Shown: positions 1 to 64,000 of the stretch, piece after piece
How positions within the stretch are numbered: position 1 is the stretch's first letter
Layout of the letters: each line of letters opens with the position of its first letter
Virus record (IMG/VR): IMGVR_UViG_3300042564_004221
Location: 1-64,000 of that record
DNA length: 64,000 nucleotides
Strand: one strand, 5' to 3'
Source: a virus
Translations under genes and position numbers: made by a program
The notes under the pieces: generated by a model
The model's database searches: none
What the model was told of the DNA's origin: nothing
Seen by the model: only the letters and a program-made list of their open reading frames with translations

Positions 1-262
1 TATCAATTACTTCTTTTTTTAATTTTAAACTATCTAATTGCGTTTGAAATGCCTTAATTTTTAAAGACAATTGTAAATTTTCTTTTTTTACCAATTCAAA
101 CTCTTCTTGAGTTTCTTGTTCTAAAAGGTCTCTGGTTTGTAATTCTACCAACTTAGATAATTTTGATTCTTTGTATTTAGTTGGTGTGTTTATCATACAA
201 GAATTCATAGTTGTAATTGAAAGTGTTAAGATTAACACTAATTTAAAATTTGTTTTTTTCAT
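1..262 (-). CDS. Putative phage-encoded lipoprotein (3' end outside window)
   Basis: Translating the minus strand from the ATG at 262 gives at least 87 residues and the frame is still open at base 1, so the C-terminus is missing. The N-terminus is a clear lipoprotein signal: KK at positions 3-4 region, a hydrophobic stretch (FKLVLILTLSITT) and a lipobox-like MNSC with Cys at about residue 22. The mature part is charged and heptad-like (many Leu, Glu, Lys and Gln), so it is probably a coiled coil tethered to a membrane. Spanin or superinfection-exclusion roles are possible, but neither can be shown here. There is no Shine-Dalgarno sequence; the upstream region is A-rich. It follows the 58-residue gene by 7 bases, probably in the same transcript. 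Confidence 0.7.
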   Translation of the reverse strand, partial: MKKTNFKLVLILTLSITTMNSCMINTPTKYKESKLSKLVELQTRDLLEQETQEEFELVKKENLQLSLKIKAFQTQLDSLKLKKEVID

Positions 263-269
263 TTTGTTT

Positions 270-446
270 TTATTTTTTTTTAATTGTTTTATTATTTTGT
301 CTCACCTCTTCTTCATCAATAAGTTGATTAAGTTCTTTTGTAACCCATTCTAAATTATTTTCTGATATTGGCATTTCTTTTAATTCCTCAAGCAAGTTGT
401 TTTTATTTTGTTCTGCTTCTTCTTTTGTCCATTTTTGATTTTCCAC
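270..446 (-). CDS. Small acidic hypothetical protein (58 aa), GTG start
   Basis: This open frame lies between the coiled-coil gene (stop at 459) and the lipoprotein gene (start at 262). It is read from a GTG at 446 to a TAA at 270-272. There is no ATG near its 5' end, and the stop of the upstream gene lies in the same frame a few codons before, so GTG is the first usual start. The product is very hydrophilic: it begins MENQKWTKEEAEQNKNN and continues with an LLEEL..ELNQL pattern that suggests two short amphipathic helices, and it ends in a run of lysines. I do not recognise a family. Tight packing and coding-like composition support it being real. Confidence 0.55.
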   Translation of the reverse strand: MENQKWTKEEAEQNKNNLLEELKEMPISENNLEWVTKELNQLIDEEEVRQNNKTIKKK

Positions 447-458
447 GATTTGTATTTT

Positions 459-1214
459 TTAATTGTTTAATTTATTACTCAAATTTGACCCATTTAAATA
501 AACCGCTTGTTTATTTTCTTGGAGTCTTTGTATATCTTGAATCGTTTGTTCCAATTCTCTTATTTTTTTGTCTTTTTCCAACGTTTCTTGTCTAACTTTA
601 GCTAAAGTTGTTTGTAACGCATCTAACTTTGGTTTCAAAGAATTGTCGGTTGATTCCTTCTCTACAACCACTTCCACTATCTTTTCAACAGGTGGTCTAT
701 CTAGTTGTTTGTCTAGTTCTTGTCTAAGTTCATCTAGTTCTTGTTCCTTTTTAGACATTTTATCTTGGAAAATATTTTTCATTTCTATGGTTTTAGTGGA
801 AAATACTTGTAATTCACCATTACATTCTTGTAGTTTAGTGGAAAATACTTGTTTGTCAGATTCTAACTGTTGTATTTTTAACAACAGTTCATTCTCTTGT
901 GTGTTGTCACAAATATTGTCTAAATTTGTGACAGGAACTTCCTTGATTACTTCAACAATCTTTTCAACCTCAACGTACTCTATCTTAATAACCTCCTTTT
1001 CTTCGACTACAGGAACCTCAACATACTTGATGACCTCTTTGATTACCTCAACCTCTTTGGTTTCATTAGAACCATTTAATAACCCATACTTCTCAATCAT
1101 AAATCCTTCCAAATACGATTTCTTAACAATATCTTCAGGAATTAATTTATTTAATTCACAGTATTTTGTTAAATCTTGGTATTCTTTTGAGTTAAGGTCA
1201 AGAGTTATGTTCAT
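459..1214 (-). CDS. Coiled-coil protein with repeated V-E-K-I-V-E-V motifs
   Basis: The 251-residue product has three parts. Residues 1-48 form a small folded region (begins MNITLDLNSKEYQDLTKYCE). Residues about 50-95 and 175-187 are Val/Glu/Lys-rich segments with repeats such as VEKIVEVIKEVPV and VEKIVEVVVEKE. The rest is long heptad-type coiled coil. The ATG overlaps the stop of the gp47-like nuclease gene by one base (TAATG), so translation of the two is probably coupled. In T4 the partner of gp47 is gp46, a long coiled-coil ATPase. This protein has coiled coils but no Walker A motif, so it is not gp46. A structural or recombination accessory role is only a guess. Confidence 0.65.
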   Translation of the reverse strand: MNITLDLNSKEYQDLTKYCELNKLIPEDIVKKSYLEGFMIEKYGLLNGSNETKEVEVIKEVIKYVEVPVVEEKEVIKIEYVEVEKIVEVIKEVPVTNLDNICDNTQENELLLKIQQLESDKQVFSTKLQECNGELQVFSTKTIEMKNIFQDKMSKKEQELDELRQELDKQLDRPPVEKIVEVVVEKESTDNSLKPKLDALQTTLAKVRQETLEKDKKIRELEQTIQDIQRLQENKQAVYLNGSNLSNKLNN

Positions 1215-1993
1215 TAGTAGTTAACCAGTTTTTCAGTTCCTTCAACCAAATTATCAATTGAGTTAATGTAGAATGAAAGGAATGGTTTGGGATTTGGTAA
1301 ATCAACAAAATCATATTCATCTTTTGCAATATCATAAACCCCATACCCATGTTTAGTAATCTTCTCTCCAAAGTTTTGTTGGACAGTTGAACCAATCATA
1401 TATGCTTTCTTTTTACCAGGGATATCAAACACTTGTCTTTTGTGGATATCACCACATAAAACTAAATCACATCCACTGAACTTATCTACATCAAAACCAT
1501 CTTCAAATTTGAATCCAATATCTGTATACAAACCTTGAATTGGTCCGTGAAATAATCCAATGTTCTTCTTATCTGATTTTTGAATGTCAGGTGGAAGATT
1601 GTGTTCCATTAAAGAATATACACACCAATTAACATTATCATCTTCATACACTCCACGATTCTTAAAATAACTGATATTCTCATTCTTTAATGAATCAATA
1701 ATCGGAGTAAGGGCATCCAACCTAGTATTGTTGTTTTCAAGGAAATCGTGGTTCCCGATAATAACAATGGTCTTGGCAATTTTAGCACATTCAGACAACA
1801 CCCAAGCAACGAATTCAACTAATTCTGGTGTCATTTGATTTTTTGAGTGAACCAAGTCCCCTGTAAACACAATACGGTCAGGTTGGAGTGTTGCCCATTC
1901 CTTCAATGCGGTCTCAAGGATTCCACGATATAAGTCGTGGTCTTTGAATAACCTGATATGTAAGTCAGAGAAATGAACTAATCTATTAATCAT
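1214..1993 (-). CDS. 47: SbcD/Mre11-type recombination nuclease subunit (T4 gp47-like)
   Basis: This is a 259-residue calcineurin-like metallophosphoesterase. The metal-binding motifs appear in the family order: SDLHI (D10, H12), FTGDLVH, IGNHDF, GLFHGP and CGDIHKRQ. In T4, gp47 is the nuclease subunit that works with the gp46 ATPase to resect DNA ends during recombination-dependent replication. The protein is shorter than T4 gp47 (about 340 residues), mainly because it lacks a long C-terminal capping region. No gp46/SbcC ATPase lies in this window. It overlaps the zinc-ribbon gene upstream by 8 bases and the coiled-coil gene downstream by one base, so it sits within one operon. Confidence 0.85.
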   Translation of the reverse strand: MINRLVHFSDLHIRLFKDHDLYRGILETALKEWATLQPDRIVFTGDLVHSKNQMTPELVEFVAWVLSECAKIAKTIVIIGNHDFLENNNTRLDALTPIIDSLKNENISYFKNRGVYEDDNVNWCVYSLMEHNLPPDIQKSDKKNIGLFHGPIQGLYTDIGFKFEDGFDVDKFSGCDLVLCGDIHKRQVFDIPGKKKAYMIGSTVQQNFGEKITKHGYGVYDIAKDEYDFVDLPNPKPFLSFYINSIDNLVEGTEKLVNY

Positions 1994-2225
1994 TTAATGT
2001 AATTTTTGGTGTTTCTTCCTCAAAAGGATTAAATCCTTTGTTTACGTGTCCGCATGAATCACATTTGTAAATTGGGAAAGGTACAATTGTATCTTCGGCT
2101 GAACCTGTTAATAGTTTTGATACTTTCTTAATGAAAATTACTTCTTTAAAATAAATGCTTTCACATTTTTCACATTTGATAGTTTCACTATCTCTTAAGT
2201 TAACTTTTGGTGTTAAATCGCTCAT
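1986..2225 (-). CDS. Zinc-ribbon protein (79 aa)
   Basis: Two Cys pairs are visible, CEKC near residue 18 and CDSCGH near residue 55, about 35 residues apart. This is the usual arrangement of a treble-clef or zinc-ribbon fold binding one zinc. Small proteins of this kind are common in T4-like phages near replication genes and may bind DNA or a polymerase, but I cannot name the family. The C-terminus is acidic. The gene overlaps the gp47-like start. A TATAAATT (plus strand), one mismatch from a motif shared by several other genes, lies about 10 bases before the ATG. Confidence 0.65.
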   Translation of the reverse strand: MSDLTPKVNLRDSETIKCEKCESIYFKEVIFIKKVSKLLTGSAEDTIVPFPIYKCDSCGHVNKGFNPFEEETPKITLND

Positions 2226-2256
2226 ATTTCTTTTTTATAAATTTAGTTAAATTAGG

Positions 2257-3114
2257 TTATTTTGTCAAATACTTTTTAACATTCATATCCATAATGATAT
2301 TCACAACATCTTGAGGAACTCTGTATTCTTCATACATCATATCTTCTTTTAGATGTGATATAACACATCCATACAATTTAATGTCTTCATACTTACTTCC
2401 CTCTAACATCTTCAACAACAACTTACCATAAAGAGGTAATTGAACGTAGTAGTGACCAAGTGCGGTATCATCGTAGTTTGTAAATGGTTTTAACATTTTC
2501 TTGGTATAACTGGTTGAAATAAAGTTCTTTGGCTTGTTTGTTTTATAGTCAGTTATAACAATTCCAAAATCATTTTTATCTCGGTTCATCATCAACCATA
2601 CTTTATCGGGAGCACCAGTATATCCCAATTCAGGATGACCCAAAACCATTTCCGTATCAAGTAATACCGCGCCCCTCTGTTCCATCAAATCAAGGTATTT
2701 CTTACCTGCAATAATCATATTATCACCTTTCATTATCTGAGTTAAATCACATTTGAATTCAGGTTGTCTTACCTCTTTATAGTTCCCATTTCTCTTAATG
2801 AGCTCGCTTTCTAATACAAAGTGAACCCGACTACCCATATTGGTTGAGTAATCACCAGCCGCTGCCCATTCTTCAATCAACTCTTGCTGACGTTGGGGGT
2901 CTCCACCCGCTTTTTTATACGCAGCTTCTTCAGTTGGGAACTCTGTATAGAATTTCTTTAATACTTTTGATACGGATGGATAATCTGTTCTTCCGTTCAT
3001 CGTATAAATGTGGTTTTCCTCTTCAAAGGATAAACCAAGTTCTGTTTGTTTTTGTGAAATAATCTCTCTTATTTCTTTTGCAACATCATTTAATCTCATA
3101 ATAATATTCATCAA
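2257..3114 (-). CDS. PD-(D/E)XK nuclease (RecB/Cas4-type exonuclease domain)
   Basis: The 285-residue product carries the RecB-family nuclease core in order: GSRVH (H98), E155 in LLDTEMVLG, D170 in GYTGAPDKVW, and D189-x-K191 in VITDYKTNKP. These match motifs I-III of the two-metal PD-(D/E)XK superfamily that digests or processes DNA. It is preceded by a short helical N-terminus. It probably takes part in phage recombination or host-DNA breakdown; the exact substrate cannot be told. The first ATG overlaps the primase gene by 29 bases. Later Met codons at residues 2 and 6 would also fit, and the one at residue 6 gives a 14-base overlap. Confidence 0.8.
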   Translation of the reverse strand: MMNIIMRLNDVAKEIREIISQKQTELGLSFEEENHIYTMNGRTDYPSVSKVLKKFYTEFPTEEAAYKKAGGDPQRQQELIEEWAAAGDYSTNMGSRVHFVLESELIKRNGNYKEVRQPEFKCDLTQIMKGDNMIIAGKKYLDLMEQRGAVLLDTEMVLGHPELGYTGAPDKVWLMMNRDKNDFGIVITDYKTNKPKNFISTSYTKKMLKPFTNYDDTALGHYYVQLPLYGKLLLKMLEGSKYEDIKLYGCVISHLKEDMMYEEYRVPQDVVNIIMDMNVKKYLTK

Positions 3115-4000
3115 TTTGTCCTTTCAAATCACAGATGTCTTTATCCATCGGCAATTTAATTATTTTTATTTTATTGTATAATACCCCGCCATTCAATTCG
3201 TGGTATAGTTTTAACCCATCCTTCCAAGCGTCGCCGTCTGTACATATAATCACATTACCTTTGGCGTTATTATATAGGGTTTCAAACAATAACTTACTCA
3301 TCTTCTTACCCAACATAACAATTGAATTGTCCAAGAAGAACCCGTCAAACGCTCCCTCAACCAAATAAACATCTCTACTCCAATCAATCAATCCCTCGTT
3401 GAATATGATTTCATCTTTTGGAACTGTCGGATTCTTATATTTTATCCTACCTTTTACCCACGACCTAGCAACAAAATAGTTTAAGGTTCCCTCTTTGTTA
3501 AATGAAGGAACAATAATTCTGTATGCAAAATCACCAGTTACGGTATAACCAATCTTATACTTCTTAATTAACTCATCGGTAATACTTCTTGATTGTAGGT
3601 ATCTATACGCTTCAATGTGTGGAATAAATCTTGGGTTGGAATCTTCAAAAGTCGTATAACCTTGGGGTAATTTTAATTTTGGTCTTTTGGCTTCTTCTTT
3701 TTTTAACTCCTCAGGTTTAATTAGATTATAAACTTTCTTTTGGGATTTGGTTGCGTGTTTATCAAACAACTTGCCAAGTGGTCCTTGTGTTCCAAGTGTT
3801 TCACCACAAGACCAACATTTGTAAACGTGTTTAGAGTAGTTAATCTCAAGGTTACCCTTACCATCACCTTTATCTAACCCTTTTTCTTCCGCACAGACAG
3901 GGCAGTCAAACGATATTTGACCTTTGGATTCATAGTGTTGTTTTTCGTGTCCTAAAACATCTCTAAGCAACTCTACTAAAACTTCTATCTCATCTGTCAT
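3086..4000 (-). CDS. 61: DNA primase (zinc finger plus TOPRIM; T4 gp61-like role)
   Basis: The N-terminus has a primase-type zinc site, C33-P-V-C36 and C62-W-S-C65. The second half has a TOPRIM fold with E215 in VYLVEGAFDGF and the metal-binding D255-G-D257 in IICTDGD. This pair of domains makes RNA primers for lagging-strand synthesis, working with the DnaB/gp41-type helicase encoded at 56039-57421. At 304 residues it is close in size to T4 gp61 (342). A TATATTTG element sits exactly 4 bases before the ATG, which suggests a host-type promoter and a very short or absent leader. Confidence 0.85.
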   Translation of the reverse strand: MTDEIEVLVELLRDVLGHEKQHYESKGQISFDCPVCAEEKGLDKGDGKGNLEINYSKHVYKCWSCGETLGTQGPLGKLFDKHATKSQKKVYNLIKPEELKKEEAKRPKLKLPQGYTTFEDSNPRFIPHIEAYRYLQSRSITDELIKKYKIGYTVTGDFAYRIIVPSFNKEGTLNYFVARSWVKGRIKYKNPTVPKDEIIFNEGLIDWSRDVYLVEGAFDGFFLDNSIVMLGKKMSKLLFETLYNNAKGNVIICTDGDAWKDGLKLYHELNGGVLYNKIKIIKLPMDKDICDLKGQIDEYYYEIK

Positions 4001-4004
4001 AACT

Positions 4005-4038
4005 CAAATATAATAAAAAATAATCAAATTATATCCAA
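4005..4038 (-). promoter_or_regulatory. Candidate Bacteroidota-type promoter for the primase gene
   Basis: On the minus strand, TATATTTG (4005-4012) fits the Bacteroidota -7 consensus TAnnTTTG and ends 4 bases before the primase ATG. A TTG (4036-4038) lies 23 bases upstream, at the edge of the spacing reported for Flavobacterium. The region is AT-rich, so chance is a real concern; the match is weaker than the one before the 122-residue gene. Confidence 0.4.
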
Positions 4039-4397
4039 TTAATTTTTGTAATTTTTGAAGGGACGGTTATTTTAATGCCAAAGTAATTACAATGTGTTTT
4101 AATTTCATTAAAGAGACACATTTTAATAAATTTATTAATTCTAATTTTTGAAAAAGATTTTTGAGTATAAATTTCAGAGGTATACCATTTGTTTTCGTCA
4201 AGAGAACTGTATTTTGCTAACACCTCACCATTAAATTCTATATCAATTTCATCATGAAATTTATAATGTCTATAACGAGTAATTTTGAAGGAACCTTTTA
4301 TTTTTTTTGCACCAGAACTGATTTCAACTTCAGAGTATTTTTTTAAAATCTTGTTGATTGATTTTGTATTCTCATTTGTAATTACACTTCTTTCCAT
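4029..4397 (-). CDS. Hypothetical protein (122 aa)
   Basis: The product is a small basic protein (begins MERSVITNENTKSINKILKK) rich in Lys, Ile and Phe, with alternating hydrophobic and charged residues that suggest a beta-rich core followed by a helix. There is no signal peptide, membrane segment or recognisable motif. It sits between the RuvC-like and primase genes but has its own strong promoter candidate 4 bases upstream, so it may be expressed early and independently. I do not recognise the family. Confidence 0.55.
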   Translation of the reverse strand: MERSVITNENTKSINKILKKYSEVEISSGAKKIKGSFKITRYRHYKFHDEIDIEFNGEVLAKYSSLDENKWYTSEIYTQKSFSKIRINKFIKMCLFNEIKTHCNYFGIKITVPSKITKINWI

Positions 4398-4401
4398 ACC
4401 A

Positions 4402-4432
4402 CAAAGGTAAGGAAATATTTTGAATTACCAAA
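4402..4432 (-). promoter_or_regulatory. Bacteroidota -33/-7 promoter candidate
   Basis: Read on the minus strand: TTTG (4429-4432), 19 bases, then TACCTTTG (4402-4409), then 4 bases and the ATG at 4397. This matches the Bacteroidota consensus TTTG-N19-21-TAnnTTTG in sequence and spacing. Because initiation normally falls a few bases after the -7 box, transcription would start at or very near the ATG, giving a leaderless mRNA. Confidence 0.6.
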
Positions 4433-5027
4433 TTTCTTTCATTTTCATAAAACCTAATGCACAGGCATATGCGTCAGTCATATCATAATTTTCTTTTTTG
4501 AGAGTATTGTTTTTGGTGTATTGCCACAGAATTTGTGGTTCCCTCTTTGCAACCAATTCCCAAATAATAACTTTCTTATCTGTGTCTTTTGGAAGTCCAC
4601 CAAATAAAACAAATTTTCCTTTATCGTTTTGTTGGACAAGGTTAGAAAAAGCAAATTTTCTTGAATTATAGGTCGAAATAAACTCAGGTACAATTCCAAG
4701 AATGTCGTAAACTTCTTTACAAACCAAAGTATTAAACCTCATTAAAGTACTAACGGTATAAATGTTATTTGAGTTTAACAATGGTTCTTCAATTACCACA
4801 TGAGTAATACCCATACTAACATACTCTTTAATTTTTTCTCTAAAGATAATACCCTTAAGAATAAGTTCTTCGATTTTATTCTCAACTGCTGGTTTAGGAG
4901 TTGGAGAAATATGGGTTAACTCTAATAATTCTTTTGTTTGAATATCGAATAGTGCCCATCCGATAGTTTTAGTTGATACATCAAGACCAAGTACTTTAGG
5001 TGATGTCCTATTAATTATTTTTGTCAT
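4425..5027 (-). CDS. RuvC-like Holliday-junction resolvase / RNase H-fold nuclease
   Basis: The 200-residue product has an RNase H-like fold of the RuvC type. The first acidic residue is in VLGLDVSTKTIGWAL (D16). A second lies at the end of a beta strand in HVVIEEPLL (E80/E81). The C-terminal acidic pair is in MTDAYACALGFMK (about D182 and D185). RuvC enzymes cut four-way DNA junctions; in T4 the unrelated endonuclease VII does this job before packaging. A junction-resolving role is likely but is inferred from the fold. It lies 3 bases after the stop of the 745-residue tail protein gene and next to other DNA enzymes. Confidence 0.7.
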   Translation of the reverse strand: MTKIINRTSPKVLGLDVSTKTIGWALFDIQTKELLELTHISPTPKPAVENKIEELILKGIIFREKIKEYVSMGITHVVIEEPLLNSNNIYTVSTLMRFNTLVCKEVYDILGIVPEFISTYNSRKFAFSNLVQQNDKGKFVLFGGLPKDTDKKVIIWELVAKREPQILWQYTKNNTLKKENYDMTDAYACALGFMKMKEIW

Positions 5028-5030
5028 ATA

Positions 5031-7268
5031 TTAAAAATCTAACTTAACCACATACTGTTGAATACCTTGTCGTAATTCAGGCGATTGTAGCTTAGATATA
5101 ACAATAAGGTCTTTGTTGGAATTATAAAGACCAATTTCGGTAACATATGATGTTGTTCCTGAAGTCCAAGTAGGGTTTGAGGTGTTAGTAAACTGATTAC
5201 GTCCTAAATTTATTAAATATCTCATCTCATAAATGGTTGCCGTGATGTCAGTTTCCAAGTTACCATAGAAATAAAATTCATCTCCAAAATTCATTATCTC
5301 TGATTGTCCGTTTTCAGGTATATCAATATAATTTGCAAGATTGTATGTTACACCACTATTATTATATAAATCTGGTGTTATTTGGAATGTTGTTCCCGTA
5401 ATACCACTAACAGTTAAGTATCCATTGATTGTTGAACCTGAAATTTCATCTGTAACATCAATTTCAATCCAACCTGTTGGGCTTGGTTGTGTATCACCAG
5501 AAACCAATTGACATATTAATTTTAATGAATTTGCTGAATATCCACTAAGAGTTCCATCACCAAAACTACCATCTGATAAGAATGGGAATTCACCACCAAA
5601 TCTAACCGCCACGTTTTGTGTGTCTGTGGTACAACCTGTTGCAGGTCCTGCAATCACCGAATAGTAATTACAATGTAATGAATCTGTAAATCCCGTTGAA
5701 TCTAATCTGTATGTCACCCACATTTTTTGGACATCATTCGCCATTATACCTACAGCGTCTTGACCATTGGTAAAACAAGTATTTGGTGTTAATAATGAAA
5801 GTTTTGGTGCCGCCAAAGTCCAATTTCTGTTTGCTTTGTAAGACATTGCAGCAATTATTTCTTCATCGTCAATAACAACAATTTGTGAATCAGGGAAAAC
5901 TTTACCAATTCTGTTTAGTTTATTATTACTATCAGGATTTGTATCCCATAAGTGATAATATCTAATACCAGGGTCATTCATATCAACATTCTTTGTTGAT
6001 TTAATGTAATAAGGTTTACATAAATCATAGTTTCCTGGAGGGTCAATAAAGAATGTTTCACCAATAGTAGCACCCGTTGATTTATGCCACATTAATGTTG
6101 GCATTGTTAATTTGAAGTGTCTTGCTAAACCTGTATCATTTGTTGGATTTTGTGGGTCAAAAGGTGTTGTTGCAAACTTTTCACCATAGACGTGGTCAAT
6201 ATCTTGATTAGTATAGTGAATAATTCCAATAGCTTTTTGTTGTTTTGGTGGTAATATTATTTGTTCATCAAATGAGTTATAATAATAAACAAAACTATTG
6301 TCAGTCTGACCAGTTGGTTCTTGATAACCTAAGTATTCTTTAGTTCCAATGTACGATATAGAACCGTATTGGGTATAATCCTCATAACCACTACTGAAAA
6401 CTCCCGCAGGACTAACCGACCAAGGAATATTCATATTCCAAATTAAGGTATTCTCACGATTTGTAACATCACAAGGTGATTCAAAATTAAGAGTGTCGGT
6501 TTGCCAATAAGGTGCTGGTGTTATTGTATCATAAAGTTGGGTCATCCCTGAAGGATAAATTAAAACTCTTGCAGTACTTCCGCCAGGTGCAACTGTACTA
6601 TAACTAGGAACCGCTCTGTCTAATGTTAAAGTATAACTTGTTGTTCCTGTTGTTCCTGTTACAGGACTCATACTTTGAATTTTATAAGTTAAAATTGGGT
6701 ATGTTCCAAAATCACCACAACCACCGTTGGGGTCTAACAATATTGTAACAAAATCATTAATTGCTGGTGTACCTGTTGTTGCTGCACATACAGGACTATC
6801 TAAAGTTACAATTAAATTAGTTTGTCCTGATAATGTTGTCATATCAGTAACATAATTTGACGTTATTGTATATGCAGAACTTGTTTGTGCCGTCCAACTT
6901 CCTTGAGTCCCTCCTGTTGTAAAAAATCCTTTAACACCTGCGGAATTATAAACTGATTGGAATTGACTATCCATAAATGGAAGTCCATAAGTATTTCCCG
7001 CACCTCCTTGAACATAGTATGGGTATTTAATGTTTTGTTTATTTGAACGTGGTGTACCCGTGTCGTTTTGAGCGTTAAATGCTGGCATCAAAATATTATT
7101 ATCAGTTATATTATAACTTGCTGATGTAGGTACCGCATCATAAGTTACTTCACTATCACCTATTTGAAAATAAGCGATATTAAAATTTCCTTGTGAAATA
7201 TATCTTCTTCCAACATCAGTAAGTCTAGTGTTAATTAATCCTGATGTGTTTTTTATAATGTATGCCAT
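5031..7268 (-). CDS. Large tail/baseplate structural protein (745 aa)
   Basis: The N-terminus (MAYIIKNTSGLINTRLTDVG, then a GDSEVTYD motif) is of the kind that begins tail-associated proteins in T4-like phages, where it is thought to dock to the baseplate. The middle is long, beta-rich and full of Gly, Thr, Asn and Pro. The end contains YVTEIGLYNSNKDLIVISKL, like the conserved core of tail-collar or fibre-attachment proteins. No enzyme motif is visible. It closes the run of fibre genes and precedes the DNA-enzyme block. A TATTTATA motif lies 4 bases before the ATG. The exact tail position cannot be decided. Confidence 0.6.
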   Translation of the reverse strand: MAYIIKNTSGLINTRLTDVGRRYISQGNFNIAYFQIGDSEVTYDAVPTSASYNITDNNILMPAFNAQNDTGTPRSNKQNIKYPYYVQGGAGNTYGLPFMDSQFQSVYNSAGVKGFFTTGGTQGSWTAQTSSAYTITSNYVTDMTTLSGQTNLIVTLDSPVCAATTGTPAINDFVTILLDPNGGCGDFGTYPILTYKIQSMSPVTGTTGTTSYTLTLDRAVPSYSTVAPGGSTARVLIYPSGMTQLYDTITPAPYWQTDTLNFESPCDVTNRENTLIWNMNIPWSVSPAGVFSSGYEDYTQYGSISYIGTKEYLGYQEPTGQTDNSFVYYYNSFDEQIILPPKQQKAIGIIHYTNQDIDHVYGEKFATTPFDPQNPTNDTGLARHFKLTMPTLMWHKSTGATIGETFFIDPPGNYDLCKPYYIKSTKNVDMNDPGIRYYHLWDTNPDSNNKLNRIGKVFPDSQIVVIDDEEIIAAMSYKANRNWTLAAPKLSLLTPNTCFTNGQDAVGIMANDVQKMWVTYRLDSTGFTDSLHCNYYSVIAGPATGCTTDTQNVAVRFGGEFPFLSDGSFGDGTLSGYSANSLKLICQLVSGDTQPSPTGWIEIDVTDEISGSTINGYLTVSGITGTTFQITPDLYNNSGVTYNLANYIDIPENGQSEIMNFGDEFYFYGNLETDITATIYEMRYLINLGRNQFTNTSNPTWTSGTTSYVTEIGLYNSNKDLIVISKLQSPELRQGIQQYVVKLDF

Positions 7269-7272
7269 TTTT

Positions 7273-7280
7273 TATAAATA
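7273..7280 (-). promoter_or_regulatory. TATTTATA motif before the 745-aa tail gene
   Basis: TATTTATA on the minus strand, 4 bases before the ATG. It is one of seven identical octamers found close to gene starts in this window. It is so close to the ATG that a promoter role would require transcription to begin at or inside the gene, so a translational role is also possible. Confidence 0.3.
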
Positions 7281-7296
7281 TTGTTATTGTGTTTTA

Positions 7297-9072
7297 TTAT
7301 TGAGGATATGTAATACTATGGTAGAAAATTCCTCGTGTTGTTGGGTCATTGTCTACACTATTGCACACACCTCCATTAATTGTTGCTGCAAATGTGTTAA
7401 CAGTAAGACTTTGTTCTAGTTTAGTTGCACATCCATTTACGACAGTTCCATTATCAATCACCAAAATTGATGTTGACGTACCTGATATAACATCATTATA
7501 TCCAATTGTCATCTTATATGATTCACCTGACGATGTTATTCCCGATAAATATGTTGAACATCCCGCTCTAGGGTCATAAACTAATGCTGATGGTGGTGTT
7601 GTACTTGTTGGTGTAACCGTTGAACTATTTTTCTTAACAACTGTCGTTCCATTAATAGTTCCACTACCAGGAGTATAATATGCCTTATAATCGCCAGCAA
7701 TTAAAATAAACGATATCACAGTACCTACCGATAATGGAGGGTCTACATTAACTTTCCAAGTTGCTATTTGAGTTCCTGGTGAGGTATTAACAGTATTAAG
7801 TAAACTAACACCAATTGTATAACTTATAGGTCCACTTTGATTAGCAGATATTGATACATTGTTACTTACAGTATTATTTGTTGGTGTTGCAGAATCTTTA
7901 GTTATAACAGTATATGATGGTGACGCTCCTAATCCATTAAACACATTACTTGATTGGTATGTAATACCTCCATCAATTGAATATAGATAAGGTGAAACAC
8001 CAAAACTAGTTGTTAATATAATTGAACCATTATTTGATTCAGGACAAGTTTCGTTTTGTGCCGTTACCACTGATTTTAATGGTAAATATGGAGGACAAGT
8101 TCCTTGAGTCATTGAAATTTGTGCTGGTAGTCCTGGTCCATCCATTGACCACGCACTATCAGGAACATTTGATGTATTATAACTAACAGGTAAACCTGAA
8201 GTAAGTGTCCATCCTTGTATTTCCCATCTTGAAAAATCTACTGACCATTGAATGTCTAATTGATTCTCTTCATATGGTGTAGTCCAAGTTGGTCTACCAT
8301 TATAAGTACCATTTAACACAAATTGTGCTGGTCCATAACTTACACTTTGACCTCCGACACCTGAACCACCAACAAACACTAAACATAGATTTGGATAGGC
8401 AGGTGTTGCGGTTGGTGTTGGCGTTGGTGTAGTAGTTGTTGTTGGCGTTGGTGTTAACGGGAATAATCCGCAAACTGTAGTTGCGCTATAATCACCATAG
8501 TAATCAATCACAGTAACTTCATACGTTCCTCCACTTATATTAGTTAAAGTTTGATTTCTTTGACCTTTTGGCCAATAAAAAGAATAAGGAGCGGTTCCAC
8601 CTGTAACTAATACAGATAAACTACCATCAAGTGATGAAGCTGAGGTCGGAATAGTAATTGGATTACATATCAAACCCATTTCAAATAATGTAAATACTTC
8701 ACAGTCATTTTGAGATATAACAACAGGACTATTTGATGGTGTTTGGGTTGGAGTATGAGTTGGCGTTTGGGTTGGCGTATTTGTTGTGGTAGTTGTTGGT
8801 GTTATTGTTGTAGTTGGCGTTACAGTTGGCGTTGGAGTTGACGTTTTAGTCGGACAAACAGTAGTTGTTGGAACATTTAACTTTTGAATATTTCGATAAG
8901 GTCGTGTATAGTCCATTGAGACCGTTAGTTCCCTATTTCCAGTACCATTAATTAAATTACCACAACAATCATAATAAGTAAATCCTGTTGCCGTTGTAAC
9001 ACCCAGTCCACAAATAATTGGTGTTGCCGAAGGTGTTGCCGTAATGGTTGGTGTTGGAGTTGGTGTTGCCAT
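7297..9072 (-). CDS. Multidomain fibre/adhesin with Thr-Pro linkers and SprB-like domains
   Basis: The layout of the 591-residue product is: Thr-Pro start (1-18), small Cys-containing domain (19-72), Thr-Pro linker (73-112), a SprB-type repeat (about 118-200, with GGTAPYSFYW and SGGTYEVTV), Thr-Pro linker (203-225), a beta-rich domain with NGRPTW (226-340), a second SprB-like repeat (about 344-420, with GVSPYLYSIDGG), and a C-terminal beta domain (420-591). SprB repeats are known from the gliding adhesin of Flavobacterium. The architecture fits a virion fibre with host-binding domains strung on stiff linkers. There is no signal peptide, which argues against host-surface export and for virion assembly. 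Confidence 0.6.
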   Translation of the reverse strand: MATPTPTPTITATPSATPIICGLGVTTATGFTYYDCCGNLINGTGNRELTVSMDYTRPYRNIQKLNVPTTTVCPTKTSTPTPTVTPTTTITPTTTTTNTPTQTPTHTPTQTPSNSPVVISQNDCEVFTLFEMGLICNPITIPTSASSLDGSLSVLVTGGTAPYSFYWPKGQRNQTLTNISGGTYEVTVIDYYGDYSATTVCGLFPLTPTPTTTTTPTPTPTATPAYPNLCLVFVGGSGVGGQSVSYGPAQFVLNGTYNGRPTWTTPYEENQLDIQWSVDFSRWEIQGWTLTSGLPVSYNTSNVPDSAWSMDGPGLPAQISMTQGTCPPYLPLKSVVTAQNETCPESNNGSIILTTSFGVSPYLYSIDGGITYQSSNVFNGLGASPSYTVITKDSATPTNNTVSNNVSISANQSGPISYTIGVSLLNTVNTSPGTQIATWKVNVDPPLSVGTVISFILIAGDYKAYYTPGSGTINGTTVVKKNSSTVTPTSTTPPSALVYDPRAGCSTYLSGITSSGESYKMTIGYNDVISGTSTSILVIDNGTVVNGCATKLEQSLTVNTFAATINGGVCNSVDNDPTTRGIFYHSITYPQ

Positions 9073-9121
9073 ATTTTAAATTCTTCTTATAAGTATAATA
9101 TTTTATAGTTTTTCATATCAA

Positions 9122-9769
9122 TTAAGGACATAATTGAAAACTCATTATATTACCACTTGTGTTTATTTGAACTACATAAAAATTAACCCCAAAACCCATT
9201 TTAAGATATTTATTTCCACCATTATATGGGTTATATAATGTACCACCCACCAATGTTTGGTAGATTGTTGCTCCGATAACAGGAACCAAGTTTGCCTGAC
9301 TTATATACGTATAATAATTAAGAATCGTAACTATGTCAGTACAAGTACTTGCAGAAGTAACCGATAAAGTATTACCAATTGCGTGATATGCGGCAACTGG
9401 TGTTGCCGTTGGTGTTGTAGTTAATGTCGGAGTTACAGTTGGTGTTACAGTTTTTGTAGGGGTAATAGTTGGTGTTTGGGTAACACTTGGTGTTATTGTT
9501 GGAGTTTGTGTTGGCGTGGGTGTTACTGTTTGTGTAGGACTATTGGTTGGAGTTGGCGTTATTTCAAGAGTGTATCCTATTTCACATCCTTGGTCATCAA
9601 TAATCTTAACCACAAAATCACCATAACCCAATGGGTCGGGTACTATAAATGAATATGGAAATGTTGTTGATGCTGTAACATAAATACAGCTAGCACTCAA
9701 AGAATTACAATAGTATATTTCTACGGGTGTGTTTGCGGTTATTGACGTTATGGTTACTAATTCACTCAT
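9122..9769 (-). CDS. Thr-Pro-linked fibre protein (215 aa)
   Basis: Residues 1-72 form a small beta domain (contains TPVEIYYCN and VVKIIDDQGCEIG). Residues 73-125 are a Thr-Pro-rich linker built from TPTxT units. Residues 126-215 form a C-terminal beta domain with few charges. The N-terminal domain is clearly related to the whole of the 75-residue protein encoded just upstream (shared pattern: VTI.SIT...P..IY.C, then a C-Y-T/V motif, then KLID..GC). It is likely a small receptor-binding or decorating component of the tail. The neighbouring genes are all of the same style. Confidence 0.55.
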   Translation of the reverse strand: MSELVTITSITANTPVEIYYCNSLSASCIYVTASTTFPYSFIVPDPLGYGDFVVKIIDDQGCEIGYTLEITPTPTNSPTQTVTPTPTQTPTITPSVTQTPTITPTKTVTPTVTPTLTTTPTATPVAAYHAIGNTLSVTSASTCTDIVTILNYYTYISQANLVPVIGATIYQTLVGGTLYNPYNGGNKYLKMGFGVNFYVVQINTSGNIMSFQLCP

Positions 9770-9773
9770 ATTG

Positions 9774-10001
9774 TTATGGACAAGTCGTTACGGTTTCTTC
9801 ACCTGAAATTATGCATCCATTCGCATCAATCAATTTTAACATATAAGCACTTGATGTGTCATATGGGATTGGTATGTCAAAAATGTAAGGAGCGGAAGTG
9901 ATTGTTGTCATATAGAAACAACCTGAACCACCAGGTTGACATATATAAACGTCATATGGTGATTGTCCTGTAATACTGCTTATTGTTACTTGTACTGCCA
10001 T
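9774..10001 (-). CDS. Small single-domain fibre protein (75 aa)
   Basis: The 75-residue product is one copy of the module that forms the N-terminus of the 215-residue protein: VTISSITGQSPYDVYICQPG, a central PYIFDIPIP, and KLIDANGCIISG near the end, finishing TTCP. It has four Cys. The 90-residue protein at 36170-36442 and the N-terminal part of the protein at 35077-36105 look like more distant relatives. It is probably a stand-alone decoration or adaptor subunit of the tail. It lies 4 bases upstream of the 215-residue gene. Confidence 0.55.
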   Translation of the reverse strand: MAVQVTISSITGQSPYDVYICQPGGSGCFYMTTITSAPYIFDIPIPYDTSSAYMLKLIDANGCIISGEETVTTCP

Positions 10002-10015
10002 TTATTTTATTAATA

Positions 10016-12190
10016 TTAAGGACATCCGTTTAATGTTAAAGTGTAATCAACACCCAAGACAGGTAGTGGAATAAATCCATCACCCCAAACAGGTTCAAAT
10101 GCGGAACTGTTAGGTAATGGAACTGTTGTATTAAGACATTTCCAATCACCTACAGCTGACAGTATAAGATTATTATTAGTACCAGGACATAAGTAATTAG
10201 GATTAATTGTGAATAGTATTGATGTGTCGTGACCTGTTGCAGTTGTTATATTTTCAATATAATATTCATAACATAATGGTGTTGTTACACAATCTTCACA
10301 GTTGTCGTAAACTGTATCAAACGCAGTTGCGAAGTAGTTTCCGCTATAATTAATTGGAAGGTAACCAACAGTTGGAATGTATGTAGTATTAAATTGTCCG
10401 ACATAAGTCCAACAAATTCCACTAGAATCTTTAAATGTTTGTCCAATAACAAGTGTTATTTGAGTTGGAATTGTTTGAATCACCTCAGTTGGTGTTATTT
10501 CTTGTTCAGGACAAGTTTGATATACATAAACATAATTAGGTGTTGGAGTCATAGTTGGAGTTTGAGTTGAAGTTTGAGTTGGAGTTTGAGTAGTTGTGGT
10601 GGTCGGTGTTGGTGTTACACTACTTGTTGGTGTTGGTGATAATCCTGGTGTTGGTGTTACCGTTGGAGTAGTAGTATTGGTAGGTGTTACCGTTGGAGTA
10701 GTAGTATTGGTAGGTGTTACCGTTGGTGTTACAGTTGGAGTGGTTGTACTAGTTTGTGTATTGGTTGGTGTCGGCGTTGGCGAACAATCTCCACAAGAAC
10801 CATATAAATTAACAACTTCAGTTACATATGAATTTGAAGATATATTTGCATCGTCTCTATCATAAGTTACACATACATAATTTCCGTTTATTATTGCAAG
10901 CATTGTTAAACCTATTGGTACAGGAATACCATCATAATTTAAATTATTGGCAACATAGTATTCTGTACCATCAGCACAAGATATTAACACTTTAACTGAA
11001 GTACAAGTGAATGTTTCATCTAACATCACAAACGATACTTGACCTTGAACATCACAAGTTTTTGTTAATGTTAAAGTTGGTGTAATTGAAGGTGTTGGTG
11101 TCGTATCATTATAACTACAGATACTAAAAGATACACCGACATTACATATAGGTGTTGGAGTAGGTGTTGGTGGTAATAAAGTTGCGGTAACATCAAAATT
11201 AACAACATCACAAGGAATGGTTGATGTCGGTGGTGTTGGCGTAGGTGGTATGTCACAATCAAAATACGCAACAAAATCAAATGTTACTGTATTAGTTATT
11301 GTTGGTGTAGGTGTTGGACATATTCCAACATTAAATAAATTTGCAGAGATGTCAGGACAATCAGTTTCACAAGGATATGAACCCTCAAGTAAACAAGTAC
11401 CACCTAAAGAAGTACTTAAACACCATCTGTCACCTGTATAATATATCGTTCCAAAATTAATACCATCACCCTCATAGTAATCTTTACCGTTATAAGTTGA
11501 TATTTTAGTATAATTTCCACTGTAACCTGAAAGTGACTGTAAATTTGTTCTTAAACAATAAACTGAAGGACATAATCCTGGCGTTGGTGTAACTGTTGGT
11601 GTTACTGTTGGTGTTACAGTATTTGTTGGTGTTATTGTTGGCGTTGGTGTTGGTGATGGGCAAATTCCACAGGTTGCACAATCCACGTATGGACCTGTAA
11701 ACACTCCACCTGAATTTATTACACCTGTTGCAGAATATGATAATACCGTAGCACAACCATCAAAAAGAGGACTAAAAATATTCCAAACTTCTCCAACGTT
11801 TAAAGTACCAGGCAAGTTTTCCCATCTAAATTGATTTGATGGATTACAACAATCTTGAAATAAATAGATATCGTAAGTTTCTGTCGGTGTAACTGTTGGC
11901 GTTGGAGTTAAGGTAGGTGTTGGCGATGGTGTTATTGCGGGTAACAATGAACAATTACCAAAATGTAATAATTGACAAGCAGCACAATCTTCAAACGTTG
12001 CAGTATAAACTATAGTTGTGTTTGTTACAGTTTGGGGTCCTGTTGGAACACCTAACCAACAAACATCATTCGCATCATAATAAACTGTTCCTACAACAAA
12101 CTGATTACCAGGTATTCCATTAATCGTAGGTGTCGTATCATATACGATATAGGCTGGGTTACTACAACACTGGATATAAAACGTGGTCAT
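10016..12190 (-). CDS. Cys-rich multimodule fibre protein with Thr-Pro linkers (724 aa)
   Basis: The product is a chain of Cys-rich beta modules separated by Thr-Pro linkers. At least three modules share the pattern CC or C near the start, a Gly-rich middle with a CW or C, then F/V-x-D-C-x-x-C at the end (for example ATFEDCAAC, PYVDCATC and VYDNCEDC). The longest Thr-Pro linker is near residues 470-540. There are roughly 40 Cys in all, unusual for a cytoplasmically assembled protein, so the Cys may bind metal or form disulfides after release. The C-terminal 90 residues form a distinct tip-like domain ending NGCP. It is likely an adhesin fibre. Confidence 0.55.
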   Translation of the reverse strand: MTTFYIQCCSNPAYIVYDTTPTINGIPGNQFVVGTVYYDANDVCWLGVPTGPQTVTNTTIVYTATFEDCAACQLLHFGNCSLLPAITPSPTPTLTPTPTVTPTETYDIYLFQDCCNPSNQFRWENLPGTLNVGEVWNIFSPLFDGCATVLSYSATGVINSGGVFTGPYVDCATCGICPSPTPTPTITPTNTVTPTVTPTVTPTPGLCPSVYCLRTNLQSLSGYSGNYTKISTYNGKDYYEGDGINFGTIYYTGDRWCLSTSLGGTCLLEGSYPCETDCPDISANLFNVGICPTPTPTITNTVTFDFVAYFDCDIPPTPTPPTSTIPCDVVNFDVTATLLPPTPTPTPICNVGVSFSICSYNDTTPTPSITPTLTLTKTCDVQGQVSFVMLDETFTCTSVKVLISCADGTEYYVANNLNYDGIPVPIGLTMLAIINGNYVCVTYDRDDANISSNSYVTEVVNLYGSCGDCSPTPTPTNTQTSTTTPTVTPTVTPTNTTTPTVTPTNTTTPTVTPTPGLSPTPTSSVTPTPTTTTTQTPTQTSTQTPTMTPTPNYVYVYQTCPEQEITPTEVIQTIPTQITLVIGQTFKDSSGICWTYVGQFNTTYIPTVGYLPINYSGNYFATAFDTVYDNCEDCVTTPLCYEYYIENITTATGHDTSILFTINPNYLCPGTNNNLILSAVGDWKCLNTTVPLPNSSAFEPVWGDGFIPLPVLGVDYTLTLNGCP

Positions 12191-12210
12191 TTGTTATTAA
12201 ATAGTTTTTA

Positions 12211-12218
12211 TATAAATA
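12211..12218 (-). promoter_or_regulatory. TATTTATA motif before the 724-aa fibre gene
   Basis: TATTTATA on the minus strand, 20 bases before the ATG at 12190, in the intergenic region that separates it from the divergent plus-strand small gene. It is identical to motifs before several other structural genes. Confidence 0.35.
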
Positions 12219-12289
12219 ACCTATTAGTCGGTTTTTATACAATATAAAAATAGAAATGTTAAAAGATAAATAAACACACCAATTAACTA

Positions 12290-12297
12290 TATTTATA
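12290..12297 (+). promoter_or_regulatory. TATTTATA motif before the plus-strand 59-aa gene
   Basis: This is the same octamer as seen before minus-strand structural genes, here on the plus strand and 4 bases before the ATG at 12302. That it points in the same direction as this rare plus-strand gene supports the motif having a role in expression. Confidence 0.35.
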
Positions 12298-12301
12298 TTA
12301 T

Positions 12302-12481
12302 ATGAAACTTCTTAAGACAATTGAGAGAATAATCCAAGAAGCTGAAGAGCAATATAATTCAGCATGTGAGAGTTGTGTTACCGTTGAGGAATTAGACAGA
12401 CTTGAAAAACATTACAAAGATTCCTTAAGGTTAATTAAATTATACAAATCAAAAGAGGAAAAAAAAGATAAGGAGGATTAA
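12302..12481 (+). CDS. Small charged helical protein (59 aa), plus strand
   Basis: This is a complete plus-strand frame from ATG at 12302 to TAA at 12481. The product begins MKLLKTIERIIQEAEEQYNS, has two Cys (SACESC) near residue 23 and then a helix ending in KEEKKDKED. Composition and heptad spacing suggest a two-helix hairpin. It fills what would otherwise be a 300-base gap between the 724-residue fibre gene (divergent) and the FkbM gene (convergent, 7 bases away). No family is recognised. Orientation opposite to its neighbours and a TATTTATA motif upstream suggest independent expression. Confidence 0.5.
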   Translation: MKLLKTIERIIQEAEEQYNSACESCVTVEELDRLEKHYKDSLRLIKLYKSKEEKKDKED

Positions 12482-12488
12482 GAAATAT

Positions 12489-13340
12489 TTAATATATTAG
12501 TTTAACCGCCTCACAAATACCACCCTCTGAATATGTTTGGTACCCCCTATGATGTAACCATCCATAGATTTCATCTTTTTTATCTTGTGGTAGGTTATAA
12601 TCTTCAAAGATTATAAAGTTTGGTAAAGTTATTTTAGATTCATCAATACCCATAATTAGTTGAGCATCCAACCCTTCTACATCTAAATGCAACCAATCAA
12701 TGTGTCCATAACATTCGGTTAAAATTAAGTCCGTAATACTAATTGAATCTCTTTTTGTTGATTTTATTTCTTCGGTTTCCCAATGTCTAATAACATTTTC
12801 AACTATAGTATTCGTATATCCTGCTCCGCCTTCAAAAAATTCAACTTCACCACCATTCGGAGTGATTAAAGATTGGATTGGTTTAACTAAAGTATTATTC
12901 TTGTAGTTATTTTTTAATTTTTCATATTGTTTGTCTGAGGCTTCAATTAAAACCACACTACATTCTCTTTTTTGAACGATTGGTACCCACTCACCGAATT
13001 CGCCATCATGAGTTCCAATAACCAAACCTTTTGGAAATATCCCTTTAGATAATAGCCCCTTGTTATACATCCATAATGATTTATAAAAATGGTTTCCGTG
13101 TTCCATAACATCCCACGTTTTAACATAGACAATTCTACCATTTGAATCGGTTATTTCAACATCAAACATCTCTGTATTTGGATATGTTGCAAACCAATAA
13201 TCATTTAAGTCAATTGACCATTGTTCTTCACCACTTACGTGTTTTTTAATTTTTAATTTGAATGGTAAGTTTTTATTGTATTTACTAATATTACCAACAT
13301 CAACTCGTATACCTTCTGTATTATATGTTACCTTTATCAT
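12489..13340 (-). CDS. FkbM-family methyltransferase
   Basis: The 283-residue product has an N-terminal beta region (1-100) and then a class I SAM-dependent methyltransferase of the FkbM type: a degenerate glycine motif (LVIGTHDGEFGEW), VVLIEASDKQYEKLK as the strand that contacts SAM ribose, and the family hallmark WLHLDVEGLDAQLI. FkbM enzymes O-methylate sugars or polyketides. In this cassette the likely target is a glycan on the virion or on the host surface. It overlaps the acyltransferase gene upstream by 20 bases. The N-terminal beta domain is not part of the usual FkbM core and might bind the substrate. Confidence 0.75.
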   Translation of the reverse strand: MIKVTYNTEGIRVDVGNISKYNKNLPFKLKIKKHVSGEEQWSIDLNDYWFATYPNTEMFDVEITDSNGRIVYVKTWDVMEHGNHFYKSLWMYNKGLLSKGIFPKGLVIGTHDGEFGEWVPIVQKRECSVVLIEASDKQYEKLKNNYKNNTLVKPIQSLITPNGGEVEFFEGGAGYTNTIVENVIRHWETEEIKSTKRDSISITDLILTECYGHIDWLHLDVEGLDAQLIMGIDESKITLPNFIIFEDYNLPQDKKDEIYGWLHHRGYQTYSEGGICEAVKLIY

Positions 13341-13884
13341 TTTTGTGTTTTTCTATAAAAAAGTTTATATCTTGACTCCAAAGTATCATCGCTTCTTCCT
13401 TGATTTTACTCTCTTCCCAATCCCACCAAGCAATGTCCAATAAATCTTTTATTTGTTGTTCCTCAAATCTATACTTTAAATGTTTCGATGGGTTTCCACC
13501 AACAACAGAATAAGGTTCGACATCTTTGGTTACTAAAGCACCTGCGGCAACAATCGCCCCGTGTCCAATCTTAACACCCGACATTATTGTTGATTTTGCA
13601 CCAATCCAAACATCATTTCCAATGGTAATATCACCCTTACAAGATGGATGTCCCATCTCCATATGAAGTTTTGCTACTTCAGGTGTGACTGGTCCCCACA
13701 ATTGAGAACTCGTTGTTATCCAATCAGACCTGTGGTTCGCATGTAAAAACAAATTACAATCCCTACCGATAGAACAATATTTTCCAACCTTAATTTTATA
13801 TTCATCACTCCAAGAAATTATATTGACATTTCGGTCAAAATATGTTCCCCTGTCAGCACTCCATAAATGTATATTTTCAATCAT
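13321..13884 (-). CDS. Hexapeptide-repeat acetyltransferase (CatB/XAT type)
   Basis: The product shows left-handed beta-helix hexapeptides: VGKYCSIGRD early, and ITIGNDVWIG, VKIGHGAIVAAGALV later. It also has the loop with HANHRSDW (H48/H51) and the closing SVVGGNPSKHLKYRF typical of CatB-like xenobiotic or sugar acetyltransferases. These trimeric enzymes transfer acetyl from acetyl-CoA to a hydroxyl or amine. In this position it probably acetylates a sugar rather than a drug. At 187 residues it is slightly shorter than the usual 200-210. It overlaps the FkbM gene by 20 bases. Confidence 0.75.
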   Translation of the reverse strand: MIENIHLWSADRGTYFDRNVNIISWSDEYKIKVGKYCSIGRDCNLFLHANHRSDWITTSSQLWGPVTPEVAKLHMEMGHPSCKGDITIGNDVWIGAKSTIMSGVKIGHGAIVAAGALVTKDVEPYSVVGGNPSKHLKYRFEEQQIKDLLDIAWWDWEESKIKEEAMILWSQDINFFIEKHKNDKGNI

Positions 13885-13897
13885 ACTTAAATTTAAT

Positions 13898-14521
13898 CTA
13901 TTGAAGTAAATTGTGTATCCATATTTTAGACAGATTAATTAATTCGTTAGTCATTTCGTGTCCTGAGTTCACGAAGATTGCAGTTATGTTATTGTTCTTG
14001 GTTTTTAAATGGAGATGACTTTTTTCCGCCCAATCATATGGAATAACAAAATCAGTCCTACCATTTATCATCAAGATAGGTGTATCGTTTAATTGATGAC
14101 TATCCAATTTAAATTCATAATAACCCAACAATGAAACAACACCTTTACATTTTATTTTGTTTTCAATACAAGAATGTAAGGCAACCGTCGCACCTTGTGA
14201 TACACCAATAAAGATGGGGTCATCTAATAATAGATATTTTTGTCTTGTTTCATCAATTATTGTTTTGATGTAGTCTGAACACATTTCAATATCATCTTCC
14301 TTTGAAAAGTTTTCAAGATGACATCCCAAGATATCAAACCAACCTCGTCCATCTTCACGTTCTGGTGTCCACTTACGAGGGCCTTTAATTGCTAAAATAA
14401 ATGAATTTTTTGGTAATATGTCTTTCAGGTATAATAATTCATTCTCATCCCACCCCAATTGGTGAAGTAATACAAAGAAAGGGATTTTAACTTCAGGTTC
14501 TAAAACTATGTTAGTATTCAT
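13898..14521 (-). CDS. Alpha/beta-hydrolase (esterase/deacetylase-like)
   Basis: The 207-residue product has an alpha/beta-hydrolase fold with the nucleophile elbow GVSQGA (S108), the acid in MINGRTDFVIP (D157) and the His in NSGHEM (H188). The order and spacing match the carboxylesterase/phospholipase family. Next to an acetyltransferase in a sugar cassette, removal of O-acetyl or other ester groups from glycans is plausible, but the substrate is unknown. There is no signal peptide, so it acts in the cytoplasm or as part of the virion. It lies 13 bases upstream of the acetyltransferase gene. Confidence 0.7.
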   Translation of the reverse strand: MNTNIVLEPEVKIPFFVLLHQLGWDENELLYLKDILPKNSFILAIKGPRKWTPEREDGRGWFDILGCHLENFSKEDDIEMCSDYIKTIIDETRQKYLLLDDPIFIGVSQGATVALHSCIENKIKCKGVVSLLGYYEFKLDSHQLNDTPILMINGRTDFVIPYDWAEKSHLHLKTKNNNITAIFVNSGHEMTNELINLSKIWIHNLLQ

Positions 14522-16386
14522 TATTTAACTTCCAATATGTCATTAAAAATATATTTATTTGTATTCGTTTCGTAAATCTTAATCGAGTATTTGTTAGGTT
14601 CTAAAAACAAATTACTTACATAAAAATACCAATAACCATAAAAGTTTTGACCGCCTAATCTAAAAATTTCATTACCTTCTAAATCGCCAACAACAAAATC
14701 AACAATCTCCCCAACTTTCTTGGTTGTCATAAAAGAATTCTTTTCAAATACTAATGTTTGATTTGAGTAGGTAATAACAAACTCTTCACAATCAATAACA
14801 TTAACATTGTAGTTCCTCCTTATATTATCATAATGTTCCTGACTTTTAATTCCGTGAAAAAACAAAACTTCATTATGATTTTTAGGTAAAACAACTGATG
14901 ACGATATTTCAGTCATACTATAACTATAGTTTTCAAATATCCCCATATCAATGTCCGTCACTTCTTCTATATCCAATAGAGGTAATCCCTTAGTTAGATT
15001 GTATTTTGCTAAAACCGCATTTGCAGTATCTTCGTCGTGAAACAATAATATTCCTGGTTTAGTCCCTTTATACTTTTGGTATATTTCCATTTGTTCTTTA
15101 AAAAACCATTCTGACCTTGAATCAAAAATCATTACGTTTGTCTTTCTTCGTGGGAATATCTCAGTCGTAACACCCATTTCATTTTTTAGTATATGTAATG
15201 AACTGGTCCATTCCTCTCCTTCGATAATATTTGATAAATAAAATACATCGTGAATGTGTGAGTTAATTAGGGGATAGTTTTCTAACTCATTAAAGTATTG
15301 CTTAATATTGTCGGAATTAACGGTGAAGTAAATGTCCGAATCAATACAGACATATCTTTTATTTGGGAATGAATTTATTAAATCAACATTAATTAAAGGT
15401 TTTGAACTGATAATATTATTGTCCCTACCTCTACTATCTTTATCACCTTCAGGAATATCAATTCTTCTTACAATAAATTGCTCATTAGATAAATCATTTT
15501 TAGATAAACTATAATCATGATTAATTGAGTAGATAATACATTTTCTGTTTGAGTATTTTTTAATCGACTCTAATAAGTTTATAAAAAGTGTTTCATAATT
15601 TTTTGTAAAACTAACAACCCAATAAAAGTCATCTATAATTGATTTATCATAAGATGCCGTTATAAGATTTCCAACTTTTTTTAACCTCGTTTTATTCTTT
15701 CTATAAAAATGGTACAAAGCCCTTTCTTGATTGTTAATATAAACCTTACCCCCTGTCCAATATGCATCGTATGTGTTTTTACCTCCATTGTCTGTTTCAC
15801 AATTTATTGAATCGTAGATTAATCTAACATTACAGTTTTCAATTAAAATTTGACTCATCTCATGCTCATCAAATGCGGTAACATAATCAAAATCTAATAT
15901 CTCGATAAACCTATCAATACTCTTTCTGTATAATCTTCTATTCTCATAGGTATTTTTAATTATAACAAAAGGACCCGAAATTCTATTATGATGAACCTTA
16001 TCAGCAAATGAAATTACATCGTATTCTTCCGTATGAGGTATTACCCATTTTTGGAAATCACCAAATAATGTATCAATATCATAGAACCCAAAAAAATTAT
16101 ATTCAGTTAAATAGTCTTCAAATAACTCACCCAAACAAGATTTCAAATCACTAATTTTTTGTGAATTTTTGATTTTATATTCATAGTTCAACATCAATGA
16201 AACTTTTTCTTCAACCTCATCTTTTGTTATTGGTATGACTTTATAATTAGGAGAATCAAGTACCAATCCACTATCCGTGAAAATTAAAAAATCTATATTA
16301 AGATTTTTCGTGGTTTCATAATGAAACCAAAAATAGTCAGGTATTTTACCTAACCAAAGTTGCATTAATACTATTTTATTTTTCAC
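14521..16386 (-). CDS. Two-domain glycosyltransferase (DUF6625-like plus GT8-like)
   Basis: The first half (about 1-235) resembles DUF6625 glycosyltransferases: MQLWLGKIPDYFWFH, FLIFTDSG, and a DxD in FYDIDTLFGD. The second half (about 250-480) is a second GT-A-like domain: VVSFTKNYETLFINLL, a DxD in VCIDSDIYF, and VMIFDSR. The last 130 residues are a beta-rich tail. Two sugar-transfer sites in one chain suggest it adds two residues in sequence. Its start overlaps the stop of the next gene upstream by 11 bases. The acceptor is unknown; host polysaccharide or virion protein are both possible. Confidence 0.65.
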   Translation of the reverse strand: MKNKIVLMQLWLGKIPDYFWFHYETTKNLNIDFLIFTDSGLVLDSPNYKVIPITKDEVEEKVSLMLNYEYKIKNSQKISDLKSCLGELFEDYLTEYNFFGFYDIDTLFGDFQKWVIPHTEEYDVISFADKVHHNRISGPFVIIKNTYENRRLYRKSIDRFIEILDFDYVTAFDEHEMSQILIENCNVRLIYDSINCETDNGGKNTYDAYWTGGKVYINNQERALYHFYRKNKTRLKKVGNLITASYDKSIIDDFYWVVSFTKNYETLFINLLESIKKYSNRKCIIYSINHDYSLSKNDLSNEQFIVRRIDIPEGDKDSRGRDNNIISSKPLINVDLINSFPNKRYVCIDSDIYFTVNSDNIKQYFNELENYPLINSHIHDVFYLSNIIEGEEWTSSLHILKNEMGVTTEIFPRRKTNVMIFDSRSEWFFKEQMEIYQKYKGTKPGILLFHDEDTANAVLAKYNLTKGLPLLDIEEVTDIDMGIFENYSYSMTEISSSVVLPKNHNEVLFFHGIKSQEHYDNIRRNYNVNVIDCEEFVITYSNQTLVFEKNSFMTTKKVGEIVDFVVGDLEGNEIFRLGGQNFYGYWYFYVSNLFLEPNKYSIKIYETNTNKYIFNDILEVK

Positions 16387-17338
16387 CTAACAATAATTTG
16401 TTTTCCCAATAGTTTACAAAACCATCAACAGTTTTTTTATCAATTTTTTCAAGTTCAACTAAGTGGTCTTTAACCATACCTATAGTGTTATTTGCCCATT
16501 GAATATCATCCCATCCATAAGCGGTTCCAAACATTTGTATTGGATTGTTTAATCTATATTCTGTTGGTGTAATGTTTTTATTATACTCACCATCAACAGT
16601 TAAAGCATTACCTGTAAATTCATATTGTTGTCCAGGGTTTAATATAATTGACTTGGTTCCACATAATCCCGCAGCCAAAGTATAAAAACTTTTTTGGTCG
16701 TAAGTTAGAAAATATTCATATTTGTTTAATTCATCTCTTAAATAATCATAAGCTCCATTAACTTTCCAATTTGTTAAATCAATAGAATTTAAATTATCAA
16801 AAATATCTAAACCATTTGGTGGTGTATGTTTATGAATTATATGACAAAATCCTTTTCTCTTACTAAAATTTGTTTGATATAATTTATCAAAATTATAATC
16901 AAAAACCGTTAATGGTTTATGTTCCACTTTTCTAAAAGTTTTGAAATCACCATAATTAAAATACACATCATTAACACCATAATCATTTTCAATATCTTCT
17001 TGAGTATCATACAATATCCATCTTACAACATGCTCGGTATTAAATGGATTTCCTCTACCAATTTGTGGGTATATTGCAACGGTGTTAGATAGATTATAAT
17101 TAAAATATTCCCAATTATACCACTCAAGAAATCCTTCTTCTTTAATTAAAGTTGTTGGTATTACTTTTATATTTTCGTGTGGATATTCTGGTTCACAAAA
17201 AATATAAACATTATGACCTCTGTCGGCCAATTCATATGCTAATTTATGCATCGCAACTATTCCACCTGTTAACGCTCGTGAAAATGGAGTATAGATACCA
17301 ATCAAAAAATTTATTTTACCATTGTTTTCTAAATTCAT
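16376..17338 (-). CDS. Glycosyltransferase, probably GT-B (GT4-like)
   Basis: The N-terminal domain has the GT4-type opening with TPFSRALTGGIVAMHKLAYE and then ADRGHNVYIFCEPE. The C-terminal half has YFLTYDQKSFYTLAAGLCGT followed by a proline-containing loop (LNPGQQYEF), which takes the place of the usual nucleotide-sugar E-x7-E region. The usual Glu residues are not clear, so activity or donor use may differ from the norm. The 320-residue length is short for the family. It lies just 1 base from the NeuD-like gene and is translationally linked to the two-domain transferase downstream. Confidence 0.6.
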   Translation of the reverse strand: MNLENNGKINFLIGIYTPFSRALTGGIVAMHKLAYELADRGHNVYIFCEPEYPHENIKVIPTTLIKEEGFLEWYNWEYFNYNLSNTVAIYPQIGRGNPFNTEHVVRWILYDTQEDIENDYGVNDVYFNYGDFKTFRKVEHKPLTVFDYNFDKLYQTNFSKRKGFCHIIHKHTPPNGLDIFDNLNSIDLTNWKVNGAYDYLRDELNKYEYFLTYDQKSFYTLAAGLCGTKSIILNPGQQYEFTGNALTVDGEYNKNITPTEYRLNNPIQMFGTAYGWDDIQWANNTIGMVKDHLVELEKIDKKTVDGFVNYWENKLLLGEK

Positions 17339-17339
17339 A

Positions 17340-17924
17340 TTATTTTATTTTTTTTTTTACAGGAACTCCAACATAAATACCAGGTTCTTCTATATGTTTA
17401 ACTACTGCACTATTCATACCAATCGTAGACAAACTATGAATTGATAATTTTTCCCTTATTGATGAATTATTTCCCATATAAACTAAGTCATATATTCTTA
17501 CATTCCCTGATACGACTGCACCAGGCATTGCACTAAAATAATCACCTATTTCACAATCGTGTCCAATATGATTACCCCTATTCAATATCGCATGTTTACC
17601 AATTTTTATGTTGGTCGTTAGTATAGAATATGCCCCAATAAAACTTCCTTCACCAATTTCAACATCACCCATCAACAGAGCGGTTGGGTGAATGAAGGTA
17701 AAAAATTGAGTGTCTTTTGGTAATCTTTGAACAATATCATATCTGTCTCTTGAGTCCGCAACCGCAATCATTGCAATATGTTTTTTTGGGTCAAATAACG
17801 ATAATGGTAATACGTCTTCACTATGTTTAACATATTGGTCATCAACAAATCTATCCAATTTAACACCCATCTGAGCCATCACTTCTTTTGCGTGGCCACC
17901 ATTACCAATTAATACTTTTTTCAT
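17340..17924 (-). CDS. NeuD/PglD-family sugar O- or N-acyltransferase
   Basis: The 194-residue product has the family's two parts. The first is an N-terminal Rossmann-like sugar-nucleotide domain (VLIGNGGHAKEV, then IAVADSRDRYDIVQRL). The second is a C-terminal hexapeptide beta-helix (VEIGEGSFIGA through YVGVPVKKK). The catalytic His is in NRGNHIGHDCEIGDY (H122). PglD and NeuD acetylate UDP-sugars or sialic acid before they are added to glycans. This indicates that the phage makes or adjusts a sugar donor itself. It is packed between a glycosyltransferase and a transferase/methyltransferase fusion. Confidence 0.75.
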   Translation of the reverse strand: MKKVLIGNGGHAKEVMAQMGVKLDRFVDDQYVKHSEDVLPLSLFDPKKHIAMIAVADSRDRYDIVQRLPKDTQFFTFIHPTALLMGDVEIGEGSFIGAYSILTTNIKIGKHAILNRGNHIGHDCEIGDYFSAMPGAVVSGNVRIYDLVYMGNNSSIREKLSIHSLSTIGMNSAVVKHIEEPGIYVGVPVKKKIK

Positions 17925-17928
17925 ATCT

Positions 17929-19299
17929 TTATTTTATAAACCACCAAGTGCCAAACCATTCTTTAGTTACATTTGGTGTATATCCGTGTTTATTACAAAA
18001 TTCATCAACCGCTGGGTTAACACCAAAAACTCCATTGTATATTGGAGTTCCGTCTAACATTGAAGTATAGATGTATTTGTCCTTTCTATTTGGAGCAAAG
18101 TTGGGGTCGTTATACCAATCCATATTAATATAATCGTGTCCTGAAAAAACACCACCTTTTTTTAACTTTGGAAACCACAGATTAATGTCCTCAACAACAA
18201 AATCGTATGCGTGGTTTGCATCAATAAAGATAAAATCTAACGATTCATCTTGGAACATATCAGCAGCAACTTCAGAGGTTGCTCTTACCATAATACCTCT
18301 ATCTTCAAGTCCTTTAATACTTTCCATAGTTTCTTGGTAAGCGTCAATATGGTCTTTATGATTACTAGCATCTTCGTATTCAACACCTAAGGGTCTCCAA
18401 ACATCCACCATATAGAGCGTTCCTCCCCAATTATTTAAAATGTTTTTGGAAAACTCTCCCTTAAACACACCAATCTCAACACCTTTACCATTTGGGATTA
18501 AATTATTTAAATCCCTAATTAAATCGTCTCTATGATTATACATAATATTTTTTTTGTAATCTTTTATTTTTTTTATTTTTGAATCTCCATTAAAAGTGTC
18601 CCCTATGAAATGACAGAATTTTCCATTCAAATTAATTTCATCGTTAAAATTTTCATCAACAATATAATAAAAATTTTTAAACGGAACAATTGTGTCAGTA
18701 TTTACTAAATTTTTTTTATTGAAGTAATGATTAATATATGGTTGTTCGGTAAATTGTCCTTCAGGATATACATCTCTTAAATTCAAAACATTCATAAAAT
18801 GTTCCCTTATTTTTGAACTATTTTTGAACATCATTAACCCGCTATTAAACGTATGTATCTTATTTTCTTTAAAAAAGGATATGTCTTCATTAGTGTAATT
18901 ACCTAAATTAAAAGGTTTTCTAAAATGATTTTCAAAGCTATAATCTTCAACAACCGCATATAATTTATCGTCTTCACACTCTTTAAAAATTACATCTAAT
19001 TTTAAATTTGCCCACACATCGGAATCCATATACATTAAATTGTCATAACCTAAAATATTTGCATCAAATATTCTTAATCTATTAAACGCGACATCATCTG
19101 TAGTTGTATTTTCCACCATATGGTAATATACATTTGGTCTTTCATAGTCTTTAAAGTTTTTTTCATAAAATTCTCTATCAGTAATGATGAGAACATCCTG
19201 ATTAGTATTATAAACATCTAACTTTAATACAGACAATTTTAACAATTCTGCATAAGAATCATTAAATCCAACCGAATAATATACCAAATTTTTACTCAT
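17929..19299 (-). CDS. Fusion of GT8-like glycosyltransferase and class I methyltransferase
   Basis: Residues 1-about 240 look like a GT-A glycosyltransferase of the GT8 kind: VYYSVGFNDSYAELL, FNRLRIFD and the metal-binding MYMDSDVWAN. Residues about 250-456 form a SAM-dependent methyltransferase: GVEIGVFKGEFSKNIL, LYMVDVWRP, LDFIFIDANHAYDFV and GGVFSGHDY. The second domain matches the Methyltransf_24 type often found with capsule or O-antigen genes. Joining transfer of a sugar and its methylation in one chain suggests a capping step. It overlaps the next gene by 4 bases. Confidence 0.7.
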   Translation of the reverse strand: MSKNLVYYSVGFNDSYAELLKLSVLKLDVYNTNQDVLIITDREFYEKNFKDYERPNVYYHMVENTTTDDVAFNRLRIFDANILGYDNLMYMDSDVWANLKLDVIFKECEDDKLYAVVEDYSFENHFRKPFNLGNYTNEDISFFKENKIHTFNSGLMMFKNSSKIREHFMNVLNLRDVYPEGQFTEQPYINHYFNKKNLVNTDTIVPFKNFYYIVDENFNDEINLNGKFCHFIGDTFNGDSKIKKIKDYKKNIMYNHRDDLIRDLNNLIPNGKGVEIGVFKGEFSKNILNNWGGTLYMVDVWRPLGVEYEDASNHKDHIDAYQETMESIKGLEDRGIMVRATSEVAADMFQDESLDFIFIDANHAYDFVVEDINLWFPKLKKGGVFSGHDYINMDWYNDPNFAPNRKDKYIYTSMLDGTPIYNGVFGVNPAVDEFCNKHGYTPNVTKEWFGTWWFIK

Positions 19300-19940
19300 C
19301 GCTTATATATCTCATATTTTGATAAATCAGGATATGGTAATTCCAAGTCCTCATTGTGTTTTTTGGTTCCATCTAAATTGTAGAATTGAGCCATCATTAA
19401 TAATCCTCTTGCAGATAACTCTGGCATCATATAAAAGTTCCAACCCAACATATCAAAATTATCATCGTGATAAGAACATTCCCTTCTTCCACTAAATCTG
19501 GCTCTTTTAAACCATAACATTGCTTGATAATCATCGGTTATGATTGCACCTCCTTTACTTAACTTTAATGTCTTATACGGACCTGTAAATGAAAGACACA
19601 TATGTGATTTTGGAATATACATATTGGCTGTAAATCTTAAAGCCGAGTCCCAAACATTACTTGGTGATAGTTGATATGCTCCTTTAATCTTATCACCTTC
19701 AACAGGTGTAAAATTAACCTTTAGTCCCGCATGAATAATCTCACAAGGTACAGATGGATATGTCTTGGATGGACAATCAATCTTTTTGTTTGTTAAACTC
19801 TTCTTTATATTTTTTTCGTAATACAACGCTAAAAATAGTGCATTACTCATATTATCTAATGCAACTGCATAGGGTGCTCCTGTATAATCACAAAGAGACT
19901 TTTCAAAATCTTCCGTTATTTTATGAACGCCTTGAGCCAT
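19296..19940 (-). CDS. Short DegT/DnrJ/EryC1-like aminotransferase (C-terminal domain absent)
   Basis: The 214-residue product resembles the large domain of DegT-type PLP enzymes: FEKSLCDYTGAPYAVALDN at the start, TYPSVPCEIIHAG, a PLP-contacting Asp in VWDSALRF (D98), and SFTGPYKTLKLSKGGAIIT, which contains the expected Schiff-base Lys (K123 or K126). Full-length family members have about 370 residues. The small C-terminal domain is missing and the gene stops cleanly against the next one, so this is a compact form rather than a recent frameshift. It may be inactive, act as a subunit, or make an amino-sugar. Confidence 0.6.
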   Translation of the reverse strand: MAQGVHKITEDFEKSLCDYTGAPYAVALDNMSNALFLALYYEKNIKKSLTNKKIDCPSKTYPSVPCEIIHAGLKVNFTPVEGDKIKGAYQLSPSNVWDSALRFTANMYIPKSHMCLSFTGPYKTLKLSKGGAIITDDYQAMLWFKRARFSGRRECSYHDDNFDMLGWNFYMMPELSARGLLMMAQFYNLDGTKKHNEDLELPYPDLSKYEIYKR

Positions 19941-19941
19941 A

Positions 19942-20631
19942 TTAATTTCTATTATCTATATAAACTATAATCTGTTCGTAGTAGTTAATAAAGTGTTCAT
20001 TCCATAAATCCCATTTAATATCAACACCATCCACAGAGAAAACCTCAATATTTGGGAACAATCTTAGGTATGTATCCCTGAAAATTCTAAACTTTTGTTT
20101 TTCTTCTTCACCACTTAAATGCCATTCACCAACAATTTTTCTAACATTTTCCTTAATCCAAAAAATATTCTTGTTGTTGAAAACACTATATTCACCGCCC
20201 TCACAATCGGTCTTAATAAAATCTATTTTAGTTATATTAAACTCCTCTCTAATATTATCAAAGGTTGTGGTTTGAGCCATTTTCATTCCATCCTCCACAC
20301 CGAATAAGTTAAGTTCAAAATAACCTTCAACATCACTAATACCTTTATTTATGATTCTAACAGGACCATCTTTAACATTTTTGGTTAATGTTTCAATTTC
20401 TTGATGGCTAGGTTCTATACAATAAACTTGTTTTGGATTTTTATTTAGAATAGAATAGGTAAATGGTCCAACACTTGAACCGAAATCAAATACAATATCA
20501 CCTTCTTCTACTTCGAAGAATCTTTCATAAGCTTTTTGAATGAAAATCTCTTCTATTATTTGACTTTTATGGTATTTCGAGGACTCTGAATCCCCTTCCA
20601 TCCAACCCCAATCAAAATTATCTAAATTCAT
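19942..20631 (-). CDS. FkbM-family methyltransferase
   Basis: This is a class I methyltransferase of about 229 residues with the FkbM features: VFDFGSSVGPFTYSIL (SAM glycine loop), VYCIEPSHQEIETL and IDFIKTDCEGGEYSVF (the D-x-E-G-x-E hallmark). It probably O-methylates a sugar. I chose the ATG at 20631. A TTG at 20649 would add six residues but is less likely. It begins the minus-strand sugar operon and is divergent from the plus-strand glycosyltransferase gene that starts 50 bases away. Confidence 0.75.
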   Translation of the reverse strand: MNLDNFDWGWMEGDSESSKYHKSQIIEEIFIQKAYERFFEVEEGDIVFDFGSSVGPFTYSILNKNPKQVYCIEPSHQEIETLTKNVKDGPVRIINKGISDVEGYFELNLFGVEDGMKMAQTTTFDNIREEFNITKIDFIKTDCEGGEYSVFNNKNIFWIKENVRKIVGEWHLSGEEEKQKFRIFRDTYLRLFPNIEVFSVDGVDIKWDLWNEHFINYYEQIIVYIDNRN

Positions 20632-20681
20632 ATCTTGAATAATAGACAAATTTTCTTATTTTTCAACTAAAACAAACATCT

Positions 20682-22964
20682 ATGTTAAAAATATTTGGAC
20701 ACGGGTCTTACATCGGAGATACAGGTTATAACCATCACACAAGGGATTTTTTCAGACATTTATCAAGTCACGCTCAAATTAAATTTAGAAATTTCACTGT
20801 CGGAAGCAGTTGGAATGGAATGAGTAGTGAACCTCACAATAAAGAGTATTATTTTAACAGCACTGACAGACAAATATTATACGAACAAGTCCTTTGGAAT
20901 AACGATGGAGGTAGGGATAATCATAAAATATATTCAAACTATTCTAAAGAATTTGTTCCCGATGTTAATATTGTTTTATGTGAAACAAACCATCACTTAT
21001 TTTATGATGAATATAATGGTCCAAAAATTGCATATAATGTTTGGGAATCAACCCTACAACCTCCACACTATTTTAACAAACTAAAAGAGTTTGACGAGAT
21101 GTGGGTTCCATCCAAATGGCAAAGGGATATGACAATTGCTCAAGGTTATGACCCAAATAAGATTAAGGTTGTTCCCGAAGGTGTTGATGTTAAAACTTTT
21201 TTCCCTGAAGAAACATCCCACGAATTAACCTCAGATGGAAGATTTAAATTCTTCTTGGCAGGTAGATGGGATTATAGAAAATCAATTAAAGAAATTATTG
21301 AAACATTCTTGAAAACTTTTGATAAAGATGAACCTGTTGACTTAATTGTTTCAATTGATAATCCGTTTTCGAATGACGGGTTAAACACAACAGAAGAAAG
21401 ATTGGAACACTATGGATTTACCGACGATAGAATCAAAATATTACATTTCCCACCAAGAGAAGATTACGTTAAGATATTAAAATCTTGTGATGCGTTTGTA
21501 TCTTGTGCAAGAGCTGAAGGTTGGAATTTACCTTTAATCGAAGCAATGGCATGTGGTACACCTTCCATTTATTCAAATTGTTCGGGTCAATTAGAGTTTG
21601 CCGAAGGTAAGGGTATTCCAGTTAAAATATCACACGAATTACCTGTTAGTGCCAGTTCATACAATCACTTCAATGATAATGTTGGAAACTATTACGAACC
21701 TGATTATAACGATTTGGGAAAACAAATGTGGGATGTGGTAACTAACTATCAATCGCACAAACAAAGAGCGTTAGAAGAGTCCGAAATCATTAGAAAAGAG
21801 TTTAGTTGGGAGCATATTGCCGAGATTGGAATTGAAACCCTAAATGATTTTATGGAAAGAAAACCTTGGCTAAACAAACCAAAGAAAGAAAATAGAGTTA
21901 TCGTCAGTTATTTGGACGGACCTAGAGTTGAGGTGTTGGGGGATGAAAATAAAGATTATCATATTGAATTTATCAATGGTGATACTGATGAAGTAATCCA
22001 CTCCCAAACCATATCAAACAATATGTGGGTTGCGGCAGGTAAGAAATACTACATACCTTGGATTATAAAAATCAATGGACATATCTATGATGTCTTTGAC
22101 TTAACAAATAAAACTGTCCTAATTTCATTAGAATCAAAATCTTTAGGTGATACAATTGCTTGGGTTCCATACGCAGTTGAACTCCAAAAGAAATACAATT
22201 GTAAGGTAATAGTTTCTACATTTATGAATGAACTATTCAAAGGATTGGAAGAATATAAAGATATTGAATTTATAAAACCTGGTCAATCTTGTGATTGTTA
22301 TGTAATTTATAGGATTGGTTGGTTTAGAAAGGACAACACTTGGACTGATTTTGACAGACAACCAAATCAACCTAACTTAATTCCCCTCCAACAAACCGCA
22401 ACCGATATTCTTGGACTTGAATTTAAAGAACTAAATTATGGGCTTAATTTTGTTAAAAAAGAACGTCCAATTAAGAAGGATTATGTTGTATTTGGACCTA
22501 GTGCAACTTCAGGTTGTAAAGAATGGGTTTACGCCAATTGGGTTTCCTTATCAAAGATGATTAAAGAACTTGGTTATGAAGTGGTTATATTAACAAAAGT
22601 TCCTTATAATATTGAGGGAGTGATTAATGTTTGGGGAGAACCTTTAGAGGTTGTTGCCAATTATTTAAAACACTCGGAAGCATTTATTGGTTTAGGTTCG
22701 GGTTTATCTTGGTTTAATTGGGCGTTGGGTAAACACACATTCATGATTAACGGATTTGCCGAACCAGGACACGAATTTACATCAAACTTAACAAGGATAT
22801 ACAACGACAATACTTGTATTTTTTGTTGGAATGATGAGGTATTTGTTTTTGATAGTGGTGATTGGGATTGGTGTCCTGTGTATAAAGGAACCAAAAAACA
22901 ACATATATGTCAAAAGTCTATTACACCATTACAAGTATTTAACCATCTTTTAACCAAAATATAA
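20682..22964 (+). CDS. Two-domain glycosyltransferase: GT4-like plus BAHT/TibC-like heptosyltransferase
   Basis: Residues 1-about 400 are a GT-B glycosyltransferase of the GT4 type: FLAGRWDYRKS and an E-x7-E in AEGWNLPLIEAMACGTP (near 279-287). Residues about 480-760 are GT9-like: LESKSLGDTIAWVPYAVE, FGPSATSGCKEW and SEAFIGLGSGLSWFNWAL. They end in a four-Cys motif, C-x2-C-x15-C-x11-C (about 711-741), followed by KSITP. This is the metal-finger signature of bacterial autotransporter heptosyltransferases such as TibC, which glycosylate Ser on repeat-rich adhesins using ADP-heptose. It is one of few plus-strand genes. Its stop overlaps the start of the next gene (TAATG). Confidence 0.8.
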   Translation: MLKIFGHGSYIGDTGYNHHTRDFFRHLSSHAQIKFRNFTVGSSWNGMSSEPHNKEYYFNSTDRQILYEQVLWNNDGGRDNHKIYSNYSKEFVPDVNIVLCETNHHLFYDEYNGPKIAYNVWESTLQPPHYFNKLKEFDEMWVPSKWQRDMTIAQGYDPNKIKVVPEGVDVKTFFPEETSHELTSDGRFKFFLAGRWDYRKSIKEIIETFLKTFDKDEPVDLIVSIDNPFSNDGLNTTEERLEHYGFTDDRIKILHFPPREDYVKILKSCDAFVSCARAEGWNLPLIEAMACGTPSIYSNCSGQLEFAEGKGIPVKISHELPVSASSYNHFNDNVGNYYEPDYNDLGKQMWDVVTNYQSHKQRALEESEIIRKEFSWEHIAEIGIETLNDFMERKPWLNKPKKENRVIVSYLDGPRVEVLGDENKDYHIEFINGDTDEVIHSQTISNNMWVAAGKKYYIPWIIKINGHIYDVFDLTNKTVLISLESKSLGDTIAWVPYAVELQKKYNCKVIVSTFMNELFKGLEEYKDIEFIKPGQSCDCYVIYRIGWFRKDNTWTDFDRQPNQPNLIPLQQTATDILGLEFKELNYGLNFVKKERPIKKDYVVFGPSATSGCKEWVYANWVSLSKMIKELGYEVVILTKVPYNIEGVINVWGEPLEVVANYLKHSEAFIGLGSGLSWFNWALGKHTFMINGFAEPGHEFTSNLTRIYNDNTCIFCWNDEVFVFDSGDWDWCPVYKGTKKQHICQKSITPLQVFNHLLTKI

Positions 22965-23842
22965 TGAACACAATTTTAATAATACTTAACTCAACTTCAT
23001 TGGGAGATACAATTGGCGTAATGCCGTGTATTGAAAAATTTATATCAAATACGACCGATAATGTCTTGGTTAAAACAAACCCAAGATACAATTCATTATT
23101 CACAAAATCTTATCCTATGGTTAAGTTCTTTGAGGAGGGAATGTTTTTTGACAAACAAATCTCATTAGATTATAACTTTAATCTACCCCTTCAAACAGGA
23201 TTTGCAAATCAACTTGGATTTATGGATTGGGAATATGTTCAACCTAAAGTTGATGTACCTGATAGTGAAAGACCAATAAAGGGGAAATATGTTACCATTA
23301 GTATCCACTCAACCTCTCAATTAAAATATTGGAATCACCCGTTAGGAATTAAAACTCAACCCTTATCACCAAATTGGAATGACCTTTGCGGGTTGTTAAG
23401 AAAAAATGGTTTAACTCCTGTTATTGTTGAAAGGGATGAAATGTTTGGTATTCCTCCATATCGAAATGGTATGCCAAACAAAGCAAATAAAAAAATAGAT
23501 TTATCTATTGATGAAACAATAAGATACATTCAACACTCCGAATTCTTTATTGGATTATCTTCAGGAATATCTTGGTTGGCACATGCAATGGATAAAAAAG
23601 TTGCAATGATTTCTAATTTCTCGGAAGATTGGCATGAGTTTGATTTGTCTTCTGAAAATTATAAAAGAATTACCAACAAATCAGTATGTAATGGATGTTG
23701 GAATAGAATAAATAAAGATTTTTCTTTTGATGCTGGTGATTGGTATTGGTGCCCAAAACATAGAGATACTGAACGCCAATTTGAATGCCATACATCAATA
23801 ACACCTGAAATGGTGTTTGATAACATTAAAGATTGGATTTAA
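22964..23842 (+). CDS. BAHT/TibC-like O-glycosyltransferase (heptosyltransferase family)
   Basis: The 292-residue product is a single-domain relative of the second half of its upstream neighbour: LNSTSLGDTIGVMPCIEK at the start, SEFFIGLSSGISWLAHAM, and a Cys motif C-x2-C-x17-C-x11-C (about 242-275) followed by TSITP. It lacks the large N-terminal helical part of full TibC. The family adds heptose to Ser of adhesins. The gene ends at 23842 and the giant Ser/Gly fibre gene on the other strand ends at 23843, so the two abut tail to tail. This makes the fibre an attractive substrate. No heptose-synthesis gene is present in the window. Confidence 0.75.
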   Translation: MNTILIILNSTSLGDTIGVMPCIEKFISNTTDNVLVKTNPRYNSLFTKSYPMVKFFEEGMFFDKQISLDYNFNLPLQTGFANQLGFMDWEYVQPKVDVPDSERPIKGKYVTISIHSTSQLKYWNHPLGIKTQPLSPNWNDLCGLLRKNGLTPVIVERDEMFGIPPYRNGMPNKANKKIDLSIDETIRYIQHSEFFIGLSSGISWLAHAMDKKVAMISNFSEDWHEFDLSSENYKRITNKSVCNGCWNRINKDFSFDAGDWYWCPKHRDTERQFECHTSITPEMVFDNIKDWI

Positions 23843-26800
23843 CTATTGAATAACCCTTAATTGATAAGAAAAATCAAGTTTTGATGAATTAGTATCATCT
23901 GAAACAACAACAAGAGCAACCGCTGCTTGGTATTGACACGAACTTGAGATTGAATATTGTTTTTCAAAATCAAAACAAACCATACCAGTTGCACTTATTG
24001 AAACACTATGCCCTGACTCAGAATCTCCAAAAAGTTGAATATAATCAACATCTGTACCTTGGCCGCCATTAGTAAATAAGTCACAATCGGCAATTAAAAT
24101 ATTGGCATATAGTTCGGCACTTGTATCGGTAAGATACCCATAAAAATAAGCGTTTCCACAAAGTCTAAATGTCAAGCTGGTTGTCCCATCTGCTATTACA
24201 ATTGGCGCAAAATTATGTAAGTGGTCTTTTGGCGCTGGCGTTGGAGCAACTAGTTCATCCCAAACACCACCATTCCAACCTTCGTTTGCGTTTCCATAAT
24301 AATAATCAGTAATCACTGGATTGGCAGAATCAGGAGTCACCATACTAGATATAGTTCCAGATGTTACCTGAACAACTGCGGTTACTTCTGCTGCTCCTGA
24401 TGTTCCTGAACTACCACTTGAACCAGCCGCTCCTGATGCTCCTGAAGAACCACTTGAACCTGAACTTCCGCTAGCACCTGACGAACCACTTGAACCAGCT
24501 GCTCCTGATGCTCCTGAAGAACCCGAACTACCATTAGTTCCTGAACTTCCACTTGAACCTGAACGTCCACTTGAACCCGAACTTCCTGAAGAACCACTTG
24601 AACCAGATGCTCCTGAACTTCCACTTGAACCCGAACTACCTGAAGAACCGCTTGAACCAGATGTTCCTGAAGAACCCGAAGAACCGCTAGTACCACTTGA
24701 ACCTGAGCTACCACTTGTTCCACTTGAACCCGAACTTCCGTTGGCTCCTGATGTTCCCGAAGAACCGCTTGAGCCAGATGTTCCACTTGAACCCGATGTT
24801 CCTGAACTTCCGCTAGTTCCCGAAGAACCTGAACGCCCACTTGAACCTGAGCTACCTGAAGAACCGCTAGTTCCACTTGAACCCGAAGAACCATTAGCTC
24901 CGCTCGTTCCCGAAGAACCAGAACTACCACTTGTTCCAGAACTACCTGAACTACCATTGGCACCGCTAGTTCCACTTGAACCTGAACTTCCGCTAGTCCC
25001 TGATGAACCAGATGTTCCGCTTGTTCCCGAAGAACCGCTTGAACCTGATGTTCCTGATGAACCAGAACTTCCATTTGCTCCACTCGTCCCTGAGCTACCT
25101 GAAGAACCAGATGTTCCTGACGAACCACTTGTTCCTGAAGAACCTGAACGTCCACTTGAACCAGACGAACCTGAGCTACCTGAAGAACCGCTTGAACCTG
25201 ATGTTCCTGATGAACCTGAACTACCATTAGCACCACTTGTTCCACTTGAGCCTGAAGAACCGCTAGTACCCGATGAACCTGAAGAACCGTTAATACCACT
25301 TGTTCCTGAACTGCCCGAAGAACCACTTGTTCCACTTGAGCCCGATGTCCCTGAACTTCCACTAGTCCCTGATGAACCCGAACGTCCACTTGAACCTGAT
25401 GAACCACTTGAACCAGATGTTCCTGATGAGCCAGAAGAACCACTTGTTCCGCTTGAACCTGAACTACCGTTAGCACCACTTGTTCCGCTTGAACCTGAAG
25501 AACCACTTGTTCCACTTGAACCCGAAGAACCATTGGCACCGCTTGTTCCCGAACTACCTGAAGAACCAGATGTTCCACTTGAACCTGAAGTTCCTGAGCT
25601 TCCGCTAGTACCTGAAGAACCTGAACGTCCGCTTGAACCAGATGAACCACTTGAACCTGAAGTTCCACTTGAACCCGAAGAACCACTTGAGCCAGAACTT
25701 CCACTTGTTCCCGAACTACCTGAAGAACCAGAAGTTCCTGATGAACCTGAAGAACCATTAGCACCGCTTGTTCCTGAACTACCCGAACTTCCACTTGTAC
25801 CCGATGAACCTGAGCTACCACTTGTACCTGAAGAACCGCTAGTTCCACTTGTTCCCGAACTACCTGAACTACCCGAAGAGCCACTTGTTCCCGAACTACC
25901 CGAACTACCATTAGCACCACTTGTTCCACTTGAACCTGAACTTCCGCTAGTCCCTGAAGAACCTGAACTTCCGCTTGTTCCTGAACTACCCGAAGAACCA
26001 CTAGTACCTGATGAACCTGAAGTTCCTGAACTTCCGCTAGTTCCTGATGAACCTGAACGTCCACTTGAACCACTTGAACCTGAGCTTCCGCTAACACCCG
26101 ATGAGCCGCTTGAGCCAGAACTTCCACTTGTTCCCGAACTACCTGAAGAACCACTTGAACCCGAACTACCACTTGTTCCTGAACTTCCAGAACTACCATT
26201 AGCACCACTTGTTCCTGATGAACCTGAACTACCACTTGTTCCACTTGAGCCCGAACTTCCATTGGCACCCGACGTTCCACTTGAACCCGAAGAACCGCTT
26301 GTTCCGCTTGAACCAGAAGTTCCTGAACTACCACTAGTTCCAGAAGAACCTGAACGTCCACTTGAGCCTGATGAGCCCGAACTACCTGAAGAACCTGAAG
26401 TTCCACTTGAGCCCGAAGAACCACTTGAACCCGATGTTCCTGACGAACCACTTGTTCCGCTTGAACCTGAACTACCATTGGCACCTGAAGTCCCTGAACT
26501 ACCACTCGAACCACTTGTTCCTGATGAACCTGAGCTACCATTGGCTCCACTTGTTCCCGAAGAACCTGAAGAACCGCTAGTACCCGATGAACCTGAAGAA
26601 CCGTTAATACCACTCGTTCCTGAACTGCCCGAAGAACCACTTGTTCCACTTGAGCCCGATGTCCCTGAACTTCCACTAGTCCCTGATGAACCCGAACGTC
26701 CACTTGAGCCTGATGAGCCCGAACTACCTGATGTTCCACTTGAGCCAGATGAACCTGAAGTTCCTGATGAACCTGAACTACCATTGACTCCACTTGTTCC

Positions 26801-29800
26801 TGATGAACCACTTGAACCAGATGTTCCCGAAGAACCTGAACTTCCACTTGTTCCTGATGAACCTGAACTTCCATTGACACCTGACGTTCCACTTGAACCT
26901 GAACTACCGCTAGTACCTGATGAACCTGAAGAACCACTTGTTCCACTTGAACCCGAAGAACCATTGGCACCGCTTGTTCCCGAACTACCTGAAGAACCAG
27001 ATGTTCCACTTGAACCTGAAGTTCCTGAGCTTCCGCTAGTACCTGAAGAACCTGAACGTCCACTAGAGCCCGAAGAACCGCTTGTTCCGCTTGAACCTGA
27101 GGTTCCACTTGTACCTGATGAACCCGAACTTCCACTTGTTCCACTTGAGCCACTTGTTCCACTTGAGCCTGATGAACCAGATGTTCCTGAGCTTCCGCTA
27201 GTTCCTGAAGAACCACTTGAACCTGATGTTCCACTTGAACCTGAACTACCATTGGCACCGCTTGTTCCTGAAGAACCACTTGACCCAGATGTTCCACTTG
27301 AACCCGAACTACCACTTGTTCCAGAACTACCCGAACTACCATTAACACCTGATGTTCCCGAAGAACCTGATGAACCGCTAGTTCCACTTGAACCTGAAGT
27401 TCCTGAGCTTCCGCTAGTTCCTGAAGAACCTGAACGTCCACTTGAACCTGAGCTACCTGAACTTCCACTAGAGCCCGAAGAACCACTTGTTCCACTTGAA
27501 CCTGAACTTCCATTGGTTCCGCTTGTTCCTGAAGAGCCCGAACTACCACTTGTTCCAGAAGAACCTGAACGTCCACTTGAGCCTGATGAACCTGAACTAC
27601 CTGAAGAACCAGATGTTCCCGAACTACCTGAGCTTCCACTTGAACCTGAGGTTCCTGATGAACCACTTGTACCTGAAGAACCTGAGCTACCATTAGCACC
27701 TGAAATTCCACTTGAACCGCTTGAACCAGATGTTCCCGAAGAACCTGAACTTCCACTAGTACCTGATGAACCAGAAGAACCACTTGTTCCACTTGAGCCC
27801 GAACTTCCACTAGTACCTGAAGAACCACTTGTTCCACTTGAGCCTGAAGTTCCTGAGCTTCCGCTAGTACCTGAAGAACCTGAACGTCCGCTTGAACCAG
27901 ATGAACCACTTGAACCCGAACTTCCACTTGTACCCGATGAACCTGAGCTACCACTTGTACCTGAAGAACCGCTAGTTCCACTTGTTCCCGAACTACCTGA
28001 ACTACCATTAGCACCTGAGGTTCCAGATGAACCACTTGAACCAGATGTTCCCGAAGAACCTGATGAACCGCTAGTTCCACTTGAACCTGAACTACCATTG
28101 GCACCTGACGTTCCACTTGAGCCTGAAGAACCGCTTGTTCCACTTGAGCCTGAAGTTCCTGAGCTTCCGCTAGTTCCTGAAGAACCTGAACGTCCACTTG
28201 AGCCTGATGAACCTGAACTACCTGAAGAACCAGATGTTCCTGACGAACCACTTGTTCCCGAACTACCCGAAGAACCACTTGTTCCTGAAGTTCCACTTGA
28301 ACCGCTTGAACCAGAAGTTCCTGAGCTTCCGCTAGTTCCTGAAGAACCTGAACGTCCACTTGAACCTGAGCTACCTGAACTTCCACTAGAGCCCGAAGAA
28401 CCGCTTGTTCCGCTTGAACCTGAGGTTCCACTTGTTCCACTTGAGCCTGATGTTCCACTTGAACCTGAACTACCATTGGCGCCGCTTGTTCCTGAAGAAC
28501 CACTTGACCCAGATGTTCCTGAAGAGCCCGAACTACCATTAGCTCCTGATGTTCCACTTGAGCCCGAAGAACCGCTTGTTCCACTTGAGCCTGAAGTTCC
28601 TGAGCTTCCGCTAGTTCCTGAAGAACCTGAACGTCCACTTGAACCTGAGCTACCTGAAGAACCGCTAGTACCACTCGAACCTGAACTACCACTTGTTCCT
28701 GAGCTACCTGAACTTCCATTGGCTCCGCTTGTTCCACTTGAGCCAGATGAACCTGAAGTTCCTGATGAACCTGAGCTACCATTGGCTCCACTTGTTCCCG
28801 AAGAACCTGAAGTTCCACTTGAACCCGAACTACCATTAGCTCCGCTTGTTCCTGATGAACCACTTGACCCTGATGTTCCACTAGTACCTGATGAACCCGA
28901 ACTTCCACTTGTTCCACTTGAGCCCGATGTCCCTGAACTTCCACTTGTTCCTGAAGAACCTGAACGTCCGCTTGAGCCTGAACTACCTGAAGAACCACTT
29001 GTTCCTGAACTACCTGAAGAACCATTGGCCCCGCTCGTTCCACTTGAGCCTGAACTTCCACTAGTTCCTGAACTACCCGAAGAACCACTTGACCCAGATG
29101 AACCTGAAGTTCCTGACGAACCTGAACTACCATTTACACCTGATGTTCCAGATGAACCACTTGAGCCCGAAGTTCCTGATGAGCCTGAACTACCATTAGC
29201 ACCACTTGTTCCGCTTGAACCAGATGAACCTGAAGTTCCTGAGCCACCCGAAGAACCACTTGTTCCTGAAGAACCTGAAGAACCATTGGCTCCTGAAGTC
29301 CCTGAACTACCTGAAGAACCAGATGTTCCACTTGAGCCTGAAGTTCCTGAGCTTCCGCTAGTACCTGATGAACCTGAACGTCCACTTGAACCTGATGAAC
29401 CACTTGAACCAGATGTTCCTGATGAGCCAGAAGAACCACTTGTTCCGCTTGAACCTGAACTACCGTTAGCACCACTTGTTCCGCTTGAACCTGAACTTCC
29501 ACTAGTACCTGAAGAACCACTTGTTCCTGATGAACCAGAACTTCCACTTGAACCTGCAGTCCCACTTGAGCCCGAAGAACCACTTGTTCCGCTTGAACCC
29601 GATGTTCCTGAACTTCCACTAGTTCCAGAAGAACCTGAACGTCCACTCGAACCAGAACTACCTGAACTTCCACTTGAACCCGAACTACCCGAACCTGATG
29701 TTCCTGAAGAACCACTTGAGCCAGATGTTCCTGAAGAACCACTTGAGCCTGAACTACCTGAACTTCCACTTGAACCGCTAGTTCCTGAAGAACCATCTCC

Positions 29801-32800
29801 ACCTGAAGCACCTTCTAAATTACTCTCCCAACTACAAAAAGTCCCTGTTCCACTTATTGATGTTACTTCTAATACTAATGCACCTGTTGAAGGATTATAA
29901 CTAACAACTTTACCTGTAAAATAATTCGTTACGCTATTTGCAATTAAAACGTTTTGTCCAATAGTATATGACAGTCCTGCCCCTACATTTAAACTAACAT
30001 TAAGACCGATAGTTAAACCACTTAAAGTTATACAGTCCGTAGACAATCCAGAATAATCAGAAGATGTTCCGCTAGTTCCTGAAGAACCACTTGAGCCAGA
30101 TGTTCCTGAAGAACCAGATGTTCCTGACGAACCACTTGAACCTGAGCTACCATTTGTTCCGCTAGAACCTGAAGAACCGCTCGTACCTGATGAACCTGAA
30201 CTACCATTAATACCTGATGTTCCTGAGCTACCACTTGAACCTGATGAACCTGATGAACCTGAACTTCCACTTGTTCCTGAAGAACCACTAGTTCCCGATG
30301 AACCACTTGAACCTGAAGTACCCGAGCTACCACTTGACCCTGATGTTCCAGAAGAACCTGAACTTCCACTTGTTCCTGAAGAACCACTTGAACCTGATGT
30401 TCCTGAACTACCTGAAGAACCGCTGGTTCCACTTGAGCCAGATGTTCCACTTGTTCCAGAACTACCTGAACTACCATTGGTACCACTTGAACCCGAACTT
30501 CCACTAGTTCCTGATGAACCCGAACTTCCACTAGTTCCTGATAAACCTGAACTACCTGAAGTTCCACTTGTTCCGCTTGAGCCTGAAGAACCAGATGTTC
30601 CTGAACTTCCGCTAGTACCTGATGAACCCGATGTTCCACTTGAGCCTGAACGTCCACTAGAACCTGAAGAGCCAGATGTTCCTGAAGAACCTGAGCTTCC
30701 ACTTGCTCCTGATGAACCACTTGAACCAGATGTTCCTGATGAACCTGAACTTCCATTAGCACCACTTGTTCCAGAACTACCCGAAGAACCTGAAGTTCCA
30801 CTTGAACCTGAAGAGCCAGAGGTTCCGCTTGAACCTGAACTACCATTGGCGCCGCTTGTTCCTGAAGAACCACTTGACCCAGATGTTCCTGAAGAGCCCG
30901 AACTACCACTTGTTCCAGAACTACCCGAACTACCATTAGCTCCTGATGTTCCTGACGAACCACTTGAACCTGAAGTTCCTGAACTTCCACTAGTACCTGA
31001 AGAACCTGAACGTCCGCTTGAACCAGATGAACCAGAACTACCTGAAGAACCGCTAGTTCCACTTGACCCTGAACTACCGCTAGTGCCTGATGACCCTGAA
31101 CTACCGCTAGTTCCACTTGACCCTGAACTTCCACTTGTTCCTGATGAACCTGAACTTCCATTAACACCACTTGTTCCACTTGAACCTGAACTTCCGCTAG
31201 TACCTGAAGAACCAGATGTTCCACTTGAGCCCGAACTACCATTAGCTCCTGATGTTCCCGAAGAACCACTTGACCCAGATGTTCCTGACGAACCACTTGT
31301 TCCGCTTGAACCAGATGTTCCTGACGAACCACTTGTTCCGCTTGAACCTGAACTACCATTCGCACCTGAGGTTCCACTAGTACCTGATGAACCTGAAGTT
31401 CCTGAACTACCACTAGTTCCAGAAGAACCTGAACGTCCACTTGAACCAGACGAACCACTTGAACCTGAACTACCACTCGAACCGCTTGTTCCTGATGAAC
31501 CAGAAGTTCCTGAAGAACCCGATGTTCCACTTGTTCCAGAACTACCTGAACTACCATTCGCACCTGAGGTTCCACTTGAGCCAGATGAACCTGAAGTTCC
31601 TGAGCTACCACTTGTACCTGAAGTTCCTGATGAACCTGAGCTACCATTGATTCCACTTGTTCCTGAACTACCCGAAGAACCGCTTGTTCCGTTTGTTCCG
31701 CTTGAACCAGATGTTCCTGAAGAACCTGAGGTTCCGCTAGTTCCTGAAGAACCTGAGGTTCCGCTAGTTCCTGATGAACCTGAACGTCCACTTGAACCAG
31801 AACTACCTGAAGAGCCAGATGTTCCTGATGAGCCAGAACTTCCACTTGTTCCCGATGAACCTGAACTACCACTAGTTCCTGATGAACCAGAACTTCCATT
31901 TGCTCCGCTTGAACCTGAAGTTCCTGAGCTACCACTCGTTCCTGAAGAACCGCTTGAACCAGATGTTCCGCTTGAACCCGAAGAACCATTAGCACCTGAT
32001 GTTCCCGAACTTCCACTTGAACCGCTAGTTCCTGAAGAACCCGAACTTCCATTAACACCACTTGTTCCACTTGAACCTGAACTACCGCTCGTACCCGAAG
32101 AACCTGAGCTACCTGAACCTGATGTTCCCGATGAGCCCGAACTTCCATTTGTTCCTGAAGAACCTGATGAACCGCTAGTTCCAGAACTACCTGAACTACC
32201 ATTAACACCACTTGTCCCACTTGAACCAGAACTACCGCTTGTGCCAGAAGAACCATCTCCTCCTGACGCTCCTTCTAAATTAGTTTCCCAATTACAAAAA
32301 GTTCCCGTTCCTGATATTGCGGTTACTTGTAAAACTAAAACACCTGTTGAAGGATTATAACTAATAACTTTACCTGTAAAATAATTACTTACACTATTTG
32401 CAACAAGTACACTTTGTCCTATTGTATAAGAAAGATTTGTACTTGCGGTTAAAGTAATATTTAACCCAACGGTTAATCCACTTAAAGTTATACAATCCGT
32501 AGATAATCCAGAATAATCAGAAGAGGTTCCGCTAGTTCCTGAAGAACCACTTGAACCTGAAGTTCCACTTGAGCCAGATGAACCTGAACTTCCATTAGTT
32601 CCGCTAGAGCCACTTGAACCAGAAGTTCCTGATGAACCACTTGAACCAGAGATTCCTGAAGAACCTGAGCTTCCGCTAGTTCCCGAAGAACCACTAGAAC
32701 CCGATGTTCCTGAACTACCACTTGTTCCTGATGAACCACTTGAACCCGATGTTCCCGAACTTCCTGAACTACCATTAACACCACTTGTTCCCGAAGAACC

Positions 32801-35077
32801 GCTTGAGCCAGAAGTTCCTGATGAACCTGAACTTCCACTTGTACCTGAAGAGCCACTTGAGCCTGAAGTTCCACTTGAGCCTGAAGAACCGCTTGTTCCA
32901 CTTGAACCTGAAGTTCCCGATGAACCTGAACTACCACTTATACCAGATGAACCTGAACTACCACTTATACCAGATGAACCTGAACTACCATTAGTCCCTG
33001 AAGAACCACTTGAACCAGATGTTCCTGAAGAGCCACTTGTTCCTGAAGAGCCACTTGTTCCTGACGAGCCACTTGTTCCTGATGAACCTGAAGAACCACT
33101 TGAGCCTGAACCTGATGTTCCAGATGAACCTGAACTTCCACTAGTTCCTGACGAACCACTTGAACCAGATGTCCCTGAACTACCACTTGAACCTGAGCTT
33201 CCACTTAAACCTGAACTACCGCTTGTCCCTGAACTACCCGAACTTCCGCTAGTTCCTGAAGAACCCGAACTGCCAGAACCTGATGTTCCTGATGAACCCG
33301 AACTTCCGCTAGTTCCTGAAGAACCACTTGTCCCTGAACTACCCGAACTTCCACTATTACCTGAAGAACCACTTGAACCTGATGTTCCCGAAGAACCTGA
33401 ACTTCCACTAGTACCCGAACTACCTGATGTTCCTGAACTTCCGCTAGTTCCTGATGAACCCGAACGACCGCTTGAGCCAGACGAACCTGAACTTCCACTA
33501 GTACCTGAAGAACCTGAACTTCCGCTAGTTCCTGATGAACCCGAAGTTCCTGATGAACCTGAGCTACCACCACTACCTGAACTTCCGCTAGTACCTGAAG
33601 AACCAGAGGTTCCTGATGAACCTGAACTTCCGTTAGTACCCGAACTACCTGATGTTCCGCTTGAACCACTTGTCCCTGAACTACCACTTGAACCTGATGT
33701 TCCAGATGAACCTGAACTTCCACCAGTCCCTGATGAACCACTTGAACCTGATGTTCCTGAACTTCCTGAACCAGATGTTCCCGAAGAACCTGAGCTACCT
33801 GAACCTGATGTTCCTGATGAACCCGAACTTCCACTTGTTCCTGAAGAACCACTTGAACCTGATGTTCCTGAAGAACCTGAACTACCCGAAGAACCATCTC
33901 CTCCTGAAGCTCCCTCCAAATTAGTATCCCAAGTACAAAAAGTACCTGTTCCTGATATTGCAGTTACTTGTAATACTAAAACACCCGTTAAAGGATTATA
34001 ACTAACAACTTGACCCGTGAAATAGTTAGTGACACTATTTGCAACAAGCACACTTTGTCCTATGGTATAAGAAAGTGAAAGTCCTACATTTAAGGTAGTA
34101 TTTAATCCAACTGTTAATCCGCTTAAAGTTATACAATCCGTAGATGAACCAGCATAATCGGGAGAAGTTCCACTTGTACCTGAACTACCACTTGAACCAC
34201 TTGAACCTGAAGAGCCACTTGAGCCCGAAGAGCCCGAGCTTCCACTTGAACCAGCATTTGTTGTAAATCCTGTTATTGTAACAACACCCCCATAGTTATT
34301 GACTAAGGTTAATGTTTCCGCAGAGCTACTAAACGTACCTCCTGTAATATATGTGTCGGTTAAACCTGTAATTGTTACGGTTCCACCTGTGGCATTATAA
34401 AGTTCTAAATTACCCGCATCATAATCCAAAGTACCACCTGTAACACCCGCCCCTGAACCTGATGTGATACCTGTGACTTGAATTACTGAACCTGTATTTG
34501 TAGTAAATAAAAGTGTATTACCCGAATAGGTTCCACCTGTAATAACAGGGTATGAACCATTAAAAATAATCCAATTTGAATCGTTTCTTGTTGCACCATT
34601 TTGACCTTCAATTGTTGAGCCAGTCCATGCGGTAATTAAATCAACACCTTGAGGTGTTGTTGACCTAACATTTGCACCATAATCACTAAAGATTACTGTA
34701 TTTGTTGCACCTGTCGCATTATCCCAAATGGTTTGATAATTGTCAATTTGAAATTGATAAAAAGTATTGCTCTCATACACATAAGCCAACATACCCAATC
34801 TTCTTCTACCTGTTGACCAATAGTCTGAGTTTAAAGTTAAGATATCAGGTGAATATCCAGCTCCCGTACCTTTAAAAAATTGAATAGGTATCGTTGAACC
34901 TGTTATAAAACCTGTTTGTCCTGAAAAGTTCCATACCAAGTCAGATAGGTTGGCAACCTCCATATAACCACCTGTATTAGATACAGAATAGGTTATACCA
35001 AAATTAGAAGTTGGTTCTAATGATAGTTGGAAACTTTGTCTCGACGCCGAGAGTGGATTATTATATGGAAAACTCAT
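23843..35077 (-). CDS. Giant collagen-like (Gly-X-Y) tail fibre, 3744 aa
   Basis: The largest gene here. Residues 1-275 form a beta-rich N-terminal region that probably attaches to the tail. From about 275 to 3560 it is nearly all Gly-X-Y triplets (GSS, GTS, with GAN, GVN, GIN and GRS), interrupted by three copies of a domain of about 90 residues (near 304-395, 852-943 and 1674-1762). Residues 3561-3744 form a non-repetitive C-terminal tip with several Cys, likely for receptor binding. There is almost no Pro in the repeat, so if a collagen triple helix forms it must be stabilised otherwise, perhaps by glycans on the roughly 2000 Ser/Thr. Arg appears about every 60-160 residues in GRSGSSG. Its ATG overlaps the previous stop (TAATG). 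Confidence 0.8.
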   Translation of the reverse strand: MSFPYNNPLSASRQSFQLSLEPTSNFGITYSVSNTGGYMEVANLSDLVWNFSGQTGFITGSTIPIQFFKGTGAGYSPDILTLNSDYWSTGRRRLGMLAYVYESNTFYQFQIDNYQTIWDNATGATNTVIFSDYGANVRSTTPQGVDLITAWTGSTIEGQNGATRNDSNWIIFNGSYPVITGGTYSGNTLLFTTNTGSVIQVTGITSGSGAGVTGGTLDYDAGNLELYNATGGTVTITGLTDTYITGGTFSSSAETLTLVNNYGGVVTITGFTTNAGSSGSSGSSGSSGSSGSSGSSGSSGTSGTSPDYAGSSTDCITLSGLTVGLNTTLNVGLSLSYTIGQSVLVANSVTNYFTGQVVSYNPLTGVLVLQVTAISGTGTFCTWDTNLEGASGGDGSSGSSGSSGTSGSSGSSGTSGSSGSSGTSGSGSSGSSGTSGSGSSGTSGSSGSSGTGGSSGSSGTSGSSGSSGTSGSSGTSGSSGTNGSSGSSGTSGSSGTSGSSGSGGSSGSSGTSGSSGTSGSSGSSGTSGSSGSSGSSGRSGSSGTSGSSGTSGSSGTSGSSGSSGTSGSSGSSGNSGSSGSSGTSGSSGTSGSSGSSGTSGSGSSGSSGTSGSSGSSGTSGSSGLSGSSGSSGSSGTSGSSGSSGTSGSSGSSGTSGSGSSGSSGSSGTSGSSGTSGSSGTSGSSGTSGSSGSSGTNGSSGSSGISGSSGSSGISGSSGSSGTSGSSGTSGSSGSSGTSGSSGSSGTSGSSGSSGTSGSSGSSGTSGVNGSSGSSGTSGSSGSSGTSGSSGTSGSSGSSGTSGSSGSSGISGSSGSSGTSGSSGSSGTNGSSGSSGSSGTSGSSGSSGTSGTSSDYSGLSTDCITLSGLTVGLNITLTASTNLSYTIGQSVLVANSVSNYFTGKVISYNPSTGVLVLQVTAISGTGTFCNWETNLEGASGGDGSSGTSGSSGSSGTSGVNGSSGSSGTSGSSGSSGTNGSSGSSGTSGSGSSGSSGTSGSSGSSGTSGVNGSSGSSGTSGSSGSSGTSGANGSSGSSGTSGSSGSSGTSGSSGTSGSSGANGSSGSSGTSGSSGSSGTSGSSGSSGTSGSSGSSGSSGRSGSSGTSGTSGSSGTSGTSGSSGTSGSSGTNGTSGSSGSSGTSGINGSSGSSGTSGTSGSSGTSGSSGSSGTSGANGSSGSSGTSGTSGSSGTSGSSGTSGSSGSSGSSGSSGSSGRSGSSGTSGSSGTSGSSGTSGTSGANGSSGSSGTSGSSGTSGSSGTSGSSGTSGSSGSSGTSGANGSSGSSGTSGSSGTSGSSGSSGTSGVNGSSGSSGTSGSSGSSGTSGSSGSSGTSGSSGSSGTSGSSGSSGSSGSSGRSGSSGTSGSSGTSGSSGSSGTSGANGSSGSSGTSGSSGSSGTSGSSGSSGTSGANGSSGSSGTSGSSGSSGTSGSSGSSGTSGANGSSGSSGTSGSSGSSGASGSSGSSGTSGSSGSSGRSGSSGTSGSSGTSGSSGTSGSSGSSGTSGTSGSSGLSGTSGSSGSSGTSGSSGSSGTNGSSGSSGTSGTSGSSGTSGSSGSSGTSGSSGSSGTSGSSGSSGTSGSSGSSGTSGSSGSSGTSGSSGTSGSSGSSGSSGSSGSSGTSGINGSSGSSGTSGSSGSSGTNGSSGSSGSSGTSGSSGTSGSSGSSGTSGTSSDYSGLSTDCITLSGLTIGLNVSLNVGAGLSYTIGQNVLIANSVTNYFTGKVVSYNPSTGALVLEVTSISGTGTFCSWESNLEGASGGDGSSGTSGSSGSSGSSGSSGSSGTSGSSGSSGTSGSGSSGSSGSSGSSGSSGRSGSSGTSGSSGTSGSSGTSGSSGSSGTAGSSGSSGSSGTSGSSGTSGSSGSSGTSGANGSSGSSGTSGSSGSSGTSGSSGSSGSSGRSGSSGTSGSSGTSGSSGTSGSSGSSGTSGANGSSGSSGTSGSSGGSGTSGSSGSSGTSGANGSSGSSGTSGSSGSSGTSGVNGSSGSSGTSGSSGSSGSSGSSGTSGSSGSSGTSGANGSSGSSGTSGSSGSSGSSGRSGSSGTSGSSGTSGSSGTSGSSGSSGTSGTSGSSGSSGTSGANGSSGSSGTSGSSGTSGANGSSGSSGTSGSSGSSGTSGANGSSGSSGTSGSSGSSGTSGSSGSSGSSGRSGSSGTSGSSGTSGSSGTSGSSGSSGTSGANGSSGSSGTSGSSGSSGTSGANGSSGSSGTSGSSGTSGTSGSSGTSGSSGSSGSSGSSGSSGRSGSSGTSGSSGTSGSSGSSGTSGTSGSSGSSGTSGSSGTSGSSGSSGSSGSSGRSGSSGTSGSSGTSGSSGTSGSSGSSGTSGANGSSGSSGTSGSSGSSGTSGSSGSSGTSGANGSSGSSGTSGTSGSSGTSGSSGSSGTSGSSGSSGSSGSSGRSGSSGTSGSSGTSGSSGTSGSSGTSGSSGSSGTSGSSGSSGTSGSSGSSGTSGSSGSSGISGANGSSGSSGTSGSSGTSGSSGSSGSSGTSGSSGSSGSSGSSGRSGSSGTSGSSGSSGTSGTNGSSGSSGTSGSSGSSGSSGSSGSSGRSGSSGTSGSSGTSGSSGTSGSSGSSGTSGVNGSSGSSGTSGSSGSSGTSGSSGSSGTSGANGSSGSSGTSGSSGSSGTSGSSGTSGSSGSSGTSGSSGTSGSSGSSGTSGTSGSSGTSGSSGSSGRSGSSGTSGSSGTSGSSGTSGSSGSSGTSGANGSSGSSGTSGSSGSSGTSGSSGSSGTSGVNGSSGSSGTSGSSGSSGTSGSSGSSGTSGVNGSSGSSGTSGSSGSSGTSGSSGSSGSSGRSGSSGTSGSSGTSGSSGTSGSSGSSGTSGINGSSGSSGTSGSSGSSGTSGANGSSGSSGTSGSSGSSGTSGANGSSGSSGTSGSSGTSGSSGSSGSSGTSGSSGSSGSSGSSGRSGSSGTSGSSGTSGSSGTSGSSGSSGTSGANGSSGSSGTSGSSGSSGTSGANGSSGSSGTSGSSGSSGSSGSSGTSGSSGSSGSSGVSGSSGSSGSSGRSGSSGTSGSSGTSGSSGTSGSSGSSGTSGSSGSSGTSGSSGSSGTSGANGSSGSSGTSGSSGSSGSSGTSGTSGSSGTSGSSGSSGTSGSSGSSGTSGANGSSGSSGTSGSSGSSGTSGSSGSSGSSGSSGTSGSSGSSGSSGRSGSSGTSGSSGTSGSSGTSGSSGSSGTSGANGSSGSSGTSGSSGSSGTSGANGSSGSSGTSGSSGSSGTSGSSGSSGSSGRSGSSGTSGSSGTSGSSGTSGSSGSSGTSGINGSSGSSGTSGSSGSSGTSGANGSSGSSGTSGSSGSSGSSGSSGSSGRSGSSGTSGSSGTSGSSGSSGTSGANGSSGSSGTSGSSGSSGTSGTSGSSGTSGSSGSSGTSGANGSSGSSGTSGSSGSSGTSGANGSSGSSGTSGSSGSSGSSGRSGSSGTSGSSGTSGSSGTSGSSGSSGTSGANGSSGSSGTSGSSGSSGTSGSSGSSGTSGSSGSSGSSGSSGSSGASGSSGSSGSSGSSGRSGSSGSSGTNGSSGSSGASGAAGSSGSSGASGSSGSSGSSGASGAAGSSGSSGTSGAAEVTAVVQVTSGTISSMVTPDSANPVITDYYYGNANEGWNGGVWDELVAPTPAPKDHLHNFAPIVIADGTTSLTFRLCGNAYFYGYLTDTSAELYANILIADCDLFTNGGQGTDVDYIQLFGDSESGHSVSISATGMVCFDFEKQYSISSSCQYQAAVALVVVSDDTNSSKLDFSYQLRVIQ
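24400..29780 (-). repeat. Long Gly-X-Y coding repeat tract (third block)
   Basis: About 5.4 kb of degenerate 9- to 18-base units encode GSS/GTS/GAN triplets. Ser codons alternate between the AGT and TCN families, so the DNA is much more varied than the protein. A larger unit is visible, starting at the single Arg codon (plus-strand cctgaacgtccacttgaacc or close variants) and recurring every 200-500 bases. This suggests growth by unequal exchange of longer units. Confidence 0.8.
29785..30065 (-). repeat. Internal domain repeat, copy 3
   Basis: This is the third of three direct copies of a segment of about 270 bases that encodes a 90-residue domain (contains STDCITLSGLTIGLN and ends NLEGASGGDG). 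The others are at about 32250-32525 and 33892-34165. All are flanked by Gly-X-Y repeats. Differences are scattered, many at third codon positions. Confidence 0.75.
32250..32525 (-). repeat. Internal domain repeat, copy 2
   Basis: This is the middle copy (STDCITLSGLTVGLN, then NLSYTIGQSVLVANS). It is closest in sequence to copy 1 at about 33892-34165. It has the same boundaries in the Gly-X-Y repeat as the other copies. Confidence 0.75.
33892..34165 (-). repeat. Internal domain repeat, copy 1
   Basis: This is the first copy in reading order, after a short Gly-X-Y block of about 30 residues. It has the same two Cys and the same SYTIGQSVLVANSV core as the others. It may act as a joint or trimerisation node between repeat blocks. 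Confidence 0.75.
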
Positions 35078-36105
35078 TATGCTACTGTATTACCTTTAAA
35101 GTAAATATTATCGTTGTCTATTATATAGAACGCTACGTCCGCAAATGTTGTATAAACTTTATAAGTGTTTGGCGGTATTGTTGTTCCTGTATATGTGAAC
35201 GAATTATTTCTTATTGTTGAATCTGTTATGACTGTACTCAACGTATTTGCAACTATACCAAAGTCAATCTGTGTTTGTTCTAATCCATTTGTGGCACTTA
35301 CTGGAATAACCCAAGTATACCAAGCAGCAACTCCAATACTTCCAGCTGGTACTTGGTGTGTTATAAAGTTATAAGCGGTAATTGCGTTTCCATAAGCGTC
35401 AAGACCTCCCGAAGTTTGTGGTACCACCTCAAGTTGTACCGCAGGGAATGTTCCACCCGTCCAACCTGAGAATGATACGTATTGGTTCATATCAATATTA
35501 AATTGAGTTGGGTTTATCGTATTAGGTATTGAAGAATTTGTGAATCCAAAGAATGTTCTTGAACTATCCAAATCATACAAGTATTGTCCGATACTTGTTG
35601 AACCTGTTTGAGGTTCAATAAATAAGTAAGCGAAATCAACTGATGGAGTCGATGACGGTGTAGGAGTTGGAGTTGGACTAGTACCAGGACCTTGTGTTGG
35701 AGTCGGAGTAACCGTTGGAGTAACTGTCGGCGTACGTGTATTTGTTGGAGTTACTGTCGGTGTACGTGTATTTGTTGGAGTTACTGTTGGTGTTCGTGTA
35801 TTTGTAGGTGTAATACTTGGAGTAACCGTATTAGTTGGAGTAATAGTTGGTGTTGGTGTTGGTGTTTTAGTTGGAGTTGGTGTAACACAAGCCAAGTTTA
35901 TCGTAACACCACTTAACATTTGTGTTTTTGTTTGAGCCGAATAATAGATTGTTTCATCCAAATAAACATTAAACGGACCAATGGCAGTTGAATTAGATGT
36001 TAACTTAACAAGATATGTAGAACACCCGCTTACGGTTACTTGCTGTTCTATCGCAGCATCACACCCCTCATAAATATTTGTAACGGTTATTACGTATGTT
36101 AACAT
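35077..36105 (-). CDS. Thr-Pro-linked fibre protein (342 aa)
   Basis: Residues 1-73 are a small beta domain with Cys (contains [18 protein letters not shown] and [12 protein letters not shown]). Residues 74-148 are a Thr-Pro linker with repeated [10 protein letters not shown] units; at DNA level these are near-identical tandem repeats around 35715-35815. Residues 150-342 form a beta-rich C-terminal domain ([17 protein letters not shown] onward) with no known enzyme motif. It is likely an accessory fibre or an adaptor for the giant fibre, whose gene it precedes with a one-base overlap. A TATTTATT motif, one mismatch from the recurrent octamer, lies 15 bases before the ATG. Confidence 0.55.
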
Positions 36106-36169
36106 CTAAAGTATTTTTCTAATAAATACCTTAACACATTGATTTTACCATAAAAATGGGGTTATTTAA

Positions 36170-36442
36170 TTAAACCTCCTCAACTATGATTTGAAATGCA
36201 CAACCATAGGTACATTCTAATATTTTAGTTGTTTCACAACCCTCAGAAGATACGACCTTTATCATTATTTCAGGTGCGGTGTCAAATATCTCAGGAATTG
36301 TTGAATTAAATGATTGTGAGGGGGGCACGGGACCAGGATTTATCGTACCAACTAATGTTTCATAATTACCAAAAATATTTGACACATAAACACTCATTGG
36401 ATAGGTACATCCCGATATTGCTTCTATTCTTACTTGTATCAT
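36170..36442 (-). CDS. Small virion-module protein (90 aa)
   Basis: The product is a single beta domain: VRIEAISGCTYPMSVYVSN at the start and IMIKVVSSEGCETTKIL near the end, with four or five Cys. The pattern (Cys, then an aromatic-rich strand, then K-V/L-I-x-x-x-G-C) resembles the 75-residue protein at 9774-10001 and the N-terminus of the 215-residue protein. It is likely a small tail decoration or adaptor protein. It sits between the SprB-repeat protein and the 342-residue fibre protein and is on the same transcript by spacing (10 bases after the former). Confidence 0.5.
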   Translation of the reverse strand: MIQVRIEAISGCTYPMSVYVSNIFGNYETLVGTINPGPVPPSQSFNSTIPEIFDTAPEIMIKVVSSEGCETTKILECTYGCAFQIIVEEV

Positions 36443-36452
36443 TATAAAAATA

Positions 36453-38795
36453 TTATGAAGGAGTCATAGTTGGAGTTGGAGTTTTAGTTGGAGTTACGGT
36501 AGGAGTTGCAGTTTTGGTTGGTGTAATGCTTGGTGTCACGGTATTTGTAGGTGTAATACTTGGAGTAACTGTATTAGTAGGAGTAACAGTTGGAGTAACT
36601 GTATTAGTAGGAGTTGTGGTTGGCGTAGGAGTTGTGGTTGGGGTAGGTGTTGGTAATTCACAAGATAAACACATTATATCATAAACAATCGTTAATTCAA
36701 CAACAATTTCTTGCCCATTTAATGTTGTGTCTCCAGCTCTAGTACTAACTTTTATTTGATTACTTACTGAATCGAAGGACACTCCCCCAACACCAGGAAC
36801 TGTTAACAATAAATCTTTAACCGTATCATAATATAAGTTATCGCTTGGTGCCGATACTAATGATGTGGATGTAAAGAAATTTTGACTTGTAGTTAAATTC
36901 AACGGGTTAACCGAAACCTTAACGCCAAATACCGCAGAAAGTAAATCACAATTTACTTTATCAATTGTTAAATCATTAAACCCTTCATTTAACATTTGAA
37001 GTAATCCATATTTTGTTTGTGATTGAATTGTAAATTGTTCACCACCCATCACATAGGTTTGATATGACACATTAAGAGCACTACAATCTATAATTGTACT
37101 TCTTGTTAAAATACAACCATCGTCAGCAACAACAGTTAAACTGTATGTCCCTGCGGTCAATCCTGTAACTTGAATTTGTTGTGGATTATTAGGAACATTG
37201 TCTGACCAATAAAATTCAAATGGTGGTGTTCCTGTTGAAATTAATGCGGTTAACAACCCATCGGAACCTTCTCCACAAGAAGTATTATATAATGAAAAAT
37301 CTAATGGTTCACTTGTGTCAACATAAACTTGTGTCGTTTGAGTACATCCTGTGGCATCGGTAACTGTTATAGTGTGTTGTCCCCAAGATACATTTGTAAA
37401 TGTAACTGCAGATAATGAAGTGTCAAAAATATCTTGAGTGGCATCTAATGAATAATAGTAAGGAGGTTGTCCACCATCACTTTTTGTAACTATAATTGTA
37501 CCATTAGCTTGATTACAAGTTGTTCCTGTAACCTCAGTTGAAATTGTGTATGTATCTGTCGCAAATAAACTGATTTCTTCTATAAACGAACATCCTGAGG
37601 CATCTTGAATCGCAACGCTATAAGTTCCTGTTGATAAATTATTAAATAATTGAGACGATTGTGAAGTTGCTATGTTAGAAGTATTTCCATTAGGATATAT
37701 TAAGGTGTATAAATATGGTGAAGTTCCTCCCGCTAAAGACACTAAAATAGAACCGTCGCTACTTGAGCATGTTGAACCCTGACTTGAGATTACTACTGAC
37801 GCAACACCTAACGGAGTTAATAAAGTTACACTAGCATTTAAAGTACAAAAAGCACAATCCGTAACTAAAAAGTTATAATTACCTGAAGATAATCCACTAA
37901 TTGTCCAAGATGTCGATTCTTGTATCGTAAAATTTCCTGTAGAGGCAGAATAATAATAAGGTGCCGTTCCACCTGTAATTTGTATTGTTATTGAACCGTC
38001 CGCGGCAAAACAAGATGGTTGAACCACAGTAAAGACTCCAAGTCCAATTGGGGAAACATCTGTTACTGTCGCACCTTGACTAGCAACACAACCAAAATTA
38101 TCAGTAACTTGAACTGAATAATTTCCAGCGGTTAACCCTGTAATAAGTGGAGTTGTTTGTCCATTACTCCATAAATAAGTAAATGGCTGTGTTCCTGTAA
38201 CACCTGTTATTCCAATTCTTCCCACAGGTGTACCACCACAACTTGAATTTGGTACCACTTGAATACCAAAACTAAGTGGTGTTGAATCCTCGATTATAAA
38301 ATTTTGACTTTCTCCTGAACATCCTCCCAAATCTTCAGCAGTCATATAATATGTTCCCGCAGTTAAACTACCAAAAATAACATTTGATGTGTTTGTAACT
38401 GCTGATGTGATATAACTTCCATTACCCGAATATAAATAAAAGTTTGTTGAGGAATAATCTGAAGTAGATGTTCCTGTCACTATACCGTTATCTAAACCGC
38501 AAGTGGTACTTTGAACATTTAAAATACTAACACAAATACCTGAAGATATTGGTATGTTAACATAGAATTGTTGGTTTGTTGGTAAGGTACTATCATTAAC
38601 TAAAACACCATACGTCCCCGCACTTAAAGATGTTCTAACAGATGGTAATATTGTTACAACATCTGAACCTAAATTTGGTACTTGCCAATCAATAGTATAT
38701 GGTGGAGTTCCTCCATACGCTAATATGGATGCACTCCCCGCCGATAGTGATAAACAATCACCTGTTATTGATATGGTATAATTAAATGCTGACAT
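36453..38795 (-). CDS. SprB-repeat adhesin-like virion protein with Thr-Pro tail (780 aa)
   Basis: Residues 1-about 568 are seven tandem domains of about 80 residues of the SprB type, recognised by (G)G-T-x-P-(Y/F)-x-(Y/F)-x-W, then L-x-x-G-x-Y-x-V-x-V-x-D-x-x-G-C. The clearest is the third (TGTQPFTYLWSNGQTTP, then LTAGNYSVQVTDNFGC). Residues 569-712 form a separate domain, and 713-780 a Thr-Pro tail. SprB repeats are known from the giant gliding adhesin of Flavobacterium johnsoniae. There is no signal peptide or T9SS sorting domain, so it should stay in the cytoplasm for virion assembly. Its stop and the start codon of its neighbour share position 38795. Confidence 0.75.
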   Translation of the reverse strand: MSAFNYTISITGDCLSLSAGSASILAYGGTPPYTIDWQVPNLGSDVVTILPSVRTSLSAGTYGVLVNDSTLPTNQQFYVNIPISSGICVSILNVQSTTCGLDNGIVTGTSTSDYSSTNFYLYSGNGSYITSAVTNTSNVIFGSLTAGTYYMTAEDLGGCSGESQNFIIEDSTPLSFGIQVVPNSSCGGTPVGRIGITGVTGTQPFTYLWSNGQTTPLITGLTAGNYSVQVTDNFGCVASQGATVTDVSPIGLGVFTVVQPSCFAADGSITIQITGGTAPYYYSASTGNFTIQESTSWTISGLSSGNYNFLVTDCAFCTLNASVTLLTPLGVASVVISSQGSTCSSSDGSILVSLAGGTSPYLYTLIYPNGNTSNIATSQSSQLFNNLSTGTYSVAIQDASGCSFIEEISLFATDTYTISTEVTGTTCNQANGTIIVTKSDGGQPPYYYSLDATQDIFDTSLSAVTFTNVSWGQHTITVTDATGCTQTTQVYVDTSEPLDFSLYNTSCGEGSDGLLTALISTGTPPFEFYWSDNVPNNPQQIQVTGLTAGTYSLTVVADDGCILTRSTIIDCSALNVSYQTYVMGGEQFTIQSQTKYGLLQMLNEGFNDLTIDKVNCDLLSAVFGVKVSVNPLNLTTSQNFFTSTSLVSAPSDNLYYDTVKDLLLTVPGVGGVSFDSVSNQIKVSTRAGDTTLNGQEIVVELTIVYDIMCLSCELPTPTPTTTPTPTTTPTNTVTPTVTPTNTVTPSITPTNTVTPSITPTKTATPTVTPTKTPTPTMTPS

Positions 38796-41779
38796 TATTC
38801 GGTACAGTTGATACTAATATTTATTCCTACGTTTAACAAAACAGTATCCGCAACATTTTGAGTTAAACAAGCCAAGTTAGATATAGTTAATGTATTACCA
38901 TTTTGGAAATATGTATACCCATAATTATATAATTGTGGTAAATAATTTTCTAAAGCATCATTCCATTGATTACTAGTTGGAACATCACTCATACCATAAC
39001 CAGTATAAAATAACTGATTAATAATTTCTTCACCACCAATAGTCAAATTTACATACCAATCAGTTCCTACTGAATTTTGACTACATTGACTTAGAGTTAA
39101 ACCACTTTGAGCTAACATATTGTTAATTCTATTAACAAGAATACTACTAAAATTTGATACGGTTATATCACCATTAAACCAAGGATATATGTTAAAAACT
39201 GCGGACTCACTGTTACAGGTATAATCAAATATATTTGATATAATATAACACGATTCAACGGGAACAGGTACAAATTGACATCCTCTTTGTCTTCTATAAA
39301 CAAATTTTTGTTTGTGGAAGATTGAGTTTTCTAATCTGACACCACCATTCCAAATTGTCGTTGCAGGAATCATTTGTTCCACCAACTTGGTCCAATATGG
39401 TCCAATACCATTAACATAATCTATTAATTTTTGATAGGTGTATTTGTTGTTCGGTAATCCTACAGTTTGTTCTGATTCGATATACTTCCAAAAGATTGAT
39501 TGTAATGTTGGATATCCTCCAGTTTTACCATCACTAATGTATTGTCTATTTCTTGTATTAATCATGTTTTCCCAAAACGTTTGAGAAAATTCAAAGAAAG
39601 TTTTTTTCTTTGGTTCAGGATTAATGTATGTCCAATCAACTCCACCAGGAACAGGATAACCGACAGTTAAACCTGATTCAGGAATTGGGTAATCGTATTG
39701 TCTTGATTGTTCCCAAACGTCATAAACAAGTCCTTGGGCGGGATTTAAAAATAAATCAATATTCTTAACGTTTAAAACTAGTTTTTCATTATCAACAAAA
39801 TAATAAGCATTGTAATCTCCTTGAGTTGAAACTCTAAGTTTGTCATCAGTTGATAACCAAGATTTATTATTATCAACTACTTTTTGTAGTTTAAATCCTT
39901 CATTCATATACGGAAAATCTCTATATCTGTTAAGATAAGTTTGACCATATGTAAAAGGAGTTAATTGAGTTTGGATATCATAATTTTGTCCTGTATAAAC
40001 ATTACCTGTTAATTGTACCTCATCAGGACTTCTATGTTGTGGTGTTGTTTCATACCAACCCGCACCTATTTGGAAGAAGTATGTTTCAGTATTTACAGGT
40101 GCCTTAGGGTAACCTTCAGCGTCCATCGGATAATCTTCTAATCTAATACTAACATCTTGATAAGTCGCGGTTGATGTAAACGCGCTATATATTCGTCCCT
40201 TAATTTTATATGTATCACCAGGTAAATAACTTGGAACTCTATCCTCATAAGTACCTCCTGATATTTGAGCCCATTGGGTATAGAATTGGTCAAGGTTAAT
40301 TTTTTGGTCTGCCAAGTAAATGTGTTCATTATATTCAATTAATGAATCAGGTGCCCCGATTAATCTTAATAAGAACTCAATGGACCTTCTTGTTCCTTTT
40401 GATTTAAAAAGATAAGAAGCATTAAGAATTAAGTTTCTATAGTAAGCATAATTTAATTCTGTTGGTGTAAGAGCCCTTGCATATCCAGGATATGTAGGAG
40501 TTGATGTATTACCAAAAACAGAACTTAAGAAATCTTCATTGGTTATTGGTGAAAAGTTTGACGACCATCCTAAAGTCCTTGCCAAGTTAACCAACAATTC
40601 AGATGGTATATCATTTGAAGGGTTATAGTTAACCGAATTCATATACGCCAATCCATCAATAAATTGTTTTATTTGGTCAAAACTTCTACCATAGATTTGG
40701 AATATTTTTTCAACTTTTTGACCCAAAGTATCAAACTCTTTCAACGAATCTGTTACTAAAAATCTTGAAATTAAATTTGTTTTAAACGAATCTAAATTAA
40801 CTGAAATTTCTTGAATTTGTTCCAAATAAGCATCAAACAAAAATGAACTAATATCTAAATTCCAAGGACCTTGTTTTGGCCAAGTAACTCGTTTATATTC
40901 GGTATATGTTTGACCATATTCATTTTGTTGTGGAACTTGAAATATTGCAGTATATTCGGGTCTAACTAATCTATTAAGTAAAAATTGCTCAATTTCGTCA
41001 AACGATTCTTGGAATATCTTATCAACAATAAAGTCATTTGGTCTGATTTGATAATCGTCATTAATTGTTGTTGCAGTTGTACCAAATGGTGCTCCTGAAA
41101 CATAAAATTGAACATAACCTGAAGATAAAGTATTTGAAGGTGAAAAAGAAACTACCTTAAAAATATCATCATTAATACTAACACAATAATCTAAGTATGT
41201 GTTGTATAAATTTCTATATGGTGATACGGTGATTTCTCTAATTGACAAGTTAGTTGCCGCACTAATTGAATAATCAATATCAAACGGATTATTTATCCTA
41301 TCAACATTTACTTTAAAGTAAGTTTCGTCATTTTGAGCGTCGTATACTATGTCGTATGCGGTATTACCTGTTACATAATCATCATTATTAAACACAACAT
41401 CTAAGGATGCTGGAAAATAATTAACAATTTTAGTGATGGACACGCTAAATCTTTTAGAAAGAGAGCCATACATTGAAAAGTTAAGGACCTGAGAAATATC
41501 ATAGTTAGGGTAAACCCTAAATTGGGTGGCAAGAATTCTTCTACTCTCAATCAAATCATCAATACCCATCATTTCTAATGACATTGGTTCAGAGAACGCA
41601 CCAACATTAAAAGTTCTGTTTACCTTTTCTGTTACACCAGTTGTAAATTCAAAATTACCTTGCGTAAGTCCTCCACCCTCAACAGTTTGTAATCCTACAA
41701 TATTGTCAGAGAAGGTACCCGCACCATTACCTGGTCTTGGAGGGTAAAAGTATTTAGTATTTTTGGTTTCTACCGCCAT
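38795..41779 (-). CDS. Large baseplate/tail protein with P2 gpI-like segment (994 aa)
   Basis: This is a long mixed alpha/beta protein. Around residues 445-477 it has YYRNLILNASYLFKSKGTRR followed by SIEFLLRLIGAP, which is the pattern of P2 gpI-type baseplate proteins (helix, K-G-T-x-x-A/S-I, then a helix ending in G). gpI-like proteins link the baseplate wedge to tail fibres. The surrounding regions are rich in Tyr, Asn and Phe and include many short beta segments. Its place, just before the fibre genes and after the other baseplate genes, fits a fibre-attachment role. Overlaps of one base on each side show tight coupling. Confidence 0.55.
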   Translation of the reverse strand: MAVETKNTKYFYPPRPGNGAGTFSDNIVGLQTVEGGGLTQGNFEFTTGVTEKVNRTFNVGAFSEPMSLEMMGIDDLIESRRILATQFRVYPNYDISQVLNFSMYGSLSKRFSVSITKIVNYFPASLDVVFNNDDYVTGNTAYDIVYDAQNDETYFKVNVDRINNPFDIDYSISAATNLSIREITVSPYRNLYNTYLDYCVSINDDIFKVVSFSPSNTLSSGYVQFYVSGAPFGTTATTINDDYQIRPNDFIVDKIFQESFDEIEQFLLNRLVRPEYTAIFQVPQQNEYGQTYTEYKRVTWPKQGPWNLDISSFLFDAYLEQIQEISVNLDSFKTNLISRFLVTDSLKEFDTLGQKVEKIFQIYGRSFDQIKQFIDGLAYMNSVNYNPSNDIPSELLVNLARTLGWSSNFSPITNEDFLSSVFGNTSTPTYPGYARALTPTELNYAYYRNLILNASYLFKSKGTRRSIEFLLRLIGAPDSLIEYNEHIYLADQKINLDQFYTQWAQISGGTYEDRVPSYLPGDTYKIKGRIYSAFTSTATYQDVSIRLEDYPMDAEGYPKAPVNTETYFFQIGAGWYETTPQHRSPDEVQLTGNVYTGQNYDIQTQLTPFTYGQTYLNRYRDFPYMNEGFKLQKVVDNNKSWLSTDDKLRVSTQGDYNAYYFVDNEKLVLNVKNIDLFLNPAQGLVYDVWEQSRQYDYPIPESGLTVGYPVPGGVDWTYINPEPKKKTFFEFSQTFWENMINTRNRQYISDGKTGGYPTLQSIFWKYIESEQTVGLPNNKYTYQKLIDYVNGIGPYWTKLVEQMIPATTIWNGGVRLENSIFHKQKFVYRRQRGCQFVPVPVESCYIISNIFDYTCNSESAVFNIYPWFNGDITVSNFSSILVNRINNMLAQSGLTLSQCSQNSVGTDWYVNLTIGGEEIINQLFYTGYGMSDVPTSNQWNDALENYLPQLYNYGYTYFQNGNTLTISNLACLTQNVADTVLLNVGINISINCTE

Positions 41780-42687
41780 TAGGTTGTTATTGTTGTAAAG
41801 TTTTTACTAAAATCAATGTTATTTCCTCTACTTTGTCTAACCTCATATAATAGAGCATTAAATTGGTCTCTGATTTCATATAGGTTGTATTGTCTATAGA
41901 TGTTATTTTGAGTATCGTAAATTGTATAGATACCGTCATCAATAGATTTTGTTTGATTACCATAAAGAGCAATTGCAAGAGATGATACATCATATTCAAC
42001 CATTTCTATTTCTAAAGTAACAGGATTAAAAAACGTATTACTGATTATAATATTTTGATTTGGTTGACCAATAAATGGAGTCGCATTTGGCTTATTTGTT
42101 GGTGAAGACGAAGGTGATAAAGTTAAGAATATTAAATTTGAATTACCGTCAACATATCTATATCTTATTGATTTTTGAGTTGTGTTTACTTCATTACTTA
42201 CAACAGGTTCACAAAAGAAAGACGATGTAACTACCCTAAAAAAGTTAGGTATTTTTGACCCATCAGGATTTAAATACTCAATTCTAAAACCAACTAATCC
42301 TTGAGGGACAAATTTATTTTGAAATTGTACTGGTACATTAGTTATATCAATTATAATACCTTTAACATTTGGTAATGCACTTAACACACCGCAATCAGTA
42401 ATTTTGGTTCTGATTTGAGCGGGTCTCAAATATAAAGTATAGATACCAAGAGCGTTGAACTGTTGTGCAGGTAGTGTTAAATTATATAATCCACCAATAA
42501 TCTCAACGTTCGCATTTCCACCTGTCTCAGTGTTATTGAAATAAGGTTTTAATATTGTTTGTGCGTCAAGTTCTGTTAGAATAAAGTTATCCGTAACATC
42601 TCTTGATGCTGTGTAGTTCATTATTATCTGAACATCTTCAGGACTAACGTCCGAAGGTCTTATTGTTCCATATGAGCCGATTGCCAT
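41779..42687 (-). CDS. Probable baseplate/tail structural protein (302 aa)
   Basis: This is a beta-rich protein without an enzyme motif. Notable parts are the opening MAIGSYGTIRPSDVSPEDVQ, LYNLTLPAQQFNALGIYTLY in the centre, and a helical C-terminus with YEIRDQFNALLYEVRQSRG. The family is unknown to me. It lies in an uninterrupted run of large structural genes, each starting at or within a few bases of the previous stop. A TATTTATA motif lies 12 bases before its ATG, the only clear break in this run, so a transcript may start here. Confidence 0.5.
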   Translation of the reverse strand: MAIGSYGTIRPSDVSPEDVQIIMNYTASRDVTDNFILTELDAQTILKPYFNNTETGGNANVEIIGGLYNLTLPAQQFNALGIYTLYLRPAQIRTKITDCGVLSALPNVKGIIIDITNVPVQFQNKFVPQGLVGFRIEYLNPDGSKIPNFFRVVTSSFFCEPVVSNEVNTTQKSIRYRYVDGNSNLIFLTLSPSSSPTNKPNATPFIGQPNQNIIISNTFFNPVTLEIEMVEYDVSSLAIALYGNQTKSIDDGIYTIYDTQNNIYRQYNLYEIRDQFNALLYEVRQSRGNNIDFSKNFTTITT

Positions 42688-42699
42688 TTGTTTTTATTT

Positions 42700-42707
42700 T
42701 ATAAATA
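42700..42707 (-). promoter_or_regulatory. TATTTATA motif before the 302-aa structural gene
   Basis: TATTTATA on the minus strand, 12 bases before the ATG at 42687, in a 22-base gap between two structural genes. It is identical to six other motifs near gene starts. Confidence 0.35.
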
Positions 42708-42709
42708 GT

Positions 42710-43819
42710 TTAGTTCTTTTTTTCAACGTTAAAAAATCCATATCCGTAATTAATCATATCACCAAGATTATCAACTTCACCCAATCTTTGTATTCTTTCG
42801 TAGGCTGAGTTTTTACCTCTCTCAACATAAATGTTCGTTTGTACTTGTGCCTGGTCAATAACTTTAAGTAATGCTTCATCTTTTGTGATTGGCGTTTGAG
42901 TTAAATTATTTTGAGTAAATCCTGAAGATTGTTCAAAAAATAAAGTTATTCCTGTTATATAATCATAATAATTTACGTCATTAATTGTATATGCCGTGAA
43001 AATTGGATTCATGTCAGTAATCGCTCCCCATATTCTTCCGTTTTTAATTACAGGTACTCCTACCACATATTTTACAGAACCATACAACGCCAAATCAGTG
43101 ACACTTGATTTTGTTATTCCTGATATAGTATAAGGTACCGTAACATAATTAAAAGATGTTTGAGCGGAAACTTCATTAACCGCATCACCTGAGAATATAT
43201 AGTCGTAACTTACGGGTGTTTTAACCCAATTACCTCCCGAAGGAATAAAAAATGCTTCGCCATTAGGGTTGTTTATAACAACATTCGAATAAGGTGTTGT
43301 AATCGTCTTTGTAACTCTTGTAACACCCCAAGGATTTGTTTGCTCTAACGAAATATTATAAGTTCTGTTTGCAACAGGATATGTATGACTTAATGAATTT
43401 GGTACGTAAGTAGTAATTGTTTGTTTTGGAGAACCATCACCCCAATCCACTTTATATGCTGACAAATCAAGGAATTTTTGAAATTCACTCGATGTGTTAT
43501 AAATGTTATAAGTATATGGGTTTGATGTGGTCGATGAAAATATGAAATTAGCAACAACATCCTTCTGTAATACTGCACCATCAAATGGACTATAGTATCC
43601 AACATCAATTGCGGTTTGTCTGATTAATATTGGAATGGTTAAACCTGTTAACAATGAGGTTCCGTTAGGACCTGATGTCACTACCTCAGTCATCGCAGAG
43701 TAAACCCCTACCGTTTGTCCTGAATAAGTCGAACTAACATCTTGTCCTTGTAAATTAACCGTAAAGATATCCCCTTTAATTGTTTGGGGTGATATTATAA
43801 TATTATAAAAATCTTCCAT
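42710..43819 (-). CDS. Structural protein with PKD-like domain (369 aa)
   Basis: The centre of the product, about residues 110-175, reads like a PKD/Ig-like domain: YKVDWGDGSPKQTITTY, then SHTYPVANRTYNISLEQT, which has the WGDG and H-T-Y...Y-x-I hallmarks. Ig-like domains often decorate phage tails and help binding to cell surfaces. The N-terminus is a beta region with many Thr and Ser, and the C-terminus is helical (KNSAYERIQRLGEVDNLGDM). It starts within one base of the previous stop. It is probably part of the baseplate or a tail accessory. Confidence 0.55.
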   Translation of the reverse strand: MEDFYNIIISPQTIKGDIFTVNLQGQDVSSTYSGQTVGVYSAMTEVVTSGPNGTSLLTGLTIPILIRQTAIDVGYYSPFDGAVLQKDVVANFIFSSTTSNPYTYNIYNTSSEFQKFLDLSAYKVDWGDGSPKQTITTYVPNSLSHTYPVANRTYNISLEQTNPWGVTRVTKTITTPYSNVVINNPNGEAFFIPSGGNWVKTPVSYDYIFSGDAVNEVSAQTSFNYVTVPYTISGITKSSVTDLALYGSVKYVVGVPVIKNGRIWGAITDMNPIFTAYTINDVNYYDYITGITLFFEQSSGFTQNNLTQTPITKDEALLKVIDQAQVQTNIYVERGKNSAYERIQRLGEVDNLGDMINYGYGFFNVEKKN

Positions 43820-44667
43820 TATTTTGGATTAACGTATTCATACCATTTTATGGGTACCGTTACCCCAGCCCTTTGATTAAGACCATTTTGACTATAAGCA
43901 TTCTGATACGGGTTCATATTAAACACTTGGTAGTTGTGTTTCTCGTAATCCAACTTAACTCTATAATAGAAACATTTTGTATTATCAAAAGTGTATTTAT
44001 CTCCTATTAATGACGATTGTGGTATATTCATCATTTTAACAAAATAACCTTTTTTAGCATCATAGAATTTAGCCGCCATAAAGAATGTGTCAATGTCCAA
44101 GAAATTTCTTTTCTTTAACCAATAAACAAAGAATCCTTCTTTATCCCCAACATAATCCAATACAAAATAAGGTTTTTTAATCTTAACAGGTGTTCGTTGC
44201 ATTAACGCGTCCATTGTTAAACCCTGTTGTGTCGGGATTATAATTGTTATGTAGTTTTTTTGTCTTTTTTCGTCCACATTGTCGTAGAAATCCAATTTGA
44301 AAAATGAATTAGAAAAGTTGTTTGTGTAATAATAAATCTCATCAGTTGTGAAACCTTCCATTTGATAGTTACACCCCCAACTTGTTGATGCACTTAAAGA
44401 ACCTCCCGAATAAAAATTAAATTCATATTGGATGTCTGTAATTTCATCATATTGATGTGTTGCAGTATTAAAGAATGTATATGGAGCATTTGGAAATCTA
44501 TCAACTTCAAAATCTCCACCAATTCCAACAACTTGTTCTATGATGTTTGCCTCATATTCTTCAATACTTTGGTCCAATCCCAAGTAATCCCAAGTTAATT
44601 GTACGGGTATTGTTATTTCTCTGTCAACAAACCCTTCTTGTCTTATTTGTATCTTATTCACATCCAT
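43819..44667 (-). CDS. Probable baseplate structural protein (282 aa)
   Basis: The product has no known enzyme or adhesin motif. It is rich in Tyr, Phe, Asp and Asn with mixed helices and strands (MDVNKIQIRQEGFVDREITI at the start, KKPYFVLDYVGDKEGFFVYW in the centre). It is similar in size to T4 gp9 (288 residues) and occupies a comparable place in the order gp25, gp6, then others, but I see no sequence evidence that it is gp9. It overlaps the 561-residue gene by 14 bases. Confidence 0.5.
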   Translation of the reverse strand: MDVNKIQIRQEGFVDREITIPVQLTWDYLGLDQSIEEYEANIIEQVVGIGGDFEVDRFPNAPYTFFNTATHQYDEITDIQYEFNFYSGGSLSASTSWGCNYQMEGFTTDEIYYYTNNFSNSFFKLDFYDNVDEKRQKNYITIIIPTQQGLTMDALMQRTPVKIKKPYFVLDYVGDKEGFFVYWLKKRNFLDIDTFFMAAKFYDAKKGYFVKMMNIPQSSLIGDKYTFDNTKCFYYRVKLDYEKHNYQVFNMNPYQNAYSQNGLNQRAGVTVPIKWYEYVNPK

Positions 44668-46339
44668 CTATTAAAGGTTTTACAGGGTAACTAACTCCAA
44701 GTAATGCAGAGTTATAGTTTATTCCTTCAGGGATTAATCTAAATTGAACTTCCTTAAATGGGTATTGAGCCCTATTAAGAAATGGATAATCTACACCCCT
44801 GTCCAAATTATCAATAAACCCATAACTGTATATATCTCTCCATCTGAATTGTTGGTCAGAATTTGAGAAATAAGAGTAAGCAGGTACATTATCCACAAAT
44901 TGAATATCTCCTGTCTCAATGTAGTCAGAGAATACTCTAACTGTCATTGATGTGTGGGGCTCATAATAAAAACCAGGTGCGTTCGTATCTGAAGTTGAAG
45001 TTGTTTGGAAAATATCTTGATTATATTTTATCTTTTGATAATAAGGTGCCACAACTCTTTCTGTTTGGTCGTAGTCATTCCACTCACAAAAATCACCGTC
45101 AATAGTATCACCCGACATTAGATTTTGGTTATAATAAAATGTTTTGGAAGACAATGTATATGCCGATGTTTTGATATTTGTATTTGATTTTAAATTAGTA
45201 CCATCCCACCAATAATTTGCAGTACTAGTTAAATTAAACTCCCAACCTTGTTTTAACCCAATACCATTGTTTGGTTTGTTGAAGTATCCTGTATAACCCT
45301 TATTGATTATGGTTAAAAACAATTCGCTAACAGGTCTTTTTTGGTTATCAATTACATCATTAAGATTTAAATCATAATTCACCGTAATGTTATAAGAATT
45401 ACTACTTGTTTTTTGAGAAACTCTTGAAACTCTGTTGGGTGTAATTGAACTAAATTCAAATTGTCTTTCTTCAGGAAATACATTTTTTTCAAACGCATTT
45501 TTTGTCATAATACAATCTTCAAGATTTGTTATAATCTTATGTTCTCTGACGTAGTATTTTGACGTAGTTTCTAAAATATTATCAGGATTGGTAACTCTTT
45601 TGAAAGTACCTGTCACATTATTTGCAAAAGTTGCCCCAGAATAACCAACATTAAAAAGGTTAAAAATATAGACATCACTACCAAAATTATCATTACCTAA
45701 TGAATAAACTTGGAATAACTTAATATTGTTATAATTAATCGACAATTCGACATATTCTCCCACAGATAAACCGTGTGGTGATATACATTGGAAACTTATA
45801 ACATTGTTTCCGTTTTGAACATTATTTTTAATGTAAAATGGAATTCCTTGATTTGCATACCAAGTTAAACTTGTACCATTTAATGTATATGATAATTGTT
45901 TATCGTAATTGTTTTTATGAGGATAACTAACGTAATAAGTCCAATTGTATGTGTAAGCGCTTTTGGCTCGATAAGTAATGTGTTGGTCACTTACATCGGG
46001 TCTATAAAAATCAAATTCATAGTATTGTGGAAACCCTTTCCATATCTTATTATCCATTGACGCTATTTGGTCTGCATAATATAACGTGTTTACAAATGGA
46101 GTATAATTAGTAGTTCCAGTATAGGTATTGGCATAAAAATAATTAACCTTAAATGTTGGTCTAAAAATGTTGTTTAACTGTCTTTCATCATCGTAGATTT
46201 GAGCTAAACTAATACTTTGACTTCTATCATATTCGGTAATTTGTTGACTTTGTTGTTCTAAAGACAATGAAATTTCTTGGTCAACCGCTGGTGCTGACTT
46301 ATACTCTAAACCACTTGGTATAATTGTATATTTATTCAC
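44654..46339 (-). CDS. Probable baseplate wedge-region protein (561 aa)
   Basis: This is a Tyr- and Asn-rich beta protein. It starts MNKYTIIPSGLEYKSAPAVD and has long stretches of alternating polar and aromatic residues with few charges, as is common in virion proteins. I do not recognise the family. It sits second after gp6 (the place of gp8 in T4), and overlaps both neighbours by 8 and 14 bases. A role in the baseplate wedge is inferred from position only. Confidence 0.5.
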   Translation of the reverse strand: MNKYTIIPSGLEYKSAPAVDQEISLSLEQQSQQITEYDRSQSISLAQIYDDERQLNNIFRPTFKVNYFYANTYTGTTNYTPFVNTLYYADQIASMDNKIWKGFPQYYEFDFYRPDVSDQHITYRAKSAYTYNWTYYVSYPHKNNYDKQLSYTLNGTSLTWYANQGIPFYIKNNVQNGNNVISFQCISPHGLSVGEYVELSINYNNIKLFQVYSLGNDNFGSDVYIFNLFNVGYSGATFANNVTGTFKRVTNPDNILETTSKYYVREHKIITNLEDCIMTKNAFEKNVFPEERQFEFSSITPNRVSRVSQKTSSNSYNITVNYDLNLNDVIDNQKRPVSELFLTIINKGYTGYFNKPNNGIGLKQGWEFNLTSTANYWWDGTNLKSNTNIKTSAYTLSSKTFYYNQNLMSGDTIDGDFCEWNDYDQTERVVAPYYQKIKYNQDIFQTTSTSDTNAPGFYYEPHTSMTVRVFSDYIETGDIQFVDNVPAYSYFSNSDQQFRWRDIYSYGFIDNLDRGVDYPFLNRAQYPFKEVQFRLIPEGINYNSALLGVSYPVKPLIDGCE

Positions 46340-49300
46340 TTATTGAGTATTTTGTTTTGAATTTATCTAACGCACTTTCACCTTTCATAATACCAAAATA
46401 AAATTGGAATGGAGCTCCAACAATAAATTTAGCAGATTTTGTACCTGTTGCACTATACTTACCTGTTACAGGGTCAACACTAAAGATATACCCTCTTTTA
46501 TTTAAATCATCTTTATCGGGACTTGTACTTAAGTTTTCACTTATAAAATAACTTGGTGTTGCTCCAGGTATTTCAGTTCTATCCAATGACTGGTATTTTT
46601 TACCCTGAACAATATCCGCTTCCTCTGTTGCCCAACTATTATATTGACTACCAAATATTGTATTATTAGTAACACCAGTATTTAACCCCCATTGATAGAA
46701 CGGCACAACTTGTGATTTAATACCATATGGATACGGGTAGTATCCAACATCATTATTACCTCTAAAATTAATTCTTCCTGGTGTTAAAAAATCTTTAGTT
46801 TGTAAATTTTGTGTTGTTGATGAGAACCACACAGCCATAACAGGGTTATCTGCGGTACCTAAAATACTTGTTGGGGGTGATGAGTCATAATATTCGGGTG
46901 AGAAATTAATATTCCCAATTTCACTATTAATTGACAATAACTGAGCAAAATCACCATCGACTCTTCTAAGAGCAAAATCACTTTTACGTCCAGGTCTTGA
47001 GAATAATTGGTTAACTGAGTTATCACCTACCGATAAAATCTGTGCAAGAAAACTTTCATCCGTTATTCTTGATATTACAAATAGGTTTACAAGGTCTGAA
47101 GTATCTCCATAACTTGTAGAATCAATGTCAGGGATAATATATGCTCTTGTTGAGGGGTCAAATGAAAGTTCCGAATAAAAACTATCTTTATATCCTAAAT
47201 TTGCAATTGTGGTGGGGAACATTAAATTAACCTTGTTAACTGATGTTGGTTCATTTGTTCTTCTACCAACAAATTTACTATCAGACATACGATATGGACT
47301 ACTTCTGTAATAAAAATTAGTTGTCTTATCATCAAAATAGGATAAGTGATTGCAGAATATTGGTGTTTTTGGTTTGTTTTGTTTATCATAAAAAGTGTCA
47401 ACCTGTAATGGAAACATATATAGGGAACCATTAACCCAATTATTTGTAAATGTTTGAGATAATACTCCTCTACATAAAGCATAAAAGAATCTAAATCTAT
47501 AACTCCATTCTAAAAAGTTTTTTAAGTCCTTACCTAAATCTAATAGTGGTTTGTTCACAAACACATAACAACCTAATTCAATGTTATCGGAATCCGAACA
47601 TCCAGGTTTAATCCCAAAATCTTTTCCAAACCCAGTGTAACATTTTAATCCAACCATTTTTTCACAACTAAAACTTTCTAACACAGTTTCTGCGTTTGGT
47701 AAACCCTCAAGTTCTGCGGTAACAATAGAAGCCCCTGTACTGGCACCGTTAACCGATACATTAGTACCATCCTCACTTAATAGATAAGTTTGAAATCCAA
47801 GATTTTGTTGTAGTAACGGTTGAGAAGCGGAACCGTCTTGGAAATAATCTGATGATGGTAATCTATCAGTCCTCATAACATTAAGAGTTTTAGTACTAAT
47901 AGTCATACCCGTTTTAGTTGGTAATGAGGGCGTGTAAGAATAATCAGTTGGGAAAATATCAGAATAGTAGCTTGAACTTCCGTCCCTATTTTTTGGTGCA
48001 AGGTCAAAATTAATATAAACACCGTTCCCTGATAAATCTTCAGATGAGTCATAGTAAGCATTTCCCGTTCCTTGAGCCGCTTGGTTAGCTCCTTGTGATA
48101 CTAAACATTTAACCCCGCCAAGAGTAGTTGTAGTAAAATATGTTGAGCTAGGAAGATTACCATCCAAAACACCATAATACCTAACAGCGTTGGTTGAAAA
48201 TGCGGAAAATTGTAATCCAGGAATTTGAGAATTATTAATACCCGCCTCAAAAAAGTGAGATGGTGTGAATATAGCACTTTGACCTGATTGGAAGTTTTGT
48301 ACAGATATACCACCAGATGGTACAATTTGAATTGGTGTATTAATCCTTGTTGATGCCGTAAAAGTAACATCACTATTAGTTGTAAATCCAAATAACGCTC
48401 CAACGCCGTATTCATTATTATATAATGGTGAATATGGGTCTACACCTCTTTGTAATATTGTTACATATTGATTGTCAAAATTTTCAAAACAATTTTTATA
48501 AGGCACTGAGTTTGATAACGTTTTGGTAACAGATAATAATGTTTCTTTATAATTTAAAGTAACCAAAATATTACCATCTAATATACTTGGGAATGTCTCA
48601 GTGCCTGGACTTGGATTAGTAAGATTAAAATATTCTGTTATGGTAAGTGCCGTTAATACTTGGAAATACTCGATATCTAAAGGATATTTATACCTTTGGC
48701 ATGTTGGGCCAAGATTGGTTACAGTATACACTGCGGTTCCTCCTGTGGTTGATATGTCAATACAATCATTATCAACTATTGTATGTGAACCTGTAGTAAT
48801 ATATGTTAATGTTTTTGTTTCACCAAAACAAGTATTGTAAGTTGTCGTACCAGTACTTATAATATTTATGGTTAAACTAGCAACACATTGAGATTCTCCA
48901 TCTCCAACTGAACCACCATTTAACCTATATGATTGTGTTAGTTGAGTATGTTGTCCATTAGATATTGATGTACTAGCGCCGCTCACTGTAATTGTACCTC
49001 CTGTTGGTAACAGTGCTTTTCCTTGTATCCCCCTAACCACTCCTGCAAATTTAGTTTCACCTGTCCATAGATAATTAACATCCTGACTAAGTGTAGGACT
49101 AACAAATGTTAATAATTGACCTGCCTCATATTTTTCACTATAAACAACTGTTAAGGTATTATCTGTATGTTTTTTACCAATATTAGAAGAGTAATCAAAA
49201 GTAACATCAATCTGATTAACCCCATCAAAATATTTTTTACGAGTGTTAAATACGTTAATTCTTTCACTTAAAGTTAACCCTGAAGTATAAGCCCATATGC

Positions 49301-51461
49301 GTCTAAAAGAACCATCTGCACTATATATCTTAGATTTTGTAGATTTAAAAGTACTCCTATTATTTATTGGATTATTTCTACTTCCTACCGCCTCACTAAC
49401 TGCGGTTGTTGCAACAGTTTTACTATCTCTATTCTCTTCTTCTTTATCTGCACCTGTTTTATTAAAGTCACCACCAAAATTAAAAGTATCAAATAATTTT
49501 TGAGAATACTTACCACTATCACTAAATTGAGTTATTGTAGAACTTGCTGGTGATGAAATACCATCTTCAACCGTCTCTTCAGGTGTACATTCACAAGCTT
49601 GACAATCAGGATAAGTCATCATAGATAATTTAAATCTTCCAAATTTTTGTTTCACTATTTTCTTAAAATTAAGAATTAATAATGTTGCTCCAGTCCCGTA
49701 TAATAAAGTTTGTGCAATAAAACCCGCAATCATACCTGCGGTCGCACCAAAAACTGCGGTACCTGCAATCGCACCTGCTGTTAAATATCCATAATTAACT
49801 GCGTTATATGTAAAATTTAAAATTAAATATGCTAAAATTAATACCGCAAAATTATTCCATAAAAACACAAGAAAATGATATGCTATTAACAATATTGGTC
49901 CAACTATTGACAGTATTTGAAATACAATTGAAAATAAAAAGAAGATAAAATCAAAATTTCTAAATCCTTCGTTTACAGGAAATTTATTAATTGTTGAATC
50001 ACAATCTTGACTGTCAATTTCTTTAATACCTACAAATCTACCTCTAGCACCTTTTTTATATTCATCAATTAATAATGATGGAGTATATACTTTATTAAAA
50101 TCAAACTGATAAAAAGTATCATCACAGTTAATTACTTCATTTAATCTATTATAATATTCATTTCCAGATGTTTTACTAAATCCGTCTGTATATCCACTCC
50201 AAGCCAATCCAAAATAATACGAACTTGATAATTGGTTCTTAGCGGTTGCATTCCCTTTCAATGGGTCATCTGAAGAATTTGCCCAACCATATTCTTTAAC
50301 ATTTGGTAATAGATAATAAGGTCGTCTTGTTTGCTGAGTTAAGGTTGCAGGTTGTTGCCATTTAACCTTAAATCTATACTTGGACTTAGTTGGGATACCA
50401 ATAGTTGGGTCATAAGAAATTACTCTGTCACCAAATTCATTTGTTATATAATAATCCAAATTCATTGGTAGTTCGGTTAACCATGTACCTGAACCATCAA
50501 TAATATTACCCGACTGTTCTAATTGATATTGTTCTAACACTGGATTACCTTCATCATCTTGGTAGATTGTTTGTCGTATTGCTAATATTTGCCCAGGTCC
50601 TGTTGTTAATTGACATAGGTTACCCATATTATCACGAGGTTTACAACCCCTCCTTACTCTAAAGGAATCTTCAGTTGAATATATTGAACCCATGAAAGTT
50701 GCCGTAGGTTGTATATCAACATTTGCACTATCTCTTAAATCAAAATCAACACGATTGATGGCAATATCACATAATTCAGGGTCACCCCAAAGCGGAGAAA
50801 CTTCTAAATTCTTAACAACATTAATAATCTGTGGTAACGAATTCAAATCATTAGAACTTCTAAATCTATTTCCTGCAACTTGAGTTTCTGTTGCAAGTCC
50901 CATTCTAATTAAATCTTGTGGAGTTAATGAAAACTCACCAATATCTGATAAGTCAACATCCATAACTAAAGTGTGGTCACCTTGTGGTACCCCCATTATC
51001 ATATAGTCACCACTATCGTTTGTCTTTACAGTAAACTTATAGTATTTGTCGTATATTTCTACTGCGGTCGCTCCTGTTAGATTGTCTAATCTTGTTGGTA
51101 ATGTGCCTGTTGCCGCGTGAGCTGAATATGATTGTTCGTAAGGAAGTAAATTATATCTAAACCCATCTTCATTTTTATCATTTGGTGATTTGTATGGATA
51201 GATACTTGAAATTATTGGGTTTGATTCATCAATAGAACTTATTGGTATGAAGATTGAAACTCTTGCATTTGGTAATCCAAATCCGTTGTTTGCTGTAACT
51301 CTTCCTACAACCACACCATACTGTGCACAACTTTTAATATACACATCCTCTTGTTGAATCTTTAATGATAAAATCTCTAAAAATTCATACTCTTGGTCTA
51401 GTTGGATATTAATGGTTTTATTAATACCTAATTCTGTTCTTATTCTATACGATTGACCCAT
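46332..51461 (-). CDS. 1709-aa baseplate-region protein with internal hydrophobic helices
   Basis: The protein follows gp6 directly, where T4 has the 1032-residue gp7. Residues about 45-175 look like a carboxypeptidase-regulatory-like beta domain (GVVVGRVTANNGFGLPNARV, then SGDYMIMGVPQGDHTL). Residues about 498-605 are strikingly hydrophobic, with three or four likely membrane helices (FFLFSIVFQILSIVGPILLI, LILAYLILNFTYNAVNYGYL and a Gly/Ala-rich AGAIAGTAVFGATAGMIAGF), followed by basic residues and a CQAC. The rest is beta-rich with many Thr and Ser. A protein that inserts in the host membrane at DNA entry, or a fused tape-measure-like segment, would fit. A TATTTATA motif lies 15 bases upstream. 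Confidence 0.55.
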   Translation of the reverse strand: MGQSYRIRTELGINKTINIQLDQEYEFLEILSLKIQQEDVYIKSCAQYGVVVGRVTANNGFGLPNARVSIFIPISSIDESNPIISSIYPYKSPNDKNEDGFRYNLLPYEQSYSAHAATGTLPTRLDNLTGATAVEIYDKYYKFTVKTNDSGDYMIMGVPQGDHTLVMDVDLSDIGEFSLTPQDLIRMGLATETQVAGNRFRSSNDLNSLPQIINVVKNLEVSPLWGDPELCDIAINRVDFDLRDSANVDIQPTATFMGSIYSTEDSFRVRRGCKPRDNMGNLCQLTTGPGQILAIRQTIYQDDEGNPVLEQYQLEQSGNIIDGSGTWLTELPMNLDYYITNEFGDRVISYDPTIGIPTKSKYRFKVKWQQPATLTQQTRRPYYLLPNVKEYGWANSSDDPLKGNATAKNQLSSSYYFGLAWSGYTDGFSKTSGNEYYNRLNEVINCDDTFYQFDFNKVYTPSLLIDEYKKGARGRFVGIKEIDSQDCDSTINKFPVNEGFRNFDFIFFLFSIVFQILSIVGPILLIAYHFLVFLWNNFAVLILAYLILNFTYNAVNYGYLTAGAIAGTAVFGATAGMIAGFIAQTLLYGTGATLLILNFKKIVKQKFGRFKLSMMTYPDCQACECTPEETVEDGISSPASSTITQFSDSGKYSQKLFDTFNFGGDFNKTGADKEEENRDSKTVATTAVSEAVGSRNNPINNRSTFKSTKSKIYSADGSFRRIWAYTSGLTLSERINVFNTRKKYFDGVNQIDVTFDYSSNIGKKHTDNTLTVVYSEKYEAGQLLTFVSPTLSQDVNYLWTGETKFAGVVRGIQGKALLPTGGTITVSGASTSISNGQHTQLTQSYRLNGGSVGDGESQCVASLTINIISTGTTTYNTCFGETKTLTYITTGSHTIVDNDCIDISTTGGTAVYTVTNLGPTCQRYKYPLDIEYFQVLTALTITEYFNLTNPSPGTETFPSILDGNILVTLNYKETLLSVTKTLSNSVPYKNCFENFDNQYVTILQRGVDPYSPLYNNEYGVGALFGFTTNSDVTFTASTRINTPIQIVPSGGISVQNFQSGQSAIFTPSHFFEAGINNSQIPGLQFSAFSTNAVRYYGVLDGNLPSSTYFTTTTLGGVKCLVSQGANQAAQGTGNAYYDSSEDLSGNGVYINFDLAPKNRDGSSSYYSDIFPTDYSYTPSLPTKTGMTISTKTLNVMRTDRLPSSDYFQDGSASQPLLQQNLGFQTYLLSEDGTNVSVNGASTGASIVTAELEGLPNAETVLESFSCEKMVGLKCYTGFGKDFGIKPGCSDSDNIELGCYVFVNKPLLDLGKDLKNFLEWSYRFRFFYALCRGVLSQTFTNNWVNGSLYMFPLQVDTFYDKQNKPKTPIFCNHLSYFDDKTTNFYYRSSPYRMSDSKFVGRRTNEPTSVNKVNLMFPTTIANLGYKDSFYSELSFDPSTRAYIIPDIDSTSYGDTSDLVNLFVISRITDESFLAQILSVGDNSVNQLFSRPGRKSDFALRRVDGDFAQLLSINSEIGNINFSPEYYDSSPPTSILGTADNPVMAVWFSSTTQNLQTKDFLTPGRINFRGNNDVGYYPYPYGIKSQVVPFYQWGLNTGVTNNTIFGSQYNSWATEEADIVQGKKYQSLDRTEIPGATPSYFISENLSTSPDKDDLNKRGYIFSVDPVTGKYSATGTKSAKFIVGAPFQFYFGIMKGESALDKFKTKYSISE

Positions 51462-51476
51462 CAGTTTCCTTTAGTT

Positions 51477-51484
51477 TATAAATA
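51477..51484 (-). promoter_or_regulatory. TATTTATA motif before the 1709-aa gene
   Basis: TATTTATA on the minus strand, 15 bases before the ATG at 51461. It is in a 91-base intergenic stretch that also has a weak inverted repeat (TGTGGA ... TCCACA) just upstream. Confidence 0.4.
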
Positions 51485-51552
51485 GTTTATGTGGAATTTT
51501 TAAAGTATCCACACCATTAAATAATAACCTAAAGAAAAATAAAATAAACTTG

Positions 51553-53391
51553 TTATGAAAAAGTAATAGATTGGAAATTCTTAACCGAAACTCTGATATC
51601 CTTATTTGGGTATCTAATCTGATAAACTTGCGATGGTTGAGCAAAGATGGTATCATCAACAGGTCCAATTAATTTTGTTTCAGGGTTTGAATATGTCATC
51701 GATGTTTCTGCAGACGAATATTGTCCACCAACTTCATTAAACGTATCAATATTAGACACCGTTAACACACCATTTGTATTTTGTATTAAACTTCTAATTT
51801 CAGATAGATAAACATTTTGTCCTAATTGTCTTGTTTGAGGATTCAAGTATGCAGATACTTTATCAACAACACTTGAGATTACTTGTCCTGAATTCTGAGC
51901 AGAATCTAATACAATTGAAATGTCCATACTTAAGTCAATAACTTCAGCACTGAAGATTGAAATATAATCATTCATCATTCTATAGTTAGACAAATAATTT
52001 GCAATGTTCTGTTTTAACGTGTTTGAAACTATGTTAGTTAATTTACCTGAAGTATCATAAGATAATATTTGAATTAGAATTTTGTTGTCATTTTCAGTGA
52101 TTGAAACTTTAGCAGGTGCTCCAAACTGAGCTGGCATGTTTCTAATTAATGATTCATAATCCTGAACAGTAACCGCTCTTTTTTGTGCTGCAAAGTTGAA
52201 TGAAACATAGTTTCTAATTTCTTCTAAGGAAGGAATACCCGCACCACCAACCGCAGCGGTTACGTTAACACATCTTAATGAATTAACAACCGCAGAGTTT
52301 GTTGTCTCTGATGGTCCATTAACAAAGAATGAAACAGTACCAAGGGAATTAATTACATTTGTTCCTAAGTTTGTTGCCAAACCACCACCAACTCTATATT
52401 GGATAAAGAGTGTTGAGTTTGGAGTTAATGTTGAACCTAATGAAAGGTTATTTGAATATTTTTGTAAATCTAATGTAGTACCTAAAGTTGTGAATTGATT
52501 TAATTGGTCTTGAGCGGTATTTGTACCTCCACCGAATGTCATCTTCTTAAATCCTTCAGGTGTATATTCAGTTATAAATCTAGTTTGTGTTTGAATGTAT
52601 TTACCAACTTTAATACCAGGTTGGTCCGAAACTTTAGTTGGGTCTTCAATAAAAACTCTGTCCTCTGCCAATGCATCAACCTCATACCATTTATTGTCTA
52701 ACCCTAAAAATTCAGAAACTGATGGAGTGTTTGTATAATTCGTACCATTCTTTAATAAGACACTTGTAATACCTAAAACATTTTTTTCAGGTAAAAATAA
52801 CTCAAAGAAAGGTTTAACATCGTTAGCATTAATTACTTTTTTGAAAACTTTGGTAATACCATTAACAACAAGTTCTCGTTTTGTAATAGTATAATTAATT
52901 AATATGTTATTCGCATTAAAATTTGGAATCTTTAGTCTATTTGGGAATCCTTGAGAATTGTATGGTGAGGCAAAATCAATGTCATATACATTCTCAAATA
53001 CGATACCAGCTCCGACAACTTGTGAACCTCTCGATAAGGTACCAAGATATCTTTCATCTTCTTTATCACCAAACGCAGGAACTGTAATTGAAAAATCAAC
53101 TAAAGATACTGATGGTCTTTGACCTGGTAACTTTAATCCATAAGTTCTGGCTATATTATATATTGATGACCTTTGTTGTGCATATTGTAATACAGTTTCC
53201 TGAATACTTCTATCAATATTGTAGTGTAGATTATCCGCAACCGCAGCATTTAAATCAAGGAATACCGAGAATACTGAAGCATCATTAAAATCTTGAATTA
53301 ACTCAGGATAATAAGTTTTGGCGTAGTTTAAGAGTTCAGTTCTTATTGACTGATAATCTCTGGTTGTATATGATATTCTATTATTTGCCAT
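51553..53391 (-). CDS. 6: Baseplate wedge protein, gp6-like (baseplate J family)
   Basis: The 612-residue product is close in size to T4 gp6 (660). The N-terminus (ISYTTRDYQSIRTELLNYAK, then DFNDASVFSVFLDLNAAVAD and NLHYNIDRSIQETVL) is the characteristic start of gp6/gpJ-type wedge proteins. The C-terminal half has the AVTVQDYESLIRNMPAQFGA motif and later YLSEIRSLIQNTNGVLTVSN. gp6 forms the ring that joins wedges in the baseplate and drives its change on infection. It is followed by a 91-base gap and preceded by gp25, as in many contractile-tail gene orders. Confidence 0.85.
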   Translation of the reverse strand: MANNRISYTTRDYQSIRTELLNYAKTYYPELIQDFNDASVFSVFLDLNAAVADNLHYNIDRSIQETVLQYAQQRSSIYNIARTYGLKLPGQRPSVSLVDFSITVPAFGDKEDERYLGTLSRGSQVVGAGIVFENVYDIDFASPYNSQGFPNRLKIPNFNANNILINYTITKRELVVNGITKVFKKVINANDVKPFFELFLPEKNVLGITSVLLKNGTNYTNTPSVSEFLGLDNKWYEVDALAEDRVFIEDPTKVSDQPGIKVGKYIQTQTRFITEYTPEGFKKMTFGGGTNTAQDQLNQFTTLGTTLDLQKYSNNLSLGSTLTPNSTLFIQYRVGGGLATNLGTNVINSLGTVSFFVNGPSETTNSAVVNSLRCVNVTAAVGGAGIPSLEEIRNYVSFNFAAQKRAVTVQDYESLIRNMPAQFGAPAKVSITENDNKILIQILSYDTSGKLTNIVSNTLKQNIANYLSNYRMMNDYISIFSAEVIDLSMDISIVLDSAQNSGQVISSVVDKVSAYLNPQTRQLGQNVYLSEIRSLIQNTNGVLTVSNIDTFNEVGGQYSSAETSMTYSNPETKLIGPVDDTIFAQPSQVYQIRYPNKDIRVSVKNFQSITFS

Positions 53392-53396
53392 TTATA

Positions 53397-53873
53397 TTAA
53401 ATATTAATAATTATAAAATCACTTTGACCAAAGGTTGAACCATTGGTTGAGTAATCTAATCTTATTTTTGCTGTGTATTCGGAGGTTCCTTTACCAGGAA
53501 ATCTATAAATTGAAGATTGGTTTGTTCCCGCAGTATTTTGTCCTGTTGCTATATCCGCCTCTTCTTGTGGGTCTGCAGGAGTTATACTCAAACTATTAAC
53601 TAACAAGTTTGGCATAAAGTTCTCAATAGCATCTCTAATGTCAGATTCAATTGCATTAAAAGTTAATCCGTCAAAAGGTTCAAAAAGGAATTCGTATAAT
53701 CTTGTACCAAATTGTGGTAAAAAATATCTCGAACCTTTTCTTGTTAATAACAAATGAATTAAATCCGCTTTAATTTCTTGAGCTTGAAATTCTGTTAATT
53801 CTAAGTAATCCCCTCTTCTTGAATCTCTGAAGGGAAAATTAATACCGTATGTAGTTCCATTAGCCATTACCAA
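53397..53873 (-). CDS. 25: Baseplate wedge protein, gp25-like
   Basis: The 158-residue product matches the GPW/gp25 family: FPFRDSRRGDYLELTEFQAQ, IKADLIHLLLTRKGSRYFLP, QFGTRLYEFLFEPFD, then DAIENFMPNLLVNSLSI. gp25 bridges the baseplate wedge and the sheath and is found in all contractile systems. It is slightly longer than T4 gp25 (132) because of a loop near residue 110. The first ATG (53873) overlaps the DUF5522 gene; the second (53867, MANGTTYG) is as likely. It sits 5 bases upstream of gp6. Confidence 0.9.
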   Translation of the reverse strand: MVMANGTTYGINFPFRDSRRGDYLELTEFQAQEIKADLIHLLLTRKGSRYFLPQFGTRLYEFLFEPFDGLTFNAIESDIRDAIENFMPNLLVNSLSITPADPQEEADIATGQNTAGTNQSSIYRFPGKGTSEYTAKIRLDYSTNGSTFGQSDFIIINI

Positions 53874-54081
53874 TAAATATAGTAGTATTTCCTTTTATGT
53901 GAACTGGAGTATATGGACAATTTTTACATCCATTCCCGCAACAACTACCTCTCTTAATATGGTATGACTCAGTCATAACTACTTTACCATCTTCAAAATA
54001 AAAATCAGTTGGTTCATGATTACTTGCCATAATTTTTTTAACACGTTCTTGGTTAATCCAATCTTCAGTATTTTTTATCAT
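53860..54081 (-). CDS. DUF5522 family protein (73 aa)
   Basis: The product contains FYFEDGKVVMTESYHIKRGS followed by CCGNGCKNCPY, which is the hallmark of DUF5522, a small family common in Bacteroidota and also found in eukaryotes. The Cys cluster (C-C-x3-C-x2-C-P) probably binds a metal or an Fe-S centre. The function is unknown. The first 18 residues are an extra helical start, and the core family begins near MASNHEPTDFYF. It is an unusual gene for a phage and hints at host origin. It starts after the RNR terminator and just before gp25. Confidence 0.65.
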   Translation of the reverse strand: MIKNTEDWINQERVKKIMASNHEPTDFYFEDGKVVMTESYHIKRGSCCGNGCKNCPYTPVHIKGNTTIFIGNG

Positions 54082-54088
54082 AGTATTA

Positions 54089-54096
54089 TATAAATA
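54089..54096 (-). promoter_or_regulatory. TATTTATA motif before the DUF5522-gp25-gp6 unit
   Basis: TATTTATA on the minus strand, 7 bases before the ATG at 54081 and directly after the T-run of the terminator at 54097-54126. This is the expected place for a promoter starting the structural unit. Confidence 0.4.
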
Positions 54097-54126
54097 AAAA
54101 AGGAATATGTGTTTTTTACATATTCC
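54097..54126 (-). terminator. Rho-independent terminator after the ribonucleotide reductase gene
   Basis: On the minus strand: GGAATATGT, a 7-base loop, ACATATTCC (a perfect 9-bp stem), then TTTTTT. It is placed 25 bases after the stop of the reductase gene and before the DUF5522 gene, separating the replication/nucleotide block from the baseplate block. Confidence 0.85.
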
Positions 54127-54151
54127 CTTAATTATTAAGATTTATTTTTAA

Positions 54152-56011
54152 TTATTTGATTTCGCACGCTCCACCTGAACAAGCCAACTCACCACTTAAA
54201 TCAGTTTCGTCAGTTAGTTCAACAACTTTTGACAAATCAATTGAGTGAAGTTTTGAGAATAATCTTTCAAATTCTTCTTTAGTACAATCGGTAAAAGGTG
54301 CTTGAACGTAACTTCCGTTATCATATGGAAGTACAGATAGTCCATTATAAAAATCTCTGTTATCCCAAAACCACTCGCCAGCTAAATCCCAATCTTCAGG
54401 TTTTAAACTAATTGTTGCAGATACGTTATGACTATTTGAACCACTTCTGTGTCCAGGTTTAACCCATTCTTGTGTAATTTTTTTAACACGCTCTAATAAT
54501 TGGAATGGACTTTCAGTTCTTAAAATTGCCCCCTCAGGTGCTTTTTGTGGTACCGAAATAACCGCTGTATCGTGTGGACGGAAAAATTCATCCTCAACTA
54601 ATTCAGGGTGATTGTTTAATAAATAACTGTAAATTGATTCGTTTTTACCTACACGGATTCTACGGATGTAATAATCGTTGTGCCAAGCGTGAATACCTGA
54701 TGAAGTTCCTAAAGTTAATGAGGTTGTTCCTGCAGGTTTTACAGTTGTTGTACGAGCCGATTTATTAATACCAATTATCTCAGCAACTCTTGAATTTTCT
54801 TCTTTAACAACTTTCGCAGCTTCTTTCATATCATAACCCAAGACAACACCTGAACCAATACCTGTCATAGATACACCGATTAAAGCGTCTTTCTCAGTTG
54901 TTCTTTTCCAAATATCACGAAGGTAATGGAAGTTAGTATAACCCGCCTGTAATGTTCCGATGAACGCTGCCGCTTTAACACGAGCGTTTAAATCTTCTTG
55001 TGAATCAATGTCAGAAACATTTACCTCACATAAGTTACAGAATTGATTTGGTCTTAATGCGATTTCACAACAAGGGTTTGTTCCCCAATCTTTATCGTTA
55101 GTGAAATAGATACCAGGTTCACCTGCTCCTGAAGCCTCAACACGTTTCCATAAATCCATAAAGAAATCTTTAGTGATTTTATGTCTAACCAATGCCGCTG
55201 AGTTGTTTGCTCTACCTCTTTGTGGATTTTGTTCCCACCATGCTCCTGACTTACAAGAAATCATCTCTTGGTCATCTGCACTGAATAATGAAATAAGTGC
55301 CGCTCTACGAATACCACCTGCTAACACCGCATCTGCAATATGACAAACCATATCGTGAACTTCAATCGGGGTTAATTTATCATCATCCTCTTTTGAATCC
55401 AACATAGTGGTTAACTTATAGATACAATCTTTCAATGGTTGAGGACCTGGTGCTTTACCACCTGAAGTTACAAGTTGAGCTCCTTTTGGTCTAATGTCTG
55501 AATAATCAAACACAATTGTTGATGACGCTTTACCGAAGTAAGATTTCATTAATACTTTAATTGCGTCTGCCCATCCTTCAATAGAGTCACCGATTAAAAA
55601 TCTTGTGGTATATTTTGGATTTGGTTTTCTAATTTCAGGTAATTTTTCTACGTGATGTTTTTGAACTGAATAACCAACACCTGTTCCTCCTAATAGTAAG
55701 AACATTGACTCAGAGAATGCATCCAAGTGGTCGATAGGTAGATAAGCACAATTGTAGATTCTGTTTGGAGAAATTTCAATTGGTTTACCACCAAATTGCA
55801 TTGACCTCATTGAGGGTAATACTTTTTTATCATATACCATTTTGTATACTTCTGTAATCTCATCTTTCAATGATGGGTATTTTTTAATATGCATGTTCAT
55901 ATTACGGGTTACCAATTCTTCCCACGTTTCGCGTCTGTTTAATTCTGGTACGAACTTAGCGTACTTCATATAAACTGTTAAATCTGACAATATCTGTTGT
56001 GATGCGTCCAT
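54152..56011 (-). CDS. nrdJ: Class II (adenosylcobalamin-dependent) ribonucleotide reductase
   Basis: The 619-residue single-chain enzyme reduces ribonucleotides to deoxyribonucleotides for phage DNA synthesis. Key residues fit Lactobacillus RTPR spacing: C88 and C325 form the redox pair; N312-P-C314-C-E316 is the active site (thiyl Cys C314, Glu two residues later, C325 eleven later, as C408/E410/C419 in RTPR); and C611-S-G-G-A-C616 is the C-terminal shuttle pair (as C731/C736). There is no second (NrdB) subunit gene nearby, in accordance with class II. It is shorter than RTPR (739). It may depend on host B12. Many T4-like phages use class I enzymes instead. Confidence 0.85.
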   Translation of the reverse strand: MDASQQILSDLTVYMKYAKFVPELNRRETWEELVTRNMNMHIKKYPSLKDEITEVYKMVYDKKVLPSMRSMQFGGKPIEISPNRIYNCAYLPIDHLDAFSESMFLLLGGTGVGYSVQKHHVEKLPEIRKPNPKYTTRFLIGDSIEGWADAIKVLMKSYFGKASSTIVFDYSDIRPKGAQLVTSGGKAPGPQPLKDCIYKLTTMLDSKEDDDKLTPIEVHDMVCHIADAVLAGGIRRAALISLFSADDQEMISCKSGAWWEQNPQRGRANNSAALVRHKITKDFFMDLWKRVEASGAGEPGIYFTNDKDWGTNPCCEIALRPNQFCNLCEVNVSDIDSQEDLNARVKAAAFIGTLQAGYTNFHYLRDIWKRTTEKDALIGVSMTGIGSGVVLGYDMKEAAKVVKEENSRVAEIIGINKSARTTTVKPAGTTSLTLGTSSGIHAWHNDYYIRRIRVGKNESIYSYLLNNHPELVEDEFFRPHDTAVISVPQKAPEGAILRTESPFQLLERVKKITQEWVKPGHRSGSNSHNVSATISLKPEDWDLAGEWFWDNRDFYNGLSVLPYDNGSYVQAPFTDCTKEEFERLFSKLHSIDLSKVVELTDETDLSGELACSGGACEIK

Positions 56012-56038
56012 AATTTTTTCTTCTTTGTTTATTTAATT

Positions 56039-57421
56039 TTATATTGTTGTTTTATTATCTTCTCTTTGTTTTCTCTTCTCTAATAGTTCTTTAACCCTAT
56101 CTCTTTTTCTCTCTTCTTGTTGTTCTTCAAATCCTAAGAATGTTACAGATGACTCTGTGTCTATCTCAAGTAATTCGTTGTTAAACTTACAATTTTCAAA
56201 TACCACACCATCTTTACCGATACGTGATTTTGTGATTGCTATTGTTGCCAAGTTCATTTCTTTCTGTTGTAATGTCTTAGCCACTGTAATGATAACGTGT
56301 CCTACTTGTGCCTTTTTAATTGAACCTCCCATTTGGTCTGTGGTTACAACCTCAGAAGAGATTGATGACCTGTTACCTTGTGTTGCTGTCCAACCAACTA
56401 ATGATAGTTCGTGACACATCGCCTCAAAACCTCTCATCACCGAACCCTCAGCCTTCCACTCATCCTTACTTGAACTTTCAGGAACCACACAATCTATGTA
56501 ATCCAAAAGAACCAAGTCAATTTTAGTACCATCAGCAATCATTTTTCTAATTTGATTTTTGATTTGACTCATAGTTACAGTATCTGATGGAAGTTTCTTA
56601 AGAATTAATTCATTCTTCATTGTTTCCTTAATCTCAGTAATTTTGCCCATCACCGCTTCTTTGTTTTGAACCAAGTTATCTGGTTCAATACCAGTCCAAA
56701 GTGTGAAGTGTTTACGTTGTATAATCTTTGGATTGTCCTCAAAAAAGATTTGAAGAACATTGTATCCAAGATTAAATGCCGTGTTTGCTATCTTAGTTAA
56801 GATTGTTGTTTTACCAACTCCAGTGGGTGCTAAGATAACACCAATTTCTCCCTTTGCCAAACCACCTTTTAATAATCTGTCAATTCCTGCGATTCCAATT
56901 GGAATTGGGTGTCTAAAGTCCTCATCAAGAACTGTATCTAAGTTGGAGAATATGTCTGTTGTTCCTGTATCTCTCTCCCCAACTTGTAATGCTTCTCGAA
57001 CAAGTCCTTCAACCTTATCGTAAGATTCGAAATCCCCTTCAGTTATAATCTTTTGTGCTTTATCCATAGCCTTTTGAAGTTCTTGTTGTTTACAGAACTT
57101 CAAAGCCTTTTCCTGAACGAACTGAGTTCCTTCAAATGGTGCGTCTTTAATTTGTTTAATGGTGTCAAGAACGATTTTAGCAACCAATTCTTGTGAGATT
57201 TCAGACTTTACAATCTGTTCAAGGGTGTCAAAGTTAGGTGTAGATTGATACTTCGAGTGATACTCCTTTGTCATCTGTAAGATGATTTTAAAATACTTAT
57301 TGTCAAAATAAACACTCTCAATAACATCCATAATTGATGTTGAAAATTCTTTGTCGACAATAAGTTGGTTTAAAAGTTGTATCTGAAATGTGTTCCCTAA
57401 GTAATCAAAATTTTTATTCAT
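56039..57421 (-). CDS. 41: Replicative DNA helicase (DnaB/T4 gp41-like)
   Basis: The 460-residue product is a RecA-fold hexameric helicase. It has an N-terminal helical domain (1-150), Walker A in LAPTGVGKTT (198-206), Walker B in LVLLDYIDCV, and a DnaB motif 3/4 region with WTATQGNRSS and DQMGGSIKKAQVGHVIITV. It unwinds DNA ahead of the polymerase and recruits the primase. The C-terminus is highly charged (QQEERKRDRVKELLEKRKQR). The gene is in the same order as other replication genes, and is followed by the reductase gene after 27 bases. Confidence 0.9.
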   Translation of the reverse strand: MNKNFDYLGNTFQIQLLNQLIVDKEFSTSIMDVIESVYFDNKYFKIILQMTKEYHSKYQSTPNFDTLEQIVKSEISQELVAKIVLDTIKQIKDAPFEGTQFVQEKALKFCKQQELQKAMDKAQKIITEGDFESYDKVEGLVREALQVGERDTGTTDIFSNLDTVLDEDFRHPIPIGIAGIDRLLKGGLAKGEIGVILAPTGVGKTTILTKIANTAFNLGYNVLQIFFEDNPKIIQRKHFTLWTGIEPDNLVQNKEAVMGKITEIKETMKNELILKKLPSDTVTMSQIKNQIRKMIADGTKIDLVLLDYIDCVVPESSSKDEWKAEGSVMRGFEAMCHELSLVGWTATQGNRSSISSEVVTTDQMGGSIKKAQVGHVIITVAKTLQQKEMNLATIAITKSRIGKDGVVFENCKFNNELLEIDTESSVTFLGFEEQQEERKRDRVKELLEKRKQREDNKTTI

Positions 57422-57459
57422 AAATCGTTTTTGTAGTCCCTTGTTTTATTAAATATAAC

Positions 57460-57909
57460 TTAGTTCAACTCAAATCCCAAATATTCAAAACTTAATTCTT
57501 CCTCGGAAAAAATGTCAGTTAAATCTCTCAAAACATCTTTCAAAAATGGTCGTACATCAACGGTATAACGAACTTTGGGTGGATATAATTTTCCATCAAA
57601 ATATCTATGACAAATTGTCTGCTCTCCAATTCTGATGTGAATATTGAAGTGTTCGCTACCTTCAGTGAATGATGTCTCCATTAGGGTTGGGTCGTTCATA
57701 ATCGCGTCTTGGTTATCTGACATATAGATAACGGTTTTCATCTTAAGATGATGTTGGAGTTGCTCCTTTAGTTGTTTAATGTAGTAGTACAACTCTAACG
57801 AGTTTTTTGCGTTTGGGTTGAATCCTCTAACATTAAAAAACCTTTGAACTACGATGTTGTCATTCAACGTAAGTAAGAATTCCATTTTGGTACTGTCTTG
57901 CTCTCTCAT
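57460..57909 (-). CDS. Conserved-looking hypothetical protein in the replication block (149 aa)
   Basis: I start the gene at the ATG at 57909 (MREQDSTKMEFLLTLNDNIV). An in-frame ATG at 57981 would add 24 mostly basic residues overlapping the exonuclease gene by 70 bases, which is less likely. The product is an alpha/beta protein: a strand-rich start, a helix with LELYYYIKQLKEQLQHHLKM, and a C-terminal DVLRDLTDIFSEEELSFEYL. No motif is recognised. Its place between the exonuclease and helicase genes suggests a replication accessory, for example a helicase loader, but there is no direct evidence. Confidence 0.6.
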   Translation of the reverse strand: MREQDSTKMEFLLTLNDNIVVQRFFNVRGFNPNAKNSLELYYYIKQLKEQLQHHLKMKTVIYMSDNQDAIMNDPTLMETSFTEGSEHFNIHIRIGEQTICHRYFDGKLYPPKVRYTVDVRPFLKDVLRDLTDIFSEEELSFEYLGFELN

Positions 57910-57911
57910 AT

Positions 57912-58910
57912 TTATTTTTTGTTTGTATTTCTTTTTTCTTTTCTTGTTAATTTTAGGAATGGTGTTAGGAAACTTACCCAAGCATCATCGTTCTTGGGTA
58001 GATACTTAAAGAGACCATCCTCCATCATCATTCTCATTAAGTTTTTGTAACCCCTATCGGTGGGGTCTATTGTATCGTTTAATATCTGTGTTACTAACTC
58101 TTTTCCTTCTTCGGTTATTAACGGATTAGATAGGTCAACAATCTTCTTATTTGTACTATAGAACTCTTCACCAAGTATAGACAATTTCGTCTTACCTGTC
58201 AAAATATTATTTAAAACTTTAATAGGTTTTTTTTGTGGAATTTTTCCTGCGATATCCAATAATTCTTCGATAGTGCAAGGTTTCTCCTGAACTTGGGGGA
58301 AATATTTAACCAATGTTTTTTCACCAAGTCCCTCAATACCAATAATATTATCTCCTTTATCACCTGTGAATACCTTTGTTAATAACACATTGTAATGTGG
58401 AATTTTAACTTTGTTAATAACGATGTTATCTCCGTTTTTAAAGTATTCTTTTGTGTTTGGTGCATAGATGGTTACATTATCCGAGATAAGCTGTGTAAGG
58501 TCCTTATCTGCGGAAAATATGATGATTTTTTCATCGACCGCAATCTTGCAATAATGCGCAATCAAATCATCCGCCTCATTATTCGCCATTTCAACTTGAC
58601 GAACAAATATTTCTTCCAAATATTGTTTAACTCTTGATTGTTGATACAAATATGATTCATACTTGTATTCGTTCATATCCAATGTTCGGTTTGCCTTATA
58701 CTGTGGATATAAACTTTTTCTAACGGATGAATTAGAATCACCGTCCCAAAATACCACTACCTTATCGTGGTTGTGTTCTTCAAGGAATTTGCGGAGTATA
58801 TTCACAAAGTGAAATACTCCACCCACATGAGCTCCGTCGTTATACACGTCTTTGGCTCCGTGGAATCCTATCTTGAATAAGTTGTTTCCGTCAACTAATA
58901 ATGTTTTAAT
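57912..58910 (-). CDS. rnh: 5'-3' exonuclease / flap nuclease (T4 RNase H-like), probable ATT start
   Basis: This is a FEN-family nuclease that removes RNA primers and flaps. Motifs: LLVDGNNLF (catalytic Asp, residue 7), VVVFWDGDSNSSVRKSLYP (about residue 56), EADDLIA, FSADKDLTQLI and the H3TH DNA-binding loop FTGDKGDNIIGIEGLGEKT. A GTG at 58847 would cut off the first catalytic Asp. The conserved N-terminus is encoded upstream, where the only open codons after a stop at 58923-58925 are AAC ACA AGA GAC ATT; no ATG, GTG or TTG exists before the motif. ATT at 58910 is therefore the likely start, giving 332 residues. Confidence 0.8.
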   Translation of the reverse strand: MKTLLVDGNNLFKIGFHGAKDVYNDGAHVGGVFHFVNILRKFLEEHNHDKVVVFWDGDSNSSVRKSLYPQYKANRTLDMNEYKYESYLYQQSRVKQYLEEIFVRQVEMANNEADDLIAHYCKIAVDEKIIIFSADKDLTQLISDNVTIYAPNTKEYFKNGDNIVINKVKIPHYNVLLTKVFTGDKGDNIIGIEGLGEKTLVKYFPQVQEKPCTIEELLDIAGKIPQKKPIKVLNNILTGKTKLSILGEEFYSTNKKIVDLSNPLITEEGKELVTQILNDTIDPTDRGYKNLMRMMMEDGLFKYLPKNDDAWVSFLTPFLKLTRKEKRNTNKK

Positions 58911-58940
58911 GTCTCTTGTGTTTTATAGTGTGAATACTTC

Positions 58941-59945
58941 TCAATCCTCTTTCTCTTCTTTCAATTCAAAATCTAAAGATGCAATACCAAGAATATCTTT
59001 CCAATAGTCAGCATGTTCTTTTTTATAAGCCTCAATAGATATCTTTTCTTCTGCAGCTTCTTTACCCGCCAAGAACCCGTGTGGTGTTACAATTATCTTA
59101 CCATCTTCATAACCCAATCCATTAATGTGATTCTTCATCACAGAAATTTTAGTTCTAATTGCAAATTTAACACTTCTTTTGTCTTTTGTTGCAGTAATTT
59201 TGTTAGTTCCTGCACCTTTTTGGTTACCGAATAAGAATACCAAAGATGAGTTTAACCAAATTGCCTCACCACCTTTAGCTTTAATCTTAGGTTGTCCAAA
59301 TGGATTATCAGGTAATTCAACCCAAGGTTGGTTGACAATAACCAAAGTGTTTTCGTATTTTGAATCTGATTTACGAGAACCTGAAATACGTTGGTTGATA
59401 CCCATACCAATTTTGTCTGCCAATACAGATGCGTTGTGTTGCTTTCCACCTTTACCATCAAATGTCATCTTACAAGGAACTGAACCAACAGAATCCCATA
59501 AGAACAATAAACTATAATCCAACTCACCTTTTTCTTGCGCATCTAACAAACTATTAATATAGTCGGTGATTTGCTCAATATAATTGAAGTTGTTATTAAA
59601 GATGTAGAATCCGTCCCAATCAACTTCTCCTGTTGCTTCATCAACAACTTCTTCACAGTCAAAACCCATAAGTTTTGCGTGTTCAAAAGACCATTTTTGT
59701 TCAGTAATAATGAACACAGGTAGAATACCTTTCTTTTGAGCATCAACCGCAGATTTAACCAATGCGGTAGTTTTTCCTGTATCTGAGTGACCCAAGAACA
59801 TATTTAAATGTCCAATCGCAGGACCAGGTACTCCAACCGCATCTAAGAAATCAGGACCTAAGTCAAAAAATCTTTGGGGTTTGTATTTTGCTGAGGTAGA
59901 GAATTTTTTCTTTACCAAGCTGAAATCATTTTTTTTAATTGCCAT
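58941..59945 (-). CDS. uvsX: Recombinase UvsX/RecA-like
   Basis: The 334-residue RecA-fold protein has Walker A in LGHSDTGKTT (52-60), a Glu for ATP hydrolysis in IITEQKWSFEHAK, Walker B in SLLFLWDSVGSVPC, and the DNA-binding loop region with VIVNQPWVELPDNPFGQPK and GGEAIWLNSSLVFLF. It forms filaments on ssDNA and pairs homologous strands, driving recombination-dependent replication in T4-like phages. It lacks the long C-terminal domain of T4 UvsX (391). It follows the terminator after the SSB gene, so it must have its own promoter or depend on read-through. Confidence 0.85.
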   Translation of the reverse strand: MAIKKNDFSLVKKKFSTSAKYKPQRFFDLGPDFLDAVGVPGPAIGHLNMFLGHSDTGKTTALVKSAVDAQKKGILPVFIITEQKWSFEHAKLMGFDCEEVVDEATGEVDWDGFYIFNNNFNYIEQITDYINSLLDAQEKGELDYSLLFLWDSVGSVPCKMTFDGKGGKQHNASVLADKIGMGINQRISGSRKSDSKYENTLVIVNQPWVELPDNPFGQPKIKAKGGEAIWLNSSLVFLFGNQKGAGTNKITATKDKRSVKFAIRTKISVMKNHINGLGYEDGKIIVTPHGFLAGKEAAEEKISIEAYKKEHADYWKDILGIASLDFELKEEKED

Positions 59946-59960
59946 ATTTTTTTTTAGTTA

Positions 59961-60004
59961 AAAAGAAAAAGCTTGGACACTTTACCTAAGTGAATGTCCA
60001 AGCT
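59961..60004 (-). terminator. Rho-independent terminator after the SSB gene
   Basis: On the minus strand: AGCTTGGACA, a 15-base loop, TGTCCAAGCT (a perfect 10-bp stem), then TTTTTCTTTTT. The loop can form a second small stem (CACTT/AAGTG). It sits 10 bases after the SSB stop and 15 bases or so before the uvsX start. Confidence 0.85.
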
Positions 60005-60014
60005 CATTATATAA

Positions 60015-60875
60015 TTAGAACGGTAAGTCAGAGTCAACTTCATCATTTGCCTGAGAGTCAACAATATCTATTTTAGTTTCAGATTTTTTAGACCCACCCA
60101 TTGAAGTTGTTGATTCAGTGTCATTACCATATACATAACCACCCTTATCATTATCCCATTTTGGAGTTTCTCCACGAGCGATAGCCTCAAGATAATCAAC
60201 AGGTTTTTTAGAATAAACATCTAACCAAGTTAATTCATCTTCAACCCAAGCTTTAGACTGAGCAGCTTCTGCGTGTACAGGACCTTGGTCTTCATACATA
60301 ATTGTAGACACACTTGTGTAATCTTTACCTGCGTTTGTTTTAGATTTTGTTAACTCAATGATTAAGTCACGTCCTTTTTCAGGGTCGGTAACATCACCTT
60401 TGTTTCTCCAAATTGGAATGATTTTATCTAAGATACCATCATTCTTATAATTGTGTTTGAATCTCCAAAACTTCGGACCATCTTCTTCGTGGTCTCTGTC
60501 AATAACCTTAACAATATAAAACTTACGAGATTTATATTGTTTAGCCAATTCTTTGTCTGACTCTTTGCCAGTTGACATCAATTCTTCATAAACCTCATTT
60601 AATGGAGAACGCTCGTTGTCATTCTTTGCTGGGTCATAGAATTTTTGCCATTGTCCACCTACTTGAATTTCGTGGTACCATGCTTCTTTAAATGGTGAAG
60701 AACCATCTTGTGTTGGTAGGATACGTATTTTACGTTGTCCTGATTTCTCTTTGTCTCCAAGGATACAAGCGAAATACTTTTTCATTCTTTCGTCTTGCGA
60801 CATTTTGCTTTGGGCCCCGCCCCCTTGTTGTGCTTTTTCGTACTGTGCCAATACGGCGTCTAATGAACTCATCAT
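60015..60875 (-). CDS. 32: Single-stranded DNA-binding protein (T4 gp32-like)
   Basis: The 286-residue product has the layout of gp32: a basic N-terminus for cooperativity (MSSLDAVLAQYEKAQQGG, with an early helix), a central OB-fold core (KIRILPTQDGSSPFKEAWYH to WRFKHNYKNDGI) and an acidic C-terminal tail ending VDSDLPF, which recruits replication partners. T4 gp32 has a zinc site with three Cys and a His. Here there is a single Cys (C37), so the zinc site is absent. The gene is set off by terminators on both sides and a strong promoter. Start is M1 or M2 (60875 or 60872). Confidence 0.85.
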   Translation of the reverse strand: MMSSLDAVLAQYEKAQQGGGAQSKMSQDERMKKYFACILGDKEKSGQRKIRILPTQDGSSPFKEAWYHEIQVGGQWQKFYDPAKNDNERSPLNEVYEELMSTGKESDKELAKQYKSRKFYIVKVIDRDHEEDGPKFWRFKHNYKNDGILDKIIPIWRNKGDVTDPEKGRDLIIELTKSKTNAGKDYTSVSTIMYEDQGPVHAEAAQSKAWVEDELTWLDVYSKKPVDYLEAIARGETPKWDNDKGGYVYGNDTESTTSMGGSKKSETKIDIVDSQANDEVDSDLPF

Positions 60876-60912
60876 ATTTTATTTAAATTTTAATTTGTTG
60901 GTTTGTTGTATA

Positions 60913-60941
60913 ATTATAATCTAGTTTTGGGTGTTTGTCAA
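60913..60941 (-). promoter_or_regulatory. Consensus sigma70-type promoter for the SSB gene
   Basis: On the minus strand: TTGACA (60936-60941), 17 bases, TATAAT (60913-60918). Both hexamers and the spacing equal the E. coli consensus exactly. Transcription would start near 60906, giving a leader of about 30 A-rich bases without a Shine-Dalgarno. It lies directly after a terminator. Confidence 0.75.
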
Positions 60942-60943
60942 AT

Positions 60944-60969
60944 AAAAAAACCACCTTTTTAGGGTGGTT
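60944..60969 (-). terminator. Rho-independent terminator after the 220-aa gene
   Basis: On the minus strand: AACCACC, a 7-base loop, GGTGGTT, then a T-run (TTTTT). The stem is a perfect 7 bp with strong GC content for this genome. It lies 22 bases after the stop of the proline-rich protein gene and just upstream of the SSB promoter. Confidence 0.8.
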
Positions 60970-60991
60970 CTTATTAATATGTTAAATAATA

Positions 60992-61654
60992 TTATTTATA
61001 TCTTAACTCATCTTTTTGTCCACTTCCTTGGAAGGAGCCCTTGATATCGTTAACATTTATGTCAGTCACATCCTGTGGAGTTAAAACATAATCATTTTTT
61101 CCCGTCTTTTCCATCTCATCTTTTTTATCATCAAAAAATTGTGATAATTTTTGATTAAATGGATATGAATCATAGCTTCTTAACTCTAATTTTTCTTGAG
61201 GTGTTTTCTCTCTATACTTTTCAATCTTGTTTTCAAGAGCGTTAAGTTTGTTCATAATAGCATCCATCTCACCTAATCTTGATTCCAATTTAGTCAATTG
61301 TCCAAATAAGTTATCAAAATAATCATCTTGTTTTTTCTCAATATTTTTTTGAGAATCTACCAATTCAGTAATGTCTAATTCTTCAGAACCACTTTCAGTA
61401 CCACCTTCTTCAGATTTTCCGTCATCATCAATCTTTTCAACATCAGGGTCATTATCAACATCTATTGGTGTTGGTGCTCCGCCTGGTGCTGGAGGTGGTG
61501 GTGGGGTTGCTAATGCATCTGCAGGGGGTGGCGGGGGTGCTGCTCCTTCTTCAGGGGCCAACGCAGCCAAGTCATCACCAGCCTGTTCTCTGATATAATT
61601 ATTGATACTTTTGTATCTTTGAATTTCACTTAATATTTTTTTATCTAAACTCAT
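60992..61654 (-). CDS. Proline-rich, coiled-coil protein (220 aa)
   Basis: Residues 1-30 are helical (SLDKKILSEIQRYKSINNYI). Residues 31-65 are an Ala/Pro-rich tract with runs of five prolines, coded by locally GC-rich DNA unlike the neighbours. Residues 65-95 are acidic. Residues 95-150 form a coiled coil with heptads (LFGQLTKLESRLGEMDAIMN). The end is polar. There is no enzyme motif. It is probably a structural or assembly protein such as a chaperone or scaffold, but nothing proves this. It ends a small unit with the 74-residue protein and possibly the hub protein, closed by the terminator at 60944. Confidence 0.6.
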   Translation of the reverse strand: MSLDKKILSEIQRYKSINNYIREQAGDDLAALAPEEGAAPPPPPADALATPPPPPAPGGAPTPIDVDNDPDVEKIDDDGKSEEGGTESGSEELDITELVDSQKNIEKKQDDYFDNLFGQLTKLESRLGEMDAIMNKLNALENKIEKYREKTPQEKLELRSYDSYPFNQKLSQFFDDKKDEMEKTGKNDYVLTPQDVTDINVNDIKGSFQGSGQKDELRYK

Positions 61655-61658
61655 TGTA

Positions 61659-61883
61659 TTATCCGTTTAATAATTGTTTAATTCCTCTAGATGTTTCTAC
61701 TCTAACTTTTCTATTGGCAGTTGTTTGTTGACCAGCTCTTTCGATAAGACCGTCTCTTTCTCTTACAGTATAACAATCTCCAGTATCTAAATCACAAACT
61801 TGTTTAGTTCCGTCTCCGTTGTCTTCTTCTGAAAATCTAACTGATTTTCCAAGATAGTTATCTAATGTTGTTTTTAAGCTCAT
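61659..61883 (-). CDS. Small hypothetical protein (74 aa)
   Basis: The product is short and charged: LDNYLGKSVRFSEEDNGDGT, then QVCDLDTGDCYTVRERDGLI and a basic end. Two Cys lie eight residues apart (VCDLDTGDC). It looks like a small beta protein. No family is recognised. A TATTTATA motif lies 13 bases before the ATG, and the next gene follows after 4 bases, so the two are probably co-expressed. Confidence 0.55.
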   Translation of the reverse strand: MSLKTTLDNYLGKSVRFSEEDNGDGTKQVCDLDTGDCYTVRERDGLIERAGQQTTANRKVRVETSRGIKQLLNG

Positions 61884-61896
61884 AAAAATCTTTTTA

Positions 61897-61904
61897 TATA
61901 AATA
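61897..61904 (-). promoter_or_regulatory. TATTTATA motif before the 74-aa gene
   Basis: TATTTATA on the minus strand, 13 bases before the ATG at 61883, in a 56-base gap after the hub-like gene. It is one of seven identical octamers near gene starts. Confidence 0.35.
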
Positions 61905-61939
61905 TACGATTTAAGTGAATGTTATTCCTAATTACTAAA

Positions 61940-64000
61940 TTATATAAATTTAAAATTAAAAGTTTGTGGTACGTTTTGCGGGTTTAAAGTTTTATTTGTA
62001 GGAACTGCGGTAACTATAAATTGAATATCGACCGTTTGACCATCTTTAAGAAAATTGGTTTTAAATTCAGGAACTGGATTATTAATTAATATATCGGCAA
62101 CATCGTTACGGGTTATTGTGAATACGTTACCAGAAACATAATTTGAGATTACTAACGGTACACTTCTATTTATTGTTTCTCTTCTAACATTATTTACAAT
62201 AGAAGTATCAAAAACCGCAACAATCATATCAACATTTTGTTCTAATGTCCAAGTATTAAGTGCAGCCGCTTGAGGATTCACACTAACAGTTAATTTACCA
62301 GTTAAATCTCTTATTAATATTTCTGTTTCTCCTATTAACGTAACAGGTCCTGTTTGTTGTGGTTGAGTATTTGTGTTTTTTGAGTTTTTTGGTACAGGTG
62401 TTACTTGTGCTGGGTCATAGGTGAAAAGGGTCACACTTCTTCCAATTCCATTTACTCCACTAACAATTATAAGATTTTTTTGAGCATTAGTTAATCCATT
62501 ATTAGTATATGGAACAACGACATTTAAGTTAGTTGAACTATTAACAGTTATGCCAGTAGTTGTCAATACGTTATTAATTGTAATTCCTGTGATATTTTCA
62601 AAATCCACACCCGTTATTGTTAATATTGTACCACTCACACCTGTTAATGGTGATATGGTTAATATCCTTGGAGGTAAACAATTTGATGATTGATTAACCG
62701 TATTTAATTGTTGTTGAATTGTTTGACTATTTCTCGTAGTTTGAGTTTTTAATTGCCCTGCAGAATCTACGTTTAACCCCGCATCTCCCGCAGACTTAAA
62801 TCCTTTATCAAACGTTGATTGTAATTTAGTATATTCACTAATGTGTGAGTCAAAATAATCTTCACTAACATTAGAAACAGGCCAATAACACACATAATAT
62901 TTAGTAAGGCCTAATCCTGTTGTCGTATTATATACTCTATCAACATTTGAAGATAATTTTGAAATCATAAAATCAAAGAATTTTCCTATGTTATCAAAAT
63001 TGGCAACAGGTTGTGATGTAGGTTTATCAGTTGAATTTGATATATTTACACAAGAGTATTTTTTATTACTAAAATAATTACTATTTGTCCCATAATCTGT
63101 GGTTAGTGTTATATTCGCGTAGTTATTGTTATAACCATAGAATTTACCAGTATTAAATGTCTTAGCGTAACATATTAAATAAATAAGAACTTGTAATTGT
63201 GGATTAAGTGTTTTCTTTTGAAGTTCAGTAACAAATTCAGTTTGATTTATACTTGTCGTTACCGATGATTGAGCATCTCCCCAAGTTTCATAAGCAACCG
63301 CTAAATTACTACTACAAGAATTTTGTGCGGCTGCGGTACTATCACCAACCTGACTAACGTATTTAGATTTATTAACATTAGTAATTGCCTTGGCAGTTAC
63401 AGAATCTTTTCTATTTTTAATAATTGCCTCTACTTTAGTTAATAAATTTTGATTTATACTTTGTAAAAAACTATCAATTGATGGTAAGTTATAAATACCT
63501 TGTCTAACACCACCAAATGTTGTTTGGAATGAACCAGGAGTAATGACATGACTAACATCAGTAATAAAATAAGGCCCATTAAACATCGGAACGTGTCTAA
63601 GATTAAAATACATTGTTGGCTGTAATAAAGCATTACCCAAACAACTAACTTGACAAGTATAACTTCTTTGTTTGTATAAATTATATAAACTTACGTTTTG
63701 AGTTGCAACATTTCTACCGTTAGCTTGGTCAACCATATTTAATTGTGTCTGAATTGTCTCTGAAGTAGCCTTACCACTTTCCATTCCAACTTGGAATGAA
63801 TAGAACACTCCTTGGTTTCTATTTCCAATATCAACATTAAAACCAACACATTTATTTGAAACCGCCCAATCTTTTTTAGTCGTTTGGTCTTCAATTAATG
63901 GGTTATCAGACGCTCTTCTTAATTCAAATGCATCATCTCTAAATCTTGAATTTCCTTTTGGTAAATCTAAATGTGTGGATGGTTGTCCCACATAAAAACA
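61940..64000 (-). CDS. Baseplate hub-like protein with IPT/TIG domain (5' end outside window)
   Basis: The frame stays open to the right edge, so a GTG at 63991 is unlikely to be the true start and the N-terminus is probably missing. Near the visible N-terminus, SYTCQVSCLGNALLQPTMYF, NGPYFITDVSHVITPGSFQT and TTFGGVRQG match the pattern of hub proteins of the gpD/gp27 type (G-N-x-x-L-x-P..., F-x-G-x-Y-x-I-x-x-V-x-H). About residues 440-525 read as an IPT/TIG Ig-like domain (PPRILTISPLTGVSGTILTI, then a closing VTLFTYDP). The rest is beta-rich. The baseplate hub holds the spike and connects to the tail tube. Confidence 0.55.
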   Translation of the reverse strand, partial: CFYVGQPSTHLDLPKGNSRFRDDAFELRRASDNPLIEDQTTKKDWAVSNKCVGFNVDIGNRNQGVFYSFQVGMESGKATSETIQTQLNMVDQANGRNVATQNVSLYNLYKQRSYTCQVSCLGNALLQPTMYFNLRHVPMFNGPYFITDVSHVITPGSFQTTFGGVRQGIYNLPSIDSFLQSINQNLLTKVEAIIKNRKDSVTAKAITNVNKSKYVSQVGDSTAAAQNSCSSNLAVAYETWGDAQSSVTTSINQTEFVTELQKKTLNPQLQVLIYLICYAKTFNTGKFYGYNNNYANITLTTDYGTNSNYFSNKKYSCVNISNSTDKPTSQPVANFDNIGKFFDFMISKLSSNVDRVYNTTTGLGLTKYYVCYWPVSNVSEDYFDSHISEYTKLQSTFDKGFKSAGDAGLNVDSAGQLKTQTTRNSQTIQQQLNTVNQSSNCLPPRILTISPLTGVSGTILTITGVDFENITGITINNVLTTTGITVNSSTNLNVVVPYTNNGLTNAQKNLIIVSGVNGIGRSVTLFTYDPAQVTPVPKNSKNTNTQPQQTGPVTLIGETEILIRDLTGKLTVSVNPQAAALNTWTLEQNVDMIVAVFDTSIVNNVRRETINRSVPLVISNYVSGNVFTITRNDVADILINNPVPEFKTNFLKDGQTVDIQFIVTAVPTNKTLNPQNVPQTFNFKFI

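Follow-up and report, generated by a model that had tools for sequence, protein, structure and literature searches.

We identified two plus-strand genes on a viral contig that encode enzymes with the fold of the TibC/AAH (BAHT) glycosyltransferases, directly beside the gene for a giant Gly-(Ser/Thr)-Ser fibre. In our assessment, both enzymes are probably phage-borne members of the BAHT group whose acceptor is the phage's own fibre, which would be coated with sugar for the virion. The enzyme fold and the general idea were already known, whereas the pairing of such an enzyme with such a fibre is new.

The stretch of DNA analysed (the window) comprises positions 1 to 64,000 of IMG/VR record IMGVR_UViG_3300042564_004221, a 99,789-base viral contig carrying T4-like genes for a tail sheath, a baseplate wedge, a T4 baseplate protein, DnaB, UvsX and a DNA polymerase. 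The enzymes, P0001 (20682-22964, +; 760 aa) and P0002 (22964-23842, +; 292 aa), are encoded by genes that share one base and stand alone amid minus-strand genes. The fibre gene (23843-35077, -; 3744 aa), the proposed acceptor, is convergent with P0002, the two stops abutting one base apart at 23842/23843. These genes, strands and lengths, and the abutment, are as given in the first-pass annotation; frames used in our scripts were stop-to-stop. A late-promoter motif, TATAAATA, occurred 12 times in the window against 8.4 expected and never before the enzyme genes, and scans for sigma-70 promoters and terminators near the genes did not rise above shuffles.

Both plus-strand genes encode TibC/BAHT-fold enzymes, as judged from sequence for P0001 and from sequence together with a predicted structure for P0002. 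The TIGR04414 profile (autotransporter O-heptosyltransferase; cut-off 200) matched residues 409-755 of P0001 with 224.5 bits and P0002 with 186.8 bits, below the cut-off, with the latter match starting at profile position 84. TibC (4rap) was the best PDB match by sequence for each (P0001, phmmer E=4.6e-40; P0002, E=6e-27). Using Foldseek, we found that TibC was also the best PDB match of the AF2 model of P0002 (pLDDT 90.1; TMq 0.86, E 1.9e-18), followed by WaaC-type LPS heptosyltransferases, while the likeness of P0001 to the TibC catalytic domain is by sequence only. The profile and structural checks suggested with the first-pass annotation therefore both returned BAHT enzymes. It had called the domains GT9-like; P0001 lies just over the Pfam GT9 cut-off (23.2 against 22) and P0002 falls below it (12 against 22).

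The first reading had also overlooked a GT4 glycosyltransferase domain in residues 1-390 of P0001 (PF00534 at residues 183-306, 7.5e-14). P0001 is thus a GT4-BAHT fusion, so its glycan may exceed one sugar. A borderline remnant of the TibC N-terminal beta-barrel domain (PF21129; cut-off 27) lies at 21915-22073 (+) in P0001, scoring 27.5 bits in a six-frame search and 23.1 bits in a whole-protein hmmscan. The barrel is absent from P0002, a stand-alone enzyme. In TibC, a beta-hairpin thumb with a hydrophobic tip serves ring assembly together with F368. The thumb of P0001 is shortened, with His at the TibC F368 position, and P0002 retains the thumb region and F368 without the F-V tip. Given the short thumb and His of P0001 and the lack of a barrel in P0002, a TibC-like dodecamer is doubtful; one speculation is that the P0001 barrel and the P0002 thumb complete each other.

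In TibC, D110 is the base, T226, K230, R286 and W305 are donor residues, P300/S294 form the stereoselectivity switch and Cys 339/342/358/370 are iron ligands spaced C-x2-C-x15-C-x11-C (PMC4358343). We found the four-Cys finger at 22815-22910 (+) in P0001, with the spacing of TibC, and at 23687-23788 (+) in P0002, as C-x2-C-x17-C-x11-C (C242, C245, C263 and C275, all invariant alignment columns). Each finger is followed by SITP, just as the first-pass annotation had read the two motifs. Across 109 homologues the four Cys are invariant, with metal binding predicted; D110 (where covered), K230 and W305 never vary and T226 is T or S. D110, T226, K230 and W305 are all invariant in a 28-row alignment, and D15 is the equivalent of the catalytic base in P0002.

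R286 contacts the adenine of ADP-heptose in TibC and is the sole base contact described there (PMC4358343). The corresponding residue is T in P0002 and V in P0001. Arginine was present at this position in 35 of 40 bacterial homologues, none of the 21 stand-alone phage homologues and 5 of the 48 other phage homologues. With this residue lost, the donor may not be ADP-heptose. No ADP-heptose synthesis gene was found among the ORFs scanned, which covered part of those in the record. The original BAHT assignment is thus upheld for the enzyme family, while heptose as the sugar is unsupported, since both proteins and almost every phage homologue lack R286.

The fibre, described initially as proline-poor and offering roughly 2000 Ser/Thr, contains 1641 Ser, 1099 Gly and 401 Thr, giving 2042 hydroxyl residues, and proline is absent from its Gly-X-Y runs. 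Among 993 scored Gly-X-Y triplets, the Y site was Ser in 933 (94%), Asn in 56, Ala in 4 and Thr in 0, with Ser (605) and Thr (302) at the X site; the Ser-Gly dipeptide occurs 962 times. Y-site serines are encoded by both codon families (TCN 587, AGY 346), which suggests selection at the amino-acid level and not merely a DNA repeat. Across 112 viral fibres, Thr accounts for 44% of the X residues but 5% of those at Y, where Ser reaches 81%. TibC acted on Ser and left Thr unmodified, and the two TibA sites located by mass spectrometry are both serines followed by Gly (PMC4358343). A Y site dominated by Ser and devoid of Thr would fit a Ser-only BAHT acceptor, a fit that is suggestive only, since fibre contigs lacking a detected BAHT gene show as strong a preference for Ser before Gly as those that have one. 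For the same reason we rejected Y-site Ser as a marker of BAHT-bearing fibres.

Outside the triplets, repeat splitting revealed an N-terminal non-repeat domain of 275 aa (34253-35077, -; 40-73% identical in close relatives), an 89-residue domain that interrupts the repeat three times (33896-34162, 32255-32521 and 29795-30061, all -) and has homologues in other fibre-bearing viral contigs, and a C-terminal non-repeat domain of 181 aa (23843-24388, -), which is 58% identical in L003 only, among the loci compared. An AF2 fold of the N-terminal domain reached pLDDT 39 and was discarded. Profile searches of the termini gave empty or marginal results, with no tail or fibre profile. The sole NCBIfam matches, to streptococcal collagen-like adhesins, probably reflect composition and not homology. 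No autotransporter gene, of the kind with strand-loop-strand repeats that adjoins BAHT genes in bacteria, was observed beside the enzyme genes, and the gene context suggests that the fibre is part of the virion.

We next turn to the pairing of enzyme and fibre in other viruses. To avoid circularity, contigs of at least 25 kb were chosen on the sole basis of a DNA pattern that encodes Gly-(Ser/Thr)2 repeats and were then searched with TIGR04414. A BAHT gene was found in 23 of 49 fibre-selected viral contigs, compared with 0 of 38 Gly-Pro-X repeat contigs (Fisher 1.5e-7) and, among AT-rich contigs that lack the fibre, 3 of 40 (Fisher 4.4e-5), counts that are not fully independent because some IMG/VR contigs are near-duplicates. 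The AT-rich controls pooled three unrelated pattern sets, an acidic-run pattern having been added since two gave few contigs. In total, 5 of the 42 AT-rich contigs carry a BAHT gene; 2 of these 5 also carry the fibre, and they are the only two fibre-bearing contigs in that set (2/2). The first-pass annotation had proposed looking for the same gene pair beside Gly-Ser fibres elsewhere; the pair does recur next to Gly-Ser/Thr-Ser fibres in many other phages, at rates well over those of both controls. A generic GT4 model showed no preference for the fibre (3/18 versus 5/21). Three AT-rich viral contigs (G145, G158 and G169) have a BAHT homologue and no Gly-Ser/Thr-Ser repeat; they may have another acceptor.

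Where both genes are present, enzyme and fibre are a median of 8.5 kb apart; of the 23 pairs, 17 are separated by no more than 15 kb, where random placement would give 8.6. The same fibre type is often the neighbour of P0002 relatives (27 loci) and of loci related to the BAHT domain of P0001 (41 loci). In the window, L003 and L359, enzyme and fibre are convergent with 6-24 bases between frames; in L381, L389 and L393 the two share a strand head-to-tail, with 3 bases between the fibre frame and the GT4-BAHT frame behind it, which in L381 and L389 also follows a further fibre gene. The pairing of enzyme and fibre is not a matter of chance. Fibre contigs without a BAHT gene (26 of 49) are mostly fragments, and because assemblies tend to break within the repeat, absence of either gene is weak evidence. 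An apparent counter-example, the lack of BAHT genes in all 31 close relatives retrieved through the baseplate-wedge gene (0/31), was set aside as uninformative: in the five whose relevant end was inspected (L349, L351, L353, L355 and L356), every contig breaks inside the fibre repeat and the far side is not assembled. Very close relatives are abundant in IMG/VR, with 591 stretches and wedge proteins up to 97% identical.

A tree of 109 BAHT domains placed P0001 and P0002 in a 58-row phage clade (support 100/93). The enzymes of Mel-JY01, G090, G086, G098 and LR756501 fall outside this clade, interspersed with bacterial enzymes, and a Gly-Ser/Thr-Ser fibre lies within about 2-15 kb of each of them. 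The bacterial label changes at least 5 times on well-supported branches of the tree, in which the MAG contigs L407, L408 and L443 were counted as phage by architecture. No bacterial homologue exceeds 35% identity to P0002. Enzyme and fibre are therefore paired in several separate lineages. L443 (JAAEPJ010000383.1) is a 34.6-kb contig in a bacterial MAG with both a BAHT gene and a Gly-Ser/Thr-Ser fibre; as it groups with the phage clade, it is probably a misbinned phage contig.

Mel-JY01 (GenBank PP395634.1) is a cultured phage of Microcystis elabens. Its 1226-aa protein annotated as an FkbM methyltransferase has a BAHT domain at its C-terminal end (TIGR04414 317 bits) and is encoded 1.7 kb from the frame (L404:2-3049) of a Gly-(Thr/Ser)-Ser fibre that spans 1016 aa or more. 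This BAHT domain is of another lineage than those of the window, and a stand-alone partner was not seen next to it. The fibre C-terminus weakly resembles head-decoration and virion structural families, a sequence match that hints at a place for the protein in the virion. The GenBank annotation omits the fibre frame and gives antisense 'hypothetical proteins' instead.

Other candidate acceptors are encoded nearby. Upstream of the fibre, translation revealed two mucin-like Thr-Pro proteins with long TPTNTVTPS repeats (35077-36105, -, and 36453-38795, -), the second also matching an SprB repeat profile; either could be an alternative or additional acceptor. Outside the window, at about 97.1-98.3 kb of the record (L358:15080-16348, -), we observed a gene for a GT60-type GlcNAc transferase (PF11397, 200.9 bits; phrog_24687). 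Protist GT60 enzymes start mucin-type O-glycans. A GT60-type gene is also present in three BAHT kin (G018, G002 and G186) and in G169, and absent from the other phages tested. One could thus suppose that P0001 and P0002 act chiefly on these Thr-Pro and SprB-repeat proteins or on other virion proteins, with the fibre a mere neighbour. We regard this as unlikely, since the BAHT enzyme studied modified Ser and not Thr (PMC4358343), whereas the TPTNTVTPS repeats are rich in Thr-Pro, and since the linkage found across phages is to the Gly-Ser/Thr-Ser fibre, the repeat type compared.

On the other side, the enzyme genes adjoin a sugar-modification cassette (12489-20649, -), identified by profile matches, with a shared pathway proposed from position. 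It encodes two FkbM methyltransferases (12489-13340 and 19942-20649), a hexapeptide acyltransferase (13321-13884), a DUF6625 protein (14521-16386), a NeuD/PglD-type sugar acetyltransferase (17340-17924; 161.6 bits, cut-off 160.8), a GT8 plus methyltransferase protein (17929-19299) and a DegT-type aminotransferase of 214 aa, shorter than usual (19296-19940), and an alpha/beta hydrolase (13898-14521) lies within the same region; all are on the minus strand. As a rule, genes of these kinds serve the synthesis or decoration of amino-deoxy sugars. The cassette would fit a glycan richer than one heptose and suggests another or an elaborated glycan. It also resembles surface-polysaccharide genes, and LPS is the substrate of WaaC and similar GT9 relatives, so the enzymes might instead alter the host surface (LPS, capsule or a host adhesin) against superinfection or for release, like some prophage glycosyltransferases. 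This seems improbable to us: their nearest kin by sequence and structure are protein O-glycosyltransferases, with the LPS heptosyltransferase I profile reaching 23.3 bits against 224.5 for TIGR04414, and they accompany a structural fibre gene across unrelated phages. That the fibre-proximal region is simply a hot spot for cargo, in which BAHT genes travel without a functional tie alongside the methyltransferases, acyltransferases and other glycosyltransferases found there, is very unlikely, as the linkage is specific (absent with Gly-Pro fibres, with generic GT4 genes equally common with and without the Ser/Thr fibre) and enzyme-fibre abutment is kept in two gene orders and several clades.

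Glycosylation of the phage's own fibre is thus the reading we favour. As put forward in the first-pass annotation, it is supported by the enzyme fold, the gene linkage and the Ser-Gly composition, from which we infer that the fibre is glycosylated; heptose as the sugar is not. We propose that the enzymes and the fibre would be made in the same infected cell, where P0001, with its borderline barrel, and the thumb-bearing, barrel-less P0002 would probably form a complex whose BAHT domains move sugar from a nucleotide donor to serines preceding glycine (962 candidate sites) while the fibre is still nascent or soluble. This first sugar may then be extended or decorated by the GT4 domain and the products of the adjoining cassette, and the coated fibre would become part of the virion as a rod or brush that is hydrophilic and resists proteases. 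Stability of a proline-free Gly-X-Y rod, protease resistance and masking are conjectured benefits. More tentatively, and with rather less confidence than we place in the reading of this locus, the data may reflect a widespread phage system for structural glycosylation with several separate origins, in which BAHT enzymes, split from or fused to extending glycosyltransferases and encoded beside Gly-X-Ser fibres, add hundreds of sugars per chain from a donor other than ADP-heptose, with a two-part barrel/thumb enzyme in this clade.

The closest known system is that of TibC/AAH (TIGR04414; PDB 4RAP, 4RB4; PMC4358343), with which the phage enzymes share the fold, the catalytic Asp/Lys/Thr/Trp, the four-Cys iron finger and a Ser-rich repeat protein next door. 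They differ in having no autotransporter, in being GT4-fused or barrel-less, in the loss of R286, in the shortened thumb of the fusion and in having a Gly-X-Ser fibre as partner. Mycobacteriophages are likewise reported to carry phage glycans on virion proteins, there capsid and tail-tube subunits and not a giant repeat fibre (Freeman et al. 2023, as cited in PMC12619734), and no BAHT link emerged from the literature searched. Mimivirus L230 hydroxylates Lys and adds glucose on the virus's collagen-like proteins (PMC9614988, PMC4691112); it too is a virus enzyme glycosylating the virus's own Gly-X-Y protein, but it is unrelated and serves in a eukaryotic host. BclA of Bacillus anthracis, a collagen-like exosporium glycoprotein with oligosaccharides (PMC9614988 references, PMC6222408), offers a similar surface filament, although it is a spore protein and not a viral one and bears different sugars. 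In the largely subscription-free literature searched, we found no paper joining BAHT/TibC enzymes with phages as carriers.

Many environmental phage contigs encode giant Gly-Ser/Thr repeat proteins, to which no chemistry has so far been assigned. If BAHT enzymes coat them, these fibres would rank among the known viral proteins richest in O-linked sugar, and phage enzymes would do the coating in the bacterial cytoplasm. This would bear on fibre folding without proline, on protease resistance and on encounters with hosts and grazers, would carry the BAHT family beyond virulence adhesins into viruses, and would provide an easy criterion by which to recognise glycosylated virion proteins. The cultured phage Mel-JY01 makes fibre glycosylation directly testable. 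Separately, the 512-aa product of L358:4860-6398 carries a complete Fe/Mn superoxide dismutase in its N-terminal part (PF00081, PF02777).

Follow-up and report, generated by a model that had tools for sequence, protein, structure and literature searches.

A proline-free collagen-like tail fibre of a metagenomic phage and the adjacent TibC-type genes whose products may O-glycosylate it

The stretch of DNA analysed here (the window; 64,000 nucleotides belonging to a 99,789-base IMG/VR virus record) encodes on its minus strand a collagen-like tail fibre of 3744 residues (23843..35077), recognised by the ORF call, the triplet count, and the Pfam and PHROG matches, with a Gly-X-Y region devoid of proline. 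Facing it are two genes for relatives of TibC, the enzyme that moves heptose onto Ser residues of autotransporters (PMC4358343). The explanation held here with moderate confidence is that the protein is a tail fibre, probably trimeric, O-glycosylated at its Ser/Thr residues by the phage's own TibC-type enzymes and forming a stiff collagen-like rod or a bottle-brush; the fibre as the enzyme substrate, the trimer, the triple helix, and the role of the sugar are all inferred.

By strict count, the region spanning residues 276–3563 (24389..34252, minus strand) contains 997 Gly-X-Y triplets, i.e., 2991 residues, distributed over 12 runs, in agreement with the approximately 3000 residues of Ser/Thr-built Gly-X-Y sequence which a preceding sequence-only reading had noted in the 3744-residue protein. 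The dominant triplets are GSS (608) and GTS (293), followed by GAN (35), GRS (23), GTN (9), GVN (8), GAS (5), GIS and GIN (4 each), GAA (3), and a few others; together, Ser and Thr account for 1848 residues of the repeat. Pro, Asp, Glu, Lys, His, Phe, Trp, Tyr, Cys, Met, and Gln are absent from all 2991 residues. The 17 Pro residues of the protein (predicted mass 315 kDa) lie outside the repeat, which bears out the earlier remark on the near absence of proline. The sole charged side chain noted in the repeat is that of Arg (23 residues); its spacing, previously described as one per 60–160 residues, is approached in the distal half (gaps of 45–144), whereas the gaps in the proximal half extend up to 560 residues. 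Likewise, the confinement of Asn to GAN, GVN, GIN, and GTN holds for nearly all Asn residues, with a single exception in position X of a GNS triplet. The register, described before as strict, is indeed unbroken over 539 triplets in the longest run (residues 1947–3563; 24389..29239, minus strand), but all of its interruptions, i.e., three folded domains of ca. 89 residues and a handful of short breaks (mostly GSG), reside before residue 1947. Ahead of the repeat lies an N-terminal head of 275 residues, and behind it a C-terminal tail of 181. The Pfam Collagen profile (PF01391) scores 1230 bits on the fibre against a cut-off of 27.2; Pro or charged pairs in positions X and Y, the usual stabilisers of collagen lying outside the Pfam definition, are not found in the repeat. 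As to the codon usage within 24389-34252, the Arg residues of the repeat are encoded solely by CGT (23 codons), in contrast to the AGA that predominates in three large tail genes, and TCC does not occur once among the 1545 Ser codons of the repeat. An antisense ORF of 1719 residues was rejected as a gene, being the mirror of the repeat.

Since the DNA is of low complexity and contigs often break in it, an assembly error or a non-coding repeat had to be considered, the former having been raised already in the sequence-only reading. This explanation is hardly credible: another contig (IMGVR_UViG_3300042868_008205), assembled independently, matches our record base for base along 10 kb upstream and on into the fibre gene for 6492 nt, where it ends, and the longest exact direct repeat is 141 bp, although the final 4.7 kb of the gene are backed by one assembly. 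In 14 protein-identical units of 31 residues, 39% of the Gly, 52% of the Ser, and 42% of the Thr codons are different, to be compared with 58, 73, and 58%, respectively, at saturation, while a few unit pairs differ by just 0–3 nt. The identical independent contig taken together with the codon divergence of protein-identical units speaks against an artefact of assembly or drift, as do the many relatives of the fibre (see below). Judging from these codon patterns, the repeat units are old and subject to selection at the protein level, with exchange among them still going on.

The N-terminal head (residues 1–275; 34253..35077, minus strand) is conserved at 73–84% identity in three relatives and has homologues in four IMG/VR contigs, with no relatives in the phage collection; its probable role is the attachment to the virion. 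The three inserted domains, all encoded on the minus strand, occupy residues 306–394 (33896..34162), 853–941 (32255..32521), and 1673–1761 (29795..30061). The first of them was modelled with AlphaFold2 as a small beta-barrel (pLDDT 95.7), and the other two are further copies of it. The domain recurs in 21 further loci, nearly all of them within the same class of Ser/Thr fibres. Foldseek returned no matches to the model at E<=0.001, and the best VIA-align hit (Z 8.0) was a baseplate domain of JBD30, the rest being generic small barrels; since these structural matches are weak, the domain is named here just “small beta-barrel”, and its Pfam match to LSM12 is probably a fold-level likeness. The C-terminal tail domain (residues 3564–3744; 23846..24388, minus strand) is the probable tip of the fibre. 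Its sole homologue found (60% identity) is in locus L044, which was reached through the search with the neighbouring glycosyltransferase gene; the pattern search of IMG/VR and the search of the phage collection yielded none. A structure model of this domain built on the two-sequence alignment was set aside (pLDDT 50).

The role of the fibre in the tail or baseplate is supported by its homology and the site of its gene, including the PHROG tail-fibre matches (partly driven by composition), the genes for baseplate J-like (gp6) and gp25 proteins located upstream on the same strand (51553..53873, minus strand), suggestive of a contractile-tail context, and the synteny of the tail module with that of a 190,552-bp contig, G003. 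In G003, the same locus encodes a fibre of 540 residues with 57 triplets, and the fibre of G207 (2030 residues) has 378 triplets and a different tail, so the stalk length at one locus varies across the relatives from 57 to 997 triplets. A stalk and a tip varying behind a kept head are as expected of receptor-binding fibres. Inspection of the sister sequences by eye shows that these fibres terminate in domains resembling the S74 chaperone or in other tail domains. The tail module also encodes a protein (36453-38795) matching PF13573 at 97 bits, the SprB repeat named after a gliding adhesin of Flavobacterium, a possible sign of a Bacteroidota host. Several proteins of the virion module (7297-12190, 35077-36105, and the last part of 36453-38795) contain long Thr-Pro-Thr-Pro tracts, which might be O-glycosylated as well; like tracts occur in the same region of G003. 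A B12-dependent ribonucleotide reductase (NrdJ-like) is encoded at 54152-56011; the labels of its closest GenBank relatives, “recombinase” or hypothetical, are apparently misannotations.

The two genes convergent with the fibre gene reside on the plus strand. The first, GT1 (20682..22964; 760 residues), joins a GT4 domain to a protein O-heptosyltransferase domain of the TibC type, and its residues 405–754 align with TibC (PDB 4rap) at E 4.6e-40; it scores 224.5 bits with TIGR04414, above the curated cut-off of 200. The second, GT2 (22964..23842; 292 residues), is another TibC-like catalytic domain (E 6e-27 with TibC; 186.8 bits with TIGR04414, below the cut-off), and its end is 1 nt away from the fibre stop. 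In TibC, the iron-finger Cys residues 339, 342, 358, and 370 as well as the N-terminal beta-barrel are required for activity, and the D110A variant is catalytically dead (PMC4358343). Cys 712, 715, 731, and 743 of GT1 match the iron-finger residues with the same spacing, and its D490 corresponds to D110; in GT2, D15 is the counterpart of the catalytic Asp and C242/245/263/275 form a near-identical Cys set. The alignment of GT1 runs through the N-terminal barrel (PF21129 scores under its cut-off); the barrel is lacking from GT2, a point against the preferred explanation. The activity, sugar donor, and substrate of both proteins are putative assignments by homology and position.

Overall, homology along the full length of TibC and the spacing of the iron-finger Cys (both in GT1), the catalytic Asp, and a Ser-rich repeat protein as the neighbour link these enzymes to TibC and the BAHT family (TIGR04414). 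They differ in being phage-borne, in the fusion of GT1 to GT4, in the presence of a second copy without the N-terminal barrel, and in the lack of the target strand-loop-strand repeats (TIGR04415) anywhere in the 99.8-kb record. The substrate known for the BAHT family has a beta-helix instead of a Gly-X-Y chain, and other Ser/Thr-rich virion proteins of the window may serve as the TibC substrate instead. The search for relatives of GT1 in bacterial genome contigs returned none. Downstream, profile matches further revealed a glycan cassette (12489..20649, minus strand) encoding two FkbM methyltransferases, two hexapeptide acetyltransferases (one of the NeuD type), an esterase, a GT8 fused to a methyltransferase, a DUF6625 protein, and a fragment of a DegT/PseC-like aminotransferase. 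The latter (19296-19940; 214 residues) covers about one fifth of its profile near the start and is probably a truncated or reduced form.

The fibre was not unique, as it might have seemed from a single record. A search of IMG/VR with a degenerate DNA pattern encoding Gly-[Ser/Thr]-[Ser/Thr] 20 times in succession detected at least 120 stretches of proline-free Ser/Thr collagen, some of them in frames exceeding 3000 residues. In the 735-kb phage LR756501.1, three frames match collagen (2816, 2830, and 3488 residues), the first of which is proline-free with 775 triplets. Therefore, the present fibre is a large member of a class, which is, on the sequence evidence, widespread in metagenomic phages. 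LR756501.1 shares with our phage the family of inserted domains and a TibC homologue in the same genome, but its genome encodes several such fibres, the TibC gene is not next to the long ones, and the record is unannotated. A distant relative of our phage by the NrdJ and baseplate genes, Microcystis phage Mel-JY01 (PP395634.1), has a Ser/Thr Gly-X-Y frame of 1016 residues on the plus strand (L409, 1-3049); the annotation of this region consists mainly of hypothetical proteins on the minus strand, antisense to the frame (1-651 and 739-2298), so the fibre gene, cut by the start of the record, seems to have been missed. At its end, a sister contig identical to our record at the DNA level carries a further Ser/Thr Gly-X-Y gene (L033, G001:C1:76515-76861; at least 298 residues, tail ending in GDIYLQYV) sited beyond the end of our record; therefore, the phage probably possesses two such fibres. 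Within incomplete search coverage, no literature on proline-free Ser/Thr Gly-X-Y phage fibres was found.

The occurrence of TibC genes differs between the two types of fibre. Among the IMG/VR matches listed, TIGR04414 was detected in 36 of the 120 Ser/Thr-type records (35 above the cut-off) vs. 0 of the 81 proline-type ones (Fisher p 6.9e-10). The same was true for contigs of at least 50 kb (21/46 vs. 0/18), at GC<0.40 (32/104 vs. 0/20, p 0.0014), and at GC>=0.40 (4/16 vs. 0/61, p 0.0013), i.e., with GC and contig size controlled and lineage controlled only weakly; a part of the co-occurrence may come from shared phage ancestry. By the query used, a TibC homologue is present in 4 of 50,697 annotated GenBank phage records, three of which carry Ser/Thr Gly-X-Y fibres; two of these three, with the same length and match positions, are probably copies of one 735-kb phage, and the third is Mel-JY01. 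Of 18 viral loci with GT1 homologues, Gly-X-Y proteins occur in the fetched flanks of 10, in 8 of the Ser/Thr type, and several of these 8 are convergent and tens of nucleotides apart. The convergent pair recurs with gaps of tens of nucleotides in L041, L042, and L044 and with a 199-nt gap in G207, and at longer range GT1 and the fibre are found together in L037, L040, and G003. Two of the 28 records sharing our UvsX lineage have TibC, both together with collagen (in G207 as the convergent pair), and the other fibre contigs of this lineage mostly break inside the repeat. In contigs of at least 50 kb, the distance from TibC to the fibre is mildly below random (combined p 0.0017); over all contigs, the number of TibC genes within 5 kb of the fibre (11 vs. 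9 expected) is not significant alone. This modest proximity tells against the glycosylated-fibre reading, as does G003, which has kept GT1 alongside a fibre of only 57 triplets. So do the 84 of 120 Ser/Thr records without a TibC gene, many of which are fragments but some exceed 100 kb; hence, the enzyme is not universal.

The latter records also lend themselves to a different reading, in which the collagen triple helix carries no modification and owes its cohesion to the head, the beta-barrels, and the tail alone, the TibC genes acting elsewhere. Such a helix would accord with the strict register and the PF01391 match, and collagens of E. coli prophages do fold as trimers without glycosylation (PMC3368898). 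Even so, it is rather unlikely here, as the authors attributed the stability of the recombinant prophage collagen to its unusually high Pro content (PMC3368898), whereas the repeat has neither Pro nor Lys-Asp/Glu pairs, i.e., none of the known stabilisers. Moreover, the association of TibC with the Ser/Thr type only would be left unexplained.

Gly-Ser sequences are generally flexible, so the repeat might also be conceived as a flexible or polyproline-II-like brush or linker, neither TibC-glycosylated nor triple-helical, with a register stemming from repeat copying and small polar residues. The recent copying evident from the nearly identical units and the wide variation of the stalk at one locus are compatible with this explanation, which is nonetheless unlikely. 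A flexible linker would not need Gly in every third position, which is kept over 539 triplets while the synonymous sites have far diverged; the tails of sister fibres resembling the S74 intramolecular chaperone suggest trimers, and the link with TibC again finds no explanation. Gly-X-X without Pro, a rule which the repeat obeys, also characterises the polyglycine-II bundles of the snow-flea antifreeze protein and of the adhesin tips of some phages, but bundles need turns every few triplets and the runs here extend over hundreds without turns, making this option very improbable.

In the preferred explanation, i.e., the fibre glycosylated by the phage's own enzymes, the head would anchor the fibre to the virion, the Gly-Ser/Thr-Ser region broken by the three small beta-barrels would be the spacer, and the 181-residue tail would be the tip meeting the host. 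GT1 and GT2 would put sugars (heptose, by homology) on some of the 1848 Ser/Thr residues, which the GT4 domain and the products of the nearby cassette might then extend and modify. Glycosylation would yield a stiff, hydrated, protease-resistant rod or brush, with sugars in place of proline; the sequence fits a triple helix and a stiff brush of sugars alike. If fully triple-helical, the repeat would span ca. 855 nm (997 x 3 x 0.286 nm), so the 0.8–0.9 micrometre proposed in the sequence-only reading was arithmetically right. Sugars are not foreign to this fold: in prokaryotic collagens lacking hydroxyproline, Pro, charge, hydration, or sugars are thought to be stabilising (PMC8968730), glycosylation of threonine is named among the stabilising mechanisms (PMC3368898), and Riftia collagen bears galactosyl-Thr (PMC10141479).

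Closest in architecture are EPclA/EPclB of E. coli O157:H7 prophages, with a Gly-X-Y stalk between globular ends; they are trimeric and triple-helical, and a side-tail fibre role was proposed for them from biophysics and electron microscopy (PMC3368898). Still, they are Pro-rich, much shorter, and unglycosylated when recombinant, unlike our fibre with its 997 Pro-free triplets, inserted domains, and O-glycosyltransferase homologues next door. Its X positions are taken by Ser/Thr and Y by Ser, whereas the repeat of the spore collagen BclA is Pro-Thr rich. BclA and related spore collagens likewise combine a collagen-like filament with O-linked sugars and a dedicated glycosyltransferase (PMC8968730, PMC7157674). 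The enzyme of BclA is of another family.

If the preferred explanation holds, the fibre and the TibC-type enzymes would make up a concrete substrate–enzyme pair for protein O-glycosylation in phages, a field with few known cases, and might account for stiffness in a Gly-X-Y chain devoid of proline. By extension, one may tentatively envisage a widespread class of phages bearing proline-free collagens or brushes approaching a micrometre, where sugars added by TibC-type enzymes replace the work of hydroxyproline. If true, this would open a bacterial-expression route to glycan-stabilised collagen and would explain the sugar-modification cassettes found beside the fibre genes in metagenomic huge phages.
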